Shown here piece after piece: positions 1-64,000 of a stretch of DNA of 64,000 nt (position 1 is the stretch's first letter; the number at the start of each line of letters is the position of its first letter). The notes under the pieces are model-generated. The model made no database searches and was not told the DNA's origin. It was given only the letters and a program-made list of their open reading frames with translations. Origin of the DNA: Odiellus spinosus (lineage: Eukaryota > Arthropoda > Arachnida > Opiliones > Phalangiidae); contig OY987226.1 in the NCBI GenBank assembly GCA_963920705.1, positions 28,900,706 to 28,964,705 of the forward strand, given 5' to 3'. Made by a program: the position numbers and the translations under genes.

Positions 1-697
1 CGAGACTTACAATCGCGTTCTATTGGTCGCTAGACCTTACAGGCGAGAAAATCAGGACCTCCATGAATCCCGCTAAGCCTATTTTCAGGGTAAGTTTTAA
101 ATTTATTTCTAGTTTGATATTTGTTCGTAAATTTTTTCACTAGTAGATTAGGCCTATATGAACAATAAGGAATCGATAAAAAAAAAATCACTGGTTGTTA
201 GGTTGCATTCTCCTTTTAAGAATTTTCAGCTTATGACTTACTCCGCTTTCTTGTAGGCATTTTCCTACAGTTCCCACATAAACAGTATAGGAAGTCAGCA
301 AGGGAGACATTGATACGTCATAGGTTTCTATCTCTCACCTCGGTGTCATCCCCCTTAGTGAGGGAGTTACAAGATTCTTCCCTACAAACGTTCCCCCGGT
401 AAGGGGGTTACATGACGTCAGGCTTTCTTTCCCCCTTGCCTCTTTGCTGTCTCCCTATTTACCTAAAGAATACCAGGTTTAAAAACAGTAATTTTTATCC
501 AAAAGTTTGCTAATATACTTAAATTTATACGACTAGTTCTAGAGACAACTGATCATCGGATGATTCAACTTCCGATGAACTATAATCATTTTGATCAGAA
601 TTCTCATAATTTGTGTCGCTTTCGAGTTCATACACGTATATGGCTGTATTTCAGCCATTATTGCTTTGAACGCCTCAAATTTTGAATAATGTTATAT
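1..697. other. Intergenic DNA, no gene seen
   Basis: No long open frame, RNA gene or recognisable transposon coding region is visible here. The stretch is AT-rich, with a few short C-rich and G-rich runs around 345-440. The last 7 bases (691-697) form the left target-site copy of the MITE that follows. Confidence 0.5.
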
Positions 698-988
698 CAA
701 GAAGGATCAGATTAGGAGAGGAAAAGTGGGAACGGCGCGGCTCCTACTGCGTCGGCCTAAACTCCCACTCTGGGAGAACGGGGGACAGACGGGGGTAGAG
801 ATGCTTCATGGTAAATTTTGTCACGTGGGTAAAACGAATCCTTTATGAGACGCGCTAGCTAGCGACCACGTGACAAAAGTTTACCTCGAGAATTTCCTAT
901 CCCCCCTTTCCACCCGAGTGGGAGGTTGGCTCTTCTCTCTCTAACTCAACGCAGCCCCACTTTTCCTCTCCTTATCTGATCCTTCTTG
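698..988. mobile_element. 291-bp MITE, 7-bp-TSD family, copy 1
   Basis: The ends are inverted repeats beginning CAAGAAGGATCAGA and ending with its complement, extending roughly 35 bp (…GGAGAGGAAAAGTGGG). The flanks GTTATAT (691-697) and GTTATAG (989-995) look like a 7-bp target duplication with one change. The interior has no coding capacity and holds a second inverted repeat around CACGTGG/CCACGTG. Four further copies lie at 44078, 45642, 59243 and 60814; three of the four loci compared have clear 7-bp duplications. The autonomous partner is not in the window, so the superfamily is undecided. Confidence 0.85.
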
Positions 989-1238
989 GTTATAGTTTAA
1001 GATCTAGTTAATATTAATAAAATAACCGCGAAACGTTTTCGTTTAAACTTTTCTCAGGAAACGCCAATCAAAACGGACTTTTTAGCATTATCTTCTATGG
1101 CGAGAGTCAATTCGATCGTAAAACTGACGTCACGCGCCCGCCGGCACTTTCGGGATTTTTTTCAATTCTTGAAAAGGAAAATCACGTGCTGGCGCCAGAC
1201 GAGGCCCGAATTGAGACAGGTTGCATGTGTACTTTAAC

Positions 1239-1593
1239 CAGCGTGGGAAATAAGGCGTGCCAGAGGGCAAATGTCCACTTTAAAAATTGCTTGGACCACT
1301 TTAAAAATTAAATCGGAGGGAGGGTAAGTGGTCAACGTGACCTCCAAGAAAATTCAAGGATTTTTTCAAAACGTTTCTTGATTTTATAATATTTGGAAGT
1401 CTGTTTGGACTTAGGTAGTTTTGTTAGTAGTAAAAATGTTATACCTGTAGGTCCAAGTCATTGAAAGCAAATTTATTAGTCTTTGTGACTGTGAGTTCTG
1501 CGTGTGACTCCTCATGGACCACTTTATTTATTTATAGGCCAAGGGGTCGGTGGTTATTTGTCCACTTTAAAAAAATCCTTATTTCCCACCCTG
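1239..1593. mobile_element. hAT-type MITE, 355 bp
   Basis: Its termini are CAGCGTGGGAAATAAGG and the near-complement CCTTATTTCCCACCCTG. The 8-bp flanks ACTTTAAC and GTTTCAAC agree at 6 of 8 positions, which fits an aged hAT 8-bp target duplication. The same TIR family with a perfect 8-bp duplication is at 21096-22055. No transposase frame is present. It abuts the zinc-knuckle coding region of Gypsy remnant A, so it probably inserted into or next to that element. Confidence 0.65.
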
Positions 1594-2677
1594 GTTTCAA
1601 CTGTAATGGGATTGGACATTTGGCCAGGAACTGTCCTTCCCCACGAATGTTCAGGAATCAGAACCAGGGAAACGCCGGAGTGGGAGACAGAGTTACAAAC
1701 GCCCAGCCTCCCGCTACCATTCAATAAGTTCAAACAGTTCAGATTCATCTAAATCACCTCCTCCCCATAGATTGGGTTTAATTAAACGAAGGAGGACATA
1801 TTACAGAATTCATCATATCATTTATGTTATTTTTGGACATGGAACAATACCTACCCGATAAGACAACGGAGCGGAAGTCTCAATGGAGAGAAATTAAGAA
1901 TAAACGAGGTGAAGAAGAAATATTTGCTCCGAATGAGAAAGTAACGAAACGCATTATAATGGGAGATGGTCACTATACCTTTACGAAAGGATCCACTAAA
2001 TTGGATTGAGATAAAATTCGAAAATGGTGAATCAAGAAAATTCTCTCAAGAGTTCCACATAGTTCCATTTCTACTTTGCGATGCTATCCTAGGGCAAGAT
2101 TTTCTCGAAGATTGGAAGGTAATTATGAATTTTAAGGACAAATCTTGTCACATCAACGGACCCACCTTGAAATTTCAAGACCTATAGAAAGATAAGGGCC
2201 CTCCCTCACCTGAAATTGTTCAAATTGTAAACGAAGCGATCGATAGAACCAAACTTCCGATGAAATATCGAGTGAGCGATCGAAAGAAGGAAATTGTTGA
2301 ACAACACATTTCCGAAATGTTAAAAGAGGGAATAGTTCGACCTTCCACATCTCCATGGGCATCCCCTATTGTCATAGTAGAGAAAGATGATGGATCAGGC
2401 ACTGGAAAGATCAAAACCAGATTGTGTGTGGATTTAAGAGGAGTAAACAAAGTTACAGAAAAGGACCCATACCCAATACCACGGATTGAAAAGGCATTAA
2501 ACAAGCTGGGAAAGCCAAAATATATTACTGCTCTTGATTTAAAAAGTGGATACTGGGAAGTAGAAATGTGTTCTGACTGCACACCGAAAACAGCTTTCAT
2601 TTCCATGAAAGCTCATCTTCCGAACTAGAATCAGGGGAATTTAGAAATTCATCGGAATCATCTGATGAAGGAACCGA
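1594..2677 (+). pseudogene. Gypsy remnant A, 5' part (NC, protease, RT)
   Basis: This is a fossil of a Ty3/Gypsy element. In order it shows a retroviral-type CCHC knuckle (CNGIGHLARNC), the C-terminal half of a retropepsin with the ILGQDFL motif near 2085, and the start of reverse transcriptase with SPWASPIVIVEKDD and the LCVDLRGVNKVT motif, up to about 2610. It is broken in several places and has no LTRs in the window. Element B is inserted at 2678, and a further piece of probably the same element follows B at 17882. It is the oldest layer of this nest. Confidence 0.8.
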
Positions 2678-3014
2678 TATAGCGGACAGTGGACATTTCT
2701 AGTATGGAGTTTTGCCGTTTTTGTCGCTACAGTCGCCCTACCCAGTCTGTAGGGTATGGATCGACTGCTAGTGAGAAAGAAAAAGTTAGTTGATGGCGAG
2801 AAGTCGAGTCTGGTGGTTTTACCATTTAATAAATAAGAAAAGCAGTCAATAAGAAATGTCCACGCTACATTCTTCATCTCAGGAATTATTAATATTATTC
2901 CAAGTGAGTTGTTATTGAGTATAAAGATATAATCAAGTTAAACCCAATAGGATAGAATCCAAAGCCAAGGGTTAGTAACGGCCCTAATCAATAGCTAGAA
3001 CCTAAAACGTTACA
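2678..3014 (+). repeat. 5' LTR of Gypsy B
   Basis: The LTR begins TATAGCGGACAGTGG and ends AAAACGTTACA. It is followed by a primer-binding-site-like stretch TGGTGATAGAGGTGAAG near 3016. It matches 17436-17877 almost base for base once the MITE in the latter is set aside. Confidence 0.92.
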
Positions 3015-3218
3015 TTGGTGATAGAGGTGAAGCTTGAGTGTATTGGGTTTTTATGGATTTTTATGTTTCGCTCTCTTCTTTTTACGTTTTGACAGTTCGT
3101 TTTTTTTTTTATAATTTTGGATTTTTTTTTAGTTTGATTCTTTTTATTGCGCATCCCTTTTAATTAGTTTAGTTTTAGTTAGTTCGTTAGTTACCGATAT
3201 TTTTTTTATTAGATTTTT

Positions 3219-4140
3219 ATGCCCCTTACTCGTGCTGCCTTGGTTCGTGCTCGTAGTGCCAGTGTCAATGATTTACCGCTCTTATCCCACGGTGTTTTGC
3301 AAAAACTTCCCGCTGTTGGGTTAGATTCTCCACCCCCTAAGGACTCTGTTGACGAATTTAACGATTTCTTAGATACATTCTCTACTACTGTCAGGATGTC
3401 AAAAACCGAAACCGCTTCTTCGGGTTCTCCGGATGTGGCTACTTGTATTGCTTTACTGACCAAGAATGTTAACCTGTTGGGCCAGACTGTTAGTCAACCT
3501 AGGCCTGGGTATAACATCCCTACCCCTACTTTTACTTTTTCTGGGTCACGGCAAGAGAATCCGTTACGCTTCATTAAGGATTTGAAGAAATTCTGTGTTT
3601 CCGAGAATTACAGTACTGATATAATGTTACAGAAACTTCCGGTTTTGCTTAAGGGCAGTGCTGAGACTTGGTGGGATTCCCAGTCGTTCTCGACTTTTTC
3701 GGGTTTCGAGACTGCTTTTCTTACTCGCTATTTTACTCCCGAATTTAAACGGGCTTTAAAACATCAGCTACTACACCGTCGACAGGCCCCTGTTGAGGAC
3801 CCTGAAACTTTTATTAGTGATGTTCTCGGCCTCAATAATCAGTTACCTGTCCCTTTATCTGATGACGATATTTTAGACTTGATTTACGAAGGCTTAAATC
3901 AGGACCTCGTTCGGCAGCACCAGCTTATCTATTCTTGAGGAGGAGATTTCGTATGCCCGTCGCCTTCTTGGTCGTTTAGCACCTTCACCCGTAGTAAAGC
4001 GTCCGTTACCTGTGGTTTCAGGTTCTTTTTCTGCTACACCTAGTTCGTCACAACCAAGCGGTCCAACTTGCTGGACATGTAATCAAGTTGGTCATGTCTC
4101 CAAATTTTGCCCCAATCGCTCTGGGTCAAAAAACTTTCCA
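3219..4140 (+). pseudogene. Gypsy B gag region
   Basis: The ATG at 3219 opens a Gag frame with a Gypsy capsid domain: TFTFSGSRQENPLRFIKDL, followed by AETWWDSQSFSTF and FLTRYFTPEFKRALKHQLL, the retrotransposon gag signature. A CCHC nucleocapsid knuckle (CWTCNQVGHVSKFC) lies near 4070-4110. Gag would form the cytoplasmic particle that packages element RNA. The region is not fully open, so it is treated as a fossil. The start was chosen because it is the first ATG after the leader and precedes all recognisable Gag sequence. Confidence 0.8.
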
Positions 4141-4239
4141 GGCCGAGCGGGAGTTTAGACCACTCTTGCTCAGGGCCTTTGTCTGACAAAATTTCTCAAC
4201 CCGATTACTCTTCTACTACCCACCCTAAGCGTTTTCAAC

Positions 4240-5800
4240 AGAATATTCTAAACATGCTTTATAGTTTTACGACACTCTATGCTCGTGTCTCTGTTGTTTT
4301 GCCAAATGGCCGTACCTTACCTTGCTTGTTGGACTCTGGTTCGGATTTCTCCCATTTTAATGAGGGGACATGGACTGCTCTTTTTCCTGATTGGGTTCCA
4401 TCCCCCGATCGTCCACCTGTTACAATGGCCGATGGCTCCTCCCAAGTAGTGTTGGATGCACGTCACTTCACGATTAAAATTCGGAATCATCCATTTTCCA
4501 ATGAATTTTCCTTAGTTGAAAATTTAGTGGAACCTGGCATTCTTGGTCGTGATTTTTTGATTAATCATGCAGTGACGATGGATTATGGTTCTGGTACGGT
4601 GGCTTTATTCACAAATTAGCATTTCTTTTGATAATTATGATAATGACTCTTTCCCGCCTTGTGATGGGGACTTTGAGTTTGAAATTGATAAAGCTGTCTC
4701 CCGCACTTCGTTATCAGATACACAGCGTCAGGATTTACGATGTCTTTTGCGTGAGTTTCCTTCTGTGTTCTCTGTAAAGCCGGGCTTGACGACTGTCACC
4801 CGACATGTTATTAATACTGGTGATGCTGCTCCAATTGCTTCCAAGCCTTATAGGGTTTCTCGGTTAAAGGAACGCCTCATAGAACGTCATATTGACGAAA
4901 TGCTAGAGAATGATATTATTGTTCGTTCCCAAAGTCCCTGGGCTTCTCCCGTGGTGGTTGTCCCGAAAAAAACCCCGTTGCATGACTGTGATGTGAATGC
5001 CCCTGTGAGTTCTTTTAGCCGGTTTTGTGTGGATCTGCGACGTCTCAATGCTGTTACTATTCGGGATCCTTACCCAATTCCACGGATCGATGATCTTATC
5101 GATGTTTTGGGTCAGCCTTCTTTTATTACAGCTTTGGACCTCCGTTCTGGTTTTTGGCAGGTTCCGATGGATCCCGATAGTCAGGCTAAGACATGTTTTA
5201 CTACCCATTATGGTAACTTTGAGTTTTTACGCATGCCCTTTGGTCATGTAAATTCCCCGTCCACCTTTCAGCGCATGATGCAGGATGTGTTACATGAACG
5301 TCGTCATTATCAGTCGGAAGTTTATTTTGATGACGTTTTGACAGCCCACGCAGAATGGCAACCACATCTTGCTGCCCTTCACTATATATTTTCTCGCCTA
5401 GCCATTGCCAATCTTACGGTACGTTTAGACAAATGTGATTTTGCGAAATCTGAGGCCAAAATCTTGGGTCATATCCTTAGTTCCAAGGGTGTCAGTGTCG
5501 ATCCCCAAAAGCTTGCGGATGTACGTGATTTTCCATCTCCTAAAAATGTAAAACAGCTGGAACGTTTCTTGGGATTCATGGGTTGGCATCAGAAATTTAT
5601 TCCGCGTTATGCTGATCTCGCCCAACCTCTCTATAGTTTGCGTCGCAAGTTTCAACGATGGCGTTGGACCAACGACCATCAGTTGGCATTCGAATCCTTG
5701 AAATCTGCTCTTTTGTCTGCGCTTCCCCTTTCCACCTCTAGGGACGACTGTCCATTCCTATTGACAACTGATGCTTCAGATGTTGGTTTGGGGGCTATGC
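4240..5800 (+). pseudogene. Gypsy B protease and reverse transcriptase
   Basis: A retropepsin with the LLDSGSDFS active-site motif and the ILGRDFL motif occupies about 4260-4617. It is followed by reverse transcriptase with SPWASPVVVVPKK, FCVDLRRLNAVT, PFGHVNSPSTFQRMM and the catalytic loop YFDDVL near 5325. The beginning of RNase H (LTTDASDVGLGAML) ends exactly where element C is inserted at 5801. These enzymes process the polyprotein and copy the RNA genome. Confidence 0.88.
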
Positions 5801-6114
5801 TGTAACGGGGATGGTAAAGGGATCCCTAGGTACGGGGATAGGGGCTTATTTCCAGCATAGGTTCCTTTGGCTTTCCCTAGGTGCTGCATCGGGCCTCCAT
5901 ATACCCTAGATTCTCGACCCTGTGAGATCACGTGACTACCTAGGTTAAAAGGAAGACATCAACCCAGCCTCGGGGCAGATTCCCAGTCGACGCCCAGGAG
6001 ACCAGTTCTATATCAAGCTTTAGTTCTGTACTAGAAGTTCCTGTTGATAATTAAATTGCCTTTTAAACTAGTTAACTGTCTGATTATTAGTAAATAGTTA
6101 AGCGCACAGTTACA
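5801..6114 (+). repeat. 5' LTR of Gypsy C
   Basis: The LTR runs from TGTAACGGGGATGG to AGTTACA, with the expected TG…CA ends. It is followed by TGGAGCCACCGCCGAG near 6117, a tRNA-primer-binding-like site whose complement ends in CCA and contains a T-loop-like GTTCGATC. The match to 14111-14439 is nearly perfect. Confidence 0.95.
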
Positions 6115-6705
6115 ATTGGAGCCACCGCCGAGATCGAACAGTTATATCGGGATAATTTTTTTTTTTAAACTAAGTTTTTCGGTTGCCAGTTTTTCGTGAT
6201 TTTTGGATTGAAATTTGTGCGCGACTGATCTGAAGAGGAATTAACTTATTAGTTATTTGGTGTGAACTGAAAGATTGGTTCTCGTCTAGTTTATGTGCAT
6301 GTGCTCATCTCTGAAGCTCAGAAGATTCTTTGGAGTCCAGCTCTCGGTTTTTGGTTCCGAACGCACTGGAAGGGTTTGTGCGGTTTATTTCCGTGGTTGC
6401 CTAGGACGCTTGTGGTGACGTAAATTCGGCATAAAAAATGCGGATTTCGTAGCTGTTGCTTTCTTTTTTCTCGTTGCTTCTCGCCCAGAGCAAGTTCCTT
6501 GTTTTCGCCCGCGAAATTTCTTTGTTCCCTTTGTTTTGCTTTTGCAGTGCCAAGGTAATTGCGATTAACTGTTTTTATTATTATTGTGTTTTATTACTTT
6601 TTAGTTTTTGAATATTCAATTTTAGATTAGGTTTTTATTAATTTTGAAGTTTTAATTAGGTTTTTTTAAAGTTTTAAGTCGTTTTTCGCGAAGCCTTGGC
6701 TAATC
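6115..6705 (+). other. Leader (5' UTR) of Gypsy C
   Basis: This untranslated leader lies between the primer site and gag. It is T-rich with several poly-T runs and no long frame. It would be expected to hold packaging and dimerisation signals, but none can be identified by eye. Confidence 0.6.
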
Positions 6706-8385
6706 ATGTGGGCAATCGTAGGGATAGTAGTTGCGACGATTTTGGTTTGCTTGGGTCTCTTTGGATTTTGTTTTTTAAAATTTGGGCCGTTGTTTTTTAA
6801 CCAGTTTAGTGATGCAGGTTCTTTTAGTCCTAAATTGCAAGGGAGACCAGTACAAAGGAGGAATCGTAGGGATACTTTAAATCTGCCTAGGAATTACCCA
6901 GTTCGTAATCGTAGGGTTCTTGATGTGCGGAAGAATCCTCAGGAGGAGCTTAATTTGATTCAGCGTTTTGTGGCATCTTGTGTAGATGATAGATTAGATT
7001 TATTGAAGGGTAAAACGCCTTTGGTCGAACCCAGGTTAGCACCTAATGTTCCACGGGTGCCTACAGTTTCACCAGAGCCCCCTTTAGATGTTTCCGAGGA
7101 GGTTAATGTTTTAGATGAGACTCCGTGTCTAGAGGAAATGGTTAATCAACGAATTCAGCAACAGCTAGACGAGGCAGAGAATTTAAGTAGGCGGCAGAAT
7201 CAGGGGGCTTCTCTATCACAGAGGGATCGTTTTGAGGCGGAATTAGAGAATCAGCGCGAATTGGACAGGACAAGACAGCGCCAGCGAGATATTGAACGAC
7301 AAATTAGGATAGATACACAGGCTCGTGATGAGTTCACTCAAGGGGTGGATAATCCTTTACCTAGTTGTCCTTCAGTTCCTCAACCTCAGGGATGCCCAGG
7401 AGTTCCGTTCGATTCAAGGGTTAGGTCCTCAAGTCATAATGATATAGATCCGATTAGTGGCGAGGAACGAGTTCCAGCTGTTCTCATAGCTCACATGAAA
7501 ATGCCTACATTCTCCGGTGATACCCAGGAAGATCCGAAATTGTTTTTGAAAACCTTAGAGAATTTTATTTTATATCATATAATACGTAAGGATGATTTAC
7601 CAGTGTTATGCCCTTTGATTTTTACGGACAGTGCTAAGATTTGGATAGAAGAGTTTTTTCTTAGGCATGGCGAGAATATTTCGTGGAATACCTTGGCGTT
7701 GGCTTTTAAAACTCGATATTTATCACAAAGTCGTGAACAGTCAATTCGGATATCACTATACAGTGCCACGCAAAACGTTGGAGAGGATTTATGGATGTTT
7801 CGAAAGCGAATAGTAGGCATTAATAGGTTATTAGATTCTCCTTTAGTGGAGGAAGAGTTAGTAAAGCTTTTACTTTCCAAGGTTCCTCCTATGGTTCAGT
7901 TATTGATTTCTGAGGATGGTTGCACAACGTTAGAAGATTTTGATCGGGAAATTTTAAGAATTCAGACAGCTTGGGAACGCGGGGTAAATATGGAAGGAAT
8001 CAATAATGGGTTGACTAATATGGGAAATAGCGTTGGCAGTTCAGGGTTTGGAAGAAATTCCCGTGGAAACGTGTCAAACCATGGTTCAGGGCCTTGGTCG
8101 ATGGGGAATAATTCTCGTACTGGTTCCGCTAATCAAATAAGCTCTAGACCCGCAATTACGCGGGGAGATGCTAATAATGGTTGTTTTTTGTGCGGAAGCT
8201 CAAGCCATTTCCGTAGAGAGTGCCCCCAACTACAGGCGTCACCTAGGGCATCTAGGATTGGTCAGAGACCTCGTTTTTCTTCGGTCTCGTCCCAGGGTGG
8301 TAGTGCTTCCTTACCGTCGGGAGTTAATCAGATATCTAGTAACACCCCAGTCCCTCGCCCTCTCGAATCTAATTCGGGAAACTAG
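6706..8385 (+). CDS. Gypsy C Gag with N-terminal membrane anchor
   Basis: This 559-aa frame begins with a strongly hydrophobic segment (about residues 2-24, GIVVATILVCLGLFGFCF), predicting a signal anchor. Next comes a Pro-rich stretch and a Gln/Arg/Glu-rich region with coiled-coil character (about 145-215). A capsid-like domain follows (about 265-425: MPTFSGDTQEDPKLFLKTL, then RYLSQSREQSIRISLYSAT). The C-terminal part is Gly/Ser/Asn-rich with a CCHC knuckle, CFLCGSSSHFRREC, near residue 490. Gag builds the particle; an N-terminal transmembrane segment is unusual for Gypsy Gag and suggests membrane-associated assembly. The stop lies directly after a GGGAAAC frameshift heptamer linking it to pol. 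Confidence 0.88.
   Translation: MWAIVGIVVATILVCLGLFGFCFLKFGPLFFNQFSDAGSFSPKLQGRPVQRRNRRDTLNLPRNYPVRNRRVLDVRKNPQEELNLIQRFVASCVDDRLDLLKGKTPLVEPRLAPNVPRVPTVSPEPPLDVSEEVNVLDETPCLEEMVNQRIQQQLDEAENLSRRQNQGASLSQRDRFEAELENQRELDRTRQRQRDIERQIRIDTQARDEFTQGVDNPLPSCPSVPQPQGCPGVPFDSRVRSSSHNDIDPISGEERVPAVLIAHMKMPTFSGDTQEDPKLFLKTLENFILYHIIRKDDLPVLCPLIFTDSAKIWIEEFFLRHGENISWNTLALAFKTRYLSQSREQSIRISLYSATQNVGEDLWMFRKRIVGINRLLDSPLVEEELVKLLLSKVPPMVQLLISEDGCTTLEDFDREILRIQTAWERGVNMEGINNGLTNMGNSVGSSGFGRNSRGNVSNHGSGPWSMGNNSRTGSANQISSRPAITRGDANNGCFLCGSSSHFRRECPQLQASPRASRIGQRPRFSSVSSQGGSASLPSGVNQISSNTPVPRPLESNSGN
8376..8382 (+). promoter_or_regulatory. Probable -1 ribosomal frameshift site (gag-pol)
   Basis: The heptamer GGGAAAC is phased as G GGA AAC in the gag frame and sits immediately before the gag stop at 8383-8385. 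The pol frame is open from about 8373 and lies in the -1 frame. This is the classic X XXY YYZ slippery pattern used by many retroelements to make Gag-Pol. A downstream pseudoknot or stem was not verified. Confidence 0.75.
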
Positions 8386-8396
8386 AGTTCAGTGCC

Positions 8397-11300
8397 TTGG
8401 TAGGGTCGCAAGGTGCTTGGGAATCTCAGATTGACCCAGTTGTTAGGTTGAATTCCGCGGTTTTGGATTTGGGGGATAGTAAATTAAAGGGAATTAGAAT
8501 TTCAGTGTCAAATAAAGAATGTATTGCCTTCCTAGATTGTGGGGCTGACCAATGTATTATAACACGCGAATTTTTATCTGAATTAGGGTTAATGAATTTA
8601 TTGGTTTCTAAGCCTCGGACTGTGCAGTGGATGAAAAAAGGTTTTACGAGTAATTCCTTAGGTTACGTGGATTTAGAAGTGGATTTTGGGGAGGACATGG
8701 GGATAATGCCAGTAAGATTTCAGGTAGTCCCGGGTTTGGAATTTCCTCTTACATTAGGAATGGGCCTTTTAGACGATATGAGAGCCGTGATAGATAATTA
8801 CCGTAACGTGTTTAGTTACTGTGGAAAAACTTTGCCTTTGGTGTACCTACGGGATGAGGTAGCAACATTAACCGGGGGTGATCAAGTTTTAGGTCCCCCT
8901 AAACCTAAGGTAGATTTTTCGTCATTGAATGTAGGCCAGTTAACGGAGGATGAACGGTGGGATTTATCAGAACTTAGTCAGGAGTTTTCAGAGCTTTTTT
9001 CGGGGAAATTGGGTCGTACCAATATCGTTCAACATCGTCTTAGGTTAAAACCAGGGACTGTTCCTATAAGGAGACAACCTTATTCACATAGTCGTGCAAC
9101 TAGTGAGGAAATTGATCGACAAGTTCAGGACTTATTACAGAAGGGGTTGATTAGGCCATCTAATAGTCCATGGGCATCTCCTACTATAATAGTTCCTAAG
9201 AAAGATACCTTGGAGAAGCGGATGTGCGTTGATATAACAAAGTTAAATAGTGTTACGCTAGATGACCCGTATCCCATACCCAAAATAGATGACATTATAG
9301 ATAACATGGGAAAGCCTAGGTATATTACTAAATTAGACCTAAAGTCCGGTTATTGGCAGGTTGCCATGGCTCCAGAGGACATAGAGAAAACTGCCTTTGT
9401 AACTAGAGAGGGCAAGTTCGAGTGGTTAGTTTTGCCGTTCGGTTTGAAAGGGGCACCGGCAACGTTCATGCGGTTGATGAATAAAGTCTTACGATTTGCT
9501 CGTAGATATGGTATTGGGATTTATCTTGACGATGTGGTGATAGCTAGTACCACATGGGCTGACCATTTAGCGGCTTTACGTTATGTATTCTCTCAATTTA
9601 AACACGCAGGTCTTACGTTAAACGTTGGTAAATGTTTTTTTGGGGTTCCTAAGGTTTCGGTTTTGGGCTACCTGGTAAGCGCTGAAGGGGTAGAAGTAGA
9701 TCCGGAGAAAGTTCGGGCGATTAAGGATTTTCCACGCCCTCGTAACATGAAACAGGTGTCTTCTTTCCTAGGCATGTGTGGTTTTCATTCGAGATTCATT
9801 CCCCATTATGCAGACTATACTGCCCCTTTAAATAGATTAAAACGGAAAAACCAAAAGTTTCGTTGGGGAGACACAGAAGAAAACGCGTTTCAGAGTTTAA
9901 AAACAGCTATTTCCCAGGCAGTCTTGTTACAAGTTCCCGATCCAAATGGAAAGTTTATAATCACAACAGATGCTAGTGGAATTGGAATGGGTGGCATGTT
10001 ATCACAAATTCAGAATGGTGTCGAGGTTTCCTTGGGATATACAAGTAAACTCTTTAAGCCGGCAGAATTAAGATATAGTACCCCGGAACAGGAGGCCATG
10101 GCAGTAGTAGAGGCTGTACGAAAGTTTAGACATTATGTGGAAGGTAGGGAGTTTGCCGTAGTCTCTGATCATCAAGCGTTATGTTGGATGTTGAAGCTTA
10201 AAAATAAGAAAAGTAGACTTATGAGATGGGCCTTGGAGCTTCAGGAGTTTATGCCATTCGAGATTTTGCATAGAGCGGGGAAAGATAATTTAGTAGCTGA
10301 CGCCTTATCTAGATGCCCAGTGTCAGACTTAGATGTTGTATGTCCTAAGGTTATAGATAGCGATTATGTAAGTTCAGATTTATCAGCACTTCCAATGCCC
10401 GATAATCAATCCTTGAACGCTTTTCGTTTGAATATGTCGATTTGTAACCCGGTAGACCTTGGACAACCTCTGGATTATGTTACTTTGGCAGAGATAAAAC
10501 AGGCGCAGTTGTTAGAGGGTCAATTTAGCGAAATCAAGGGCAAGTTAGAAAGAGGTGAAGATTCTAAGGTATATTGTATCAAAGATGATTTGCTTTATAG
10601 AAAGGCGGAAGGTTTTAAGCCAGCTAAAGTGGTGGTGCCTACAGAATTAATACCTCGGTTAATGCAGGCTTTTCATAATCACCCTCTCTCAGGTCATAGA
10701 GGCCGTACAGCAACATACATGAGAGTTCAGGCTAAATATTACCATCCTAGGTTGTATTCCTTGGTTCAGAAATACGTACAGAATTGTGACACTTGCCAAC
10801 GGTATAAAAGTAGAAATACGAAGAAGCCAGGGTTAATGATTCCTTCGCATAAAATTCACCCAGGAGACTTGGTTGGGATAGACATAATGGGTCCCCTTCC
10901 AGTGACGAAGCAGCAGAACCGTTTTTTAGTCGTAATGGTAGATTACTTTACCAAATACGTAGAGGTTTTCCCTGTTAGGAGTGTTACTGCCCTAATATTA
11001 TGTAAGGTTCTATTGCAGTATGTGTCTCGTCACGGTGTTATGTCTGCCTTGTTGTCGGATAATGGGCCCCAGTTTATTTCAGGATTATGGAAACGGTTGT
11101 GCATGATGTTGAAAATAAAACTAAAGTTCGTGTCACCTTACCATCCCCAGGCTAACATGACGGAGAGGTGTAATAGGGTAATTGGGGAAATAATGAGTAT
11201 TTATGCTGGGAATGTCCATACTACTTGGGATGCCCACTTGCCTTTAATTCAATTGGCGGTTAATAGCGTTGTACATAGTTCTACCGGATATTCCCCGTTT

Positions 11301-12530
11301 TACCTTCACCATGGTTATGAGCCTACGCTTCCTTGGGATGAGAGAGTTTTTGCGGGGATTCCCGAGCAGGGGGTTGCAGAAATTTTGGATTATGACCAAG
11401 GTCCGTTAAGAGAATGGCAACGAGCAATTGATATGGCCCAGGAAATAAATAGTGTTGCTAGTGCAAAACAGAAATTTTTCTATGATCGGAACTACCTTGG
11501 AAGTGAACTAGAAGTAGGACAGTTGGTCTGGAAGTCTGGCCATAGACTTTCAAATGCGGCTGCGAAATTTAGCGCTAAACTAGCTCCTAATTGGGAAGGT
11601 CCTTTTAGAGTTGTTGAGAAAGTGTCCCCGGTTTCCTATCTGATAATGAACTTAGAGACAGGAGCCTTGGCTGGTACGTGGCATATTTCTAAATTAAAAC
11701 TCTGTATGAATACGGTAGTTTTGGAGACTCAGGAACAAACGGTTGCTCAGGTCGATCCTTCTATACCAGTGGGGGCAACAGTTGCTCAGGTAGACCCATC
11801 CATACCGGTATTGGATACTCAGGAACAGCCGGGTGCTCTGGTTGACCAATGTATACAGAGGTTGGAGATCCAGGGAAATCCTATTAACAATGAAGTAGCT
11901 GTGCCGATTCCTTTGGAAAATGAGTTAAGGGTTGAAGAAGAGGCGATAGATTTAGACCCACCTCGTTATATGCTGCGCAGTCGGGTTGTTCGAGATACAT
12001 TTCATACCCAGGTGGGAGAAACGAGTATAGTGGTTGAATTTCCGAGTGAAGACGAGTTAGAAGTCCAAGGGGGGCCTCAATCAGTGGAATTAGATCAGAC
12101 TTGCGAAATGGGGGTTGAGCGGGGTGTAAACCTCGGTACCAACAATAATCGCCTACAACGTAGAGTTAGATTTTTGGATGAAGTTTCAGTAATTCCCGAA
12201 CTTCCTCCTGATCATCAGGCTAGCGAGGTACCTAGGTGTATGGAGGTTGAGGAGTTGGATACTACTGGTAAATCACAGGACTTGCAGTTACCTTTTTTGC
12301 ATGGTTGGACAAGGGAAGTGGTGTTTAGGAGACAACCATCTACCCGTTTGGGAGATGTTTATTATTATACCCCGGATAAGGTGAAGGAAAAATTAAGGTC
12401 CTTGAGACAAATCGAAGCCTATTTACATTCATATCCGTTAGATTCTAAGGGGTTGTCTGTTGATAATTTTTCAATGTCACCTATTCCCATTTCAAGACCT
12501 CCCTTTGAGTTAGTCCGTCATGCTCATTAG
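8397..12530 (+). CDS. Gypsy C Pol polyprotein with C-terminal MBD-like module
   Basis: The frame encodes about 1377 aa. The usable frame starts inside the gag end and is reached by frameshifting rather than by an ATG. Domains in order: retropepsin (LDCGAD, about 46-51); RT (MCVDITKLNSVT about 275, YLDD about 376); RNase H (TTDASGIGMGGML about 522, DNLVADALSR about 633); integrase HHCC zinc finger (about 760-805); integrase core with D in GIDIMGPLP (about 826), D in LLSDNGPQF (about 887) and E in MTERCN (about 921). An acidic linker of about 200 residues precedes an MBD-like segment (about 1298-1345: GWTREVVFRRQ, GDVYYYTPDK, then a LRSLRQIEAYL-type helix). It would process Gag-Pol, copy the RNA and integrate the cDNA. 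Confidence 0.93.
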   Translation: MVGSQGAWESQIDPVVRLNSAVLDLGDSKLKGIRISVSNKECIAFLDCGADQCIITREFLSELGLMNLLVSKPRTVQWMKKGFTSNSLGYVDLEVDFGEDMGIMPVRFQVVPGLEFPLTLGMGLLDDMRAVIDNYRNVFSYCGKTLPLVYLRDEVATLTGGDQVLGPPKPKVDFSSLNVGQLTEDERWDLSELSQEFSELFSGKLGRTNIVQHRLRLKPGTVPIRRQPYSHSRATSEEIDRQVQDLLQKGLIRPSNSPWASPTIIVPKKDTLEKRMCVDITKLNSVTLDDPYPIPKIDDIIDNMGKPRYITKLDLKSGYWQVAMAPEDIEKTAFVTREGKFEWLVLPFGLKGAPATFMRLMNKVLRFARRYGIGIYLDDVVIASTTWADHLAALRYVFSQFKHAGLTLNVGKCFFGVPKVSVLGYLVSAEGVEVDPEKVRAIKDFPRPRNMKQVSSFLGMCGFHSRFIPHYADYTAPLNRLKRKNQKFRWGDTEENAFQSLKTAISQAVLLQVPDPNGKFIITTDASGIGMGGMLSQIQNGVEVSLGYTSKLFKPAELRYSTPEQEAMAVVEAVRKFRHYVEGREFAVVSDHQALCWMLKLKNKKSRLMRWALELQEFMPFEILHRAGKDNLVADALSRCPVSDLDVVCPKVIDSDYVSSDLSALPMPDNQSLNAFRLNMSICNPVDLGQPLDYVTLAEIKQAQLLEGQFSEIKGKLERGEDSKVYCIKDDLLYRKAEGFKPAKVVVPTELIPRLMQAFHNHPLSGHRGRTATYMRVQAKYYHPRLYSLVQKYVQNCDTCQRYKSRNTKKPGLMIPSHKIHPGDLVGIDIMGPLPVTKQQNRFLVVMVDYFTKYVEVFPVRSVTALILCKVLLQYVSRHGVMSALLSDNGPQFISGLWKRLCMMLKIKLKFVSPYHPQANMTERCNRVIGEIMSIYAGNVHTTWDAHLPLIQLAVNSVVHSSTGYSPFYLHHGYEPTLPWDERVFAGIPEQGVAEILDYDQGPLREWQRAIDMAQEINSVASAKQKFFYDRNYLGSELEVGQLVWKSGHRLSNAAAKFSAKLAPNWEGPFRVVEKVSPVSYLIMNLETGALAGTWHISKLKLCMNTVVLETQEQTVAQVDPSIPVGATVAQVDPSIPVLDTQEQPGALVDQCIQRLEIQGNPINNEVAVPIPLENELRVEEEAIDLDPPRYMLRSRVVRDTFHTQVGETSIVVEFPSEDELEVQGGPQSVELDQTCEMGVERGVNLGTNNNRLQRRVRFLDEVSVIPELPPDHQASEVPRCMEVEELDTTGKSQDLQLPFLHGWTREVVFRRQPSTRLGDVYYYTPDKVKEKLRSLRQIEAYLHSYPLDSKGLSVDNFSMSPIPISRPPFELVRHAH

Positions 12531-12626
12531 GGAAATTAAGTAGGGATATGCTCAGGTTATCATTGGGTACTTAGGTTGCCATGGAAGCCTTAGAGTGGAG
12601 AGTGATTGGTAGTTTTTTATGTTTAG

Positions 12627-13910
12627 ATGTCACGTTTGGCGGCTAAATTTGTGCTTCCGCCAACGCCGGACCCGGAAGATTTGAGTTTGAAAGATCCAGC
12701 GGCGGATTTGGAGTTTGTTGAGGCTCCGTCGGTTGATGCCTTGGTGGTTCAGGAGTCTGCGGGTCTAGGCGACATTGCGGAGGTTGAGGCTGGTTTGGAG
12801 GAGGAAGTTTTGGGTACGTCCCGTTCCTTGGCAGAGCAGAATCCCGGTGATGAGGGTCGTGAAGTTATAGAGGCACGACCGGCCTTGGCGGGTTGTATGG
12901 TACGAGCAGCAGCGCAGTCAAGTCTAGCCGTTTCTTCCGGAAGTTCGGCGTCGGGATCTACGTTCGACTATCGGGTTGTTCTGCCTAGACAATCATCCAG
13001 GGTGCCGGACTGGCGGTTGTCAACACCTTCAAGAAATATAGGAGCCTCCGTAGTGGAGTTTGATTATGTCGACCCATATTTTGAATTGTCCCTTTTTCGA
13101 CGAGTAACGTCGTGTCGAGTTCCCTTTGGTGAATTTTGCGCTCGAAACCCGGGGTTATTTCCTGCAAATTTATTATGTTGTGTCACGCATTTGGGGGGAG
13201 TGATAGACGAGTTAAATTTTGAGCGTTTGGAAGCTATCTTGAGAGAAGTGGATTTGTACGCGGTAGTTGGGATCGGTCCTAGTTTTGCGGGACGTTACGA
13301 TTCGTTTGGTGCGGAACAATTATTGCTGAATGCCTTGGCGCATTCCAAAGTCGTGGGAATCGGAGGGATTGGACTGGACTATCGTCATTGCATTCACGTG
13401 GTTTCTAAGGCAACACAAAGGGATGTAGCGCGGGCGCAATTACGCATCGCTCAACGTTTCCACCAGCCAGTGTTGGTTTTGTGTATTGAGCCTTTCCCGC
13501 ATGCTTGCTATGAAGCATATCCGGATTTATTGGATTTATTGGAGGAAGAACTACCTTGGAACCATTCCATTCTATTTTTGAACTTTACGGGCACAAAATT
13601 TTTTGTACAAAAAGTTTTACAGTTGTTCCCTAACGCGTTCTTTGGTTTTTCCCCTATGATTTCGTTTCCATCTATGGACCACGTTCGTGAAGCTTTTATG
13701 GCAACCCCGAGCGCATCAGTGGTGGCCCATTCCTATTCTCCCCATTTTTTCATGGCCGGGGTATCTAGTGAAGTGCGAGCTAGGGAGGTTGCTCCGTGCC
13801 CTGGTGAGGTTAAGGCGTTAATCCACTACTTGGCCCAGTTGCGGGGAGTCCCCGTATTAGCGGTTGCCCGGAAGGTCCGCGATAATATTAAAAGGTTGTT
13901 ACGTGTCTAG
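12627..13910 (+). CDS. Gypsy C third ORF with TatD-like C-terminal domain
   Basis: This 427-aa frame starts at an ATG about 95 bp after pol. The N-terminal 140 or so residues are acidic and low in complexity. From about residue 180 the order of motifs matches TatD-family metal-dependent DNases: a CVTHLGG-like first strand, VVGIGGIGLDY (about 241), KATQRDVARAQLRIAQRF (about 258), FFGFSPMISF (about 340), and a C-terminal RGVPVLAVARKVRDNIKRL helix. Whether the domain is enzymatically active cannot be judged by eye and should not be assumed. A related frame occupies the same position in element D. I know of no standard Gypsy ORF of this kind; it is not envelope-like (no signal peptide or membrane segment seen). 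Confidence 0.75.
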   Translation: MSRLAAKFVLPPTPDPEDLSLKDPAADLEFVEAPSVDALVVQESAGLGDIAEVEAGLEEEVLGTSRSLAEQNPGDEGREVIEARPALAGCMVRAAAQSSLAVSSGSSASGSTFDYRVVLPRQSSRVPDWRLSTPSRNIGASVVEFDYVDPYFELSLFRRVTSCRVPFGEFCARNPGLFPANLLCCVTHLGGVIDELNFERLEAILREVDLYAVVGIGPSFAGRYDSFGAEQLLLNALAHSKVVGIGGIGLDYRHCIHVVSKATQRDVARAQLRIAQRFHQPVLVLCIEPFPHACYEAYPDLLDLLEEELPWNHSILFLNFTGTKFFVQKVLQLFPNAFFGFSPMISFPSMDHVREAFMATPSASVVAHSYSPHFFMAGVSSEVRAREVAPCPGEVKALIHYLAQLRGVPVLAVARKVRDNIKRLLRV

Positions 13911-14110
13911 GTTAGTGCCTTGGTAGCAATAATTTTTTTTTTTTTATCGCGAACTGGCGACTTGTGTACTTTTTGTTTTTTCTCTCCAGGTGTTGGGTTA
14001 AGTGGTTTATGTTGTGGTTCACCATAGTGTGAAATTAAATTCTTTGGATTCATGGTATTGGTGTGTCTCGTTACTTTTACCTAGGTCTCCCTTTTTATGG
14101 AGGGGGAGAG
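13911..14110 (+). other. 3' untranslated region and polypurine tract of Gypsy C
   Basis: A T-rich stretch ends in the purine run GGAGGGGGAGAG at about 14098-14110, directly before the 3' LTR. This is the expected plus-strand primer. Confidence 0.75.
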
Positions 14111-14439
14111 TGTAACGGGGATGGTAAAGGGATCCCTAGGTACGGGGATAGGGGCTTATTTCCAGCATAGGTTCCTTTGGCTTTCCCTAGGAGATCTTTC
14201 CCTAGGTGCTGCATCGGGCCTCCATATACCCTAGATTCTCGACCCTGTGAGATCACGTGACTACCTAGGTTAAAAGGAAGACATCAACCCAGCCTCGGGG
14301 CAGATTCCCAGTCGACGCCCAGGAGACCAGTTCTATATCAAGCTTTAGTTCTGTACTAGAAGTTCCTGTTGATAATTAAATTGCCTTTTAAACTAGTTAA
14401 CTGTCTGATTATTAGTAAATAGTTAAGCGCATAGTTACA
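14111..14439 (+). repeat. 3' LTR of Gypsy C
   Basis: It matches 5801-6114 apart from a 15-bp internal duplication-type length difference (around GAGATCTTTCCCTAG) and about one base change. It ends at the ATGC target duplicate. Confidence 0.95.
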
Positions 14440-16627
14440 ATGCTTTCCCAAGTCCAGGGTTCTACGGAGGTTCCCATCGCTTATCTCAGCCGGGTATTGA
14501 ATTCTGCTCAGCGTAATTATTCCACTACTGAAAAGGAATGTCTTGCGGTTGTATGGGCTGTGGGGAAGTGTCGTCATTTTTTGGAAGGTCGTCATTTCAA
14601 AATTTATACGGATCATAAGTCTCTTTGTTGGCTTATGAATCTTCAAGATCCTAAGTCGCGTTTGGCCAGATGGGCTCTATTGCTTCAAGATTTTGATTTT
14701 GAAATTCTCCATAAACGGGGTTCTGTTAATGTGGTTGCGGATGCCTTATCTCGGGCGCCAGTTGACTCCCCATCTCCTTTTATGGATGATCAGACTGATG
14801 ATAGTGGTGACGATATTGGGTCTAACTCTGTTATATTGTCTTCCAGTTCTGGTGGCCATATTCGCGCTGTTAGAGCATGTATTAATATCTCGGATGTAGA
14901 GACGTCCCTATCTACGTTGTCTCGAAAGGAAATCCGCGAACATCAGTTGACAGACATTAAATTTGGCGATATTTATAAGGCTTTACTCCCCGGTCACCCA
15001 GATGTACCACACCCTCGTCCTGATCTACATCAGTATAATATACATGATAACATCTTATATCGGAAGATAACCAGACAGGTTTTTAAGATAGCTCTCCCCA
15101 ACACATTGATTTCTAAGGTTCTTCACCTTGTTCATGACCATCAGTTTTCTGGTCATCTTGGAGTAAAGAAGACGTGTCAACGTGCCCAGTTTCAATTTTG
15201 GTGGCCAAAAATGAAATCGGACATCGCTAAATATGTACGTAGCTGTTTAGTTTGTCAGCAACGGAAACCGCGTAATACTTTGAAACCTGGCCCTATGCAA
15301 TCCACCATAGTCGATGGTCCTTGGTCAATGGTTGGTGTGGATTTGATGGGACCCCTCCCTATAAGTAGTAAGCGTAATCGCTTTTTACTGGTTTTTACCG
15401 ATTATTTTTCCAAATGGGTTGAATTTGTTCCCTTGTCTATATCTATCGCCGATGCATTGGTATCCCGAGTGGTTCGACAATGGGGTAGCCCCGTTCGTCT
15501 TCTCAGCGATAATGGCCCTCAGTTTATTTCTGAGTTATGGCGTGCCACCTGTGAGAGGATGAATATCCATTGCACATATTTCTCCTTATCATCCTCAGAC
15601 TGATCAGACGGAACGGGTTAATCGCGTTGTGGGCGATATGATTAGTTCCTACGTGGGTAATAAACATACATCTTGGGATGCTAATCTGCATTTATTTCAA
15701 TTGGCATACAATAGTGCTCCTCATGAGTCTACCGGGCAATCTCCATTTTTTATTAACCATGGGCGTGAGGCACGTTTTCCATGGTTGGAAGCTGCGTTTA
15801 ATCCCCATTTACAAGGAGATCCAGCACAAGTCCGGGATTACATTCATGATGTTATCACTCCCATGCAGGCTATACTGGATGATGTCCGTCATAATATTGC
15901 TCGTTCTCAGGAGAAACAACGACGATATCATAATACCTCTCGGATTGTTTGGGAACCTGATGTTGGTTCTTTGGTTTGGAAAAGAACTCATCCTGTTTCT
16001 CAGGCTGCCGCAGGTTACTCAAAAAAATTGGCCCCCTACGAAATCATTGATGTTTTGAATCCATTGGCCCCTGTACTGAAAGATGTTCGTACAAATGAAA
16101 ATGTTGGCTCATGGCATATAGATCAACTTAAACGTTATTATAATCGTGATTCATCGTTGCCAGTCTTCCCTGATGGCCCATTACTTGATGAGGCATTGCC
16201 CGACGCACCCGTACCTGTTATAGTGACTCCCCTGGCTAATCCCATACTGCTCGGAACTGATTGTTCTACTGATACTGTCATAACGATCCCTGATACATTG
16301 GATGTTCCTTCATCCCCTGTTTCGTGCATCACAGCGCCAAAATCTATTACCCCTATTAAGGATGATAGTCCTTTGGCCTTGCCTTTTCGTTCTGGTTGGC
16401 ATCGCAGGGTTGTTACACGTGCTACTATTCGACCTGGTGGCCCGACGGCCGATGTTTTTTACTTTTCTCCTGAGGGTAAGAAGTTTCGATCGAAACCTGA
16501 AATAATGTCTCACCTATCTTCTCTTAGGGACGGACATGGTTTAGGTGAAGCGAATTTTCTTTTTACTCCCGTTTTGATCTATAAACCCCCTTTTGAGATC
16601 TTGCGTTCGGCTTTTGTTCGCGATTAA
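14440..16627 (+). pseudogene. Gypsy B RNase H, integrase and MBD-like module
   Basis: This continues B after element C. RNase H motifs (YSTTEKECLAVVWAV, TDHKSLCWL, NVVADALSR) come first. The integrase HHCC finger (HDHQFSGHLG…CLVCQQRK) follows near 15130-15270, then the core with GVDLMGPLP and LLSDNGPQF. After a Pro/Asp-rich linker comes the clearest MBD-like segment of the Gypsy set at about 16379-16530: GWHRRVVTR, then ADVFYFSPEGKKFRSKPEI. It would integrate element cDNA, and the C-terminal module may recognise chromatin or methylated DNA (inference). The region is broken in at least one place. Confidence 0.85.
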
Positions 16628-16639
16628 TGTTCTAGTTTT

Positions 16640-17330
16640 TTTTTTACAGACCTCCTATACCTCTGCCTTTGCTAAGGAGTTCGTTAGGGTTCGTCTCACA
16701 CCATCTAAAGTGGAGATCCCTGTTGAACTCTGTGTCACATCGTTCCCCTTTATTACGCGTGTTGCGGCTGATTTTCTATCTACACGTATATTATCAATGA
16801 GTACTTTGGATCTACAACGCCTTTGTGTTATTGGGTCACCCTGTCGTTGGTGCAATAAGAGACTTGGAGGTGCATTGGACGCAAACTGACTTCGTTCTTC
16901 CTATTGTGGCAGTTTGTGATTTGGCTAACCGTGCCTTCATTGCATTCGATATTGGTTCCCTGGCCTCCATGGGTCTTATGATAGATTTTCGGCGTGGTAC
17001 TTATAGGGTTGATCCCGTACCTTTGCGCCAGTTCCCCACACTCCGTTTTCATTTTTGCGAAATCCGACTACCCCTTTGTGTTTCCGTTGCCGACAACGCC
17101 ATCTTGTGCAAAATTGTCCTAGAAAACGTCCGCTCACGACAGTTTCCGATCAATTAACTCCTATTGTTTCGGTACCCGCTCTGCAAGCCTTACCCACATC
17201 AGTCGATACTCTCCCCCAGTTTCCCGTTACGCCCGCTAGCGTTCTCTCTGATGTCTCTTCATCGGATTTTCATTCTACTAATGACGAATCAGTTCTCGTT
17301 TTGCGTGTTCCTGATTCTCCATTGTGAAGA
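16640..17330 (+). pseudogene. Gypsy B 3' region: retropepsin-like and zinc-knuckle-like frames
   Basis: Between pol and the 3' LTR, short frames show FVRVRLTPSKVEIPVELCV, GSLASMGLMIDFRRGTYRV and a knuckle-like CFRCRQRHLVQNC at about 17080-17120. The second string resembles the C-terminal half of retropepsin-fold domains (compare DYGSGTVAL in B's own protease). I read it, weakly, as a second protease-fold or Gag-like module in the ORF3 slot that C and D fill with a TatD-like domain. It could instead be degenerate sequence captured from another element. It is not a continuous frame. Confidence 0.35.
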
Positions 17331-17435
17331 TATGATTCTTTTTTTGAATAATATTACTATTTTTTACCAAATATTTTTGTATAACTTTTTTATTTATTTT
17401 TTCAATAAAACCTTTTTTTCTAAAGGGGGGAAGAG
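17331..17435 (+). other. Gypsy B polypurine tract region
   Basis: A T-rich segment ends in the purine run AAAGGGGGGAAGAG right before the 3' LTR, as expected for plus-strand priming. Confidence 0.7.
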
Positions 17436-17877
17436 TATAGCGGACAGTGGACATTTCTAGTATGGAGTTTTGCCGTTTTTGTCGCTACAGTCGCCCTACC
17501 CAGTCTGTAGGGTATGGATCGACTGCTAGTGAGAAAGAAAAAGTTAGTTGATGGCGAGAAGTCGAGTCTGGTGGTTTTACCATTTAATAAATAAGAAAAG
17601 CAGTGAATAAGAAATGTCCACGCTACATTCTTCATCTCAGGAATTATTAATATTATTCCAAGTGAGTTGTTATTGAGTATAAAGATAGGCCAAATTGAAG
17701 AATAGGTCCCGGTAGGATAGGTTAGGTTACCTCTCGTATTATTATGCTAAGCCTTGGCACCGGGACCTATTCTTCAAAACTCCCTAAAGATATAATCAAG
17801 TTAAACCCAATAGGATAGAATCCAAAGCCAAGGGTTAGTAACGGCCCTAATCAATAGCTATAACCTAAAACGTTACA
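17436..17877 (+). repeat. 3' LTR of Gypsy B, with MITE insertion
   Basis: Its ends are the same as 2678-3014. Removing the 97-bp MITE and its 8-bp target duplicate leaves 337 bp that differ from the 5' LTR by about two substitutions. Confidence 0.92.
17688..17784. mobile_element. 97-bp MITE inside the Gypsy B LTR
   Basis: The ends are inverted repeats containing TTGAAGAATAGGTCCCGG and its complement. The flanks TAAAGATA at 17680-17687 and 17785-17792 are an 8-bp target duplication, confirmed by the empty site in the other LTR (TAAAGATA occurs once there). Larger relatives with the same terminal motif lie at 42784-43435 and 61740-62389. It inserted after B, so it is recent. The superfamily is uncertain; 8 bp would fit hAT or P-like elements. 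Confidence 0.88.
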
Positions 17878-17881
17878 CCGA

Positions 17882-18310
17882 CAGATCAGTAATAGCTCTC
17901 GTTATTCCTCCATACCAGCATGCTAATTACCATATCTTTGACCGAGATGAAATTATTACCACTCAAAGGAGAGATCCAGCTATGGAAGGTTTAAGAGAAC
18001 ACTTCGATCAAGAAAATCCTCCTCCACATCCCAAATTCGAAATGAAAAATCAACTAATATACAGGAAAGCTTCCGGAGCGCGACCATCCAGAATTTTGTT
18101 AACAACTGTATTACGTAAAGAAGTCCTTCGACTGCTGTATGATCATCCCTTAGCAGCCCACCGAGGAAGGGATAAAACTATAGAAAAAGTTGGACATAGA
18201 TTCTGGTGGCCAGCGATGTTAAGAGACGTTAGGACATACATCCGCGAGTGTGTAATCTGTCAACAGTACAAAATTAGTAATCGACGAAGACCCGGATTAA
18301 TGATCTCCAC
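17882..18310 (+). pseudogene. Gypsy remnant A, 3' part (integrase zinc finger)
   Basis: A partial integrase shows the HHCC zinc-finger domain (HPLAAHRGRDKTIEKVGHRF, then CVICQQYKISNRRRPG) preceded by the usual linker (NQLIYRKA). The family resembles that of the 1594-2677 fragment, and it resumes directly after B's target duplicate. It is broken and ends around 18310. Confidence 0.75.
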
Positions 18311-18912
18311 AGAAACATGTGATTCCAGTGGTAAAAACCGAAAACTCGGTACCCTCTTAAGAAATGAGTCAATGTATCAAAAATCTAAACCTCCAAGTAT
18401 AAATATAAGACACGAATGTGTGTACAAAAATAAGTATCCAAAATTAATATATCCCACCTTTCCCCCAAGCGCCCCAACAAACAAAAAACATAAATATGAT
18501 ACTCAAATTCTTCCAAACGTTCAGCAACAGGTACCATAAATTGAGGAGTTCCAGGAGGAGAAAGCACAACACTAATAGCCGTTGCAGAAAGATATACCAC
18601 TTGAAGATAATGTCCAGGATTATGTCGGCAAAAAGAGGAACTTGTTCCTCTGAAGGGAGAATTGAAGGGAATCAATGCAATGAGCGCATTTAGGCCTCCG
18701 CGAGCGTTGATGGAGGTCCGCACTTCTCAAATACAAAGAACCCCCAAAAAAAAAAAAACTCCACAACAAACAGCTGAACTGAACACCTTAACGCACCGGT
18801 AAAAAACATAACGTAAATGTAACACTTCCTCAGATGATAGTACAATAGCTGTCCAAACACATGGGCTGAAATTAGGCACAGAAATTAGTAGTGTCCCCAG
18901 GAAATTAATGTT
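18311..18912. other. Unassigned DNA with one open frame
   Basis: A 112-codon minus-strand frame (18385-18723) reads through most of this stretch (for example CRHNPGHYLQVVYLSATA), but I recognise no family and no splice or promoter context. The remainder is AT-rich. It may be the far end of remnant A or another repeat. Confidence 0.3.
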
Positions 18913-19091
18913 CCCTTACGGAAAAAAGTTAGTCTGATCTGAAGAGGTCTTCAAGAGCGCTACAAAAGTCTTGGGGAAGTCTTTAAGACCTCTTGACGTA
19001 ATGGAAGACTTCCCCAAGACTTCTTAAGACTACATAAGACACCCTAAAGACTTCCCCAAGACCTATTAAGACTAACTTTTTTTGGTAAGGG
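18913..19091. mobile_element. CCCTTAC-type MITE, copy 1 (179 bp)
   Basis: The ends are CCCTTACGGAAAAAAGTTAG and the complementary CTAACTTTTTTTGGTAAGGG. Inside are repeated motifs around CTTCCCCAAGAC and AAGACCTCTT. Both flanks are TT. A 229-bp relative is at 36989-37217, flanked by AA on both sides, and a partial copy of the right end is at 33364. It carries no coding sequence. Confidence 0.75.
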
Positions 19092-19185
19092 TTCACAGCT
19101 GATGGGGCTGCGCAGTGCACACACCCCCGAGCGAAAAAAATGAAAGACGGCGGCGCGAAAAAACGAAACCAAGAAGTGCAAAAAC
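19056..19185 (+). repeat. 130-bp direct repeat flanking Copia E, left copy
   Basis: It begins CCAAGACCTATTAAGAC, runs through the right end of the MITE and GCTGATGGGGCTGC, and ends GTGCAAAAAC at the E LTR. The right copy is at 33364-33494 with only a few differences. Confidence 0.8.
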
Positions 19186-19445
19186 TGATGCATTATTTAA
19201 ATAATATTCCAGTTTATAACAGGTTAAATCATATTTATTAAAAGGTTAAGTTAATTCAAAACGAGAGACAACATACTTTCATCGCCGGTTAACATCAGAG
19301 TGAGGTAGAGCAAAATCTTGAGGGAACTTGCCAAAAATAAAAAACGTCTAATAGTCACGTGATACGTGGGCTATCCTTTTATTTTTTAGATTATCTTATC
19401 TAATAATGTTAGAGCCTATTTTCGCCTATTTTATCTTTCTAAACA
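19186..19445 (-). repeat. 3' LTR of Copia E
   Basis: On the minus strand it runs from TGTTTAGAAAGATAAAATAG to AATAATGCATCA and is preceded by the purine tract AGGGGGAGACT, the expected plus-strand primer. It is homologous to 33160-33364. Confidence 0.85.
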
Positions 19446-19495
19446 AGTCTCCCCCTATTTAACATTATGTATTATATGCTCTTTCATTATTATAA

Positions 19496-20759
19496 TTAAA
19501 TCTTAGTTGTTAAATTTAACATTTGAATACAATTTTCAAAATTACTTTTAGCTAATATTTTCGTACAGATATCCGCGACGTTAGCTTTCGATGGAACATA
19601 ATTTAAATTGAAAATTTTTTTATACAAATATTCTCGAATAAAATGGAACTTAATATCGATGTGTTTAGATCTAGTTTGTTCCACAGGATTCTTCGCATAA
19701 TAAATTGCCGACTGATTGTCGCAGAATACATTAGGGTTCGGAAAATTAACCTGAAAGTTTGTTTTTAGTTCATCCATAATTGGCTGAAGCCATAACAGTT
19801 CTTTTATTGATTCGGATAACGAGACTGATTTTTGTTGGAAAGCCCGCCATGTGAATGGTGATGACCCGATGAAACAAATGTAACTGCAGGTAGATCTTCG
19901 ATTATCTTTATTTGTTGCCCAATCACTGTCTGAGTATAACGTGATAGCTATTGGGTTGTTAGTATTATATGTTAATCCGTAATTCGCTGTATTCGCCACA
20001 TATTGTACCAAATTGCACAAATATTTCCAATGCTTCATGCCTGGGTTTTGGTTGAACTGGGATAACGCAATAACCGAGTATAAAATATCTGGTCGGGTTC
20101 GATGAGCCAAAAACAGAAGAGCCCCGATAATGGATTGATATGGATAGTCTTCTTGGCTTAAATATTCCTGTTCTTCCTTAGGACAATCATTTCTAGTAAG
20201 GGTGATCCCAACTGGTAATGGTAGACGTATCGACTCGTTCCTTGGGATATTATACTTTGTTAGTAGATTCTTTGAATATTCTTCTTGACTCAACTTTATT
20301 CCTCCATCTGATGTCTTCATAAACGATACACCTAACAAATGACGTATCGGGCCAAGAAATTTTATGTCATAAATTGTAGAGAATTTTCGGATTATATCAT
20401 CTAGGATGCCTTTGTTGCACGCCAAAATAAAATAAACACAGTTCGTGCCCAGTAATTTACGAAATCCTAGTTGTTTAAATGTCTTATCCAATTTCTCAAA
20501 CCAGTAACGACCACTTTGGGGAAGGCCGTATAATGCTTTTGATAAACACAGACAGTGTTCTTCTGGTTTCTTCACGTTAGAAAATCCTGGAATAAGTTTC
20601 ATATATATCTTGTGAGGTAATTTGCCGTATAAATATGCGTTTTTTATGTCAAGATGACATGAAATCCACCCAAATGTGACCACGAATAACGCTATGAAGA
20701 AACGTATCAAAGAAATATTTACGACTGGTGCGAAGGCATGTTCATAGTCCAGTTCCTTT
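19496..20759 (-). pseudogene. Copia E RT (3' part) and RNase H
   Basis: The frame shows Copia RT motifs (LDIKNAYLYGKLPHKIYM, KALYGLPQSGRYW), the connection region (LGPIRHLLGVSF, RPDILYSVIALSQF) and Copia RNase H (LYSDSDWATNKDNRRSTC, FCDNQSAIYYAKNP, TRSKHIDIKFHFIRE, ANVADICTK). It would copy element RNA in cytoplasmic particles. It continues the RT that starts on the far side of inserted element F (30905-31102). Confidence 0.85.
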
Positions 20760-20764
20760 ACTTG

Positions 20765-21020
20765 TGTTACGTTTCAATCAATAATAATTCCGAAATAAAT
20801 TAGTATACGCTTTTTAATAACTGATTAAAAATGAATTAATACATTAATTTCCTACGCGACAGGAGAGAGGAGAGAGTACATCTGCTCCTGTTAAAGTTAC
20901 AATCAACTCTGACCCAGGGGGCTTATCTTATCTACAACTTGCACACTCCCCATTATCGCCACCCAGTAGCAATTGTTTTTTATGACGTTATGTAGAGTCA
21001 AAGGTCATCCAAGTTTAATA
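20765..21020 (-). repeat. 3' LTR of Copia F
   Basis: On the minus strand it starts TATTAAACTTGGATGACC after the purine tract AAAGAGGGGGAG and ends GAAACGTAACA. It differs from 30643-30899 at about eight positions. Confidence 0.88.
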
Positions 21021-21095
21021 CTCCCCCTCTTTGACTATATATATATTATTAAATTATGACTAACTATACACTTATTTTAACTTTAACATATTAAC

Positions 21096-22055
21096 CAGTC
21101 TGGGAAATAAGGTTTTTTTTCAACTGGTCCTTGGGACCACTGACCCCTGCCATATCCTATTAAGAAACTGGTCATTAGGACCAGTGACCCTTGGCCTAGT
21201 TATTATTTCACTGGTCACATTCTAAAGTTAGTTGTAGACTTGTTTCTTAGGGCCCTGCCCTGTAATAGATCAATGAATCTGTTCACGATTCATGAGGAAT
21301 TGACAATTCAACCATTGTTGTGGCAATTTGATAAACAGTGAATGTTAATTCTCGTAGTCATTGTCAATTCCTCTTGAAAACGAGTATATAATTAAGACAT
21401 TTAAATAGCAATAATAAATGTCTTCGGAAAAGTTCGGTTACAGGAATAGCATCAGCTCAGTATTCCTTCCATTATGATGAATAGGGCTTTCTATAAAATA
21501 ATCTTGGAAACGGATAAAATAGCCGTTAAAAAGCACCCGTTACTATCGAAGATGTAGCCTTTGTTCAAGGTTGGTTCAAAGTATAGGCTTTTCTATCGTT
21601 TTTCCAACCTTGAAACTAATTAAGAAAAAGAGCCGTTAAATAGAACCCGTTTCTACGGAAGATGTAGCGTTTTTTCAAGGTTGGGACGTAGTCAGAATTT
21701 ATATTATCATCTATTACTATCTAAACTAACATCACTACCAAAGGCTAGGATTCTAATATAATTCTCTGCTCAAGGTGTAAGGTAACGTTGAGCAAGTCCC
21801 CTCCCCTAACTCCCTATTAGCTAGGACTAGGAGTGTTAAGCACTAGAGTCGAAAATATTTTTTTTTGGAATTTTTGTTATGGAATTGGGAAAGCTTGAAT
21901 TAATAATGTGGTCACACCATCAATTTTTATGAAAATATTGAATTAATTAACTGGTCCCAGGGACCACTGACCCCCCATATTTTGAATTAATAAACTGGTC
22001 CATGCAATTAAAAAACTGGTTTTTGACTAGCAAACCACCCTTATTTCCCAGACTG
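21096..22055. mobile_element. 960-bp hAT-type non-autonomous element in Copia F
   Basis: Its termini are CAGTCTGGGAAATAAGG and the exact complement. Perfect 8-bp target duplicates ATATTAAC lie at 21088-21095 and 22056-22063. Subterminal motifs such as ACTGGTCC/GGACCACTGACC recur in both orientations, and there is no transposase frame. CA-type ends with an 8-bp duplication indicate the hAT superfamily. It sits a few codons from the end of F's RNase H. Confidence 0.9.
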
Positions 22056-22470
22056 ATATTAACACAGGTATTAAAATTAGTCTTTTGTAACAATTTTGTT
22101 AGAAAATCCGCAACATTACGATTAGATTGTACATATTTTAAACAAAATAAACCCAAATTAAATTTTTCGCGTACAAAATGATATCTTATGTCGATGTGTT
22201 TAGACTTTTGATTTTCTACGCTATTATTAGAAAAGAATATCGCAGATTGACTATCGATAAATATAATTGGGATTTCTACAAGCACATTAAATATTATCAG
22301 TTCATTAATTATTGTATTTAACCACAGTAACTCCTTGACTGCTTCTGATAAGGCCACGTAAGCAGCTTCCATCGTCGAAAGAGCCACTGACTTCTGTTTA
22401 ATAGATCTCCAGGAAATGGGGCAGGAACCGTAGAATGCAACATAACCCGAAGTCGATCTTCTTGAATCTC
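22056..22470 (-). pseudogene. Copia F RNase H
   Basis: Motifs are ALSTMEAAYVALSEAVKELL, FIDSQSAIFFSNN, KSKHIDIRYHFVREKF and RNVADFLTKLL. This is a Copia-type RNase H of typical size whose final codons are interrupted by the hAT-type element. Confidence 0.8.
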
Positions 22471-24522
22471 GATCAGATCCTCAATCGCTATCACTGTAAA
22501 CTACAATTCTGTTATTATTGGGATCTCGTTCATAGTTTAGTCCAATGTCATTTGTAGATAAAACGTATTGTGTTAGTTGACATAAACGGTCCCAATGAGC
22601 ATATCCCGGGTTTGAAGTAAATTGTGACAATGCGATCACAGAGAAAAGTATATCTGGTCTAGTCTTTTGAGCAATGAACAAAAGACAGTCAATAAGTTCA
22701 CGATACGGTATAAATGTCATTCGTTGTTTTTCTTCATCATCTTCGGGGCAATCTTTACGCGATAATATGATAATAATTGGTAGACCAACGGGTTCTTCGT
22801 TATAGATACCGAATCTCTCACCAATTTGTTTGATATAACTTGACTGATTCATGTTTAAACTTCCGTTGATATCAAAATTAAATTCCATTCCGAGTAACTT
22901 TTTAATTGGTCCGATATTTTTTGTCGTATTTTGTTGATAATATTTCATAGACGTTTCGCATGATATCGTTGGTTTTCGCAAGTACTACCAATCGTCGACG
23001 TACACGAGCACTATTGATTTTCCTGGAATAATGTATATAAAATTTGTTCCGAGTAATTTATTGAAGCCAAGTTCTTTAAATGTCTGATCGAGTTGTAGAT
23101 ACCACTTTCTGGTAACCCATATAATGCTTTATGTACTCTTAGACAATGAGTCTTTGGATCTTGTGTTTCATAGCCCGGGATTTGTTTCATTAAAACTTCT
23201 CTTTTCAAATCACCGTATAAATAAGCGTTTTTAATGTCCATGTGGTTATGAATCCATCCGAAGGTTACAACGAATATTGAGATAAACAGTCTAACAAGCG
23301 TGAAGTTAACAACTGGCGAGAAACTTTGGTCGTAGTCTTCACCTTCATTCTGGTTAAACCCTTGGGCTACTAACCGTGCCCGATATCTAATTATTTCTCC
23401 TTCACTATTCTTCTTAACTGTGTATATCCAACGGCATCCTACTATTTTTCGTTCGGGTAGTATCTGTACAACTTCAGTCACTTTTCGTTGCTTCAATGTA
23501 GTAATCTCGTCATCCATCGCGATTTTCCATTCTTTTTTCTGTGGGGATGATATTGCTTCATTATAATTTTTTGGTAATTGTACATCGACACAAAAGGCTT
23601 GAAACACTTCATCAATATCCTTTTCAGTAATACTGGTTATAAGAGTTGCAGCTAAATTCTTCTTTGAGAAATCGAAAGCATCCGGATTAATTCGTAAATT
23701 ATTCGTTAGTATATGTTTTTCTAGCTTCCTTTTAGATCTCCATTTATTACCCTGAGCTTGGCCTTTTGATGCCCCTTTCTTTCTAATGGTAATTTCTCGT
23801 CGCCACCCGACAGGTAGATTGTCAATCGCGTTATCTTGTTGAACATTTCCTGCTACAACTTCTTGAACTACATTTTCTACAGGAGGTGATTGTTGAACGT
23901 TTTCTACTGTAGGTGATTGTTGAACGTTTTCTACTGTAGGTAATGGTTGAGCGTTTTCAACTGTAGGTACGTTGATTGTAGTTTTAGCTGGGATTAAGTC
24001 TTTAATTGTGGCTTCATTTATTGCGGGTTGAGACTGTGTAACCATATTATTTACACTATAATCGTATTCGTCATTGTTGTCCGATGGCCAGATCATGACT
24101 TCATTTTCTTCCTGAGATACTTTACACCCCTCGATACCAAGTATATTTTCATCGAATGATACGTGTTTGGTATTTACAACAGTTCGTTCTTTCGGATACC
24201 AGATCCTATATCCTTTCGTCTGGTTGGCGTACCCAACCAAGACACCCAATTTGGCTCGGTGTTGTAATTTATTTCGACGTTGCTGTGGAATATGTACGAA
24301 AGCGAGTGAACCGATACGTTTCAGGAAACTGGCGCTTGGCTTTCTTCCCATCCAATATTCTAGTGGCACCTTGGCAAGTTGTGAATGTCTAACTCGATTC
24401 TTTAAACTTGCGGCTGTAACGACAAGTTCACCCCACAGATACGCCGATAATTTAGCATCTTCCATCATGGATCTGACCATATTCAATAAAGTTCTATTAA
24501 ATCTTTCAGCGACTCCATTCAT
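22471..24522 (-). pseudogene. Copia F integrase C-terminus, MBD-like module and RT
   Basis: The region begins with the end of the integrase core (MNGVAERFNRTLLNMVRSMM) and the GKKP-like domain (YWMGRKPSASFLKRIGSLAF). A repetitive linker of Val/Asn/Gln-Pro blocks (near 23860-23990) follows, then an MBD-like segment at about 23660-23818 (LPVGWRREITIRKKGASKGQ, KWRSKRKLEKHI, a terminal FDFSKK). RT comes next (GCRWIYTVKKNSEGEIIRYR, FSPVVNFTLVRLF, MDIKNAYLYGDL, KALYGLPESG) and the connection region. The MBD-like position between integrase and RT matches element E. It is broken in a few places. Confidence 0.82.
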
Positions 24523-24539
24523 CTGTGGGGAATAAATAT

Positions 24540-25580
24540 TCGTCCTTTCTATATTGATTCCTTCATCTTGACAGTACTTCTGGAATTCCTTTGAACAATA
24601 TTCTAGACCATTGTCCGTTCGTAGGGCTTTGATACGTGTACCCGTCTCTTTCTCGACTTGTACTTTATATTGTTTAAAACGATCAAACGCTTAGTTTTTC
24701 TTGGCCATCATAAATACTTGTATTAGGCGACTATTGTCGTCTATGAATGATATGAAGTACTTAGCTCCCCCTAACGAGCTCACATGTGACGGGCCCCAGA
24801 CATCCGAATGTATTAGGTCGAGTACTTCCTTACTTTTAATACCATCCGTCGTTTTATATGGTTGTCTGGTACTTTTGGCGAGTTTACACGGTATACAGGT
24901 GTGTAATTCTTCCGTAAATGGTTTCAGCCCTCTTAACATCTCATGACGTCCCATGTATTTTAAGTCGTTTTCATTTAAATGACCAAATCTTAAATGCCAT
25001 ATCTGGATCTGACTATTCTCTTTTGTTGCATATGCTTCTGGATTAAATTTACTTTCATCTTGTGGACCCTGGGATAATGCGGTAGCATCTACCTTGTAGA
25101 AATGTTCGTTCGATAATGGAGCATCAAATGCATGCTTTCCATCCGGATAATGTACTGTATACGTTGCGTTTCTCCTACGTCCTTCATAACCAGCTTGATC
25201 CAGAATACGTTCCGATATTAGGTTCTTTCCCATTCGAGGAGTAAAACTAACATCTTGTAAAAATAATAGATTTCCAGTCTTGTTTATACGAATCCAAATG
25301 TCTCCTTGACCCTCTATTTTTGATTTACCTTCGCCAACAGTAGCTTGTGATTCGAAAGGAGTAAACGTGAAAAACCAGGCTCGTTGATTACAAAAATGTT
25401 GGGTTGCGCCTGAATCAACAATCCAATCCAACGTCGTTGTATTTGAAAGTAAGGCTGAGGCAAAATGAGCTCCTGTACCTCCCTCTGGATTCTCTTGTAT
25501 TCTCGGTTTATTCTTAAACCTCTTCCCTTGTCTGCAGTCAACGGCTAAGTGTCCCATGCGGTTACAATTAAAACAGTTTG
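24540..25580 (-). pseudogene. Copia F nucleocapsid, protease and integrase N-terminus
   Basis: It starts with a CCHC knuckle (CFNCNRMGHLAVDC) next to the G insertion. Protease follows with WIVDSGATQHFCN near residue 50 of the main frame, then the GAG-pre-integrase domain with its HxxxxH/CxxC-like finger (WHLRFGHLNENDLKYM, CIPCKLAKSTRQPY) and the first Asp region of the integrase core (LDLIHSDVWGP, KYFISFIDDNSR). Confidence 0.85.
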
Positions 25581-25737
25581 TGTTATTAGTTGATAAAAAA
25601 CTATATAGTCTAACGTGAATATTATATTATCTTATCTTTGTCTATTTTATATGTATATAAAAGGTTACTTGTAAATAAATAGATCAGTTATCGTTTTGGA
25701 TCTTGCGAGAGTTAATTAGAGTCTACCAAACAACACA
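25581..25737 (+). repeat. 5' LTR of Gypsy G
   Basis: It runs from TGTTATTAGTTGATAAAAAA to CCAAACAACACA. The following TGGTGATAGAGCGGGA is a primer-binding-like site. A TATATAAAAGG-like box near 25654 could be the promoter core. Confidence 0.9.
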
Positions 25738-25827
25738 TGGTGATAGAGCGGGATTTTTCGGGAATAACGCGCAGTTTCGCGTTTCTTTAATTTCCGGGAA
25801 CATTCGTCACCCGCGAGTTTCCTCGAC

Positions 25828-28800
25828 GTGTGGATGGTAAAGTCGATAGTCCCAACGGAAGACGGTATTCCAACCGCGAAACCTAGTCCAGCACCTATCG
25901 CTCTGTCGTGCGCGAAGCCGATACCTTCACTTGCAATGTCGATGCCCGCCATTCAACCGCCGGAGGCTTTCTCCTTTGTCCCCGAAGATTGGCCACGATG
26001 GCGAAAGCGGTTCGAATTATACTTAAATGTCAGTGGCCTCGGGAGCAAGACGGATTCGGAGAAAATCGATTTTCTGGTATATTTTATGGGGTCACAGGCG
26101 GATGTTATCTTCTCGTCCTTCAAGCTCGTCAAAACTGACTTTTCCACGGTACTCCAGACCTTTGAAGACCACTTTATAGTCAAACGGCTCGTTGTCTACG
26201 AGCGTGCGAAGTTTAATTCTCGAGTTCAGCGAGAAGGTGAGTCGGTCGACGAATTCGTGACCTCACTCCATACCTTGTCACAGCATTGTCAATATGGGAC
26301 CCTGCGCGAAGAGCTAATCCGGGATCGCATCATTGTCGGCATTCGGGATCGGAGTTTATCCGAAAGGATGCAGTTCGACGATAATTTGACTTTGGAAAAA
26401 GCGACGGAGATGGCTCGTACGAGTGAAGAAGTCAAGAAGAAACAACCAGAACTCCGTAACGAGAAAAGCGAAACAAACATTCATCGAGTAATGACGAAAC
26501 CCAATGGAGGACATCGCTTTCAGAAGTCTAAACCGAACACGGAACGGGTTATGGGTCAGACACAATTGCCCGATACCGGCCCGCAATGCGGTAATTGCGG
26601 GTGGAAACACCCGAAAACCGGCACCTGTCCTGCCAGATCGGTGAAATGCAATCTGTGCCACAAGCTGGGGCATTACTCAAGGGTCTGCCGATCAAAAAAG
26701 AGGGTTCAGGCTGTAACCAGTAAAGAGAATGATGTCTGCTTCATGGGAGGGGTTTCGAGTATCGGTTCTGTCAAGGAGCGTCAGCGATGGTCTCAGGCGA
26801 TTTTGATCAATAACGTTTCGATTATATTCCGAATAGACACAGGGGCCGATGAGACAGTAATCCCAGAAGATCTCTTTCAGCAAAAATTTGATATTCCGCT
26901 TGTTCCCTCAGAAGAACCTTTGATTGGTCCAGACAAAGGGATACTGAAATGCACGGGAGTCTTTCGGGCAAATGCTGAATATAAAAATTGCAAGTCAAAG
27001 TTGAAGATTTTCGTTGTCAAGGGCTTAGACCAGCCACTGCTGTCCAGCGACGTTAGCGAGAAACTTGGCTTGGTGAAGAAACTTTTCGGAATTGCGACAC
27101 CTGGAGGGAATACTGTCAAGCCCAAAGAAGAGTTTCCGCATTTATTTGAGGGCCTGGGACATGTCAAGGCGGCGTACACAATCAAGTTAAAAGCTGACGC
27201 TAAACCATTTGCACTTTCAACTCCGAGACGGGTACCTCTTCCATTGATGGACAGTGTGAAGATCACTTTGGCCAAAATGGTCGAGATGGATGTCATCGCA
27301 CCAGTAGACGAGCCAACAGATTGGTGCTTCGGGATGGTACTCGTCAATAAACCACAGAAAGATGGTAAAGTCCTCAAACCAGAAGATTCTATCCGAATAT
27401 GCGTTGATTTAACACCGCTAAATCAGTACGTCGAACGGGAATTACATCCACTACCGGTTACTGAACACGTCTTGGGGCAGATAGGCGACGCAAGAATATT
27501 TTCGAAGCTCGACGCCAACTCGGGATTCTGGCAATTCGAGTTGGCTGAAGAATCACAGATATTAACGACCTTCATAACTCCATTCGGGAGATTCAAGTTT
27601 AAACGCCTTCCATTTGGAATCTCGGCTGCACCAGAGTTTTTTCAAAAACGGATGTCGGAAGTTCTTGGAGACCTACCCGGTGTACTTTTCGACATGGATG
27701 ACATACTGGTAATGGCAGAAACTATGGACGTCCACGATGAACGTCTTCGAAGCGTATTACAGCGACTGGACTCCCATGGACTTACGTTAAATCCTGACAA
27801 ATGCGTTTTCGGCGTTACTAGATTAAAATTTCTCGGACATGTCATTGATGGCGCCGGCATTCATCCCGACGAGCAGAAGGTTCAGGCAATTGTCCAGTTG
27901 AAGCCGCCAACAAATACCACCGAGTTGAAACGCTTTCTGGGGATGGCATCATACCTAGGGCGTTTTATTCCGAAGAAGGCAGACTTAGCCCATCCTTTAA
28001 CGTCCCTCCTTCATGGCTCAAGCGACTGGGGTTCAAGTCAGCAGCACGCCTTTGAACAGATCAAGGGGTCCCTGACTCGCGCTCCTGTTTTGGTCTGCTA
28101 TAATCCTCGACGTGAAACGATTGTGTCGGCTGATGCATCATCTTATGGGCTTGGAGCCCTTTTGAAGCAGAAACAAGATGATGGGACATACAAACCTGTT
28201 GCTTATTGCTCGAGAACCTTAAGCGACACTGAGAAACGATATGCCCAAATCGAGAAAGAAGGGCTCGCGATTGTATGGGCATGTGATCGCTTAAAGGATT
28301 ACATTACTGGAATTGAATTCAAAATCGAAACTGACCACAAGCCTCTTGTACCTATCTTTTCAACGAAGCCTCTAGACGACATCACCCCGAGACTTCAACG
28401 TATGAGGTTACGCTTAATGAGATACTCGTATATCATCTTTCATACGCCGGGGAAGGAGCTCGTCGCTGCGGATACATTATCACGTAGTCCGGTTTCAGAA
28501 GTTGGGAGATTTGATATCGAGGACGATGTCGTCGCACATATTCAAGCGGTGCGATCCAATTTTCCGGCTACTGATCTAAAACTAAAGGAAATTGAGATTG
28601 CCCAGACCCAGGATGAAGTCCTTTCTAGATTAAGGAAGTATGTTAGCGACGGCTGGCCTGAGAAACATTCCCTGGCCCCGGGTTGCGTGGACTATTGGGA
28701 TCATCGATATGACATATCCGTTACAGATGGTCTGCTGCTGCGTGGTTCTCACATTCTCATTCCATCTGCTTTGAGACCTGAACTCCTACAACGTATTCAT

Positions 28801-29802
28801 CAGGGTCATCAGGGGATTGTCAAATGTCGTCGTCGTGCCCAACAATCAGTATGGTGGCCTGGCATTTCGGTACAGATCGAAAATATGGTTCGCACTTGCC
28901 CGAAGTGCATTCAAGAGGGTACGATACGTCACGAACCATTATTGCCTTCGGACTTTCCACAGCGACCATGGCAGAAAGTGGCCATGGATCTGTTTTTCCT
29001 TCATAATAAATGGTACCTGCTGGTCACTGATTTTTATTCCCGATATCCAGAGCTTGCGCCGCTTACTGGTCTTACCGCTGCTACCGTCATCAACCATTGC
29101 AAATCTATTTTTGCACGTCACGGTACGCCTGAATTGGTGTGTTCCGATAATGGTCCTCAATTCCAACCGATCTTCTCGTCGGATTTCTCTACATTTTCCC
29201 GGGACTGGGGATTCACTCACGTCACATCCAGTCCGCGCTATGCCCAAAGTAATGGATTTATCGAAGCCGGAGTAAAAATAATTAAGAAGACTTTGAAGAA
29301 AGAGGACGATGGATATGTCGCTCTTCAGGTATATCGCGCCACACCACTAGAAAATGGGTTCAGCCCTGCAGAGCTTTTGATGGGTCGGAAAATACGTACT
29401 TCTCTCCCTACATTGGGTCAACATTTAAAACCCTATACACTAAATCATAATTCCATCGCATCCTGGGAAGAGAAACGCCGTCAGAAACAAAAACGAAACT
29501 ATGACAATCATCATGGAGTCCGCGAACTAAGCCCTTTGCGAGCCGGCGATCATGTCTGGTTATCGGATATGGAGGTCTATGGAACAGTTCTTCGTAATGC
29601 TAAAACGCCTAGATCCTATGTCGTGCAAACTGCCAGAGGCCAGGTTCGCAGAAACAGGTTTCACTTGCGCCATTTGCCTAGTCAAGTCATGGTCGAGACA
29701 AGGGATTCCGTTACAATCGATACTAGAACTGAGCCTGTACATACTGCAAGCCCATCTCGTACTCGTAGCGGCAGAAAATATGACAAAAGACAAAATACTT
29801 AG
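25828..29802 (+). CDS. Gypsy G Gag-Pol polyprotein (Mag-like)
   Basis: This is a single open frame of about 1324 codons; the first triplet here is GTG, and the ATGs at 25834, 25936 or 25942 are the plausible starts. Gag (FVPEDWPRWRKRFELYLNV, YERAKFNSRVQREGESVDEF) has two knuckles (CGNCGWKHPKTGTC, CNLCHKLGHYSRVC). Then come protease (FRIDTGADETVIP, about 335), RT (CVDLTPLNQYV about 528, DMDDIL about 622), RNase H (VSADASSYGLGALL), integrase HHCC and a core with AMDLFF, VCSDNGPQF and NGFIEAG. It ends in a short basic tail, with no MBD-like or chromodomain segment. Fusion of Gag and Pol in one frame suits the Mag/K02A2.6-like group. Roles are particle formation, reverse transcription and integration. 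Confidence 0.93.
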   Translation: MWMVKSIVPTEDGIPTAKPSPAPIALSCAKPIPSLAMSMPAIQPPEAFSFVPEDWPRWRKRFELYLNVSGLGSKTDSEKIDFLVYFMGSQADVIFSSFKLVKTDFSTVLQTFEDHFIVKRLVVYERAKFNSRVQREGESVDEFVTSLHTLSQHCQYGTLREELIRDRIIVGIRDRSLSERMQFDDNLTLEKATEMARTSEEVKKKQPELRNEKSETNIHRVMTKPNGGHRFQKSKPNTERVMGQTQLPDTGPQCGNCGWKHPKTGTCPARSVKCNLCHKLGHYSRVCRSKKRVQAVTSKENDVCFMGGVSSIGSVKERQRWSQAILINNVSIIFRIDTGADETVIPEDLFQQKFDIPLVPSEEPLIGPDKGILKCTGVFRANAEYKNCKSKLKIFVVKGLDQPLLSSDVSEKLGLVKKLFGIATPGGNTVKPKEEFPHLFEGLGHVKAAYTIKLKADAKPFALSTPRRVPLPLMDSVKITLAKMVEMDVIAPVDEPTDWCFGMVLVNKPQKDGKVLKPEDSIRICVDLTPLNQYVERELHPLPVTEHVLGQIGDARIFSKLDANSGFWQFELAEESQILTTFITPFGRFKFKRLPFGISAAPEFFQKRMSEVLGDLPGVLFDMDDILVMAETMDVHDERLRSVLQRLDSHGLTLNPDKCVFGVTRLKFLGHVIDGAGIHPDEQKVQAIVQLKPPTNTTELKRFLGMASYLGRFIPKKADLAHPLTSLLHGSSDWGSSQQHAFEQIKGSLTRAPVLVCYNPRRETIVSADASSYGLGALLKQKQDDGTYKPVAYCSRTLSDTEKRYAQIEKEGLAIVWACDRLKDYITGIEFKIETDHKPLVPIFSTKPLDDITPRLQRMRLRLMRYSYIIFHTPGKELVAADTLSRSPVSEVGRFDIEDDVVAHIQAVRSNFPATDLKLKEIEIAQTQDEVLSRLRKYVSDGWPEKHSLAPGCVDYWDHRYDISVTDGLLLRGSHILIPSALRPELLQRIHQGHQGIVKCRRRAQQSVWWPGISVQIENMVRTCPKCIQEGTIRHEPLLPSDFPQRPWQKVAMDLFFLHNKWYLLVTDFYSRYPELAPLTGLTAATVINHCKSIFARHGTPELVCSDNGPQFQPIFSSDFSTFSRDWGFTHVTSSPRYAQSNGFIEAGVKIIKKTLKKEDDGYVALQVYRATPLENGFSPAELLMGRKIRTSLPTLGQHLKPYTLNHNSIASWEEKRRQKQKRNYDNHHGVRELSPLRAGDHVWLSDMEVYGTVLRNAKTPRSYVVQTARGQVRRNRFHLRHLPSQVMVETRDSVTIDTRTEPVHTASPSRTRSGRKYDKRQNT

Positions 29803-29897
29803 TTAAGGAATAGTTTCGAATTTAATTTGAGTTAACTTGTTCGGATTGGTTGTTGTAGATTTACTTAACTATTGTTATTAACTTTTGAAGGGAGATG

Positions 29898-30055
29898 TGT
29901 TATTAGTTGATAAAAAAACTATATAGTCTAACGTGAATATTATATTATCTTATCTTTGTCTATTTTATATGTATATAAAAGGTTACTTGTAAATAAATAG
30001 ATCAGTTATCGTTTTGGATCTTGCGAGAGTTAATTAGAGTCTACCAAACAACACA
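29898..30055 (+). repeat. 3' LTR of Gypsy G
   Basis: It is preceded by the purine-rich GAAGGGAGATG and is identical to 25581-25737 except for one extra A in a homopolymer. Confidence 0.92.
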
Positions 30056-30483
30056 CATTTACCATTGAAACATGGTTTGGTATACTGTTTTTCATTTGAC
30101 TGCGCTTGGGCTTTCTTTGGATGTTGATCTGCGTAAGCGTTTGTAGCGGATTCATTAGACGTGTCTCGTTGTGTCTGTCTTCCATACTCGGCGAGTAATT
30201 TCTTCTTCACGAATTCCGGTTTGAATTCGTCACCGTCCAGTTGATAAATATTAGAAACCAACGCGTCAAATGACACTGGTAACGTACCGATCATCTTATA
30301 GGCAAAGTCTGTATCTTTCATTGTATATCCAGCTTCTTCTAGTTGTAGATTAACGTAGTGCAACCTTGACAAAAAGTCCGGCAGAAGTATTAATTCAATT
30401 TCAAACTTCCATGTCCGATAATTCGTTGATTTAAGTTTCGTAATTTGATTAACTGTTGTTACCATCGTACCACTTTCCGCCAT
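30056..30483 (-). pseudogene. Copia F gag
   Basis: This Copia Gag (UBN2/gag-polypeptide type) starts MAESGTMVTTVNQITKL, with the TNYRTWKFEIELIL motif, a FAYKMIGTLPVSFDALV helix and LLAEYGRQTQRD, then reaches the knuckle interrupted by G. A frame break relative to the usual family length is likely. Confidence 0.78.
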
Positions 30484-30642
30484 CTTGATTTCTTGTCTGG
30501 ACCGGATTCCGAAAGAAAAACGTTGTTCTAGAATGATGTCGGATGTAACGTCGTCAATTCACTAAGCCTTGGTACGGCTTTCTTCATATCAGTTCGTATA
30601 CTGCGCGTTAATACTATACTCGAACCACGCTCTGCTACCATT

Positions 30643-30899
30643 TGTTACGTTTCAATCAATAATAATTCCGAAATAAATTAGTATACGCTTTTTAATAACT
30701 GATGAAAAATGAATTAATACATTAATTTCCTACGCGACAGGAGAGAGGGAGAGAGTACATCTGCTCCTGTTAAAGTTACAATCAACTCTGACCCAGGGGG
30801 CTTATCTTATCAACAACTTGCACACAACCCACTATCGCCACCCAATAGCAATTGTTTTTTATGATGTTATGTAGAGTCAAAGGTCATCCAAGTTTAATA
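30643..30899 (-). repeat. 5' LTR of Copia F
   Basis: On the minus strand it ends GAAACGTAACA and is followed by TGGTAGCAGAGCGTGG, a Copia-type primer-binding site. It is homologous to 20765-21020. Confidence 0.88.
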
Positions 30900-30904
30900 A
30901 TTTG

Positions 30905-31102
30905 ATTGAACCCTTGCGTGACGAGTCTAGCTTTGAGGAGTAATTGATTATCAGCTTGCGATTTCAGAGCATATACCCCACGACAACCCACTATCTTTGT
31001 ATTTATCGGTTTGATTACCGTTGTCATAACTTCCCGATCGTACAAAGTATTGACCTCCTCTTCCATAGCCTTTTTCCACCCTCTACTTTGTGCAGATGTC
31101 AT
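30905..31102 (-). pseudogene. Copia E RT, first part
   Basis: The start of the Copia RT domain (SRGWKKAMEEEVNTLYDREV, KIVGCRGVYALKSQ, ARLVTQGFNQ) ends at the F insertion. Confidence 0.8.
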
Positions 31103-31185
31103 CGCTTCTTGATGTCATCGCTTCTTGATAAGATGTGGGTATATGTATTTCGGTAATATGTGCTTCAAAGAATTCGTCCTCTTCT

Positions 31186-32103
31186 TCATTCTGTGTCTCG
31201 ATTCTTTACTTCAGCAAATGTTTCTTTCTGATTTTCTTCTTCATTTCGGGTCTCTTTATCCTTTACTACAACCAATGTTTCTTCCTGAGCGTCTTCATTT
31301 CGGGTCTCTATATTGTTTTGAATTTCTTGCGCTACTACCGTCAAGCCCGCATCCTCATCAAACGGTATTTTCTTTCCTTTAAAGTATCCCTTAATTTTCT
31401 TGATTGTTCGTAATCTCTTACCCTCAGGAGTACGATAGTATACATCGTATTGTCCCTTTGAATCCCCGGATTGTCTTTGTACGATTTCTTTTGTCCAACC
31501 GGCAGGTAACGCCTTGCTAGCTGTTGTTGTCTCGGTTTGATTTTCTTCTATTATCTGCTGCTCTCTATTGGCTAATTCCAATACCTCTGGGGTTGCCCAC
31601 TGAAAAGTCAAATAATTTTTGTCTTTTTCTGTTGTATCAAAGCCAACTTGAGATTCGTTTATCGATACATGTTTCGTTTCTAGAATTTGGCCTTTTTCAG
31701 GGATCCATATTCGTTGCGCATAACCGACTAATATCCCGAGATTAGCTCTTGGTTGGAATTCACTTCGTCTTTGACCTCGATGGATATATGCGTAAGCCTT
31801 GCTACGTATGATGCGTAGGTGCCGACTACTTGGTTTTCTTCCTGTCCAAATCCCGACTGGTACTTGATCATTTAACTTCGAATGTCGAAGACGATTTTTG
31901 ATATATGCTGATGTCATAACTAGTTCGGCCCATAATTCGTCAGGAAGTCTCACGTTGTTCATAAAAGTTCTAGTCATATCAATTATTGTACGGTTGATGC
32001 GTTCGGCAACGCCGTTCATCTGAGGTGAGTACACGTCTGTTGTTTCGTGCTTTATCCCATTTGATCGGCAGTACTCTTCAAACCGGCCTGAACAAAATTC
32101 CAT
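31186..32103 (-). pseudogene. Copia E integrase C-terminus with MBD-like module
   Basis: Integrase sequence (GIKHETTDVYSPQMNGVAER, WTGRKPSSRHLRIIRSKAYA, NLGILVGYA, LETKHVSINE) is followed by a linker and a strong MBD-like segment on the minus strand at about 31360-31509: LPAGWTKEIVQRQSGDSKGQ, then YDVYYRTPEGKRLRTI and KIKGYF. The order GW…R.SG…G..DVYY.TP.GK..R matches the MBD core of MeCP2 and MBD1/2. The module would act in the nucleus next to integrase; target choice is an inference. The element is broken. Confidence 0.82.
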
Positions 32104-32232
32104 TCTTGGGTTGAACTATTCGTATAACTATTCGTATAGCATACTGACGCAAAATATGCGCTGCTAAGTGACTTTTGTCTTTCTGTTCTTGGACCTCGAT
32201 AATGGATTCTTCCCCTTCGCTGTGTAATCGCT

Positions 32233-32957
32233 CCTCTACATTCAAAACTTTTGTGGCCTCTTTTACCGCAATTGTAACATCCTATATAGTTCCTTAAGGT
32301 TTGCCTGATGTGGTGGATTACTCTGGTTTCGTGATCGTGGGTCCGGATATTTATTTATCTGTTTATCGACATTCTCGTGTTTCTGCACTTGCATCGTAAA
32401 TCGTGTTTCTGCACTTGCATCGTAAACGCTTTTGTGTCTGCACGCCCTTCGTCTCGAATTTCCTGTCTTCCGTACTCAGCCATGAGCTTCTCCTTGATAT
32501 TTTTTGCCGTTAATTCCGTGTCGTCCGATTGATAAATAACTTGTACTAGATAATCATAGTTTTCCGGTAACGAACTTATTAGTTGAAAAGCGTAATCCTT
32601 ATCTGATATAGTTATTCCTGCATCTGTTAATTCTTGCTTAGCGTTCTCCAGTCTACTAATATATGTCGTCATTGACTCCCCTTCTTGAAATGACATTGTA
32701 TAATATGTTTTGCGCAACGTGCCCACTCTTGCTCGTGATGTGGGAGCATAAATCCCTTTTATTTTTGTCCATATAGCTTGAGGGTCCGTATCATTCTTGA
32801 TTAAATATCTTATTTGATCACTTACTGATATGCCCAAAGTGGCATAGGCTCGTCCTTTTCGATCATTATATACGCTTGTCGCAGTTACATCAGTTGCATT
32901 TGGAGCAGTTTCTGTTCCAGTTACAATGCCCCATGCATTTTGTCCTCGTAAAATCAT
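32233..32957 (-). pseudogene. Copia E gag and nucleocapsid knuckle
   Basis: This is Copia Gag of UBN2 type: AYATLGISVSDQIRYLI, DPQAIWTKIKGIYAPTSRAR, SFQEGESMTTYISRLENAKQ, AFQLISSLPENYDYLV, LMAEYGRQEIRDEGR. A knuckle CYNCGKRGHKSFEC follows near 32245-32285. It is partly out of frame. Confidence 0.8.
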
Positions 32958-33159
32958 CTCAGCATCCTCGTACGCCCACGTTGGTTAATTATTATTATTT
33001 AACTTCGTTATATTTCCCGCCGAGAAAATAAATCCACCTCCGGACGCCATATTGGTTTTCCGCACTAAGCCTTGTCCTGTTATAACGTGTTGAGTTAAGT
33101 GGCTAAACGTTTAGTTTAGTGAATGGTCTGTGAATGTAACCACGCTCTCTGCTACCACT

Positions 33160-33364
33160 TGATGCATTATTTAAATAATATTCCAGTTTATAACAGGTTA
33201 AATCATATTTATTAAAAGGTTAAGTTAATTCAAAACGAGAGACGACATACTTTCATCGCCAACTAACATCAGAGTGATGTAGAGCAAAATCTTGAGGGGA
33301 CTTGCCAAAAATAAAAAACGTCTAATAATAATGTTAAAGCCTATTTTCGCCTATTTTATCTTTC
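33160..33364 (-). repeat. 5' LTR of Copia E (shortened)
   Basis: It is homologous to 19186-19445 but lacks about 50 bp internally and its outermost bases. The minus-strand sequence after it (GTGGTAGCAGAGAGCGTGG) is a Copia-type primer site. Confidence 0.82.
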
Positions 33365-33494
33365 CAAGACCTATTAAGACTAACTTTTTTTGGTAAGGGT
33401 TCACAGCTGATGGGGCTGCACAGTGCACACACCCCCGAACGAAAAAAATGAAAGACGGCGGCGCGAAAAAACGAAAAAAACAAGTGCAAAAACT
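33364..33494 (+). repeat. 130-bp direct repeat flanking Copia E, right copy
   Basis: It begins CCAAGACCTATTAAGAC and ends GTGCAAAAAC, then continues into TAATCGGCAATGG. It matches 19056-19185 with a few differences and includes the right end of a CCCTTAC-type MITE. Confidence 0.8.
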
Positions 33495-33660
33495 AATCGG
33501 CAATGGCCCTAATGGCAACTAAACAACGGCGCGAAAAAAAAAAAAAATGACAATAACGGGCGCAAAAAAAAAAAAAAAAAAAAAATATCCATTTGTAACT
33601 GGTGGGTTTTTAACAGGGAATAAGCAAACTGGTTTCACTTCTTAAAGTATTTTAATGGGA
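33495..33660. other. Poly-A-rich low-complexity DNA
   Basis: Long A runs are separated by GGCGCG and GGGCGC motifs. No gene is seen. Confidence 0.6.
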
Positions 33661-33977
33661 TCATATAAAATAATCTAAACAAATAACATTATAAATAATT
33701 CCAGGTTAAACATGATATCCTGAGTTCGTTCTCCCACCAATTGACCTCCCTAGGTTTGTAGCTTTCCTTTTTATGAATGATCTCCCTGGAAGTCACGTGA
33801 CACTCTAGGTATGATAATGATGATCCCACATGACACAAGGCGCCGTTTGCGCCCTCTACAGGAGGTTTCTTCAGGTGTTGAAAGCATGATCGATTCCCAT
33901 TTAATAGCATGCAGTTCATGAACCTAGGTAAGCTTTTGGTCTTTCATTAAAGGTATAAAAGGGTCCCCATTAAAATA
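33661..33977 (-). repeat. LTR fragment related to the Gypsy D LTR
   Basis: Read on the minus strand, ATGGGGACCCTTTTATACC, ACCTAGGTTCATGAACTGC and CACGTGACTTCC follow the same order as in the D LTR at 40903-41294, with clear divergence. It is a solo or truncated LTR of a D relative. Confidence 0.65.
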
Positions 33978-34440
33978 TATTATTTTACTCAAAAACCAGT
34001 GTTAAAATGAAGTATGCGAGACGCTAATAAGGTTGCAAGGTTGCAATTGCGAGACTTGATAAGAGAGAGAAATTACAGATTTTGGAAGCGTGTTATTCAT
34101 TATTACTATCTGTTCCTATTATTTTCTTGATCAGCTTTAGATCTTCGCTCGCAGCCAGTTCCAAGAGAGGTACCTGAAGATCTTGAACTACATAGAGATA
34201 TACTCGTGCATAGTTACTTTTGATAGAGGTGTCAAAACAATAAAAATAAACTATGTTTTAACATTAATAATAACTTAAATTAAAGTAACTGCTGTGAACC
34301 AAAAATTCGTACAGAACTGAGTTAGCTAGAGATTGAGAGAGAGAGTTCACCTACATGATGACTTCATCGGTCACATGATAGTATAAGTGAGGCTCCATCT
34401 AGTGGAGGTGATCTTTGACCCTTATTTATGTTTGTTTATG
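33978..34440. other. Unassigned DNA, possibly another LTR remnant
   Basis: There is no coding frame. A minus-strand motif CACCTCCACTAGATGGAGCC resembles CTCC…GGAGGGCGC motifs in nearby LTRs, so it may be LTR-derived. It lies between the H protease and the D-like LTR. Confidence 0.35.
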
Positions 34441-35936
34441 TCAAAGTTCATGGCTATGTTTTTCAACTTTTGTGTTGGAGTTTCGTTTCTTGAGCTGTAC
34501 CTGTCCGGCTCCAAATAGCCTTTTATCAGATGGAAGTAGCGCAATATTGTGTAGTGTACTCTCGCATAAGCTTAACGGGATTTCACTAACGTTGGCTCCT
34601 GTATCAACTTTGAATTTAACTGGAATATTACCGATGTTGACTGCTACGATCCATTTGGCTTCACGTGAGTTGGTTATTTTGTGAAGAGATGTCTGTTGTT
34701 TCTCTATTTCGTTATTGGTTTCTAGCTCATGAGATACAGTTCCCAGGAAAACATCTTCGATCTCCACCTGATGAAGTTTTTTGTTGAAACACAGTTTTGA
34801 ATAGTGACCACTTTTATTACATCCATAGCACTTGGTAATTTTGGCGGGACACTTTTGTCTCGTGAATGTTGATATTGGGCTCTTTCTTCGTATTTCCTTG
34901 AAATTTGGCTGTCATTGATTTTTGACCAAAATTATTATTACCGTTTGTCTGATATGGTTTTCGTTGAGTATTGAATTTCTGATGACTTCGGCTTTGAATA
35001 TGTTCGACATTCTTTATATTTGCTGTGGCGTTTAAATCTTTTTGCTCACGCTGTCTGTCTTCTAGGCTTCGTACCTTGCTCGAGTGTCAACTTGTCATCG
35101 TCTTGTAATCGTTCTGAAAGAGCTTTATTGCTTATTCCTACTACGATGCGATCTCTGATCAGTTCATCTCTTAAAGTCCCATAATTGCAGTGTTCTGCCA
35201 ACGAGTAGACAGATGTTATAAATTCGTCCGCTGTCTCACCCTCTCTTTGATATCTTGTGTTGAATTTCGCTCGATCATATATAACGTTACGGCGAATGAT
35301 GAAGTGGCTTTCGAATTTCGCTAGAACAGTTGGAAACATTTTTTCTTCTGCACCCGTTAGACCAAATGAAGTGAAGATATCGTCGGCCTTATCACCCATT
35401 AGATATATAAGTGCATTGACTTGATCTTCCTCGTTCTTTGAACTTAGTTCTGATGCTCTACAGAGACGCTCGAATCGTCTCTTCCATGTAGACCATTCGC
35501 TAGGATTTGCGAAATTGAAAGGTTCTGGAGGTGTTACTTGAAATGCTGTTGATTGTAGTGGGGCATTTGCCATTCTTATTTACTTTATAAGTAGTTTGAT
35601 TGTTGTTCGACACCCCGCGATACTTTGATAATCACTAGAGTCTAAGCCTTAGTCATAACGTTGTCTTCAGTAGACTACGCGAATATAACGCGAATATATC
35701 ACCACCGGATTTGTTTTTTACCGTTGGCTTGATTCGACTTCTTTTGACACCATGTTGTGTTTCTACTCCTATTAGAAATACACAGTTGTTTAATAATAAA
35801 ACAGTTCTAACGTTTATTGCACTTGTTACTAATCAACGCATCGTAAATAATCGTTCATCACCCGAAGCAGACTACCACCTGGCTAGTATTTATACAGGTT
35901 AAAACAGAGACATCAGTTCAGTTCTATAACAACACA
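34441..35936 (-). mobile_element. Gypsy fragment H (Mag-like, 5' part only)
   Basis: On the minus strand a 184-bp LTR (35753-35936, TGTGTTGTTATAGAACTG to AACACAACA) is followed by a primer site TGGTGTCAAAAGAAGTCG, Gag (35046-35573: WSTWKRRFERLCRASEL, YDRAKFNTRYQREGETADEF) and a protease with VKFKVDTGANVSEIPL near 34620-34660. Gag strongly resembles that of G. RT, RNase H, integrase and the 3' LTR are absent. It is an old broken fragment. Confidence 0.82.
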
Positions 35937-36040
35937 GTGGCGCCCTCCATAGGAGGTTTCCTCAAGGGTTGAAATTATGATAAAGTCCCATTTGACAGCA
36001 TGCAGTTCATGAACCTAGGTAAGCTTTTGGTCTTTCATTA
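35937..36040 (-). repeat. Second D-like LTR fragment
   Basis: It shares with 33861-33965 the run CATGCAGTTCATGAACC and AAGCTTTTGGTCTTTCATTA in the same order, at roughly 85% similarity. It abuts the truncated start of element D. Confidence 0.6.
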
Positions 36041-36974
36041 GGTAGAACCGCTACCTATGCCAAAATTAGGGCTCGTTATTATCATCCCCAATTGTACATC
36101 CTGGTAAAGAAATATGTTAAGGAATGCGAAGTTTCTCAACGATATAAGAGTAGAAATACAAAGCGTCCAGGTCGTATGATCCCCTCGTATAAAATACACC
36201 CAGGAGATTTAGTGGGAATAGATATTACGGGTCCATTACCCTGTACTAAAAATCAGAATCGATTCCTGGTAGTAATGGTCGATTATTTTATTAAACATGT
36301 TGAAGTTTTCCCCGTCAGAAGCATTACAGCTCCAATATTGTGTAAAGTGTTGCTCCAATATATATCTAGGCATGGTACTATGGCTGCCATTTTATCAGAC
36401 AATGGGACCCAATTTATATCTAACCTTTGGAAACAATTATGTCATAAGTTGAAGATTAAAGTAAAATTTACTTCTCCTTATCATCCCCAGGCCAATATGG
36501 GTGAAATCATGAGTGTATGTACAGGAAATGTACATACAAAATGTTATGAACATTTACCTTTGATTCAGTTAGCTATTAATAGTACAGTACACGCATCTAC
36601 TGGTTATTCCCCTTTTTATCTCCATCACGGTTATGAACCCACGTTACCCTGGGATGAAAGAAGTTTTGAGGGAGTACCAATTAATGTAGAAACTGTTTTA
36701 AAGTATGAAAAAGGACCTATATATGACTGGCAAATAGCTATAGATTTCGCACAGGGAATAAATTAACTAGCTAGCATGAAACAGAAGTATTTTTATGATA
36801 GAAATTATACCAGCGGAGAACTTGAAGTGGGTCGGTTAGTATGGAAGTTGGGTCATAGATTGTCAAATGCTGCTGCCAAGTTTTCTGCTAAGTTTGCACC
36901 TCGTTGGGAAGGGCCTTATCGTATTGTTGAAAAGATTTCCCCTGTGAGTTATGTAATTATGGAGATGAGTACTG
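36041..36974 (+). pseudogene. Gypsy D integrase
   Basis: The C-terminal half of the HHCC finger is followed by the core with GIDITGPLP, MVDYFIKHVEVFPVRS, ILSDNGTQF and HPQANMGEIMSV, then LAINSTVHASTGYSPFY and the C-terminal barrel-like KFAPRWEGPYRIVEKISPVS. Similarity to C (YHHGYEPTLPWDER-like motifs) is very high. It is broken. Confidence 0.82.
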
Positions 36975-38255
36975 TAGAGGACTGCAAACCCTTACCAAAA
37001 AAAGTTAGTCTTAAGAGGTCTTTGGGAAGTCTTTCGGGTGTCTTATGCAGTCTTAAGAGGTCTTTGGGAAGTCTTTCGGGTGTCTTATGTAGTCTTAAGA
37101 GGTCTTTGGGAAGTCTTCCATTATGTAGAGAAGTCCTGGGGAAGTCTTAAAGACTTCCCCAAGACTTTTGTAGTGTTCTTGAAGACCTCTTCAGATCAGA
37201 CTTTTTTTCCGTAAGGGAAGGCTTTGGGAGAACTGCACTCCCTCAGAAAGCCAAGGGATTCCCTCATTTTTGGTTGGAGTTGGGTTAAATAAAAAAATTG
37301 GCTTTGGGTGGCTTTGGGAATATTGTCTCTGAAATGAGTCGGGAGGGAGGGGGAATTTTATTATATTTATTTCTGGAGTTGGGTGCGATTGGGTTAATGC
37401 TGGATTTAGTTGGAGTTTTGTTGGCGTTGGAATTTATAATTTCAAAATGGAGTTGGTGGCATTGGAAGCGAGCTTTTGGGTCCCGATTCCAGGGCTAGTG
37501 GGGCCCTCTATTAGTCTATATAAAAAAATAAAAAAAAAAAACATAGCTTCAATTAATGCATTTGGAAACCAAAACTAAAACATAACTTTCGAAGCTCGTG
37601 GGTCACTGGATATTTGGAACTTTGGATTGTTATTCTTGGAGAGTCTACAGAGTACAGACGTAAAACTTTTGGGTTCTAGTAAATATAATGGCCAGTAAAA
37701 CTACTAATTCATTTAGTATGTTAATGCGAAATAGCAATATTCTGAGTCGGGAAGTGTTAAATCCGCATGTTTTCCAAATTCAATATCAAAGAAAGTAGAT
37801 GACGTAGTATGTACTTTTAAACAATGTAGTAACTTTGTAGTTGGAATTCGATAGGGAGGTGTTGTGGGAAACCTTTTTAGAAACGGAATTTGAAATAGGT
37901 TAAGTTTATTTACACGAACTGCATGCTGGCTTCCGAATTTCGTATATTTGAATTCATATAATTGCTATAGAAATTAGAATTTGGAGTTCAAAGGGGTTGG
38001 CTTTGGCAGGAAGTGGAAAACGTGTGAAACTAATAATTAGCTTTGGCAGGGATTGGGAATCGTGTGAAACTTATCAATTGGCTTTGGAAGGGAGTGGGAA
38101 TCGGGTGAAACTTATTTATTGTTTTTTTTTTTTTTTTTTTTTTCATAGTATGGAGTTGGGTGGCTTTGTAAAGATTGGCAGTCGCGTTTGTAAAACATTT
38201 ACCGTTGGAGTTGGCCGGCATTGGCATTGAGTTTTTTTCATTTTGCAGCCCTCTA
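36975..38255. mobile_element. 1281-bp hAT-like non-autonomous element in Gypsy D
   Basis: The ends are TAGAGGACTGCAAA and the complement of TAGAGGGCTGCAAA. Perfect 8-bp target duplicates GAGTACTG lie at 36967-36974 and 38256-38263. The interior has recurring TTGGCTTTGG/GGGAGTGGGAATCG motifs in loose tandem copies (37990-38115) and poly-T/A tracts, but no transposase. The termini and 8-bp duplication suggest hAT. A smaller MITE (36989-37217) is nested just inside the left end. Confidence 0.85.
36989..37217. mobile_element. CCCTTAC-type MITE, copy 2 (229 bp)
   Basis: The ends are CCCTTACCAAAAAAAGTTAG and the complement of CCCTTACGGAAAAAAAGTC, with AA on both flanks. Internally, about 55-bp units (CTTAAGAGGTCTTTGGGAAG) occur three times, so this copy has expanded relative to 18913-19091. 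Confidence 0.75.
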
Positions 38256-38263
38256 GAGTACTG

Positions 38264-39015
38264 GAGCCCTTGCTGGCACCTGGAACATTAATCAATTAAA
38301 ATTATATGTGTACGGCATCCCTAGACACACAGGAAGTCTTAGAACCTCAGATTAACCCAACCGTTGTAATAGAACCAGTTGTAGAGGAACCTCCCGTCGA
38401 CCCTGATCAAACTTTTTTGATGTTTTCTGCAGCGAGAATTGCTCCCACTGATATCGACGATGATTCAGAATTATTAGTTATTGTAGTACAGGATAATACA
38501 GTACCGGATTCCGTAGAACAAATAGAATCTTCCTCGTCTTTAGTCCCATATTTTAACCCATTATATACCAGTTTAGATACTTCAAATGTAACCGATTCAG
38601 ATGAGTCTTTGAATGACAGAAATATAAATGATCAAATGGGTAGCTCTATAGTTATCGAGGAACCTTCTAGTGGAAGTGAGAATGAGGAACCTCCTCGTTA
38701 TTATTTAAGGTCAATTGTCAGATTTTCTAATCCCCTTATAGAAGAGATACCGTTTGTTTTAAACCCAGTAGTTGATCTACAACCCCTTGTTGTTAATACT
38801 GACCCTGTTGTAGCTACAGGTCTTGGAGAAATGGATAATCCATTGTTAAATCCTTTTTCTTATGGTTGGCATAGGGAAGTGGTATTCCGTAGATCCCAAG
38901 TTTCGCGTCTTGGAGACGTCCATTATTATTTAACCCGGGCCCTAATGTTAGAAAATTACATTCATTTCCTGATATTGAAGATTATCTCTTATTACATGCA
39001 GTTCCCCATGTAATA
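38264..39015 (+). pseudogene. Gypsy D Pol C-terminus with MBD-like remnant
   Basis: It begins with LAGTWNINQLKLY-type integrase tail sequence, as in C. An acidic linker, a YYLRSIVR motif (compare RYMLRSRVV in C) and an MBD-like segment at about 38849-39000 (YGWHREVVFRR, LGDVHYY) follow. The MBD-like end is degraded. Confidence 0.7.
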
Positions 39016-39183
39016 AGATTCTAAATAGGTCTAACTTTTCAATGAAAGCTATACCTATTGCTTATCCCTAATATGAATCTGTACGCCATTCGTAATTTTA
39101 TTGTTGTCCATATATTTTTATAGATGCACTTATCTAGAGGGTCTTATTGAGGAGGCCTGCCTCCTTCTAGGAGTCGTACAACG

Positions 39184-40668
39184 TTGCATTCTAACATTGA
39201 TAAGGAACAAACGTCATTCGATGCACTTAAGAGAATTGAAATATTAGAAACAAAACTACCAAGTACCCCTTCATCGAGTGAAACCCATTTGAAGGAAGAA
39301 TCTTCAGTAGCTCTTAATTCAGCAAAGAGTCTTCCCGGTCAAAACCCATCGAAAGATGAACCTTCATTACCGCTTAATTCAGAAGAAAGTAGTTCAAGTC
39401 AATCTCAACTGACGGAGGACTCTTCATTACCGCTCAATTTGGTAGAAGAAAGCATTTCAAGTCAAACTCAAATGAAGGAAGAATCTTTAGTAGCGCTTAA
39501 TTCAACAGAGAATCTTTCAAGTCAAACCCCATTGAAAGATGCACCTTCATTATCGCTCAATTCCGAAGAAAAAAAGTATTTAGTCATCAACAGTCGAATG
39601 ACCACGAAACTTTATTGTCAGTAGGAGTCTGTAAGGAACTTAGTCGCGATTCTGGAAAAGAAGAGGTCAGTTCCATTTGCTCCCAAACCGTTCTGTCCCC
39701 TTCAGATGGAAGTGTTTCACAGGATATTATTGATTATGCTCGCCCTTAGCCTAAAAACGTTTCGCCCACTCATTCTTTATCAGTGCAGGATAACCCTATC
39801 CTTTAAGTGGATATTTTGTTTCCGTTTGGCCCATTTTCCCATGAAAATAAAGTAACGATACTCTTTCATAAATATGTTGAAACACATCCCCACTTATTCC
39901 CCGGCAGCTTTGAAGGATGTGTTGTTCACGTGGGAGCTAAACTGGACGATTTAACTTCATCTCATCTTCTTCAGTATGGCAAGACCCCTGGGTGTTTATA
40001 TGGTTGTAGGAATTTCCCCAATGTTCGCTCGAGCCTTTTGTAGTCGGGATATGGGTCCCTTAGTCAGAGAAAGTTTGGGGTAGGCTGGAGTTCGGGAAAT
40101 TGGAAATATTGGCCTCGATTATACTAAGACCTTACTAGCCTCGTGTTCCAAAATCCAGCAGGAAGTGGCTTTCCGAAAACAACTAGTAATAGCCGAGGAA
40201 CGGGGACAACCTGTGTTTGTCCACTGTAGGCAAGCGTTTAATGAGTGTATAACAATCCTTCAACACGAATTGCCTAGTAACCACCCTATTATTATTCTTA
40301 CTTTTATGGGCAATATATTCCATGCCCATCAATTTTTGAGTTCCTTTTCAAGGGTTTCTTTTGATTTCAGTCCCCTGTTAGCCAGGTTTAACACTGTTGC
40401 CACCAGAGTAGCCCTACGACAAATCCCCATTAATCGTATCTTGGTAGAATCTAATGCCCCGATGATGAAACCCATTGGTCTTCCATTACCTGAAAATACT
40501 CCTAATACCTCGGGGGTAATTCACCCTTTACTCCACCTTATGGCTGAGATCCGTAAGGAGTCGGTATCCCAATTTGCTTACCATATTCGCGATAATACCT
40601 ATAGGGTTATTGGAGTCTCTTTAATTACATTTTTTGTTGGACTTTTTTTTTTTTTTGTCTTTCTCTAA
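39184..40668 (+). pseudogene. Gypsy D ORF3 region: Ser/Glu repeats and TatD-like domain
   Basis: The first part (39184-39624) is a run of imperfect repeats of about 22-24 residues rich in Ser, Glu and Leu-Asn (SSQTQMKEESLVALNSTEN). The second part (39807-40668) has a CVVHVGAKLDDL strand, AFRKQLVIAEERGQPVFVHC, a NRILVESNAPMMKPIG segment and a C-terminal SQFAYHIRDNTYRVIG helix. This order matches TatD-family DNases and is more typical than in C. It occupies the same slot after pol as C's ORF3. Enzymatic activity is unproven and the region is broken. Confidence 0.68.
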
Positions 40669-40902
40669 TCTTGCGGTTTGTTTCATTTTTTTTACTGCTC
40701 GGTGTGAGGTTACTTTTGCTTTGATAATCGGGCTACTTTCGTTCCCACTACCACGCTTTAATTATTTTTTCATGATGTTGTGTTTTCCTTGATTTTTGTA
40801 ATTGTGTTTTCTCTCATATTAAACCCCTGATAACCTTCCTTGTTGTTTTTTTTTCTTTCCCTTTCCTGTGATCTTCCATTATTTGTGGCGGGGGGGGGGT
40901 AT
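40669..40902 (+). other. Gypsy D 3' untranslated region
   Basis: It is T-rich and ends in a G run (near 40888-40899) right before the LTR, a likely polypurine-type primer. Confidence 0.6.
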
Positions 40903-41294
40903 TGTTATGGGGACCCTTTTTATAACCTTTATAATCAAAGATCCAAAGCTTACTTAGGTTCATGACCTGCATGCTATGAAATGGCCGGGTTCATTCATGG
41001 TATCAACCCTTGACTAAACCACCTAATGAGGGCGTTGCAGAGGGATCACATGGCCATAATAGATATCATGTGACACCCAATGGTAGCCTCTATATATTAC
41101 AAGGATGAACTTTCACGAAGGGGAATTCTAGCGGACGATCCAGAGAGGAACTCAGGATCACTTGTTGACCATTATATTAAATACTTTAACTTAGATTTGT
41201 AACGTACCCATCGTAATTACTTTATAGATTATTAAACCAGTTTATAATATATTATAGAGATAGTTATTTCCTTGACTGATACCCGCTAGTTACA
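40903..41294 (+). repeat. 3' LTR of Gypsy D
   Basis: It runs from TGTTATGGGGACCC to GCTAGTTACA, about 392 bp. The portion from 41153 on is also present, inverted, at the extreme right end of the window (to 64000). Confidence 0.75.
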
Positions 41295-42783
41295 CTTTTT
41301 TGAATGTAAAAATAATTATCTCGCAGACGGATGTGCCATATTGCTGTATTTCTTCTCCCAAAAGTCGATTTAGCGTTTTAAACTCCATGTTTAGCTAATT
41401 TTATTACTGATACCGATAGAATTTAAAAATAACATCAATAAGGAAGGAAGGTTTCCTAGGTCGCCTTTATCCGTTTTTTTGAAAATATATAATAATAATA
41501 AAATCTTTGAAGTAGTAGACTAAATCTACTAACTATAATTTTAAAGATATGAAATTGCTCTTTCCCTAACAATTAATTTGTGTCCCTTCACGGGTTTGAT
41601 TCGAGTTAGATAAAGAGCCCTTTTTTAAGGGTGCAAAGCAACCTCTTTTTTGTATAATTTGTCCCTTTTTTCACCAGAAATATACATCTTTTCCACATTT
41701 CACTATTTTGCTTTATAGGTCTATTGAACCTTAATTCTTACTAATGCTGAATAAAAATTATAGCGTTTAATTGGGGCTTCAATCTATTCGTAACTGAGAC
41801 TCTAGTACAAATCTCGAAAGACAGAGATTAACTAACCTAACCTTACCTAAAGTAGTAAAAGAGAGATGGGCTAATTCAAGGGATTAACTAACCTAAACCT
41901 AATCTTACCTAAAATATTACAAGTGGAACGGGTTAGCCCGAGCTAGGGATTACCTAGTTATAGGGATGGGCTATTTCCAGGGATTAATTAACGTAATTTA
42001 ACCTTACCATAAAGATTACATGATCGAATGGGTAGCCCAAGGGATTAACTAGTCGGAAGGACGGGCTAATTCGAGGAATTAACTAGCCTAACCTACAATA
42101 TTACAAATAGCCCGAGCTAAGGATAAATTTGTTGGAGGGATTGGCGGGATTTTTTAACAATAGGAAGTGGGGAGAGGGTAGAGAAAAATGAGACGAATTT
42201 TATGGTGCAAAGATTTTCCACCGCAAACCATTATTAAGAAAGTTAGAAGAAATTGAAATTTTTACCTTCCTATGTAAAAATCCCATAGATTAAGGTTTTT
42301 CACAAGACGAAAATTCAATTATATCTCTACCTACACATTGTCATAATTACTTTTGCCTAACCTAACCTAAATTAAACTTGCCTAACCTAACCTAAATTAA
42401 ACTAACCTAACCTTACCTAAATTAAACTAAACTAACCTTAATTAAACAGAAAAAAAAAAACAAATTTAATATTGTGGTTTTATGTATAAATATTCACGAA
42501 AATAATTTTTCAATCTGGGAGTCGTTGTTTTCTACATTTTAGGGTCCCTGTATTCTTATCAACCTTTTAACAGTAACTTGCTAATTTGCTTAGAAAAATT
42601 TTAGAACCAAAGGTTAGCCTTCCCAAAATTTCTGGGAAATTTGTACTTCTCGCAAGTTCTCGGGGAAATGGGAATTTTAGTGGGCATTGGGCAACGCCGC
42701 AATGGTAAGCTTTGGCGCATCGCTATTAATTAAGCGCGTGTAACTTTCTTAATAATAGTTTGCGGTGCCCCATTTTGGGTAAA
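41295..42783. other. Arm DNA with CCTAA-like tracts, no gene
   Basis: It contains repeated GGGATTAACTAACCTAACC-like phrases (41820-42120) and short (CCTAA)n tracts (about 42355-42425). A motif near 42215 (ACCGCAAACCATTATTAAG) recurs inverted near 42745, suggesting a larger degenerate inverted repeat. No coding frame was recognised. Confidence 0.5.
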
Positions 42784-43435
42784 GTGAAGAATAGGTCCCA
42801 GTAACGAATTCAGGAAAAATGTACCTTATCTGAAAGAGAAAAATGCGAGAAAAATAATGGGGGGGGGGGGGGAAAGCATTATTAAAAAAGATACAGACGT
42901 TTCAATTTTAATTATGCTCCATTGTCATTGCCCGGTATTTCGGAATACGCAGGGGGAAAGGGCGGCCACTGTTGCCAGGTTAATAAAACTTGGGACTAAG
43001 AGGTCGGTGCGGGTCGGTGGAAGATATGGTTATTTAAAAGTTAGCTAGGTGACTGAAAACATGTCACTGTAGGTTAGGTTAATTTAGGTTAGGTTAGGTT
43101 AGATTAAGTTAGGTGTATTTGTTTCCAGCAAGTTTGCTTTTAAAATTTAATAATATAAATATTTTTGTATCTTTTTTAAGGTTTGAGAAAATAAAATTGT
43201 TGTTTTTCTTATTCTACTTAGTATAATTTCCCGTCTTCCAACCCTCCCCCTCCCCGTTTGCCCGAATACAGTGAAATGATGAGGGCGAGTAATTAATATA
43301 GAAATGGCTGTATCTTTGTTAATAATGGTTTCCCCCCCCCCCAAAATATTTGCACCATTATTTTTCTCTCATTTTTCTCTTTAAGAAAAAAAAAAATAAA
43401 AAAAAGAAAATTGGTCGCTGGGACCTATTCTTCAC
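42784..43435. mobile_element. 652-bp MITE, GAAGAATAGGTCCC family (left arm)
   Basis: Its termini are GTGAAGAATAGGTCCCAG and the exact complement. Poly-C/G runs and two facing 5'-AATAATGG/CCATTATT segments lie inside, along with TTAGG-like tracts. It has no transposase. Its counterpart in the right arm is 61740-62389, and a 97-bp relative is at 17688. Confidence 0.75.
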
Positions 43436-44077
43436 AATTCCCACCATAATTTTTCTCTTATTATTCTCTTTCAGAATAAAGGCACCCCCCCTCCAAAATG
43501 TTTTCAGTAGCTATTCTACAATCTACCCGGATTGGCTAATTAGAGCGATTAACTATCCAGAACTTTCCTTAAAGATTACCATATGGAAGGGATAGCTCGA
43601 GGGATTAACAAGTTGGAGTTATGGGCGAGGGATTAACTAACCAAGCCTTCCCTAAAATACTACAAGAGACACGGGTTAGACCGAGCTAGGGATTAAATTT
43701 ATAATATGGAATCGCATCGACAAAAAATGGGCATGGAAGGCGAAACAATTATTTAAAGCAAGAGAGCATAATTCAGGAGACCAGAAGCATGTGGCCGTTT
43801 ATTTAACTCGCCGACATCAATTTCCGTTTCGCCTATCATATTTAACATTGTATAAATCTTTATTTTTTAATATACTTAAGTTAGATGTGCTTTAGATCCA
43901 GACTTTAAAAATTGGCCAACTACTTCAAAGCAATGTCATTACGTAGTAGTAATAACGGTGCTTTTGGATCATCGGGACTTTTATTTGACTTAGACAACTA
44001 TTTGAAAATCGCTTAGCTACCTAAATAATTAATAAATACAAATTAATGTGAGTGTAAGGATAGCCGCTAACCTATAT
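43436..44077. other. Arm DNA, no gene seen
   Basis: This is AT-rich, with GGGATTAAC phrases at 43590-43700. No recognisable coding sequence is present. Short open frames here are mirrored in the other arm and have no family signature. Confidence 0.4.
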
Positions 44078-44361
44078 CAAGAAGGATCAGACAAGGAGAG
44101 GAAAAGTGGGGACGGCGCAGTTCCTACTGCGTCGGCCTAAACTCCCACTCTGGGAGAACGGGGGTAGAGATGTTTCGTTGTAAAATGTTGTCACGTGGGT
44201 AAAACGGATCCTTTATCAGCTTCGTAGTAGTCAACGACGCTAGTGACCACGTGACAACAGTTCGAGAATTTCCTATCCCCCTTTCCACCCGAGTGGGAGG
44301 TTGGCTCTTCTCTCTAACTCAACACAGCCCTACTTTTCCTCTCCTTGTCTGATCCTTCTTG
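44078..44361. mobile_element. 7-bp-TSD MITE, copy 2 (left arm)
   Basis: It has TIR CAAGAAGGATCAGACAAGG and its complement, with perfect 7-bp target duplicates CCTATAT at 44071-44077 and 44362-44368. It is 284 bp. Confidence 0.9.
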
Positions 44362-44422
44362 CCTATATCATTCCTATTTTGTCGTCTGCTAAAAAGCTGT
44401 TTATCCTCCTGTTCTGTTATAG

Positions 44423-44496
44423 CATAGCCTCCTCGATCACGCGCTTCGGCTGCGCTAGCGCGAGCGCAGCCGAAGAGCGTGATCGAGGAGGCTATG
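44423..44496. repeat. 74-bp near-perfect palindrome (left arm)
   Basis: Arms of 34 bp (CATAGCCTCCTCGATCACGC continuing into CTTCGGCTGCGCT) surround a 6-bp centre AGCGCG, with one mismatch. It is strongly GC-rich within AT-rich DNA and could form a stable hairpin or cruciform. It may be a minimal foldback MITE; the flanks TTATAG and TTATAG around it (44417-44422 and 44498-44503) hint at a short target duplication. Its mirror copy is at 60679-60752. Confidence 0.85.
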
Positions 44497-45641
44497 ATTA
44501 TAGAGAGAAAGTGTCTCTGTTACTATGGCGACGGATCTTAAGGGTATCGTTATTCGTTAATGAAGTTATGAGCGTAACTTCAAATTTTCGAGTGGGGAGT
44601 CCCTGGACATTTGTTCGATGAGAAAAAATACTTTCTGGTGAAAATGAAATCTGGCAATGTCTAATAAAATTTTTGAATATCCTATAACCTCAAATTTGTG
44701 AAAGGAGTTTATTGAATAATGACTAATCGGCCGATTAGAAATATATTTATTTCCGTTCCTGATAATCAGCTGGGTACGGCCATGGCGTTCGAGTTTTTGG
44801 CTCTTCGTGTTAGTGCGCGGACCTTGATGCAACATCGAACCACCATATAAATCGAGTGTGCGCTTCAGATAATGTTCTAGGTAATGTTCTGAATAATCTG
44901 ATCGAAATAGCCAAGCGCCCTAAAATTAGCTGTTGTCTAGAACCGCGGACCCGGTTTTATTGAGCTTTCATCAATTACGCGACAATTACACAGCCACACA
45001 ATTCTCCTGCGGGAGCCAGCCAGCTCGCTTCCCAGTATTACCCAACTCCAACGGGCCGATTTGACCATTTCCTCCCTTCTACACTTTTGGAAGTAAATAG
45101 TGCTGCAGAGAGTCCAAAATAGATCCGATCAGCTCTGTTTGGAGATTGTATAAAAAGTAGCCTTTACAGTATACACTGAGAAAGAGAATTTTGTGGTCTC
45201 TGAAATTTTTATTTGCGCCACGTTAAAATTTTTCATTTGAACAATTGGTTAGGCTTAGCGCAATTTTGGCTTTATATTTTTAAGTTGTTAGACATTTATT
45301 TTAAATCGTCGTTCTCGTTTTACTAGATTTACCGAAAAGTCTACATACACAAACTAGGATGACTAAAGTCACAAGTGTCGTTACCATACCGAAATCCAGT
45401 TGTCGATCGAAAACTAGTGATGACATTCTAATAAATATGATGTCTGAAAGATTGAATCTACAGTATTTGATCGACAAATATACATTATGTGATCGACAAA
45501 TATACTTAAAATATTTTCAGAATAAAACCTATAATAATTTTTTTGATAATTGTTCAATGTTTCCTATCGGATAATAATATTATTTTGCCACAACCAGCGC
45601 TTTTTTCCGCCCATGGCTGTAAATACCACGCCACGCCCTAT
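44497..45641. other. Arm DNA with two short conserved-looking frames, unassigned
   Basis: A minus-strand frame of 89 codons (44566-44835) and a plus-strand frame of 71 codons (45359-45574, rich in RLNLQYLIDKYTLCDRQIYL) are open. Both recur in the right arm only because the arms are nearly identical. I recognise no family and see no promoter or splice context. Confidence 0.3.
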
Positions 45642-45932
45642 CAAGAAGGATCAGATAAGGAGAGGAAAAGTGGGGCTGCGTTGAGTTAGAGAGAGAAGAG
45701 CCAACCTCCCACTCGCGTGGAAAGGAGGATAGGAAATTCTCGAGGTAAACTGTTGTCACGTGGTCGCTAGCTAGCGTGTCTCATAAAGGATTCGTTTTAC
45801 CCACGTGACAACAATTTACCACGAAGCATCTCTGCCCCCGTCTGTCCCCCGTTCTCCCAGAGTGGGAGTTTAGGCCGACGCAGTAGGAGCCGCGCCGTTC
45901 CCACTTTTCCAATCCTTATCTGATCCTTCTTG
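45642..45932. mobile_element. 7-bp-TSD MITE, copy 3 (left arm)
   Basis: This 291-bp copy lies in the opposite orientation to copy 1. Perfect 7-bp target duplicates GCCCTAT lie at 45635-45641 and 45933-45939. Confidence 0.9.
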
Positions 45933-46372
45933 GCCCTATTGATAGTGTTTCTGTTTCTTTAGGCACGCGCACGCCACTCCGACCGTCGACGCCATTGGAA
46001 AATATTTTTGTTAAGAAGGTCGTTGCTCAGTAATGCTACTAAAATTCAACAATCAACATTTTATAATTTAACGGTAATATAACGCTTTGAAGAATTTATA
46101 GTTTAAATAAATGGAGCCATTTTACGAACTGGGTTCATGTTTTCAACTCAAAAGTTTCCCGCTGATCACGTTACGGTTAGTATAGGCAATGATTATAGTT
46201 CTTTTAAGGACTGATTGTTAGATATACTATGCCTAGAAGCATGCTAGAAGGAATGCCTATTCCACCAGCCACTACAACTTTTACCAAATATACCGGGAAT
46301 TAGTATAGTTCTTTTAAGAACTGCTAATGAAGGTTTGCAAATTATGGGAAAAATAAGACTTTCAAGAACTGC

Positions 46373-48240
46373 GCATAAAATAGACAGGCCTGATGATAGA
46401 TATGTAGGACCAGTCGAATGTAAACGATACCCCAACTCCATGTTCTTAGCACCTGTAGATAGCCTCGAGGTGAAATCACATATCAATGCTTTGAAAACTA
46501 CTTCCTCTATGGGAAATGATAACATTAGCGCGGTACTACTAAAAAAAGTGCGAGACAATATTACTCAACCACTTACTTATATAATAAATTTAAGTCTCGA
46601 GACTGGAGTAAGAAGGCTATAATTATCCCTATATATAAATCAGGTGATCACAGAGTAACTATAGACCAATCTCCATCTTAAACCATATTTCTAAATTAAT
46701 AGAAAAATGCATGAAGACTAGACTAGTTAACTATCTAAGCTCATATCGAATAATTTGTAAAACCCAGTTTGGATTTCAAGAGAATTCCTCGACTGCGAAC
46801 GCTATGGCGCTCCTTAATTCCATAATCATAGAAAACTTAGATAAAAATAAAAAGGTTGGGGCTGTATTTTTAGATCTCGCGAAAGCTTTCGATACAATCA
46901 GTCATGAAATTCTCTTTAACAAATTGGAAAATATCGGGATTAGAGGCTTGGCACTAGACTGGTTCACAGATTACTTAAAAAACAGAACGCAATATGTCAA
47001 ACTTGATGGACAATTAAGCACGGAGAATTAGTTAAATGCGGTGTGCCACAAGGGACAGTATTAGGTCCCATATTGTTTTTGATATACATAAATAATTTTT
47101 GCGAGGCTAACTGCGCTGATTTTCTAATATCTTTCGCTGATGATACTGTCCTAGTGTTTATTGATGAAAATTGGATTTTGGTTACTCAAAAAACTAATCT
47201 GGGTTTGAAAAGGGCTAAGCAGTTACTGGATATGGATTTATTAAGTCTAAACTCGAATAAAACCAAAGCAATTACTTTTTCAGCAACAAAAGTAGGACAA
47301 CCCACTTTGTTTATTTTAAAGATACACAAAAAACAATGTAACATCACTGATTTTGTGATTGAAAATTGTGACTGTACTGACCTTATTACTCGAGTATTAA
47401 ATATTTGGGTGTTCACTTTGATCAGCATATGAGGTGGAATTTTCACCTTGATAATATGGTTAAAACATTACGGTACTTATTATATAAATTTAGTCTTTTG
47501 GAAAATTTTTTGAACAAAAGTACTTTGAGGATCGTTTATTGCGCGTTGGTACAATCTGTACTATCTTATGGTATTACGTGTTGGGGGAACTGTACCAAGT
47601 CATTAATAAATAAAATTGGAAGGACACAAAATCGAATAGTTAGAACATGCCTAAAACAAAATTATCACTATCCAACTAATCTCGCTTACACTGACTTTAA
47701 GGTTTTAAATATTAAGGAGCTCTTTGTGCTAAGTGTGGCGTTGGAGAATCCTAAAACAATTTTGTTTATTAATCCTATCGAATTACCCATAAATCCCCCA
47801 TATACCAGATCAGTAGCGCGATGTGATTTAAAGGTACCACGCGTATTTAAAGAAATTGGTAAAGGGCACATTCAATATATTGGACCAAAACTTTTTAATA
47901 TTTTGCAGTTAAACTCTACTAAAAGTAAATCAACCAGCCAATTTAAAAAAAATAGTTAACTCAAGTATTAAGAATATAGGAATCGATAACATAATGCGTC
48001 GTTTATCGTAATATTTTTTTGTTTTTTTTTTTTCTTTACGTAATCATATGTAAATTTATATTTTTTGACAAGTAATTATAACATGGTAATCTTTCTAATC
48101 TTACTACTAAAATAAACATTAATTGTTAGGATGTAAAATAAGCCGCTCACTCGAAACAAGCTAAGCTTAGTGGGTGGGCGAGATATGCAATGTAATTTGG
48201 AATTGTTGATATAAAATTAAATAAAAATAAAAATAAAAAA
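46373..48240 (+). mobile_element. LINE fragment, Jockey-like reverse transcriptase
   Basis: This non-LTR reverse transcriptase is truncated at its 5' end: fingers (NSMFLAPVDSLEVKSHINAL, GNDNISAVLLKK), palm (QFGFQENSSTANAMALLNSI, VFLDLAKAFDTISHEILFNK, PQGTVLGPILFLIYINN) and the catalytic FADDT near 47140. The C-terminal thumb region (LSYGITCWGNC, RTQNRIVRTCLK) ends near 47959, followed by a 3' UTR and an (AAATA)n tail at about 48210-48240. The endonuclease and ORF1 are missing. At least three frameshifts (near 46620, 47030 and 47400) and an internal stop show it is dead. Its first bases coincide with the inner edge of the left inverted-repeat arm. Confidence 0.85.
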
Positions 48241-48344
48241 AATATTTTCATGGGTGTGAACTGAATACTTGGGAAGCGAGCGAACATCGCGAACAAAGCA
48301 AACACTGCAAACTATGCGAAATTGGCTGGTGTGGACGGCACATA
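48241..48344. other. Short unassigned segment between LINE tail and transposase
   Basis: About 100 bp with CGCGAACAAAGC-like motifs match neither neighbour. Confidence 0.4.
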
Positions 48345-49050
48345 AGGGTAAGTCTTCGAGGAGTTCCGGTAGATTGTCTCGTAAGAATCGCACATAAGCC
48401 TCACCGTTTACCCTTGGCTCTAGAAAAATGTGGGCCAATTAAATAGTACCCCACAATTCAACGTTAGACGTTTCACCTAATTGTACTTGATACGATCTAA
48501 TTCTAGTTGCGTGAAGATTTCTTTGGGACCACTGATTCTTGTTATGCAGGTTGACAATACCTTCTCGTGAAAAGTTAGCTTCGTCGGTAACGAACAGAAC
48601 CCGTGGGAAATCCAAGGCGTTCAACTGAGGTAGAAACCACTGACAAAACGCCGTTCGCCGTGGTTAGTCCGCTGGGTTCAGGGCTTGAACTTTTTGAAAG
48701 TGGTAAGGATGAAACTGATGACCTTTGAGAACGTTCCCAACGAGCACGTGATTAACCCCCAATCGGCGCCCAGCTTGGCGGGTACTTGTTTCTGTATCGT
48801 CCTCGAAGATGGTTAGGACATCTCCTTCTACGTCTTCTGGGACGTCTCGCGCTCTAGGGTGAGGTCCCGCCGGTTGAATTCGTCCACCTTCTCTCGAACG
48901 CCTGTCAACAGCCTGGAAGGTCAGTCGATTCGGTAGTTGCCTTTGCGGAAATCGTTCCTGATACAAACGTCGAGCTTCTGCAGCATTACCCTCGGCCAGT
49001 CCATACAATAGATGCATGTCCGCATATTCGGAATTTGTGAAGTTCGGCAT
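48345..49050 (-). pseudogene. DDE transposase pseudogene with DUF4817-type N-terminus
   Basis: The minus-strand ATG at 49050 opens MPNFTNSEYADMHLLYGLAE, ARRLYQERFPQRQLPNRLTF, the DUF4817 helix-turn-helix-like domain found in insect Tc1/mariner-like transposases. A second winged-helix-like part (RQAGRRLGVNHVLVGNVLK) precedes the DDE core with the second catalytic Asp in FVTDEANFSREGIVNLHN and NVELWGTI, then NGEAYVRFLRDNLPELLEDL. Two in-frame stops (near 48661 and 48439) interrupt one otherwise continuous frame, and the last third of the core is missing at about 48345. It is the dead relic of a DNA transposon; no TIRs were identified. Confidence 0.82.
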
Positions 49051-49158
49051 TGTTACGATAACTTGTAGAATTGTGAATGCTTCGTCGCAGCAGGTTAATT
49101 TAAATAGGTACGTGACATAATATTGTTTATTCCTTTTGATGTTTTTGTCCCTTGTTTG

Positions 49159-52100
49159 TTACCTGCCAACGAAGCGCGCGACGCCTACACTCCAGAATAC
49201 GACGAATATCTCTCTCAATCCCAAACTTTGGCCCAATCGCTAAGCGACGGAGAACGTTCCCAGGCGGTATCTGGCAACGAAGCGCGCGACGCCTACACTC
49301 CAGAATACGACGAATATCTCTCTCAATCCCAAACTTTGGCCCAATCGCTAACCGACGGAGAACGGTCCCAGACGTTATCTGGCAACGAAGCGCGCGACGC
49401 CTACTTTCCAAAATACGACGAATATCTCTCTCAATCCCAAACATTGGCCCAATCGCTAAGCGACGGAGAACGTTCCCAGACAGTAACTGCTAACGAAGCA
49501 CGCGACGCCCACACTCCAGAATACGACGATTATCTCTCTCAATCCTAAACATTTACCCAATCGCTAAGCGACGGAGAAGCTTCCCAGACGTTACCTGCCA
49601 ACGAAGCGTGCAACGCCTACACTCCAGAATACGACGATTATCACTCTCAATCCCAAACTTTGCCCCAATCGCTAAACGACGGAGAACGTTCCCAGACGTT
49701 ATCTGCCAACGAAGCGCGCGACGCCTACTCTCCAGAATACGACGATTATCTCTCTCAATTCCAAACATTGGCCCAATCGCTAAGCGACGGAGAACGTTCC
49801 CAGACGTTATCTGGCAACGAAGCGCGCGACGCCTACACTCCAGAATACGACGATTATCTCTCTCAATCCCAAACATTGGCCCAATCGCTAAACGACGGAG
49901 AACGTTCCCAGACGTTATCTGCCAACGAAGCGCGCGACGCCTACTCTCCAGAATACGACGATTATCTCTCTCAATTCCAAACATTGGCCCAATCGCTAAG
50001 CGACGGAGAACGTTCCCAGACGTTATCTGGCAACGAAGCGTGGAACGCTTACACTCCAGAATACGACGAATATCTCTCTCAATCCCAAACTTTGCCCCAA
50101 TCGCTAAGCGACGGAGAAGCTTCCCAGACGTTACCTGCCAACGAAGCTTGCAACGCCTACACTCCAGAATACGACGATTATCACTCTCAATCCCAAACTT
50201 TGCCCCAATCGCTAAGCGACGGAGAACGTTCCCAGACGTTATCTGCCAACGAAGCGCGCGACGCCTACACTCCAGAATACGACAATTATCTCTCTCAATC
50301 CCAAACATTGGCCCAATCGCTAAGCGACGGAGAACGTTCCCAGACAGTACCTGCCAACGAAGCGCGTGACGCCTACACTCCAGAATACGACGATTATCAC
50401 CATAACTTTGCCCCAATCGCTAAGCGACGGAGAAGCTTCCCAGACGTTACCTGCCAACGAAGCGCGCGACGCCTACACTCCAGAATACGACGATTATCTT
50501 TCTCAATCCAAAACATTTACCCAATCGCTAAGCGACGGAGAAGCTTCCCAGACGTTACCTGCCAACGAAGCGTGGAACGCTTACACTCCAGAATACGACG
50601 AATATCTCTCTCAATCCCAAACTTTGCCCCAATCGCTAACCGACGGAGAAGCTTCCCAGACGTTACCTGCCAACGAAGCTTGCAACGCCTACACTCCAGA
50701 ATACGACGATTATCACTCTCAATCCCAAACTTTGCCCCAATCGCTAAGCGACGGAGAACGTTCCCAGACGTTATCTGCCAACGAAGCGCGCGACGCCTAC
50801 ACTCCAGAATACGACAATTATCTCTCTCAATCCCAAACATTGGCCCAATCGCTAAGCGACGGAGAACGTTCCCAGACAGTACCTGCCAACGAAGCGCGTG
50901 ACGCCTACACTCCAGAATACGACGATTATCACCATAACTTTGCCCCAATCGCTAAGCGACGGAGAAGCTTCCCAGACGTTACCTGCCAACGAAGCGCGCG
51001 ACCCCTACACTCCAGAATACGACGATTATCTTTCTCAATCCAAAACATTTACCCAATCGCTAAGCGACGGAGAAGCTTCCCAGACGTTACCTGCTAACGA
51101 AGCGCGCGACGCCTACACTCCAGAATACAACGATTATCACCATAACTTTGCCCCAATCGCTAAGCGACGGAGAAGCTTCCCAGTCGTTACCTGCCAACGA
51201 AGCGTGCAACGCCTACACTCCAGAATACGACGATTATCTCTCTCAATCCCAAACATTGGCCCAATCGCTAAGCGACGGAGAACGTTCCCAGACAGTACCT
51301 GCCAACGAAGCGCGCGACGCCTACACTCCAGAATACGACGATTATCACCATAACTTTGACCCAATCGCTAAGCGACGGAGAAGCTTCCCAGACGTTACCT
51401 GCCAACGAAGCGCGCGACGCCTACACTCCAGAATACGACGATTATCTTTCTCAATCCCAAACATTTACCCAATCGCTAAGCGACGGAGAAGCTTCCCAGA
51501 CGTTACCTGCCAACGAAGCGTGGAACGCCTACACTCCAGAATACGACGAATATCTCTCTCAATCCCAAACTTTGCCCCAATCGCTAAGCGACGGAGAAGC
51601 TTCCCAGACGTTACCTGCCAACGAAGCTTGCAACGCCTACACTCCAGAATACGACGATTATCACTCTCAATCCCAAACATTGGCCCAATCGCTAAGCGAC
51701 GGAGAACGTTCCCAGACAGTACCTGCCAACGAAGCGCGTGACGCCTACACTCCAGAATACGACGATTATCTCTCTCAATCCCAAACTTTGCCCCAATCGC
51801 TAAGCGACGGAGAAGCTTCCCAGACGTTACCTGCCAACGAAGCTTGCAACGCCTACACTCCAGAATACGACGATTATCACTCTCAATCCCAAACTTTGCC
51901 CCAATCGCTAAGCGACGGAGAACGTTCCCAGACGTTATCTGCCAACGAAGCGCGCGACGCCTACACTCCAGAATACGACGATTATCTCTCTCAATCCCAA
52001 ACTTTGCCCCAATCGCTAAGCGACGGAGAAGCTTCCCAGACGTTACCTGCCAACGAAGCTTGCAACGCCTACACTCCAGAATACGACGATTATCACTCTC

Positions 52101-53115
52101 AATCCCAAACTTTGCCCCAATCGCTAAGCGACGGAGAACGTTCCCAGACGTTATCTGCCAACGAAGCGCGCGACGCCTACACTCCAGAATACGACGATTA
52201 TCTCTCTCAATCCCAAACATTGGCCCAATCGCTAAGCGACGGAGAACGTTCCCAGACAGTACCTGCCAACGAAGCGCGTGACGCCTACACTCCAGAATAC
52301 GACGATTATCACCATAACTTTTCCCCAATCGCTAAGCGACGGAGAAGCTTCCCAGACGTTACCTGCCAACGAAGCGCGCGACCCCTACACTCCAGAATAC
52401 GACGATTATCTTTCTCAATCGCAAACATTTACCCAATCGCTAAGCGACGGAGAAGCTTCCCAGACGTTACCTGCTAACGAAGCGCGCGACGCCTACACTC
52501 CAGAATACAACGATTATCACCATAACTTTGCCCCAATCGCTAAGCGACGGAGAAGCTTCCCAGACGTTACCTGCCAACGAAGCGCGCGACGCCTACACTC
52601 CAGAATACGACGATTTTCTCTCTCAATCCCAAACATTGGCCCAATCGCTAAGCGACGGAGAACGTTCCCAGACAGTACCTGCCAACGAAGCGCGTGACGC
52701 CTACACTCCAGAATACGACGATTATCACCATAACTTTGCCCCAATCGTTAAGCGACGGAGAAGCTTCCCAGACGTTACCTGCCAACGAAGCGTGCAACGC
52801 CTACACTCCAGAATACGACGATTATCTCTCTCAATCCCAAACATTGCCCCAATCGCTAAGCGACGGAGAACGTTCCCAGACTTATCTGCCAACGAAGCGC
52901 GCGACGCCTACACTCCAGAATACGACGATTATCTCTCTCAATCCCAAACATTGGCCCAATCGCTAAGCGACGGAGAAACTTCCCAGACGTTACCTGCCAA
53001 CGAAGCGCGCGACGCCTACACTCCAGAATACGACGATTATCATCATAACTTTGCCCCAATCGCTAAGCGACGGAGAAGCTTCCCAGACGTTACCTGCCAA
53101 CGAAGCGTGCAACGC
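49159..53115. repeat. Tandem array of 108-bp and 100-bp units with higher-order structure
   Basis: About 37 head-to-tail units share phrases such as GCCAACGAAGCGCGCGACGC, CACTCCAGAATACGACGA, CTCTCAATCCCAAAC and CCAATCGCTAAGCGACGG. Most units are 108 bp; units containing TATCACCATAACTTTGCC are 8 bp shorter (100 bp). A 532-bp higher-order unit (four 108s plus one 100) repeats around 50366 and 50898 and again in the right half. Because 108 is a multiple of 3, long frames stay open on both strands (plus unit: NEARDAYTPEYDDYLSQSQ). The array starts about 110 bp upstream of the transposase ATG. Confidence 0.93.
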
Positions 53116-54552
53116 TTTAAAGTTTAAAACCGGACTTAGAATCCCCTACGCCGGTAAAAATTAATGTGTGCGTGTTTTGTGCGAGTGATCGCGTTAACTC
53201 TCGTGATCGGAGGACAGCGACAATTTCGTAAGAACCAAATACTTTAAATCTTCCAGCCAGGGTTTTTAAACTTCTAGTGTTTTTAATATTATCATTATTA
53301 TTATTTTGTTAGTAAATGATTAAATTTGTATATTAACAATAGCAAATTTTATATATTCATATTTTATATCTTATGATGACGAGCCTTATCTATTTAACTT
53401 TAATAATTAACTTACCCTAGACATTTAATCGACCTTTAGATTCAAATCTTAAACTTAACTTCTCTATAACTATAAATCTCGTCTCATTGCAACTAAGAAG
53501 ATCTCTTCCATAACATCTCCAACCATTTCACTTGTGATGCCAATTTATTATTGGCTTTTAGAAAAGCTACTTTTGGCAATTGAAAATAATGGTCTCCTGA
53601 AAGACGCCCATTGCAAATTGGAAGAGTACAAAGAGTTGTCGAATACTGAAGCAACATGGATTGCAGTAGGTTAGTATTTAATGATAAGATCATTTCTTTA
53701 GCACCAATAAATGTCGCTGGATTTGGCGAGGTCAAGATCTCGAAAGATGTTAACGTCCAATAACCTACTGGGCACCGTGTTCTTTATACAAAGGTTTTTG
53801 ACCGTGGTGAATATTATATAATGTTATTAAATAAACGTTTCTGGATTGAGCTTTTGGCCCAGTACTAGTTCCTTATCAATCCATTACAAAAAGATTCATA
53901 ATGCACTATTACGCCCGAAAATTCTCCAGAAAGATTATTTAATAAACTGTTTTTCGCAACCAGGAAGTGTCATTCGCTTTACTTAACTTAATAATATTTT
54001 AGGGTAGTGTGATAATTTTAAAATATTTACAATTATTGAAATCTTATCGATTCTTCTTCTAAAAACCGGAACTGTTTCCTTAGAAAAATATACGGGAACT
54101 ATTTTTGAACCATATTAAACATAAAATACGTTTGGACTGTGTGGTGTTAAAACATCGAGACTAAAATTAACGCCTTCGACTATTCACACCACACCCTACC
54201 TTCCGGCATAATGCAGCCTATGTGATAAAGTCGCGACCACGGATTAATACTATGGTGGGGTGTTTCGTTACTGGTCGCGTGAATATTACCGATGATATAA
54301 TGCCAAAATCCAAACTTGTTTGTACTTTGTAAACTGCAAACTGTACTTTCCCGAGATTGGGAAAATGTTCTGTACAGTACCTCTTATAGGCTTTTCAGGG
54401 TAAAAAATGACAAGTGCAAGTAACAGGTATCGTCGGAACGCGAGCTACCAATGTTGAGCTCGATGTTCGAGAGTAACATTGACCGCAAGAATTGTACATA
54501 GAAAGCAGAGTGAACCAAGCATAAACCGGTTTTTCACATATTTCTGTTTTAG
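53116..54552. other. Unassigned DNA upstream of the hAT-derived gene
   Basis: It is AT-rich. One minus-strand frame of 80 codons (53493-53735, with LPKVAFLKANNKLASQVKWL) has no recognised family. Missing 5' exons of the hAT-derived gene may lie here, ending in a G before a GT donor, but I could not place them. A pyrimidine-rich acceptor (TTTCTGTTTTAG) ends at 54552. Confidence 0.4.
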
Positions 54553-55078
54553 ATCCAACATTAAAGCTGGATTTCTTTAAGGATCACTGCACTAAAACGG
54601 AGCTGAAAACCATCAAATCTACCGTCCTTAACGTTTTTGACGAATATTACGATCAAAGATTAGAGGCAGACATGGAAGGCGATTCAAATCAAACTGATTG
54701 CATTTATAGCATATATCCGAAGCGTCCACGAAGTTTGGCGAGGGGGGCAGAGTTTCTAAAATACCTTAAAGATGAGTTGCTTCCTCCTCAAACAAACCCA
54801 ATTGAATGGTGGAAGGTGTGGCATTTATTTTTTGATCGAGATCCCGGTCTCTTAATAAATGTAATTAATGTTGAATATCATTACAGGTCAATGAAAGCAA
54901 TTGCCCCTCGGTAAGTAAAATAGCAAAAGACTACTTGTGCATTCATGGATCTTCAGTTGCCTCCGAGAGAACATTTTCTGGAGGTTCGAACCTTATTTCT
55001 CAAAGGCATGGATCTATGAAACCAGAAACAATTTCGGCTTGCATGTGCTTAAAATCGTTGTGGATGCAAAAATTTTGA
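54553..55078 (+). CDS. hAT-transposase-derived gene, last two exons (partial)
   Basis: Exon 54553-54815 follows an acceptor TTTCTGTTTTAG and reads PTLKLDFFKDHCTKTEL, then GAEFLKYLKDELLPPQTNPI and EWWK. A 71-bp intron (54816-54886, GTGTGG…TTACAG) is followed by exon 54887-55075, which reads VNESNCPSVSKIAKDYL, then HGSSVASERTFSGGSNLISQ and the C-terminal helix, with stop TGA at 55076-55078. Splicing restores the hAT C-terminal dimerisation domain (EWWK…P.…A…L.I…S..SER.FS). AATAAA overlaps the stop. There are no stops or frameshifts across both exons, so this is either a recent spliced hAT transposase or a domesticated ZBED-like host gene. The 5' exons are not identified. Confidence 0.72.
54816..54886 (+). 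other. 71-bp intron in the hAT-derived gene
   Basis: The boundaries AAG|GTGTGG and TTACAG|GTC follow the GT-AG rule, and removal joins EWWK to V-N in frame, as in other hAT dimerisation domains. Confidence 0.7.
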
Positions 55079-57659
55079 ATAAAGAAATGTATTCGCAATT
55101 AAATTACAATCCATGAACTCCAGTCTAGTGTAATATGTTGGGTCCAAGTGTTTTCTGGTATTTCATGCCAATTATATTTGTGGAGCCATTCATTTTAGTT
55201 TTTGTTAATAAATACATATAACATAAGATACTATCTATGAAAACTGCGACAATCTTCTAACTTTTTCAATAGACGTAATCACATACTTATTGGGAAACAC
55301 AATATTCAAATGTGAAGATCATTAAAATATAATAAACCATAATTATCATAGAGTTGGGTTTTTGCTATGTACACCGTGTTTTCGGAAATTTGTCATAATT
55401 ATAGACAAAAAGTTTTATCCGTGGAGAAGAACCTATAGATAATCAAGACCGTTCTGTTATCTATAGATAATATAACGCACTCGTTCTTTATCTGAACGCA
55501 TAAAGATAGTTAATAATTACATTGCAACGGGGCGTCGCAGATTCGAAAAAACCGCCAAAAATAACTTTCAACAACTTCCGCTTGGCGGCGCCACGTTGCA
55601 CTCTCTCCCCCCCCTCTGCACCTCCAAAAGGAGAAGTTTTTAGCCACACCGAAGGTGTAGCTATTACTGCGTACCGTGCTGTCTGAAGTCAGATCTCCCC
55701 AGAAATGACGAAAAACGTCGAGTAGAAAAATGAGTAATCGCATAGCTTTAAACCACAAATAATGCAAATAGCTTTAAATTATATGTTAATTATATTAATG
55801 CAATTAAGCAAAGTAATGAAAGTCCTTCGTATACTCATTTGCTATCCATCCAACTATTTACATTTTTTTCGGCCCCCGCCAGGAATAGAACCTGGATTAT
55901 TATATATTATAATAATGGTATATATTTGAGGCACTATGCCTCAAAATTGCCAGAACTTCTTTATATATATATTAAATTTTTTTTAAACCAAGAAACAAGA
56001 AGTCGCGTATGACTAAGCCAAGCAATTCCTAAAAAACATTAAAAGCACGGAGGATGGAGGACGCCATTTGAAAAATGAAAAAGTTTCAATTGAAAAATGA
56101 AAACATGGGTGAACAAAAAGTCTAAATTTTCATAAAGGCAATTTCCTACGTTAGCATTATACCATATGCGGTGTGGCTTTCTTATGGGCTTGACCATCTT
56201 GTTTTTCTTGTAGTTCAAAATGTTAACTATTCAGTTCTCGTCTTCTCCCGAAAAGAAGCACTTCGACCTTTTGGGGTTTTTTTTAATTTAAAGTTTTTGT
56301 CTCTAAGAGAGAGACCATATTTTTGCAAAAAATATTTTTCGAAAGGAAAATAAAAGAGTAGCATTCGAAAAGCCATCTTCTAAAACTTTAATTCATACCA
56401 TCAACGTGACAAGGCTACTACAAAAAAGGATGGATCCCAATAAGGTGAGAGAATTTAATAGAATCTAGATAAACTCAAAGATTAAAAAGAAACAATGTTT
56501 TAAATGCGAATTGATTAATAAATAATAACCTTAATTAAAGCGAAATTCCAACAAGGGGATTGTAACCCCTTTCAGGATCCCTAGTAGGGGATAATTATTG
56601 TCAGGAAAGACAGGAAACGGTTACAACATGAAAATATAACATTGTTCAAACGGAATCCATGCGGGTTAACTGAAATTAGAGACTACTCCCATTTTGTTTG
56701 GATAAAAAATTATCAATAAGCATATGTATAACAGATAATGGATATCCGATTCTGAGCTCTATGCAGGGTGACCACTGAAAATTTGAAAATCCTATACAGG
56801 AAATGTACTAATTTCTTTGCGAAATATAGAATAAAATAGGAAGAAATAAGTGTAAAATATATGATAAAATACAAAAATAATTAATTAAAAGTAAGAACCA
56901 TGTTTATTGTTGCATCACAACTCTCGCCACCGGTTTAAACATGGTATTAATATGATCAAATTGCTTAAATAGTATGTAATTCTACAGACTATTTTAACTG
57001 GAAAATGCACAGTTATGCTAAAATAATCTTATTCAGCCACAGATGACAGTATGATATATAACTTTACCATTAGCTAGAGATTTTGAGTAGAAATATAGGA
57101 GATTATAGGAATTGACATTAAATTATAGGAGAAAATAGGAAGGAGTTGAAAATATAGGAAAAGTGGTCACTGCCTTTGGCTTTAACCTTAAGTTATATAT
57201 TCATTTTACCACAGAAATGATATCTATTATTTAACCATATACTATTTGAATACAAGTCAATCAAACACGTGTTATGTCAATGCTAGTTCAACCTTAACAT
57301 TATCGCCACCTTTTAAAGCGAATTTTCACGGAGGGAATAGTACTATGCTACATTTGGATTTTGAATTAAATGTAATGTTTTCTGGTAAGACCCAATCTGA
57401 CCCAGCTTTCATCTTTAATAAGTGGCCAATAATAATTATTGGAATTGAAGAGAGGCTACATCAATGAAACTAAATCTCGAAATTCATTTGAAAACTCCAT
57501 GTACATCAGCAACAAATGTTTCTAACGCAATATCCTCTTAAATCGAGGAAAATGGCCCTGCTTGAGTTTGGATTGAGCTCAAAGGAACAAACGTATGAAA
57601 GCGACGATTGCCTTTTATAGTTTCTGCTTTGGAAAATCTTTATTCCAAAAATGTAATAT
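55079..57659. other. Long AT-rich stretch without a recognised gene
   Basis: Short frames (for example 55510-55767 minus and 57246-57467 plus) have no family signature. Notable small features are an inverted TATAGATAAT/ATTATCTATA pair at 55434-55472, a tRNA-T-arm-like element at 55872, and a TTTGAGGCACTATGCCTCAAA palindrome near 55927. Nothing else is recognised. Confidence 0.5.
55872..55895 (-). other. tRNA 3'-end-like fragment (T arm plus acceptor)
   Basis: On the minus strand CCAGG-TTCTATT-CCTGG forms a perfect 5-bp stem with a 7-nt T loop (GGTTCTATTCC resembles a pol III B box), followed by CGGGGGC as an acceptor strand. No matching 5' acceptor, D arm or anticodon arm is upstream. It could be a tRNA-derived SINE edge or a tRNA fossil. 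Confidence 0.3.
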
Positions 57660-58115
57660 TCAGCCCCCGGGCCGGAACAAAGTTTCAGCCCCCAGGCCGG
57701 AACAAAGTTTCAGCCCCCGGGCCGGAACAAAGTTTCAGCCCCCGGGCCGGAACAAAGTTTCAGCCCCCGGGCCGGAAAAAAGTTTCAGCCCCCGGGCCGG
57801 AAAAAAGTTTCAGCCCCCGGGCCGGAAAAAAGTTTCAGCCCCCGGGCCGGAACAAAGTTTCAGCCCCCGGGCCGGAAAAAAGTTTCAGCCCCCGGGCCGG
57901 AACAAAGTTTCAGCCCCCGGGCCGGAACAAAGTTTCAGCCCCCGGGCCGGAACAAAGTTTCAGCCCCCGGGCCGGAACAAAGTTTCAGCCCCCGGGCCGG
58001 AACAAAGCTTCAGCCCCAGGCCCGGAAGAAAGTTTCAGCCCCAGGCCCGGAAGAAAGTGTCAGCCCCAGGCCAGAAGTAAGTTTCAGCCCCAGGCCAGAA
58101 GTAAGTTTCAGCCGG
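57660..58115 (+). repeat. 25-bp GC-rich minisatellite, about 18 copies
   Basis: The unit is CAGCCCCCGGGCCGGAACAA followed by AGTTT. Copies are nearly identical on the left and drift on the right to CAGCCCCAGGCCCGGAAGAA and 24-bp versions with GGCCAGAAGT. Each unit carries CCCGGG and GGCC. With a period of 25 the frame cycles every 75 bp, giving long but meaningless open frames in two phases. Confidence 0.95.
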
Positions 58116-58799
58116 GCCAAGCAGAAACCAACTTATCAACAAGAATCAAAAAGCATTTCAAAGGGATAATCAGCCAAAGGTATAGTTAAAAGTACAGAAT
58201 ATTCATTCCATTGTGTTTGTTACGGCTATGAAGCATTGAACAGTTTTCAGTACTCGTACTTCACCGTAATTGATACGGCATTTGACTTCTCCACCCACCA
58301 AGGCATACAGCTGATTACTAGATTCATTCAATGTAAAACAGCCCATTGCCAGAATAAGTTACGGCCATGGAGAATTAAGAAGTTCTTAAAAGAACTTAAC
58401 GTATTTGTTTAGTTTTAGGACTTGGAATAGTAGCGATACTATACTAAATTTATGATATGCCATTGAATCAAATAATATCAAATCAAAAAATAATCAGGTT
58501 ACACTCAATTTCTCAAAGGTCTTTTTCTCGCACGCGGGGATGATTCGAGTATCGCTCGAGACCATGCTTGTGGAGTAATATTTAAATCGAAACTGATTAT
58601 AATCAGGCTCCGTAACTTTCATTCGATGAATTAAGAAGTTGAATTTTCAAATTTCTCTATTTAAAACTATCATTGAAAGTGAATCTCCGATTACTTCGGC
58701 TTCTGGTAATTACAAATCAATAAAATGGCTTAGTTTGCCATCCTTTACTAAAAGAAACCGACTTGAATAGGAACTGCGATAGTTATCTTGCTCTTGCGG
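58116..58799. other. Spacer DNA next to the right arm, no gene seen
   Basis: This is AT-rich with no recognised frame. A small palindromic AGTTCTTAAAAGAACTTAAC lies near 58380, and TAGTTCTTTTAAGAACT-like motifs recur in the arms. Confidence 0.45.
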
Positions 58800-59242
58800 T
58801 GCGCAGTTCTTGAAAGTCTTATTTTTCCCATAATTTGCAAACCTTCATTAGCAGTTCTTAAAAGAACTATACTAATTCCCGGTATATTTGGTAAAAGTTG
58901 TAGTGGCTGGTGGAATAGGCATTCCTTCTAGCATGCTTCTAGGCATAGTATATCTAACAATCAGTCCTTAAAAGAACTATAATCATTGCCTATACTAACC
59001 GTAACGTGATCAGCGGGAAACTTTTGAGTTGAAAACATGAACCCAGTTCGTAAAATGGCTCCATTTATTTAAACTATAAATTCTTCAAAGCGTTATATTA
59101 CCGTTAAATTATAAAATGTTGATTGTTGAATTTTAGTAGCATTACTGAGCAACGACCTTCTTAACAAAAATATTTTCCAATGGCGTCGACGGTCGGAGTG
59201 GCGTGCGCGTGCCTAAAGAAACAGAAACACTATCAATAGGGC

Positions 59243-59533
59243 CAAGAAGGATCAGATAAGGATTGGAAAAGTGGGAACGGCGCGGCTCCTACTGCGTCGG
59301 CCTAAACTCCCACTCTGGGAGAACGGGGGACAGACGGGGGCAGAGATGCTTCGTGGTAAATTGTTGTCACGTGGGTAAAACGAATCCTTTATGAGACACG
59401 CTAGCTAGCGACCACGTGACAACAGTTTACCTCGAGAATTTCCTATCCTCCTTTCCACCCGAGTGGGAGGTTGGCTCTTCTCTCTCTAACTCAACGCAGC
59501 CCCACTTTTCCTCTCCTTATCTGATCCTTCTTG
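59243..59533. mobile_element. 7-bp-TSD MITE, mirror of copy 3 (right arm)
   Basis: This 291-bp copy has target duplicates ATAGGGC at 59236-59242 and 59534-59540, the complement of those at 45635/45933. It was therefore present before the arms were duplicated. Confidence 0.9.
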
Positions 59534-60678
59534 ATAGGGCGTGGCGTGGTATTTACAGCCATGGGCGGAAAAAAGCGCTGGTTGTGGCAAAATAATATTA
59601 TTATCCGATAGGAAACATTGAACAATTATCAAAAAAATTATTATAGGTTTTATTCTGAAAATATTTTAAGTATATTTGTCGATCACATAATGTATATTTG
59701 TCGATCAAATACTGTAGATTCAATCTTTCAGACATCATATTTATTAGAATGTCATCACTAGTTTTCGATCGACAACTGGATTTCGGTATGGTAACGACAC
59801 TTGTGACTTTAGTCATCCTAGTTTGTGTATGTAGACTTTTCGGTAAATCTAGTAAAACGAGAACGACGATTTAAAATAAATGTCTAACAACTTAAAAATA
59901 TAAAGCCAAAATTGCGCTAAGCCTAACCAATTGTTCAAATGAAAAATTTTAACGTGGCGCAAATAAAAATTTCAGAGACCACAAAATTCTCTTTCTCAGT
60001 GTATACTGTAAAGGCTACTTTTTATACAATCTCCAAACAGAGCTGATCGGATCTATTTTGGACTCTCTGCAGCACTATTTACTTCCAAAAGTGTAGAAGG
60101 GAGGAAATGGTCAAATCGGCCCGTTGGAGTTGGGTAATACTGGGAAGCGAGCTGGCTGGCTCCCGCAGGAGAATTGTGTGGCTGTGTAATTGTCGCGTAA
60201 TTGATGAAAGCTCAATAAAACCGGGTCCGCGGTTCTAGACAACAGCTAATTTTAGGGCGCTTGGCTATTTCGATCAGATTATTCAGAACATTACCTAGAA
60301 CATTATCTGAAGCGCACACTCGATTTATATGGTGGTTCGATGTTGCATCAAGGTCCGCGCACTAACACGAAGAGCCAAAAACTCGAACGCCATGGCCGTA
60401 CCCAGCTGATTATCAGGAACGGAAATAAATATATTTCTAATCGGCCGATTAGTCATTATTCAATAAACTCCTTTCACAAATTTGAGGTTATAGGATATTC
60501 AAAAATTTTATTAGACATTGCCAGATTTCATTTTCACCAGAAAGTATTTTTTCTCATCGAACAAATGTCCAGGGACTCCCCACTCGAAAATTTGAAGTTA
60601 CGCTCATAACTTCATTAACGAATAACGATACCCTTAAGATCCGTCGCCATAGTAACAGAGACACTTTCTCTCTATAAT

Positions 60679-60752
60679 CATAGCCTCCTCGATCACGCTC
60701 TTCGGCTGCGCTCGCGCTAGCGCAGCCGAAGCGCGTGATCGAGGAGGCTATG
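60679..60752. repeat. 74-bp palindrome, mirror copy (right arm)
   Basis: It has the same GC-rich hairpin as 44423-44496, with CATAGCCTCCTCGATCACGC at the left and its complement at the right. Confidence 0.85.
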
Positions 60753-60813
60753 CTATAACAGAACAGGAGGATAAACAGCTTTTTAGCAGACGACAAAATA
60801 GGAATGATATAGG

Positions 60814-61097
60814 CAAGAAGGATCAGACAAGGAGAGGAAAAGTAGGGCTGTGTTGAGTTAGAGAGAAGAGCCAACCTCCCACTCGGGTGGAAAGGGGGAT
60901 AGGAAATTCTCGAACTGTTGTCACGTGGTCACTAGCGTCGTTGACTACTACGAAGCTGATAAAGGATCCGTTTTACCCACGTGACAACATTTTACAACGA
61001 AACATCTCTACCCCCGTTCTCCCAGAGTGGGAGTTTAGGCCGACGCAGTAGGAACTGCGCCGTCCCCACTTTTCCTCTCCTTGTCTGATCCTTCTTG
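60814..61097. mobile_element. 7-bp-TSD MITE, mirror of copy 2 (right arm)
   Basis: This 284-bp copy has target duplicates ATATAGG at 60807-60813 and 61098-61104, complementary to those of the left-arm copy. Confidence 0.9.
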
Positions 61098-61739
61098 ATA
61101 TAGGTTAGCGGCTATCCTTACACTCACATTAATTTGTATTTATTAATTATTTAGGTAGCTAAGCGATTTTCAAATAGTTGTCTAAGTCAAATAAAAGTCC
61201 CGATGATCCAAAAGCACCGTTATTACTACTACGTAATGACATTGCTTTGAAGTAGTTGGCCAATTTTTAAAGTCTGGATCTAAAGCACATCTAACTTAAG
61301 TATATTAAAAAATAAAGATTTATACAATGTTAAATATGATAGGCGAAACGGAAATTGATGTCGGCGAGTTAAATAAACGGCCACATGCTTCTGGTCTCCT
61401 GAATTATGCTCTCTTGCTTTAAATAATTGTTTCGCCTTCCATGCCCATTTTTTGTCGATGCGATTCCATATTATAAATTTAATCCCTAGCTCGGTCTAAC
61501 CCGTGTCTCTTGTAGTATTTTAGGGAAGGCTTGGTTAGTTAATCCCTCGCCCATAACTCCAACTTGTTAATCCCTCGAGCTATCCCTTCCATATGGTAAT
61601 CTTTAAGGAAAGTTCTGGATAGTTAATCACTCTAATTAGCCAATCCGGGTAGATTGTAGAATAGCTACTGAAAACATTTTGGAGGGGGGGTGCCTTTATT
61701 CTGAAAGAGAATAATAAGAGAAAAATTATGGTGGGAATT

Positions 61740-62389
61740 GTGAAGAATAGGTCCCAGCGACCAATTTTCTTTTTTTTATTTTTTTTTTTCTTAAAGAGAA
61801 AAATGAGAGAAAAATAATGGTGCAAATATTTTGGGGGGGGGGGGGAAACCATTATTAACAAAGATACAGCCATTTCTATATTAATTACGCGCCCTCATCA
61901 TTTCACTGTATTCGGGCAAACGGGGAGGGGGAGGGTTGGAAGACGGGAAATTATACTAAGTAGAATAAGAAAAACAACAATTTTATTTTCTCAAACCTTA
62001 AAAAAGATACAAAAATATTTATATTATTAAATTTTAAAAGCAAACTTGCTGGAAACAAATACACCTAACTTAATCTAACCTAACCTAACCTAAATTAACC
62101 TAACCTACAGTGACATGTTTTCAGTCACCTAGCTAACTTTTAAATAACCATATCTTCCACCGACCCGCACCGACCTCTTAGTCCCAAGTTTTATTAACCT
62201 GGCAACAGTGGCCGCCCTTTCCCCCTGCGTATTCCGAAATACCGGGCAATGACAATGGAGCATAATTAAAATTGAAACGTCTGTATCTTTTTTAATAATG
62301 CTTTCCCCCCCCCCATTATTTTTCTCGCATTTTTCTCTTTCAGATAAGGTACATTTTTCCTGAATTCGTTACTGGGACCTATTCTTCAC
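61740..62389. mobile_element. 650-bp MITE, GAAGAATAGGTCCC family (right arm)
   Basis: This is the mirror of 42784-43435, with the same 18-bp terminal repeats. Its length differs by about 2 bp because of homopolymer runs. Confidence 0.75.
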
Positions 62390-64000
62390 TTTACCCAAAA
62401 TGGGGCACCGCAAACTATTATTAAGAAAGTTACACGCGCTTAATTAATAGCGATGCGCCAAAGCTTACCATTGCGGCGTTGCCCAATGCCCACTAAAATT
62501 CCCATTTCCCCGAGAACTTGCGAGAAGTACAAATTTCCCAGAAATTTTGGGAAGGCTAACCTTTGGTTCTAAAATTTTTCTAAGCAAATTAGCAAGTTAC
62601 TGTTAAAAGGTTGATAAGAATACAGGGACCCTAAAATGTAGAAAACAACGACTCCCAGATTGAAAAATTATTTTCGTGAATATTTATACATAAAACCACA
62701 ATATTAAATTTGTTTTTTTTTTTCTGTTTAATTAAGGTTAGTTTAGTTTAATTTAGGTAAGGTTAGGTTAGTTTAATTTAGGTTGGGTTAGGTTAGGCAA
62801 AAGTAATTATGACAATGTGTAGGTAGAGATATAATTGAATTTTCGTCTTGTGAAAAACCTTAATCTATGGGATTTTTACATAGGAAGGTCAAAATTTCAA
62901 TTTCTTCTAACTTTCTTAATAATGGTTTGCGGTGGAAAATCTTTGCACCATAAAATTCGTCTCATTTTTCTCTACCCTCTCCCCACTTCCTATTGTTAAA
63001 AAATCCCGCCAATCCCTCCAACAAATTTATCCTTAGCTCGGGCTATTTGTAATATTGTAGGTTAGGCTAGTTAATTCCTCGAATTAGCCCGTCCTTCCGA
63101 CTAGTTAATCCCTTGGGCTACCCATTCGATCATGTAATCTTTATGGTAAGGTTAAATTACGTTAATTAATCCCTGGAAATAGCCCATCCCTATAACTAGG
63201 TAATCCCTAGCTCGGGCTAACCCGTTCCACTTGTAATATTTTAGGTAAGATTAGGTTTAGGTTAGTTAATCCCTTGAATTAGCCCATCTCTCTTTTACTA
63301 CTTTAGGTAAGGTTAGGTTAGTTAATCTCTGTCTTTCGAGATTTGTACTAGAGTCTCAGTTACGAATAGATTGAAGCCCCAATTAAACGCTATAATTTTT
63401 ATTCAGCATTAGTAAGAATTAAGGTTCAATAGACCTATAAAGCAAAATAGTGAAATGTGGAAAAGATGTATATTTCTGGTGAAAAAAGGGACAAATTATA
63501 CAAAAAAGAGGTTGCTTTGCACCCTTAAAAAAGGGCTCTTTATCTAACTCGAATCAAACCCGTGAAGGGACACAAATTAATTGTTAGGGAAAGAGCAATT
63601 TCATATCTTTAAAATTATAGTTAGTAGATTTAGTCTACTACTTCAAAGATTTTATTATTATTATATATTTTCAAAAAAACGGATAAAGGCGACCTAGGAA
63701 ACCTTCCTCTCTTATTGATGTTATTTTTAAATTCTATCGGTATCAGTAATAAAATTAGCTAAACATGGAGTTTAAAACGCTAAATCGACTTTTGGGAGAA
63801 GAAATACAGCAATATGGCACATCCGTCTGCGAGATAATTATTTTTACATTCAAAAAAGTGTAACTAGCGGGTATCAGTCAAGGAAATAACTATCTCTATA
63901 ATATATTATAAACTGGTTTAATAATCTATAAAGTAATTACGATGGGTACGTTACAAATCTAAGTTAAAGTATTTAATATAATGGTCAACAAGTGATCCTG

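What the first reader, a model, noticed from the sequence alone, without database searches (positions are those of the whole stretch)
12627..13910. Third ORF of a young Gypsy element resembles TatD-family nucleases
The ORF after pol in C has the ordered motifs VVGIGGIGLDY, the QRDVARAQLRIAQRF helix, GFSPMISF and a C-terminal VARKVRDNIKRL helix, as in TatD DNases. The element looks whole and its LTRs are almost identical, so the ORF appears maintained. Gypsy third ORFs are normally env-like; a nuclease-fold ORF would be new to me. It could act in cDNA processing, host-DNA handling or as a non-enzymatic binding protein.
Basis: partly seen in the sequence, partly recalled or inferred. Interest (0 to 1): 0.9.

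Follow-up and report, generated by a model that had tools for sequence, protein, structure and literature searches.

The report
Dead-nuclease third gene in Gypsy retrotransposons
A family of recently active Gypsy retrotransposons carries, in the place where some relatives carry an envelope gene, a gene for a TatD-nuclease-shaped protein that has lost its catalytic metal-binding residues yet looks conserved by selection.

The parts
5797..5800 (.). target-site duplication ATGC, left copy
   Evidence: sequence; right copy at 14440-14443
5801..6114 (+). 5' LTR (TGTAAC...GTTACA), 314 bp
   Evidence: one substitution and one 15-bp indel against the 3' LTR
6117..6134 (+). primer-binding-site candidate beginning TGG, 2 bases after the LTR
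   Evidence: sequence; no tRNA was matched to it
6552..6560 (+). candidate splice donor AAG|GTAATT in the leader, upstream of gag
   Evidence: one such site in each of 3 of 4 leaders scanned, none in L053; no RNA data
6706..8385 (+). gag ORF (559 aa), CCHC knuckle at residue 493, hydrophobic N-terminus
   Evidence: PF03732 21.4 bits, just under its cut-off of 24.1
8397..12530 (+). pol ORF: protease-RT-RNase H-integrase-MBD (1377 aa)
   Evidence: YLDD at residue 376
12279..12479 (+). methyl-CpG-binding domain at the pol C-terminus (residues 1295-1361)
   Evidence: PF01429 34.5 bits, cut-off 21
12612..12626 (+). acceptor-like T-rich stretch ending in TAG directly before the ORF3 ATG
   Evidence: strict rule met at the ORF3 ATG in 4 of 6 long elements; no RNA data
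12627..13910 (+). ORF3: acidic N-terminal region (about 146 aa) and TatD-fold domain without catalytic ligands
13218..13901 (+). stretch of ORF3 (residues 198-425) that matches PF01026
14099..14110 (+). polypurine tract GGAGGGGGAGAG
   Evidence: sequence
14111..14439 (+). 3' LTR, 329 bp
36041..40617 (+). second, broken TatD element: integrase 36041-36973, MBD pieces 38852-39092, TatD 39789-40617 with a frame break (77-78% identical to the L037 type)

Best explanation
ORF3 is a conserved accessory gene in the env position of one clade of Ty3/Gypsy elements. It encodes a TatD-fold pseudonuclease: the barrel is kept by selection, the catalytic metal site is gone. Shown here: homology and predicted fold, recurrence after pol-MBD, purifying selection, loss of the ligands, mosaic exchange of the cassette between elements. 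Inferred: it is made from a spliced subgenomic RNA (leader donor to the AG before its ATG), as env is in retroviruses; and the protein holds 3' ends, single strands or RNA-DNA hybrids of the reverse-transcription intermediate or of the target without cutting them, which shields them from host nucleases, host TatD enzymes among them, and helps cDNA survive or integrate.
For: PF01026 in ORF3 and in 8 of 8 further ORF3s scanned, 65.5-116 bits. Fold; a single-sequence model, without the help of TatD rows, also ranks TatD chains first. 28 of 37 distinct TatD places have an MBD upstream. pN/pS of the TatD domain 0.138 [0.104-0.176] for C/L011, 0.188 for L053/L003, 0.202 for L007/L037. Catalytic E, second H and D kept in 0 of 10, while host exons keep theirs. 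One clade, 100/100. Acceptor-like site at the ORF3 ATG. TatD domain net charge +1 to +7 in 9 of 9. TatD enzymes act on ssDNA/RNA ends and human TATDN2 on R-loops (PMC12709183, passages).
Against: No binding, RNA or protein data. The first catalytic His is kept in 3 of 10 members, and one (L004) has an HxH by MAFFT's placement. The more distant pairs have high pN/pS (C/L052 0.585, L050/L051 0.415) with saturated synonymous sites. A net charge of +1 in the window copy is weak for nucleic-acid binding. The main model was built on an alignment of TatD proteins and has mean pLDDT 58.4; the single-sequence model has 45.8. The donor is absent from 1 of 4 leaders. 9 of 37 TatD places show no MBD upstream.
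Confidence: 0.5

Rival explanations
1. Host-factor antagonist or decoy: the dead TatD fold pairs with or competes against a host TatD-type nuclease or another host factor, and the cassette diversifies and is swapped because of that conflict.
For: ORF3 cassettes are exchanged and diverge far more than RT between the same elements. A vertebrate TatD (tatdn2) acts in germ cells on R-loops (PMC12709183, passages). Host TatD-type loci exist in this genome.
Against: No interaction data; no host TATDN2 was recognised here; cassette exchange also occurs without conflict.
Confidence: 0.25
2. ORF3 is still an enzyme, with a rebuilt active site that uses other residues or another chemistry.
For: Strong constraint on the domain; His at the H130 position kept in 3 of 10; an invariant Cys (C294) next to that position in the 9-row alignment.
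Against: The catalytic Glu, second His and Asp are replaced in 10 of 10, by G/N/A, L/M and Y/H/Q/N (deleted in L024); no new conserved His/Asp/Glu cluster was noticed, though none was searched for systematically.
Confidence: 0.12
3. Structural or nucleocapsid-like helper: the barrel serves particle assembly or cDNA trafficking and need not touch nucleic acid.
For: Position after pol; acidic, fast-changing N-terminal region in several members.
Against: The domain comes from a nuclease family and is mildly basic in 9 of 9.
Confidence: 0.1
4. Passenger: a captured host or bacterial gene fragment carried without function.
For: Many copies are broken (stops in many rows).
Against: Purifying selection between cassettes; presence in elements only 67-77% alike in RT and integrase; open in elements with 99.7-100% identical LTRs (L049, L050, L053).
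Confidence: 0.03

Closest known systems
TatD family nucleases (PF01026: E. coli TatD and YcfH, S. aureus TatD, human TATDN1 and TATDN3)
   Same: Sequence profile and predicted barrel fold; framework motifs such as GLDY and the C-terminal helix
   Different: Metal ligands lost; extra N-terminal region; encoded by a retrotransposon
Ty3/Gypsy elements with an env-like third ORF (recalled)
   Same: Third ORF between pol and the 3' LTR, with an acceptor-like site at its start
   Different: No Pfam hit other than TatD and no membrane segment by hydropathy
MBD-bearing arthropod retrotransposons (de Mendoza et al. 2019; title seen only as a reference; that they are Copia elements is recalled)
   Same: MBD carried by an LTR element
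   Different: Here the order is RT-RH-INT-MBD (Gypsy) and a TatD ORF follows

Membership tests
TatD family (by descent and fold) | PF01026 profile match over its cut-off | tested here: met
   78.2 bits against 27; 8 of 8 further ORF3s also over it
TatD family (by descent and fold) | TatD-type TIM barrel | tested here: met
TatD nuclease (working enzyme) | catalytic metal ligands (YcfH E94, H130, H155, D204; roles recalled) | tested here: not met
   window ORF keeps 0 of 4; in the family 0, 3, 0 and 0 of 10
TatD nuclease (working enzyme) | N-terminal HxH | tested here: inconclusive
   this strand is poorly aligned; no HxH in the window ORF at MAFFT's placement or at YVD, but L004 has one at MAFFT's placement
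TatD nuclease (working enzyme) | metal-dependent nuclease activity | not testable with these tools
   needs protein
Ty3/Gypsy LTR retrotransposon | LTRs, TSD, primer-binding site, polypurine tract | tested here: met
   the tRNA for the primer-binding site was not identified
Ty3/Gypsy LTR retrotransposon | order protease-RT-RNase H-integrase | tested here: met
   (protease profile 20.9 bits, under its cut-off of 26)
env-like ORF | membrane segment or signal peptide | tested here: not met
   highest 19-residue hydropathy 1.34 to 1.52 in 9 of 9 ORF3s, N-terminal 40 at most 0.92; 1.6 as the usual limit is recalled
env-like ORF | expression from a spliced subgenomic RNA | tested here: inconclusive
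   acceptor-like site in 4 of 6 long elements, donor-like site in 3 of 4 leaders; no RNA data

The most novel reading that the evidence does not exclude
A clade of LTR retrotransposons captured a TatD nuclease once, disarmed it, and keeps and trades it between elements as a spliced env-slot cassette: a pseudonuclease accessory gene of a kind not described before in a retrotransposon, working beside a methyl-DNA-reading integrase.
Probability: 0.45. Interest if true: 0.85.

Novelty: new variant of a known kind. Interest (0 to 1): 0.74.

Why it matters
Third genes of Gypsy elements are usually thought of as env-like. A conserved dead nuclease in that slot, in young elements, gives a defined protein with which to ask how retrotransposons protect or steer their cDNA against host nucleases. 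The MBD-tailed integrase of the same elements makes target choice testable too.

Tried and rejected
Passenger or pseudogene reading: rejected on pN/pS and recurrence. Chance motif match: rejected on Pfam, PDB sequence and fold searches. The near-identical second copy at C2:28886059 was not used as evidence of selection: it differs from the window ORF at 1 of 1281 bases and lies in opposite orientation in what looks like an inverted duplication.

A first estimate for integrase to MBD between C and L049 (70% identity) spanned a stretch that probably runs out of frame; redone on integrase and MBD alone it gave 99% each.

Relatives outside this genome: ORF3 alone gave 2 proteins and the nine-row profile 11, all 11 with the TatD Pfam label; both searches scored only the 7995 candidates sharing most words, so an absence means little. 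A viral-contig scan matched 64 stretches by pattern, none confirmed by tblastn. Spread to other species is thus untested. The host species was not identified: the fluorescent-protein search meant as a clue did not complete.

Literature (search listings): TatD with retrotransposon and Gypsy, 1 paper; with LTR retrotransposon, 2; with retroelement, 2; with transposon, eukaryot and catalytic residues, 0; with reverse transcriptase, integrase and transposable, 1. TATDN2 with transposable element, 6; with LTR, 3. Of these I saw passages of PMC5408686 and PMC6962438; the others were judged by title and start of abstract only. None announces such an element. The library lacks most subscription papers, and Repbase was not searchable, so this does not prove absence.

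Full report
What is there. The window lies in a 443-Mb genome (G000, contig C2), a eukaryote by its content (inference). ORF3 at 12627-13910 is the last gene of a complete Ty3/Gypsy element: TSD ATGC, 5' LTR 5801-6114, gag 6706-8385, pol 8397-12530, ORF3, polypurine tract 14099-14110, 3' LTR 14111-14439. The LTRs differ by one substitution and one 15-bp indel. The element sits inside another Gypsy element (B) whose pol also ends in an MBD; TatD queries found nothing in B.

A family, not a single case. PF01026 has 92 places at E 0.001 in this genome (105 candidates scored), host exons included, and the ORF3 protein has 101 (98 of 136 candidates scored). Of 37 distinct TatD places among the loci I could fetch, 28 have an MBD and 25 an integrase within 2.5 kb upstream on the same strand; many loci held only about 1.5 kb upstream. 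The 37 include copies from duplicated regions, so they are not all independent. L049, L050 and L053 show both LTRs, 99.7%, 100% and 100% identical; for the other long TatD stretches (L039, L040, L043, L044, L051, L052) no LTR pair was seen within the 10 kb. Nine family TatD domains form one group apart from 11 bacterial and one host row (100/100), which fits one capture. By PDB scores the family is nearer to YcfH-type TatD (94.5-97.3 bits) than to TATDN1 (61-64) or TATDN3 (45).

Dead site. Against E. coli YcfH, the ligands E94, H130, H155 and D204 (roles recalled) are kept in 0, 3, 0 and 0 of 10 family members; L024 has a gap at D204. The window ORF keeps none. The N-terminal HxH strand is poorly aligned; the window ORF has no HxH there, L004 has one by MAFFT's placement, its 82%-identical sister L003 does not. 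Two host TatD-type loci keep the ligands that were read: GECGLDF, FVHER, VIHSF and ESDSP on C12, FLHCR and VVHSF on C3. C and L011 carry the same replacements (GG, L, Y) although their synonymous sites are saturated, so the dead site itself is kept.

Selection and exchange. TatD domain, C versus L011: 280 codons, pS 0.775, pN 0.107, ratio 0.138 [0.104-0.176]; L053/L003 0.188; L007/L037 0.202; L020/L024 0.372; L050/L051 0.415; C/L052 0.585; in all but L053/L003 (pS 0.564) the synonymous sites are at or near saturation. The N-terminal region is looser (0.491). RT-RH of C and L049 has pS of only 0.067, so their ORF3s are far older than their pols: identity in 200-base bins is 0.92-1.00 through pol, 0.57-0.76 through ORF3, 0.87 behind it and 0.94 in the LTR; one bin of the leader (6198-6397) is also low, 0.755. 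L011's ORF3 matches those of L012, L013 and L015 at 88-96% per bin (L015 only as far as its match runs), while part of the pol end of L012 and L015 is only 72-77% like L011. L050 and L051 show a similar mosaic: pS 0.031 in RT, 0.331 in integrase, 0.425 in the MBD, 0.756 in TatD. ORF3 is therefore a cassette exchanged between elements, most simply by template switching between co-packaged RNAs (inference).

Expression. Directly before the ORF3 ATG lies a T-rich stretch ending in AG. By a strict rule this holds for the ORF3 ATG in 4 of 6 long elements (C, L049, L050, L053); L051 (...ATTTTTATAG) and L052 (...TTTTTTTGTTAAG) have weaker forms. In the same six elements 9 of 1033 ATGs pass in all, and in the window, both strands, 8 of 1878. 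Of 11 further scans, which include L052 again, five (L005, L039, L040, L043, L044) show the site at what reads as an ORF3-type start; L040 and L044 also have passing ATGs elsewhere, L052 only elsewhere, and the other five (L002, L024, L025, L030, L037) none. A donor-like AAG|GTAA(T/A)T is present once in 3 of 4 leaders scanned, which is weak by itself. This is the layout of a spliced env message; RNA evidence is lacking.

Function. The TatD domain is mildly basic (net +1 to +7 in 9 of 9) and shows no membrane segment. Published TatD enzymes act on ssDNA and RNA ends, human TATDN2 on R-loops; medaka tatdn2 is expressed in germ cells (PMC12709183, passages). The most likely job is to hold such ends or hybrids without cutting them. 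The rival, that it blocks a host TatD enzyme, fits the exchange pattern as well.

Novelty. The searches listed under Tried and rejected showed no description of such an element. MBD capture by an arthropod retrotransposon family is published (title seen as a reference). A TatD pseudonuclease as a Gypsy third gene looks new, but Repbase and closed literature could not be searched.

Noticed in passing
window 12279-12479 and 16349-16624; genome-wide: Two different Gypsy elements of the window end pol in a methyl-CpG-binding domain. PF01429 gives 150 places in the genome with only 150 of 415 candidates scored, many in open frames of 700-1700 aa: a large MBD-Gypsy clade, of which the TatD elements are a part.
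   Followed up: partly
window 6706-6800: Gag of element C begins with a strongly hydrophobic stretch (19-residue hydropathy 2.75 at residue 4), which suggests a membrane-anchored Gag.
   Followed up: no
window 41153-46375 and 58800-64000; also G000:C2:28886059: 5.2-kb inverted arms 99.4% identical within the window, and a near-identical inverted copy of ORF3 and its element outside it: palindromic duplication or an assembly effect.
   Followed up: no
window 49050-52500 and 57584-58158: Tandem arrays with units of 108/100 bp and 25 bp.
   Followed up: no
PMC6962438 (giant squid genome): A figure legend lists 'putative deoxyribonuclease TATDN2' and a pogo transposable element among non-Hox genes in the Hox cluster (passage); it could be a TatD-bearing element in a mollusc.
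   Followed up: no
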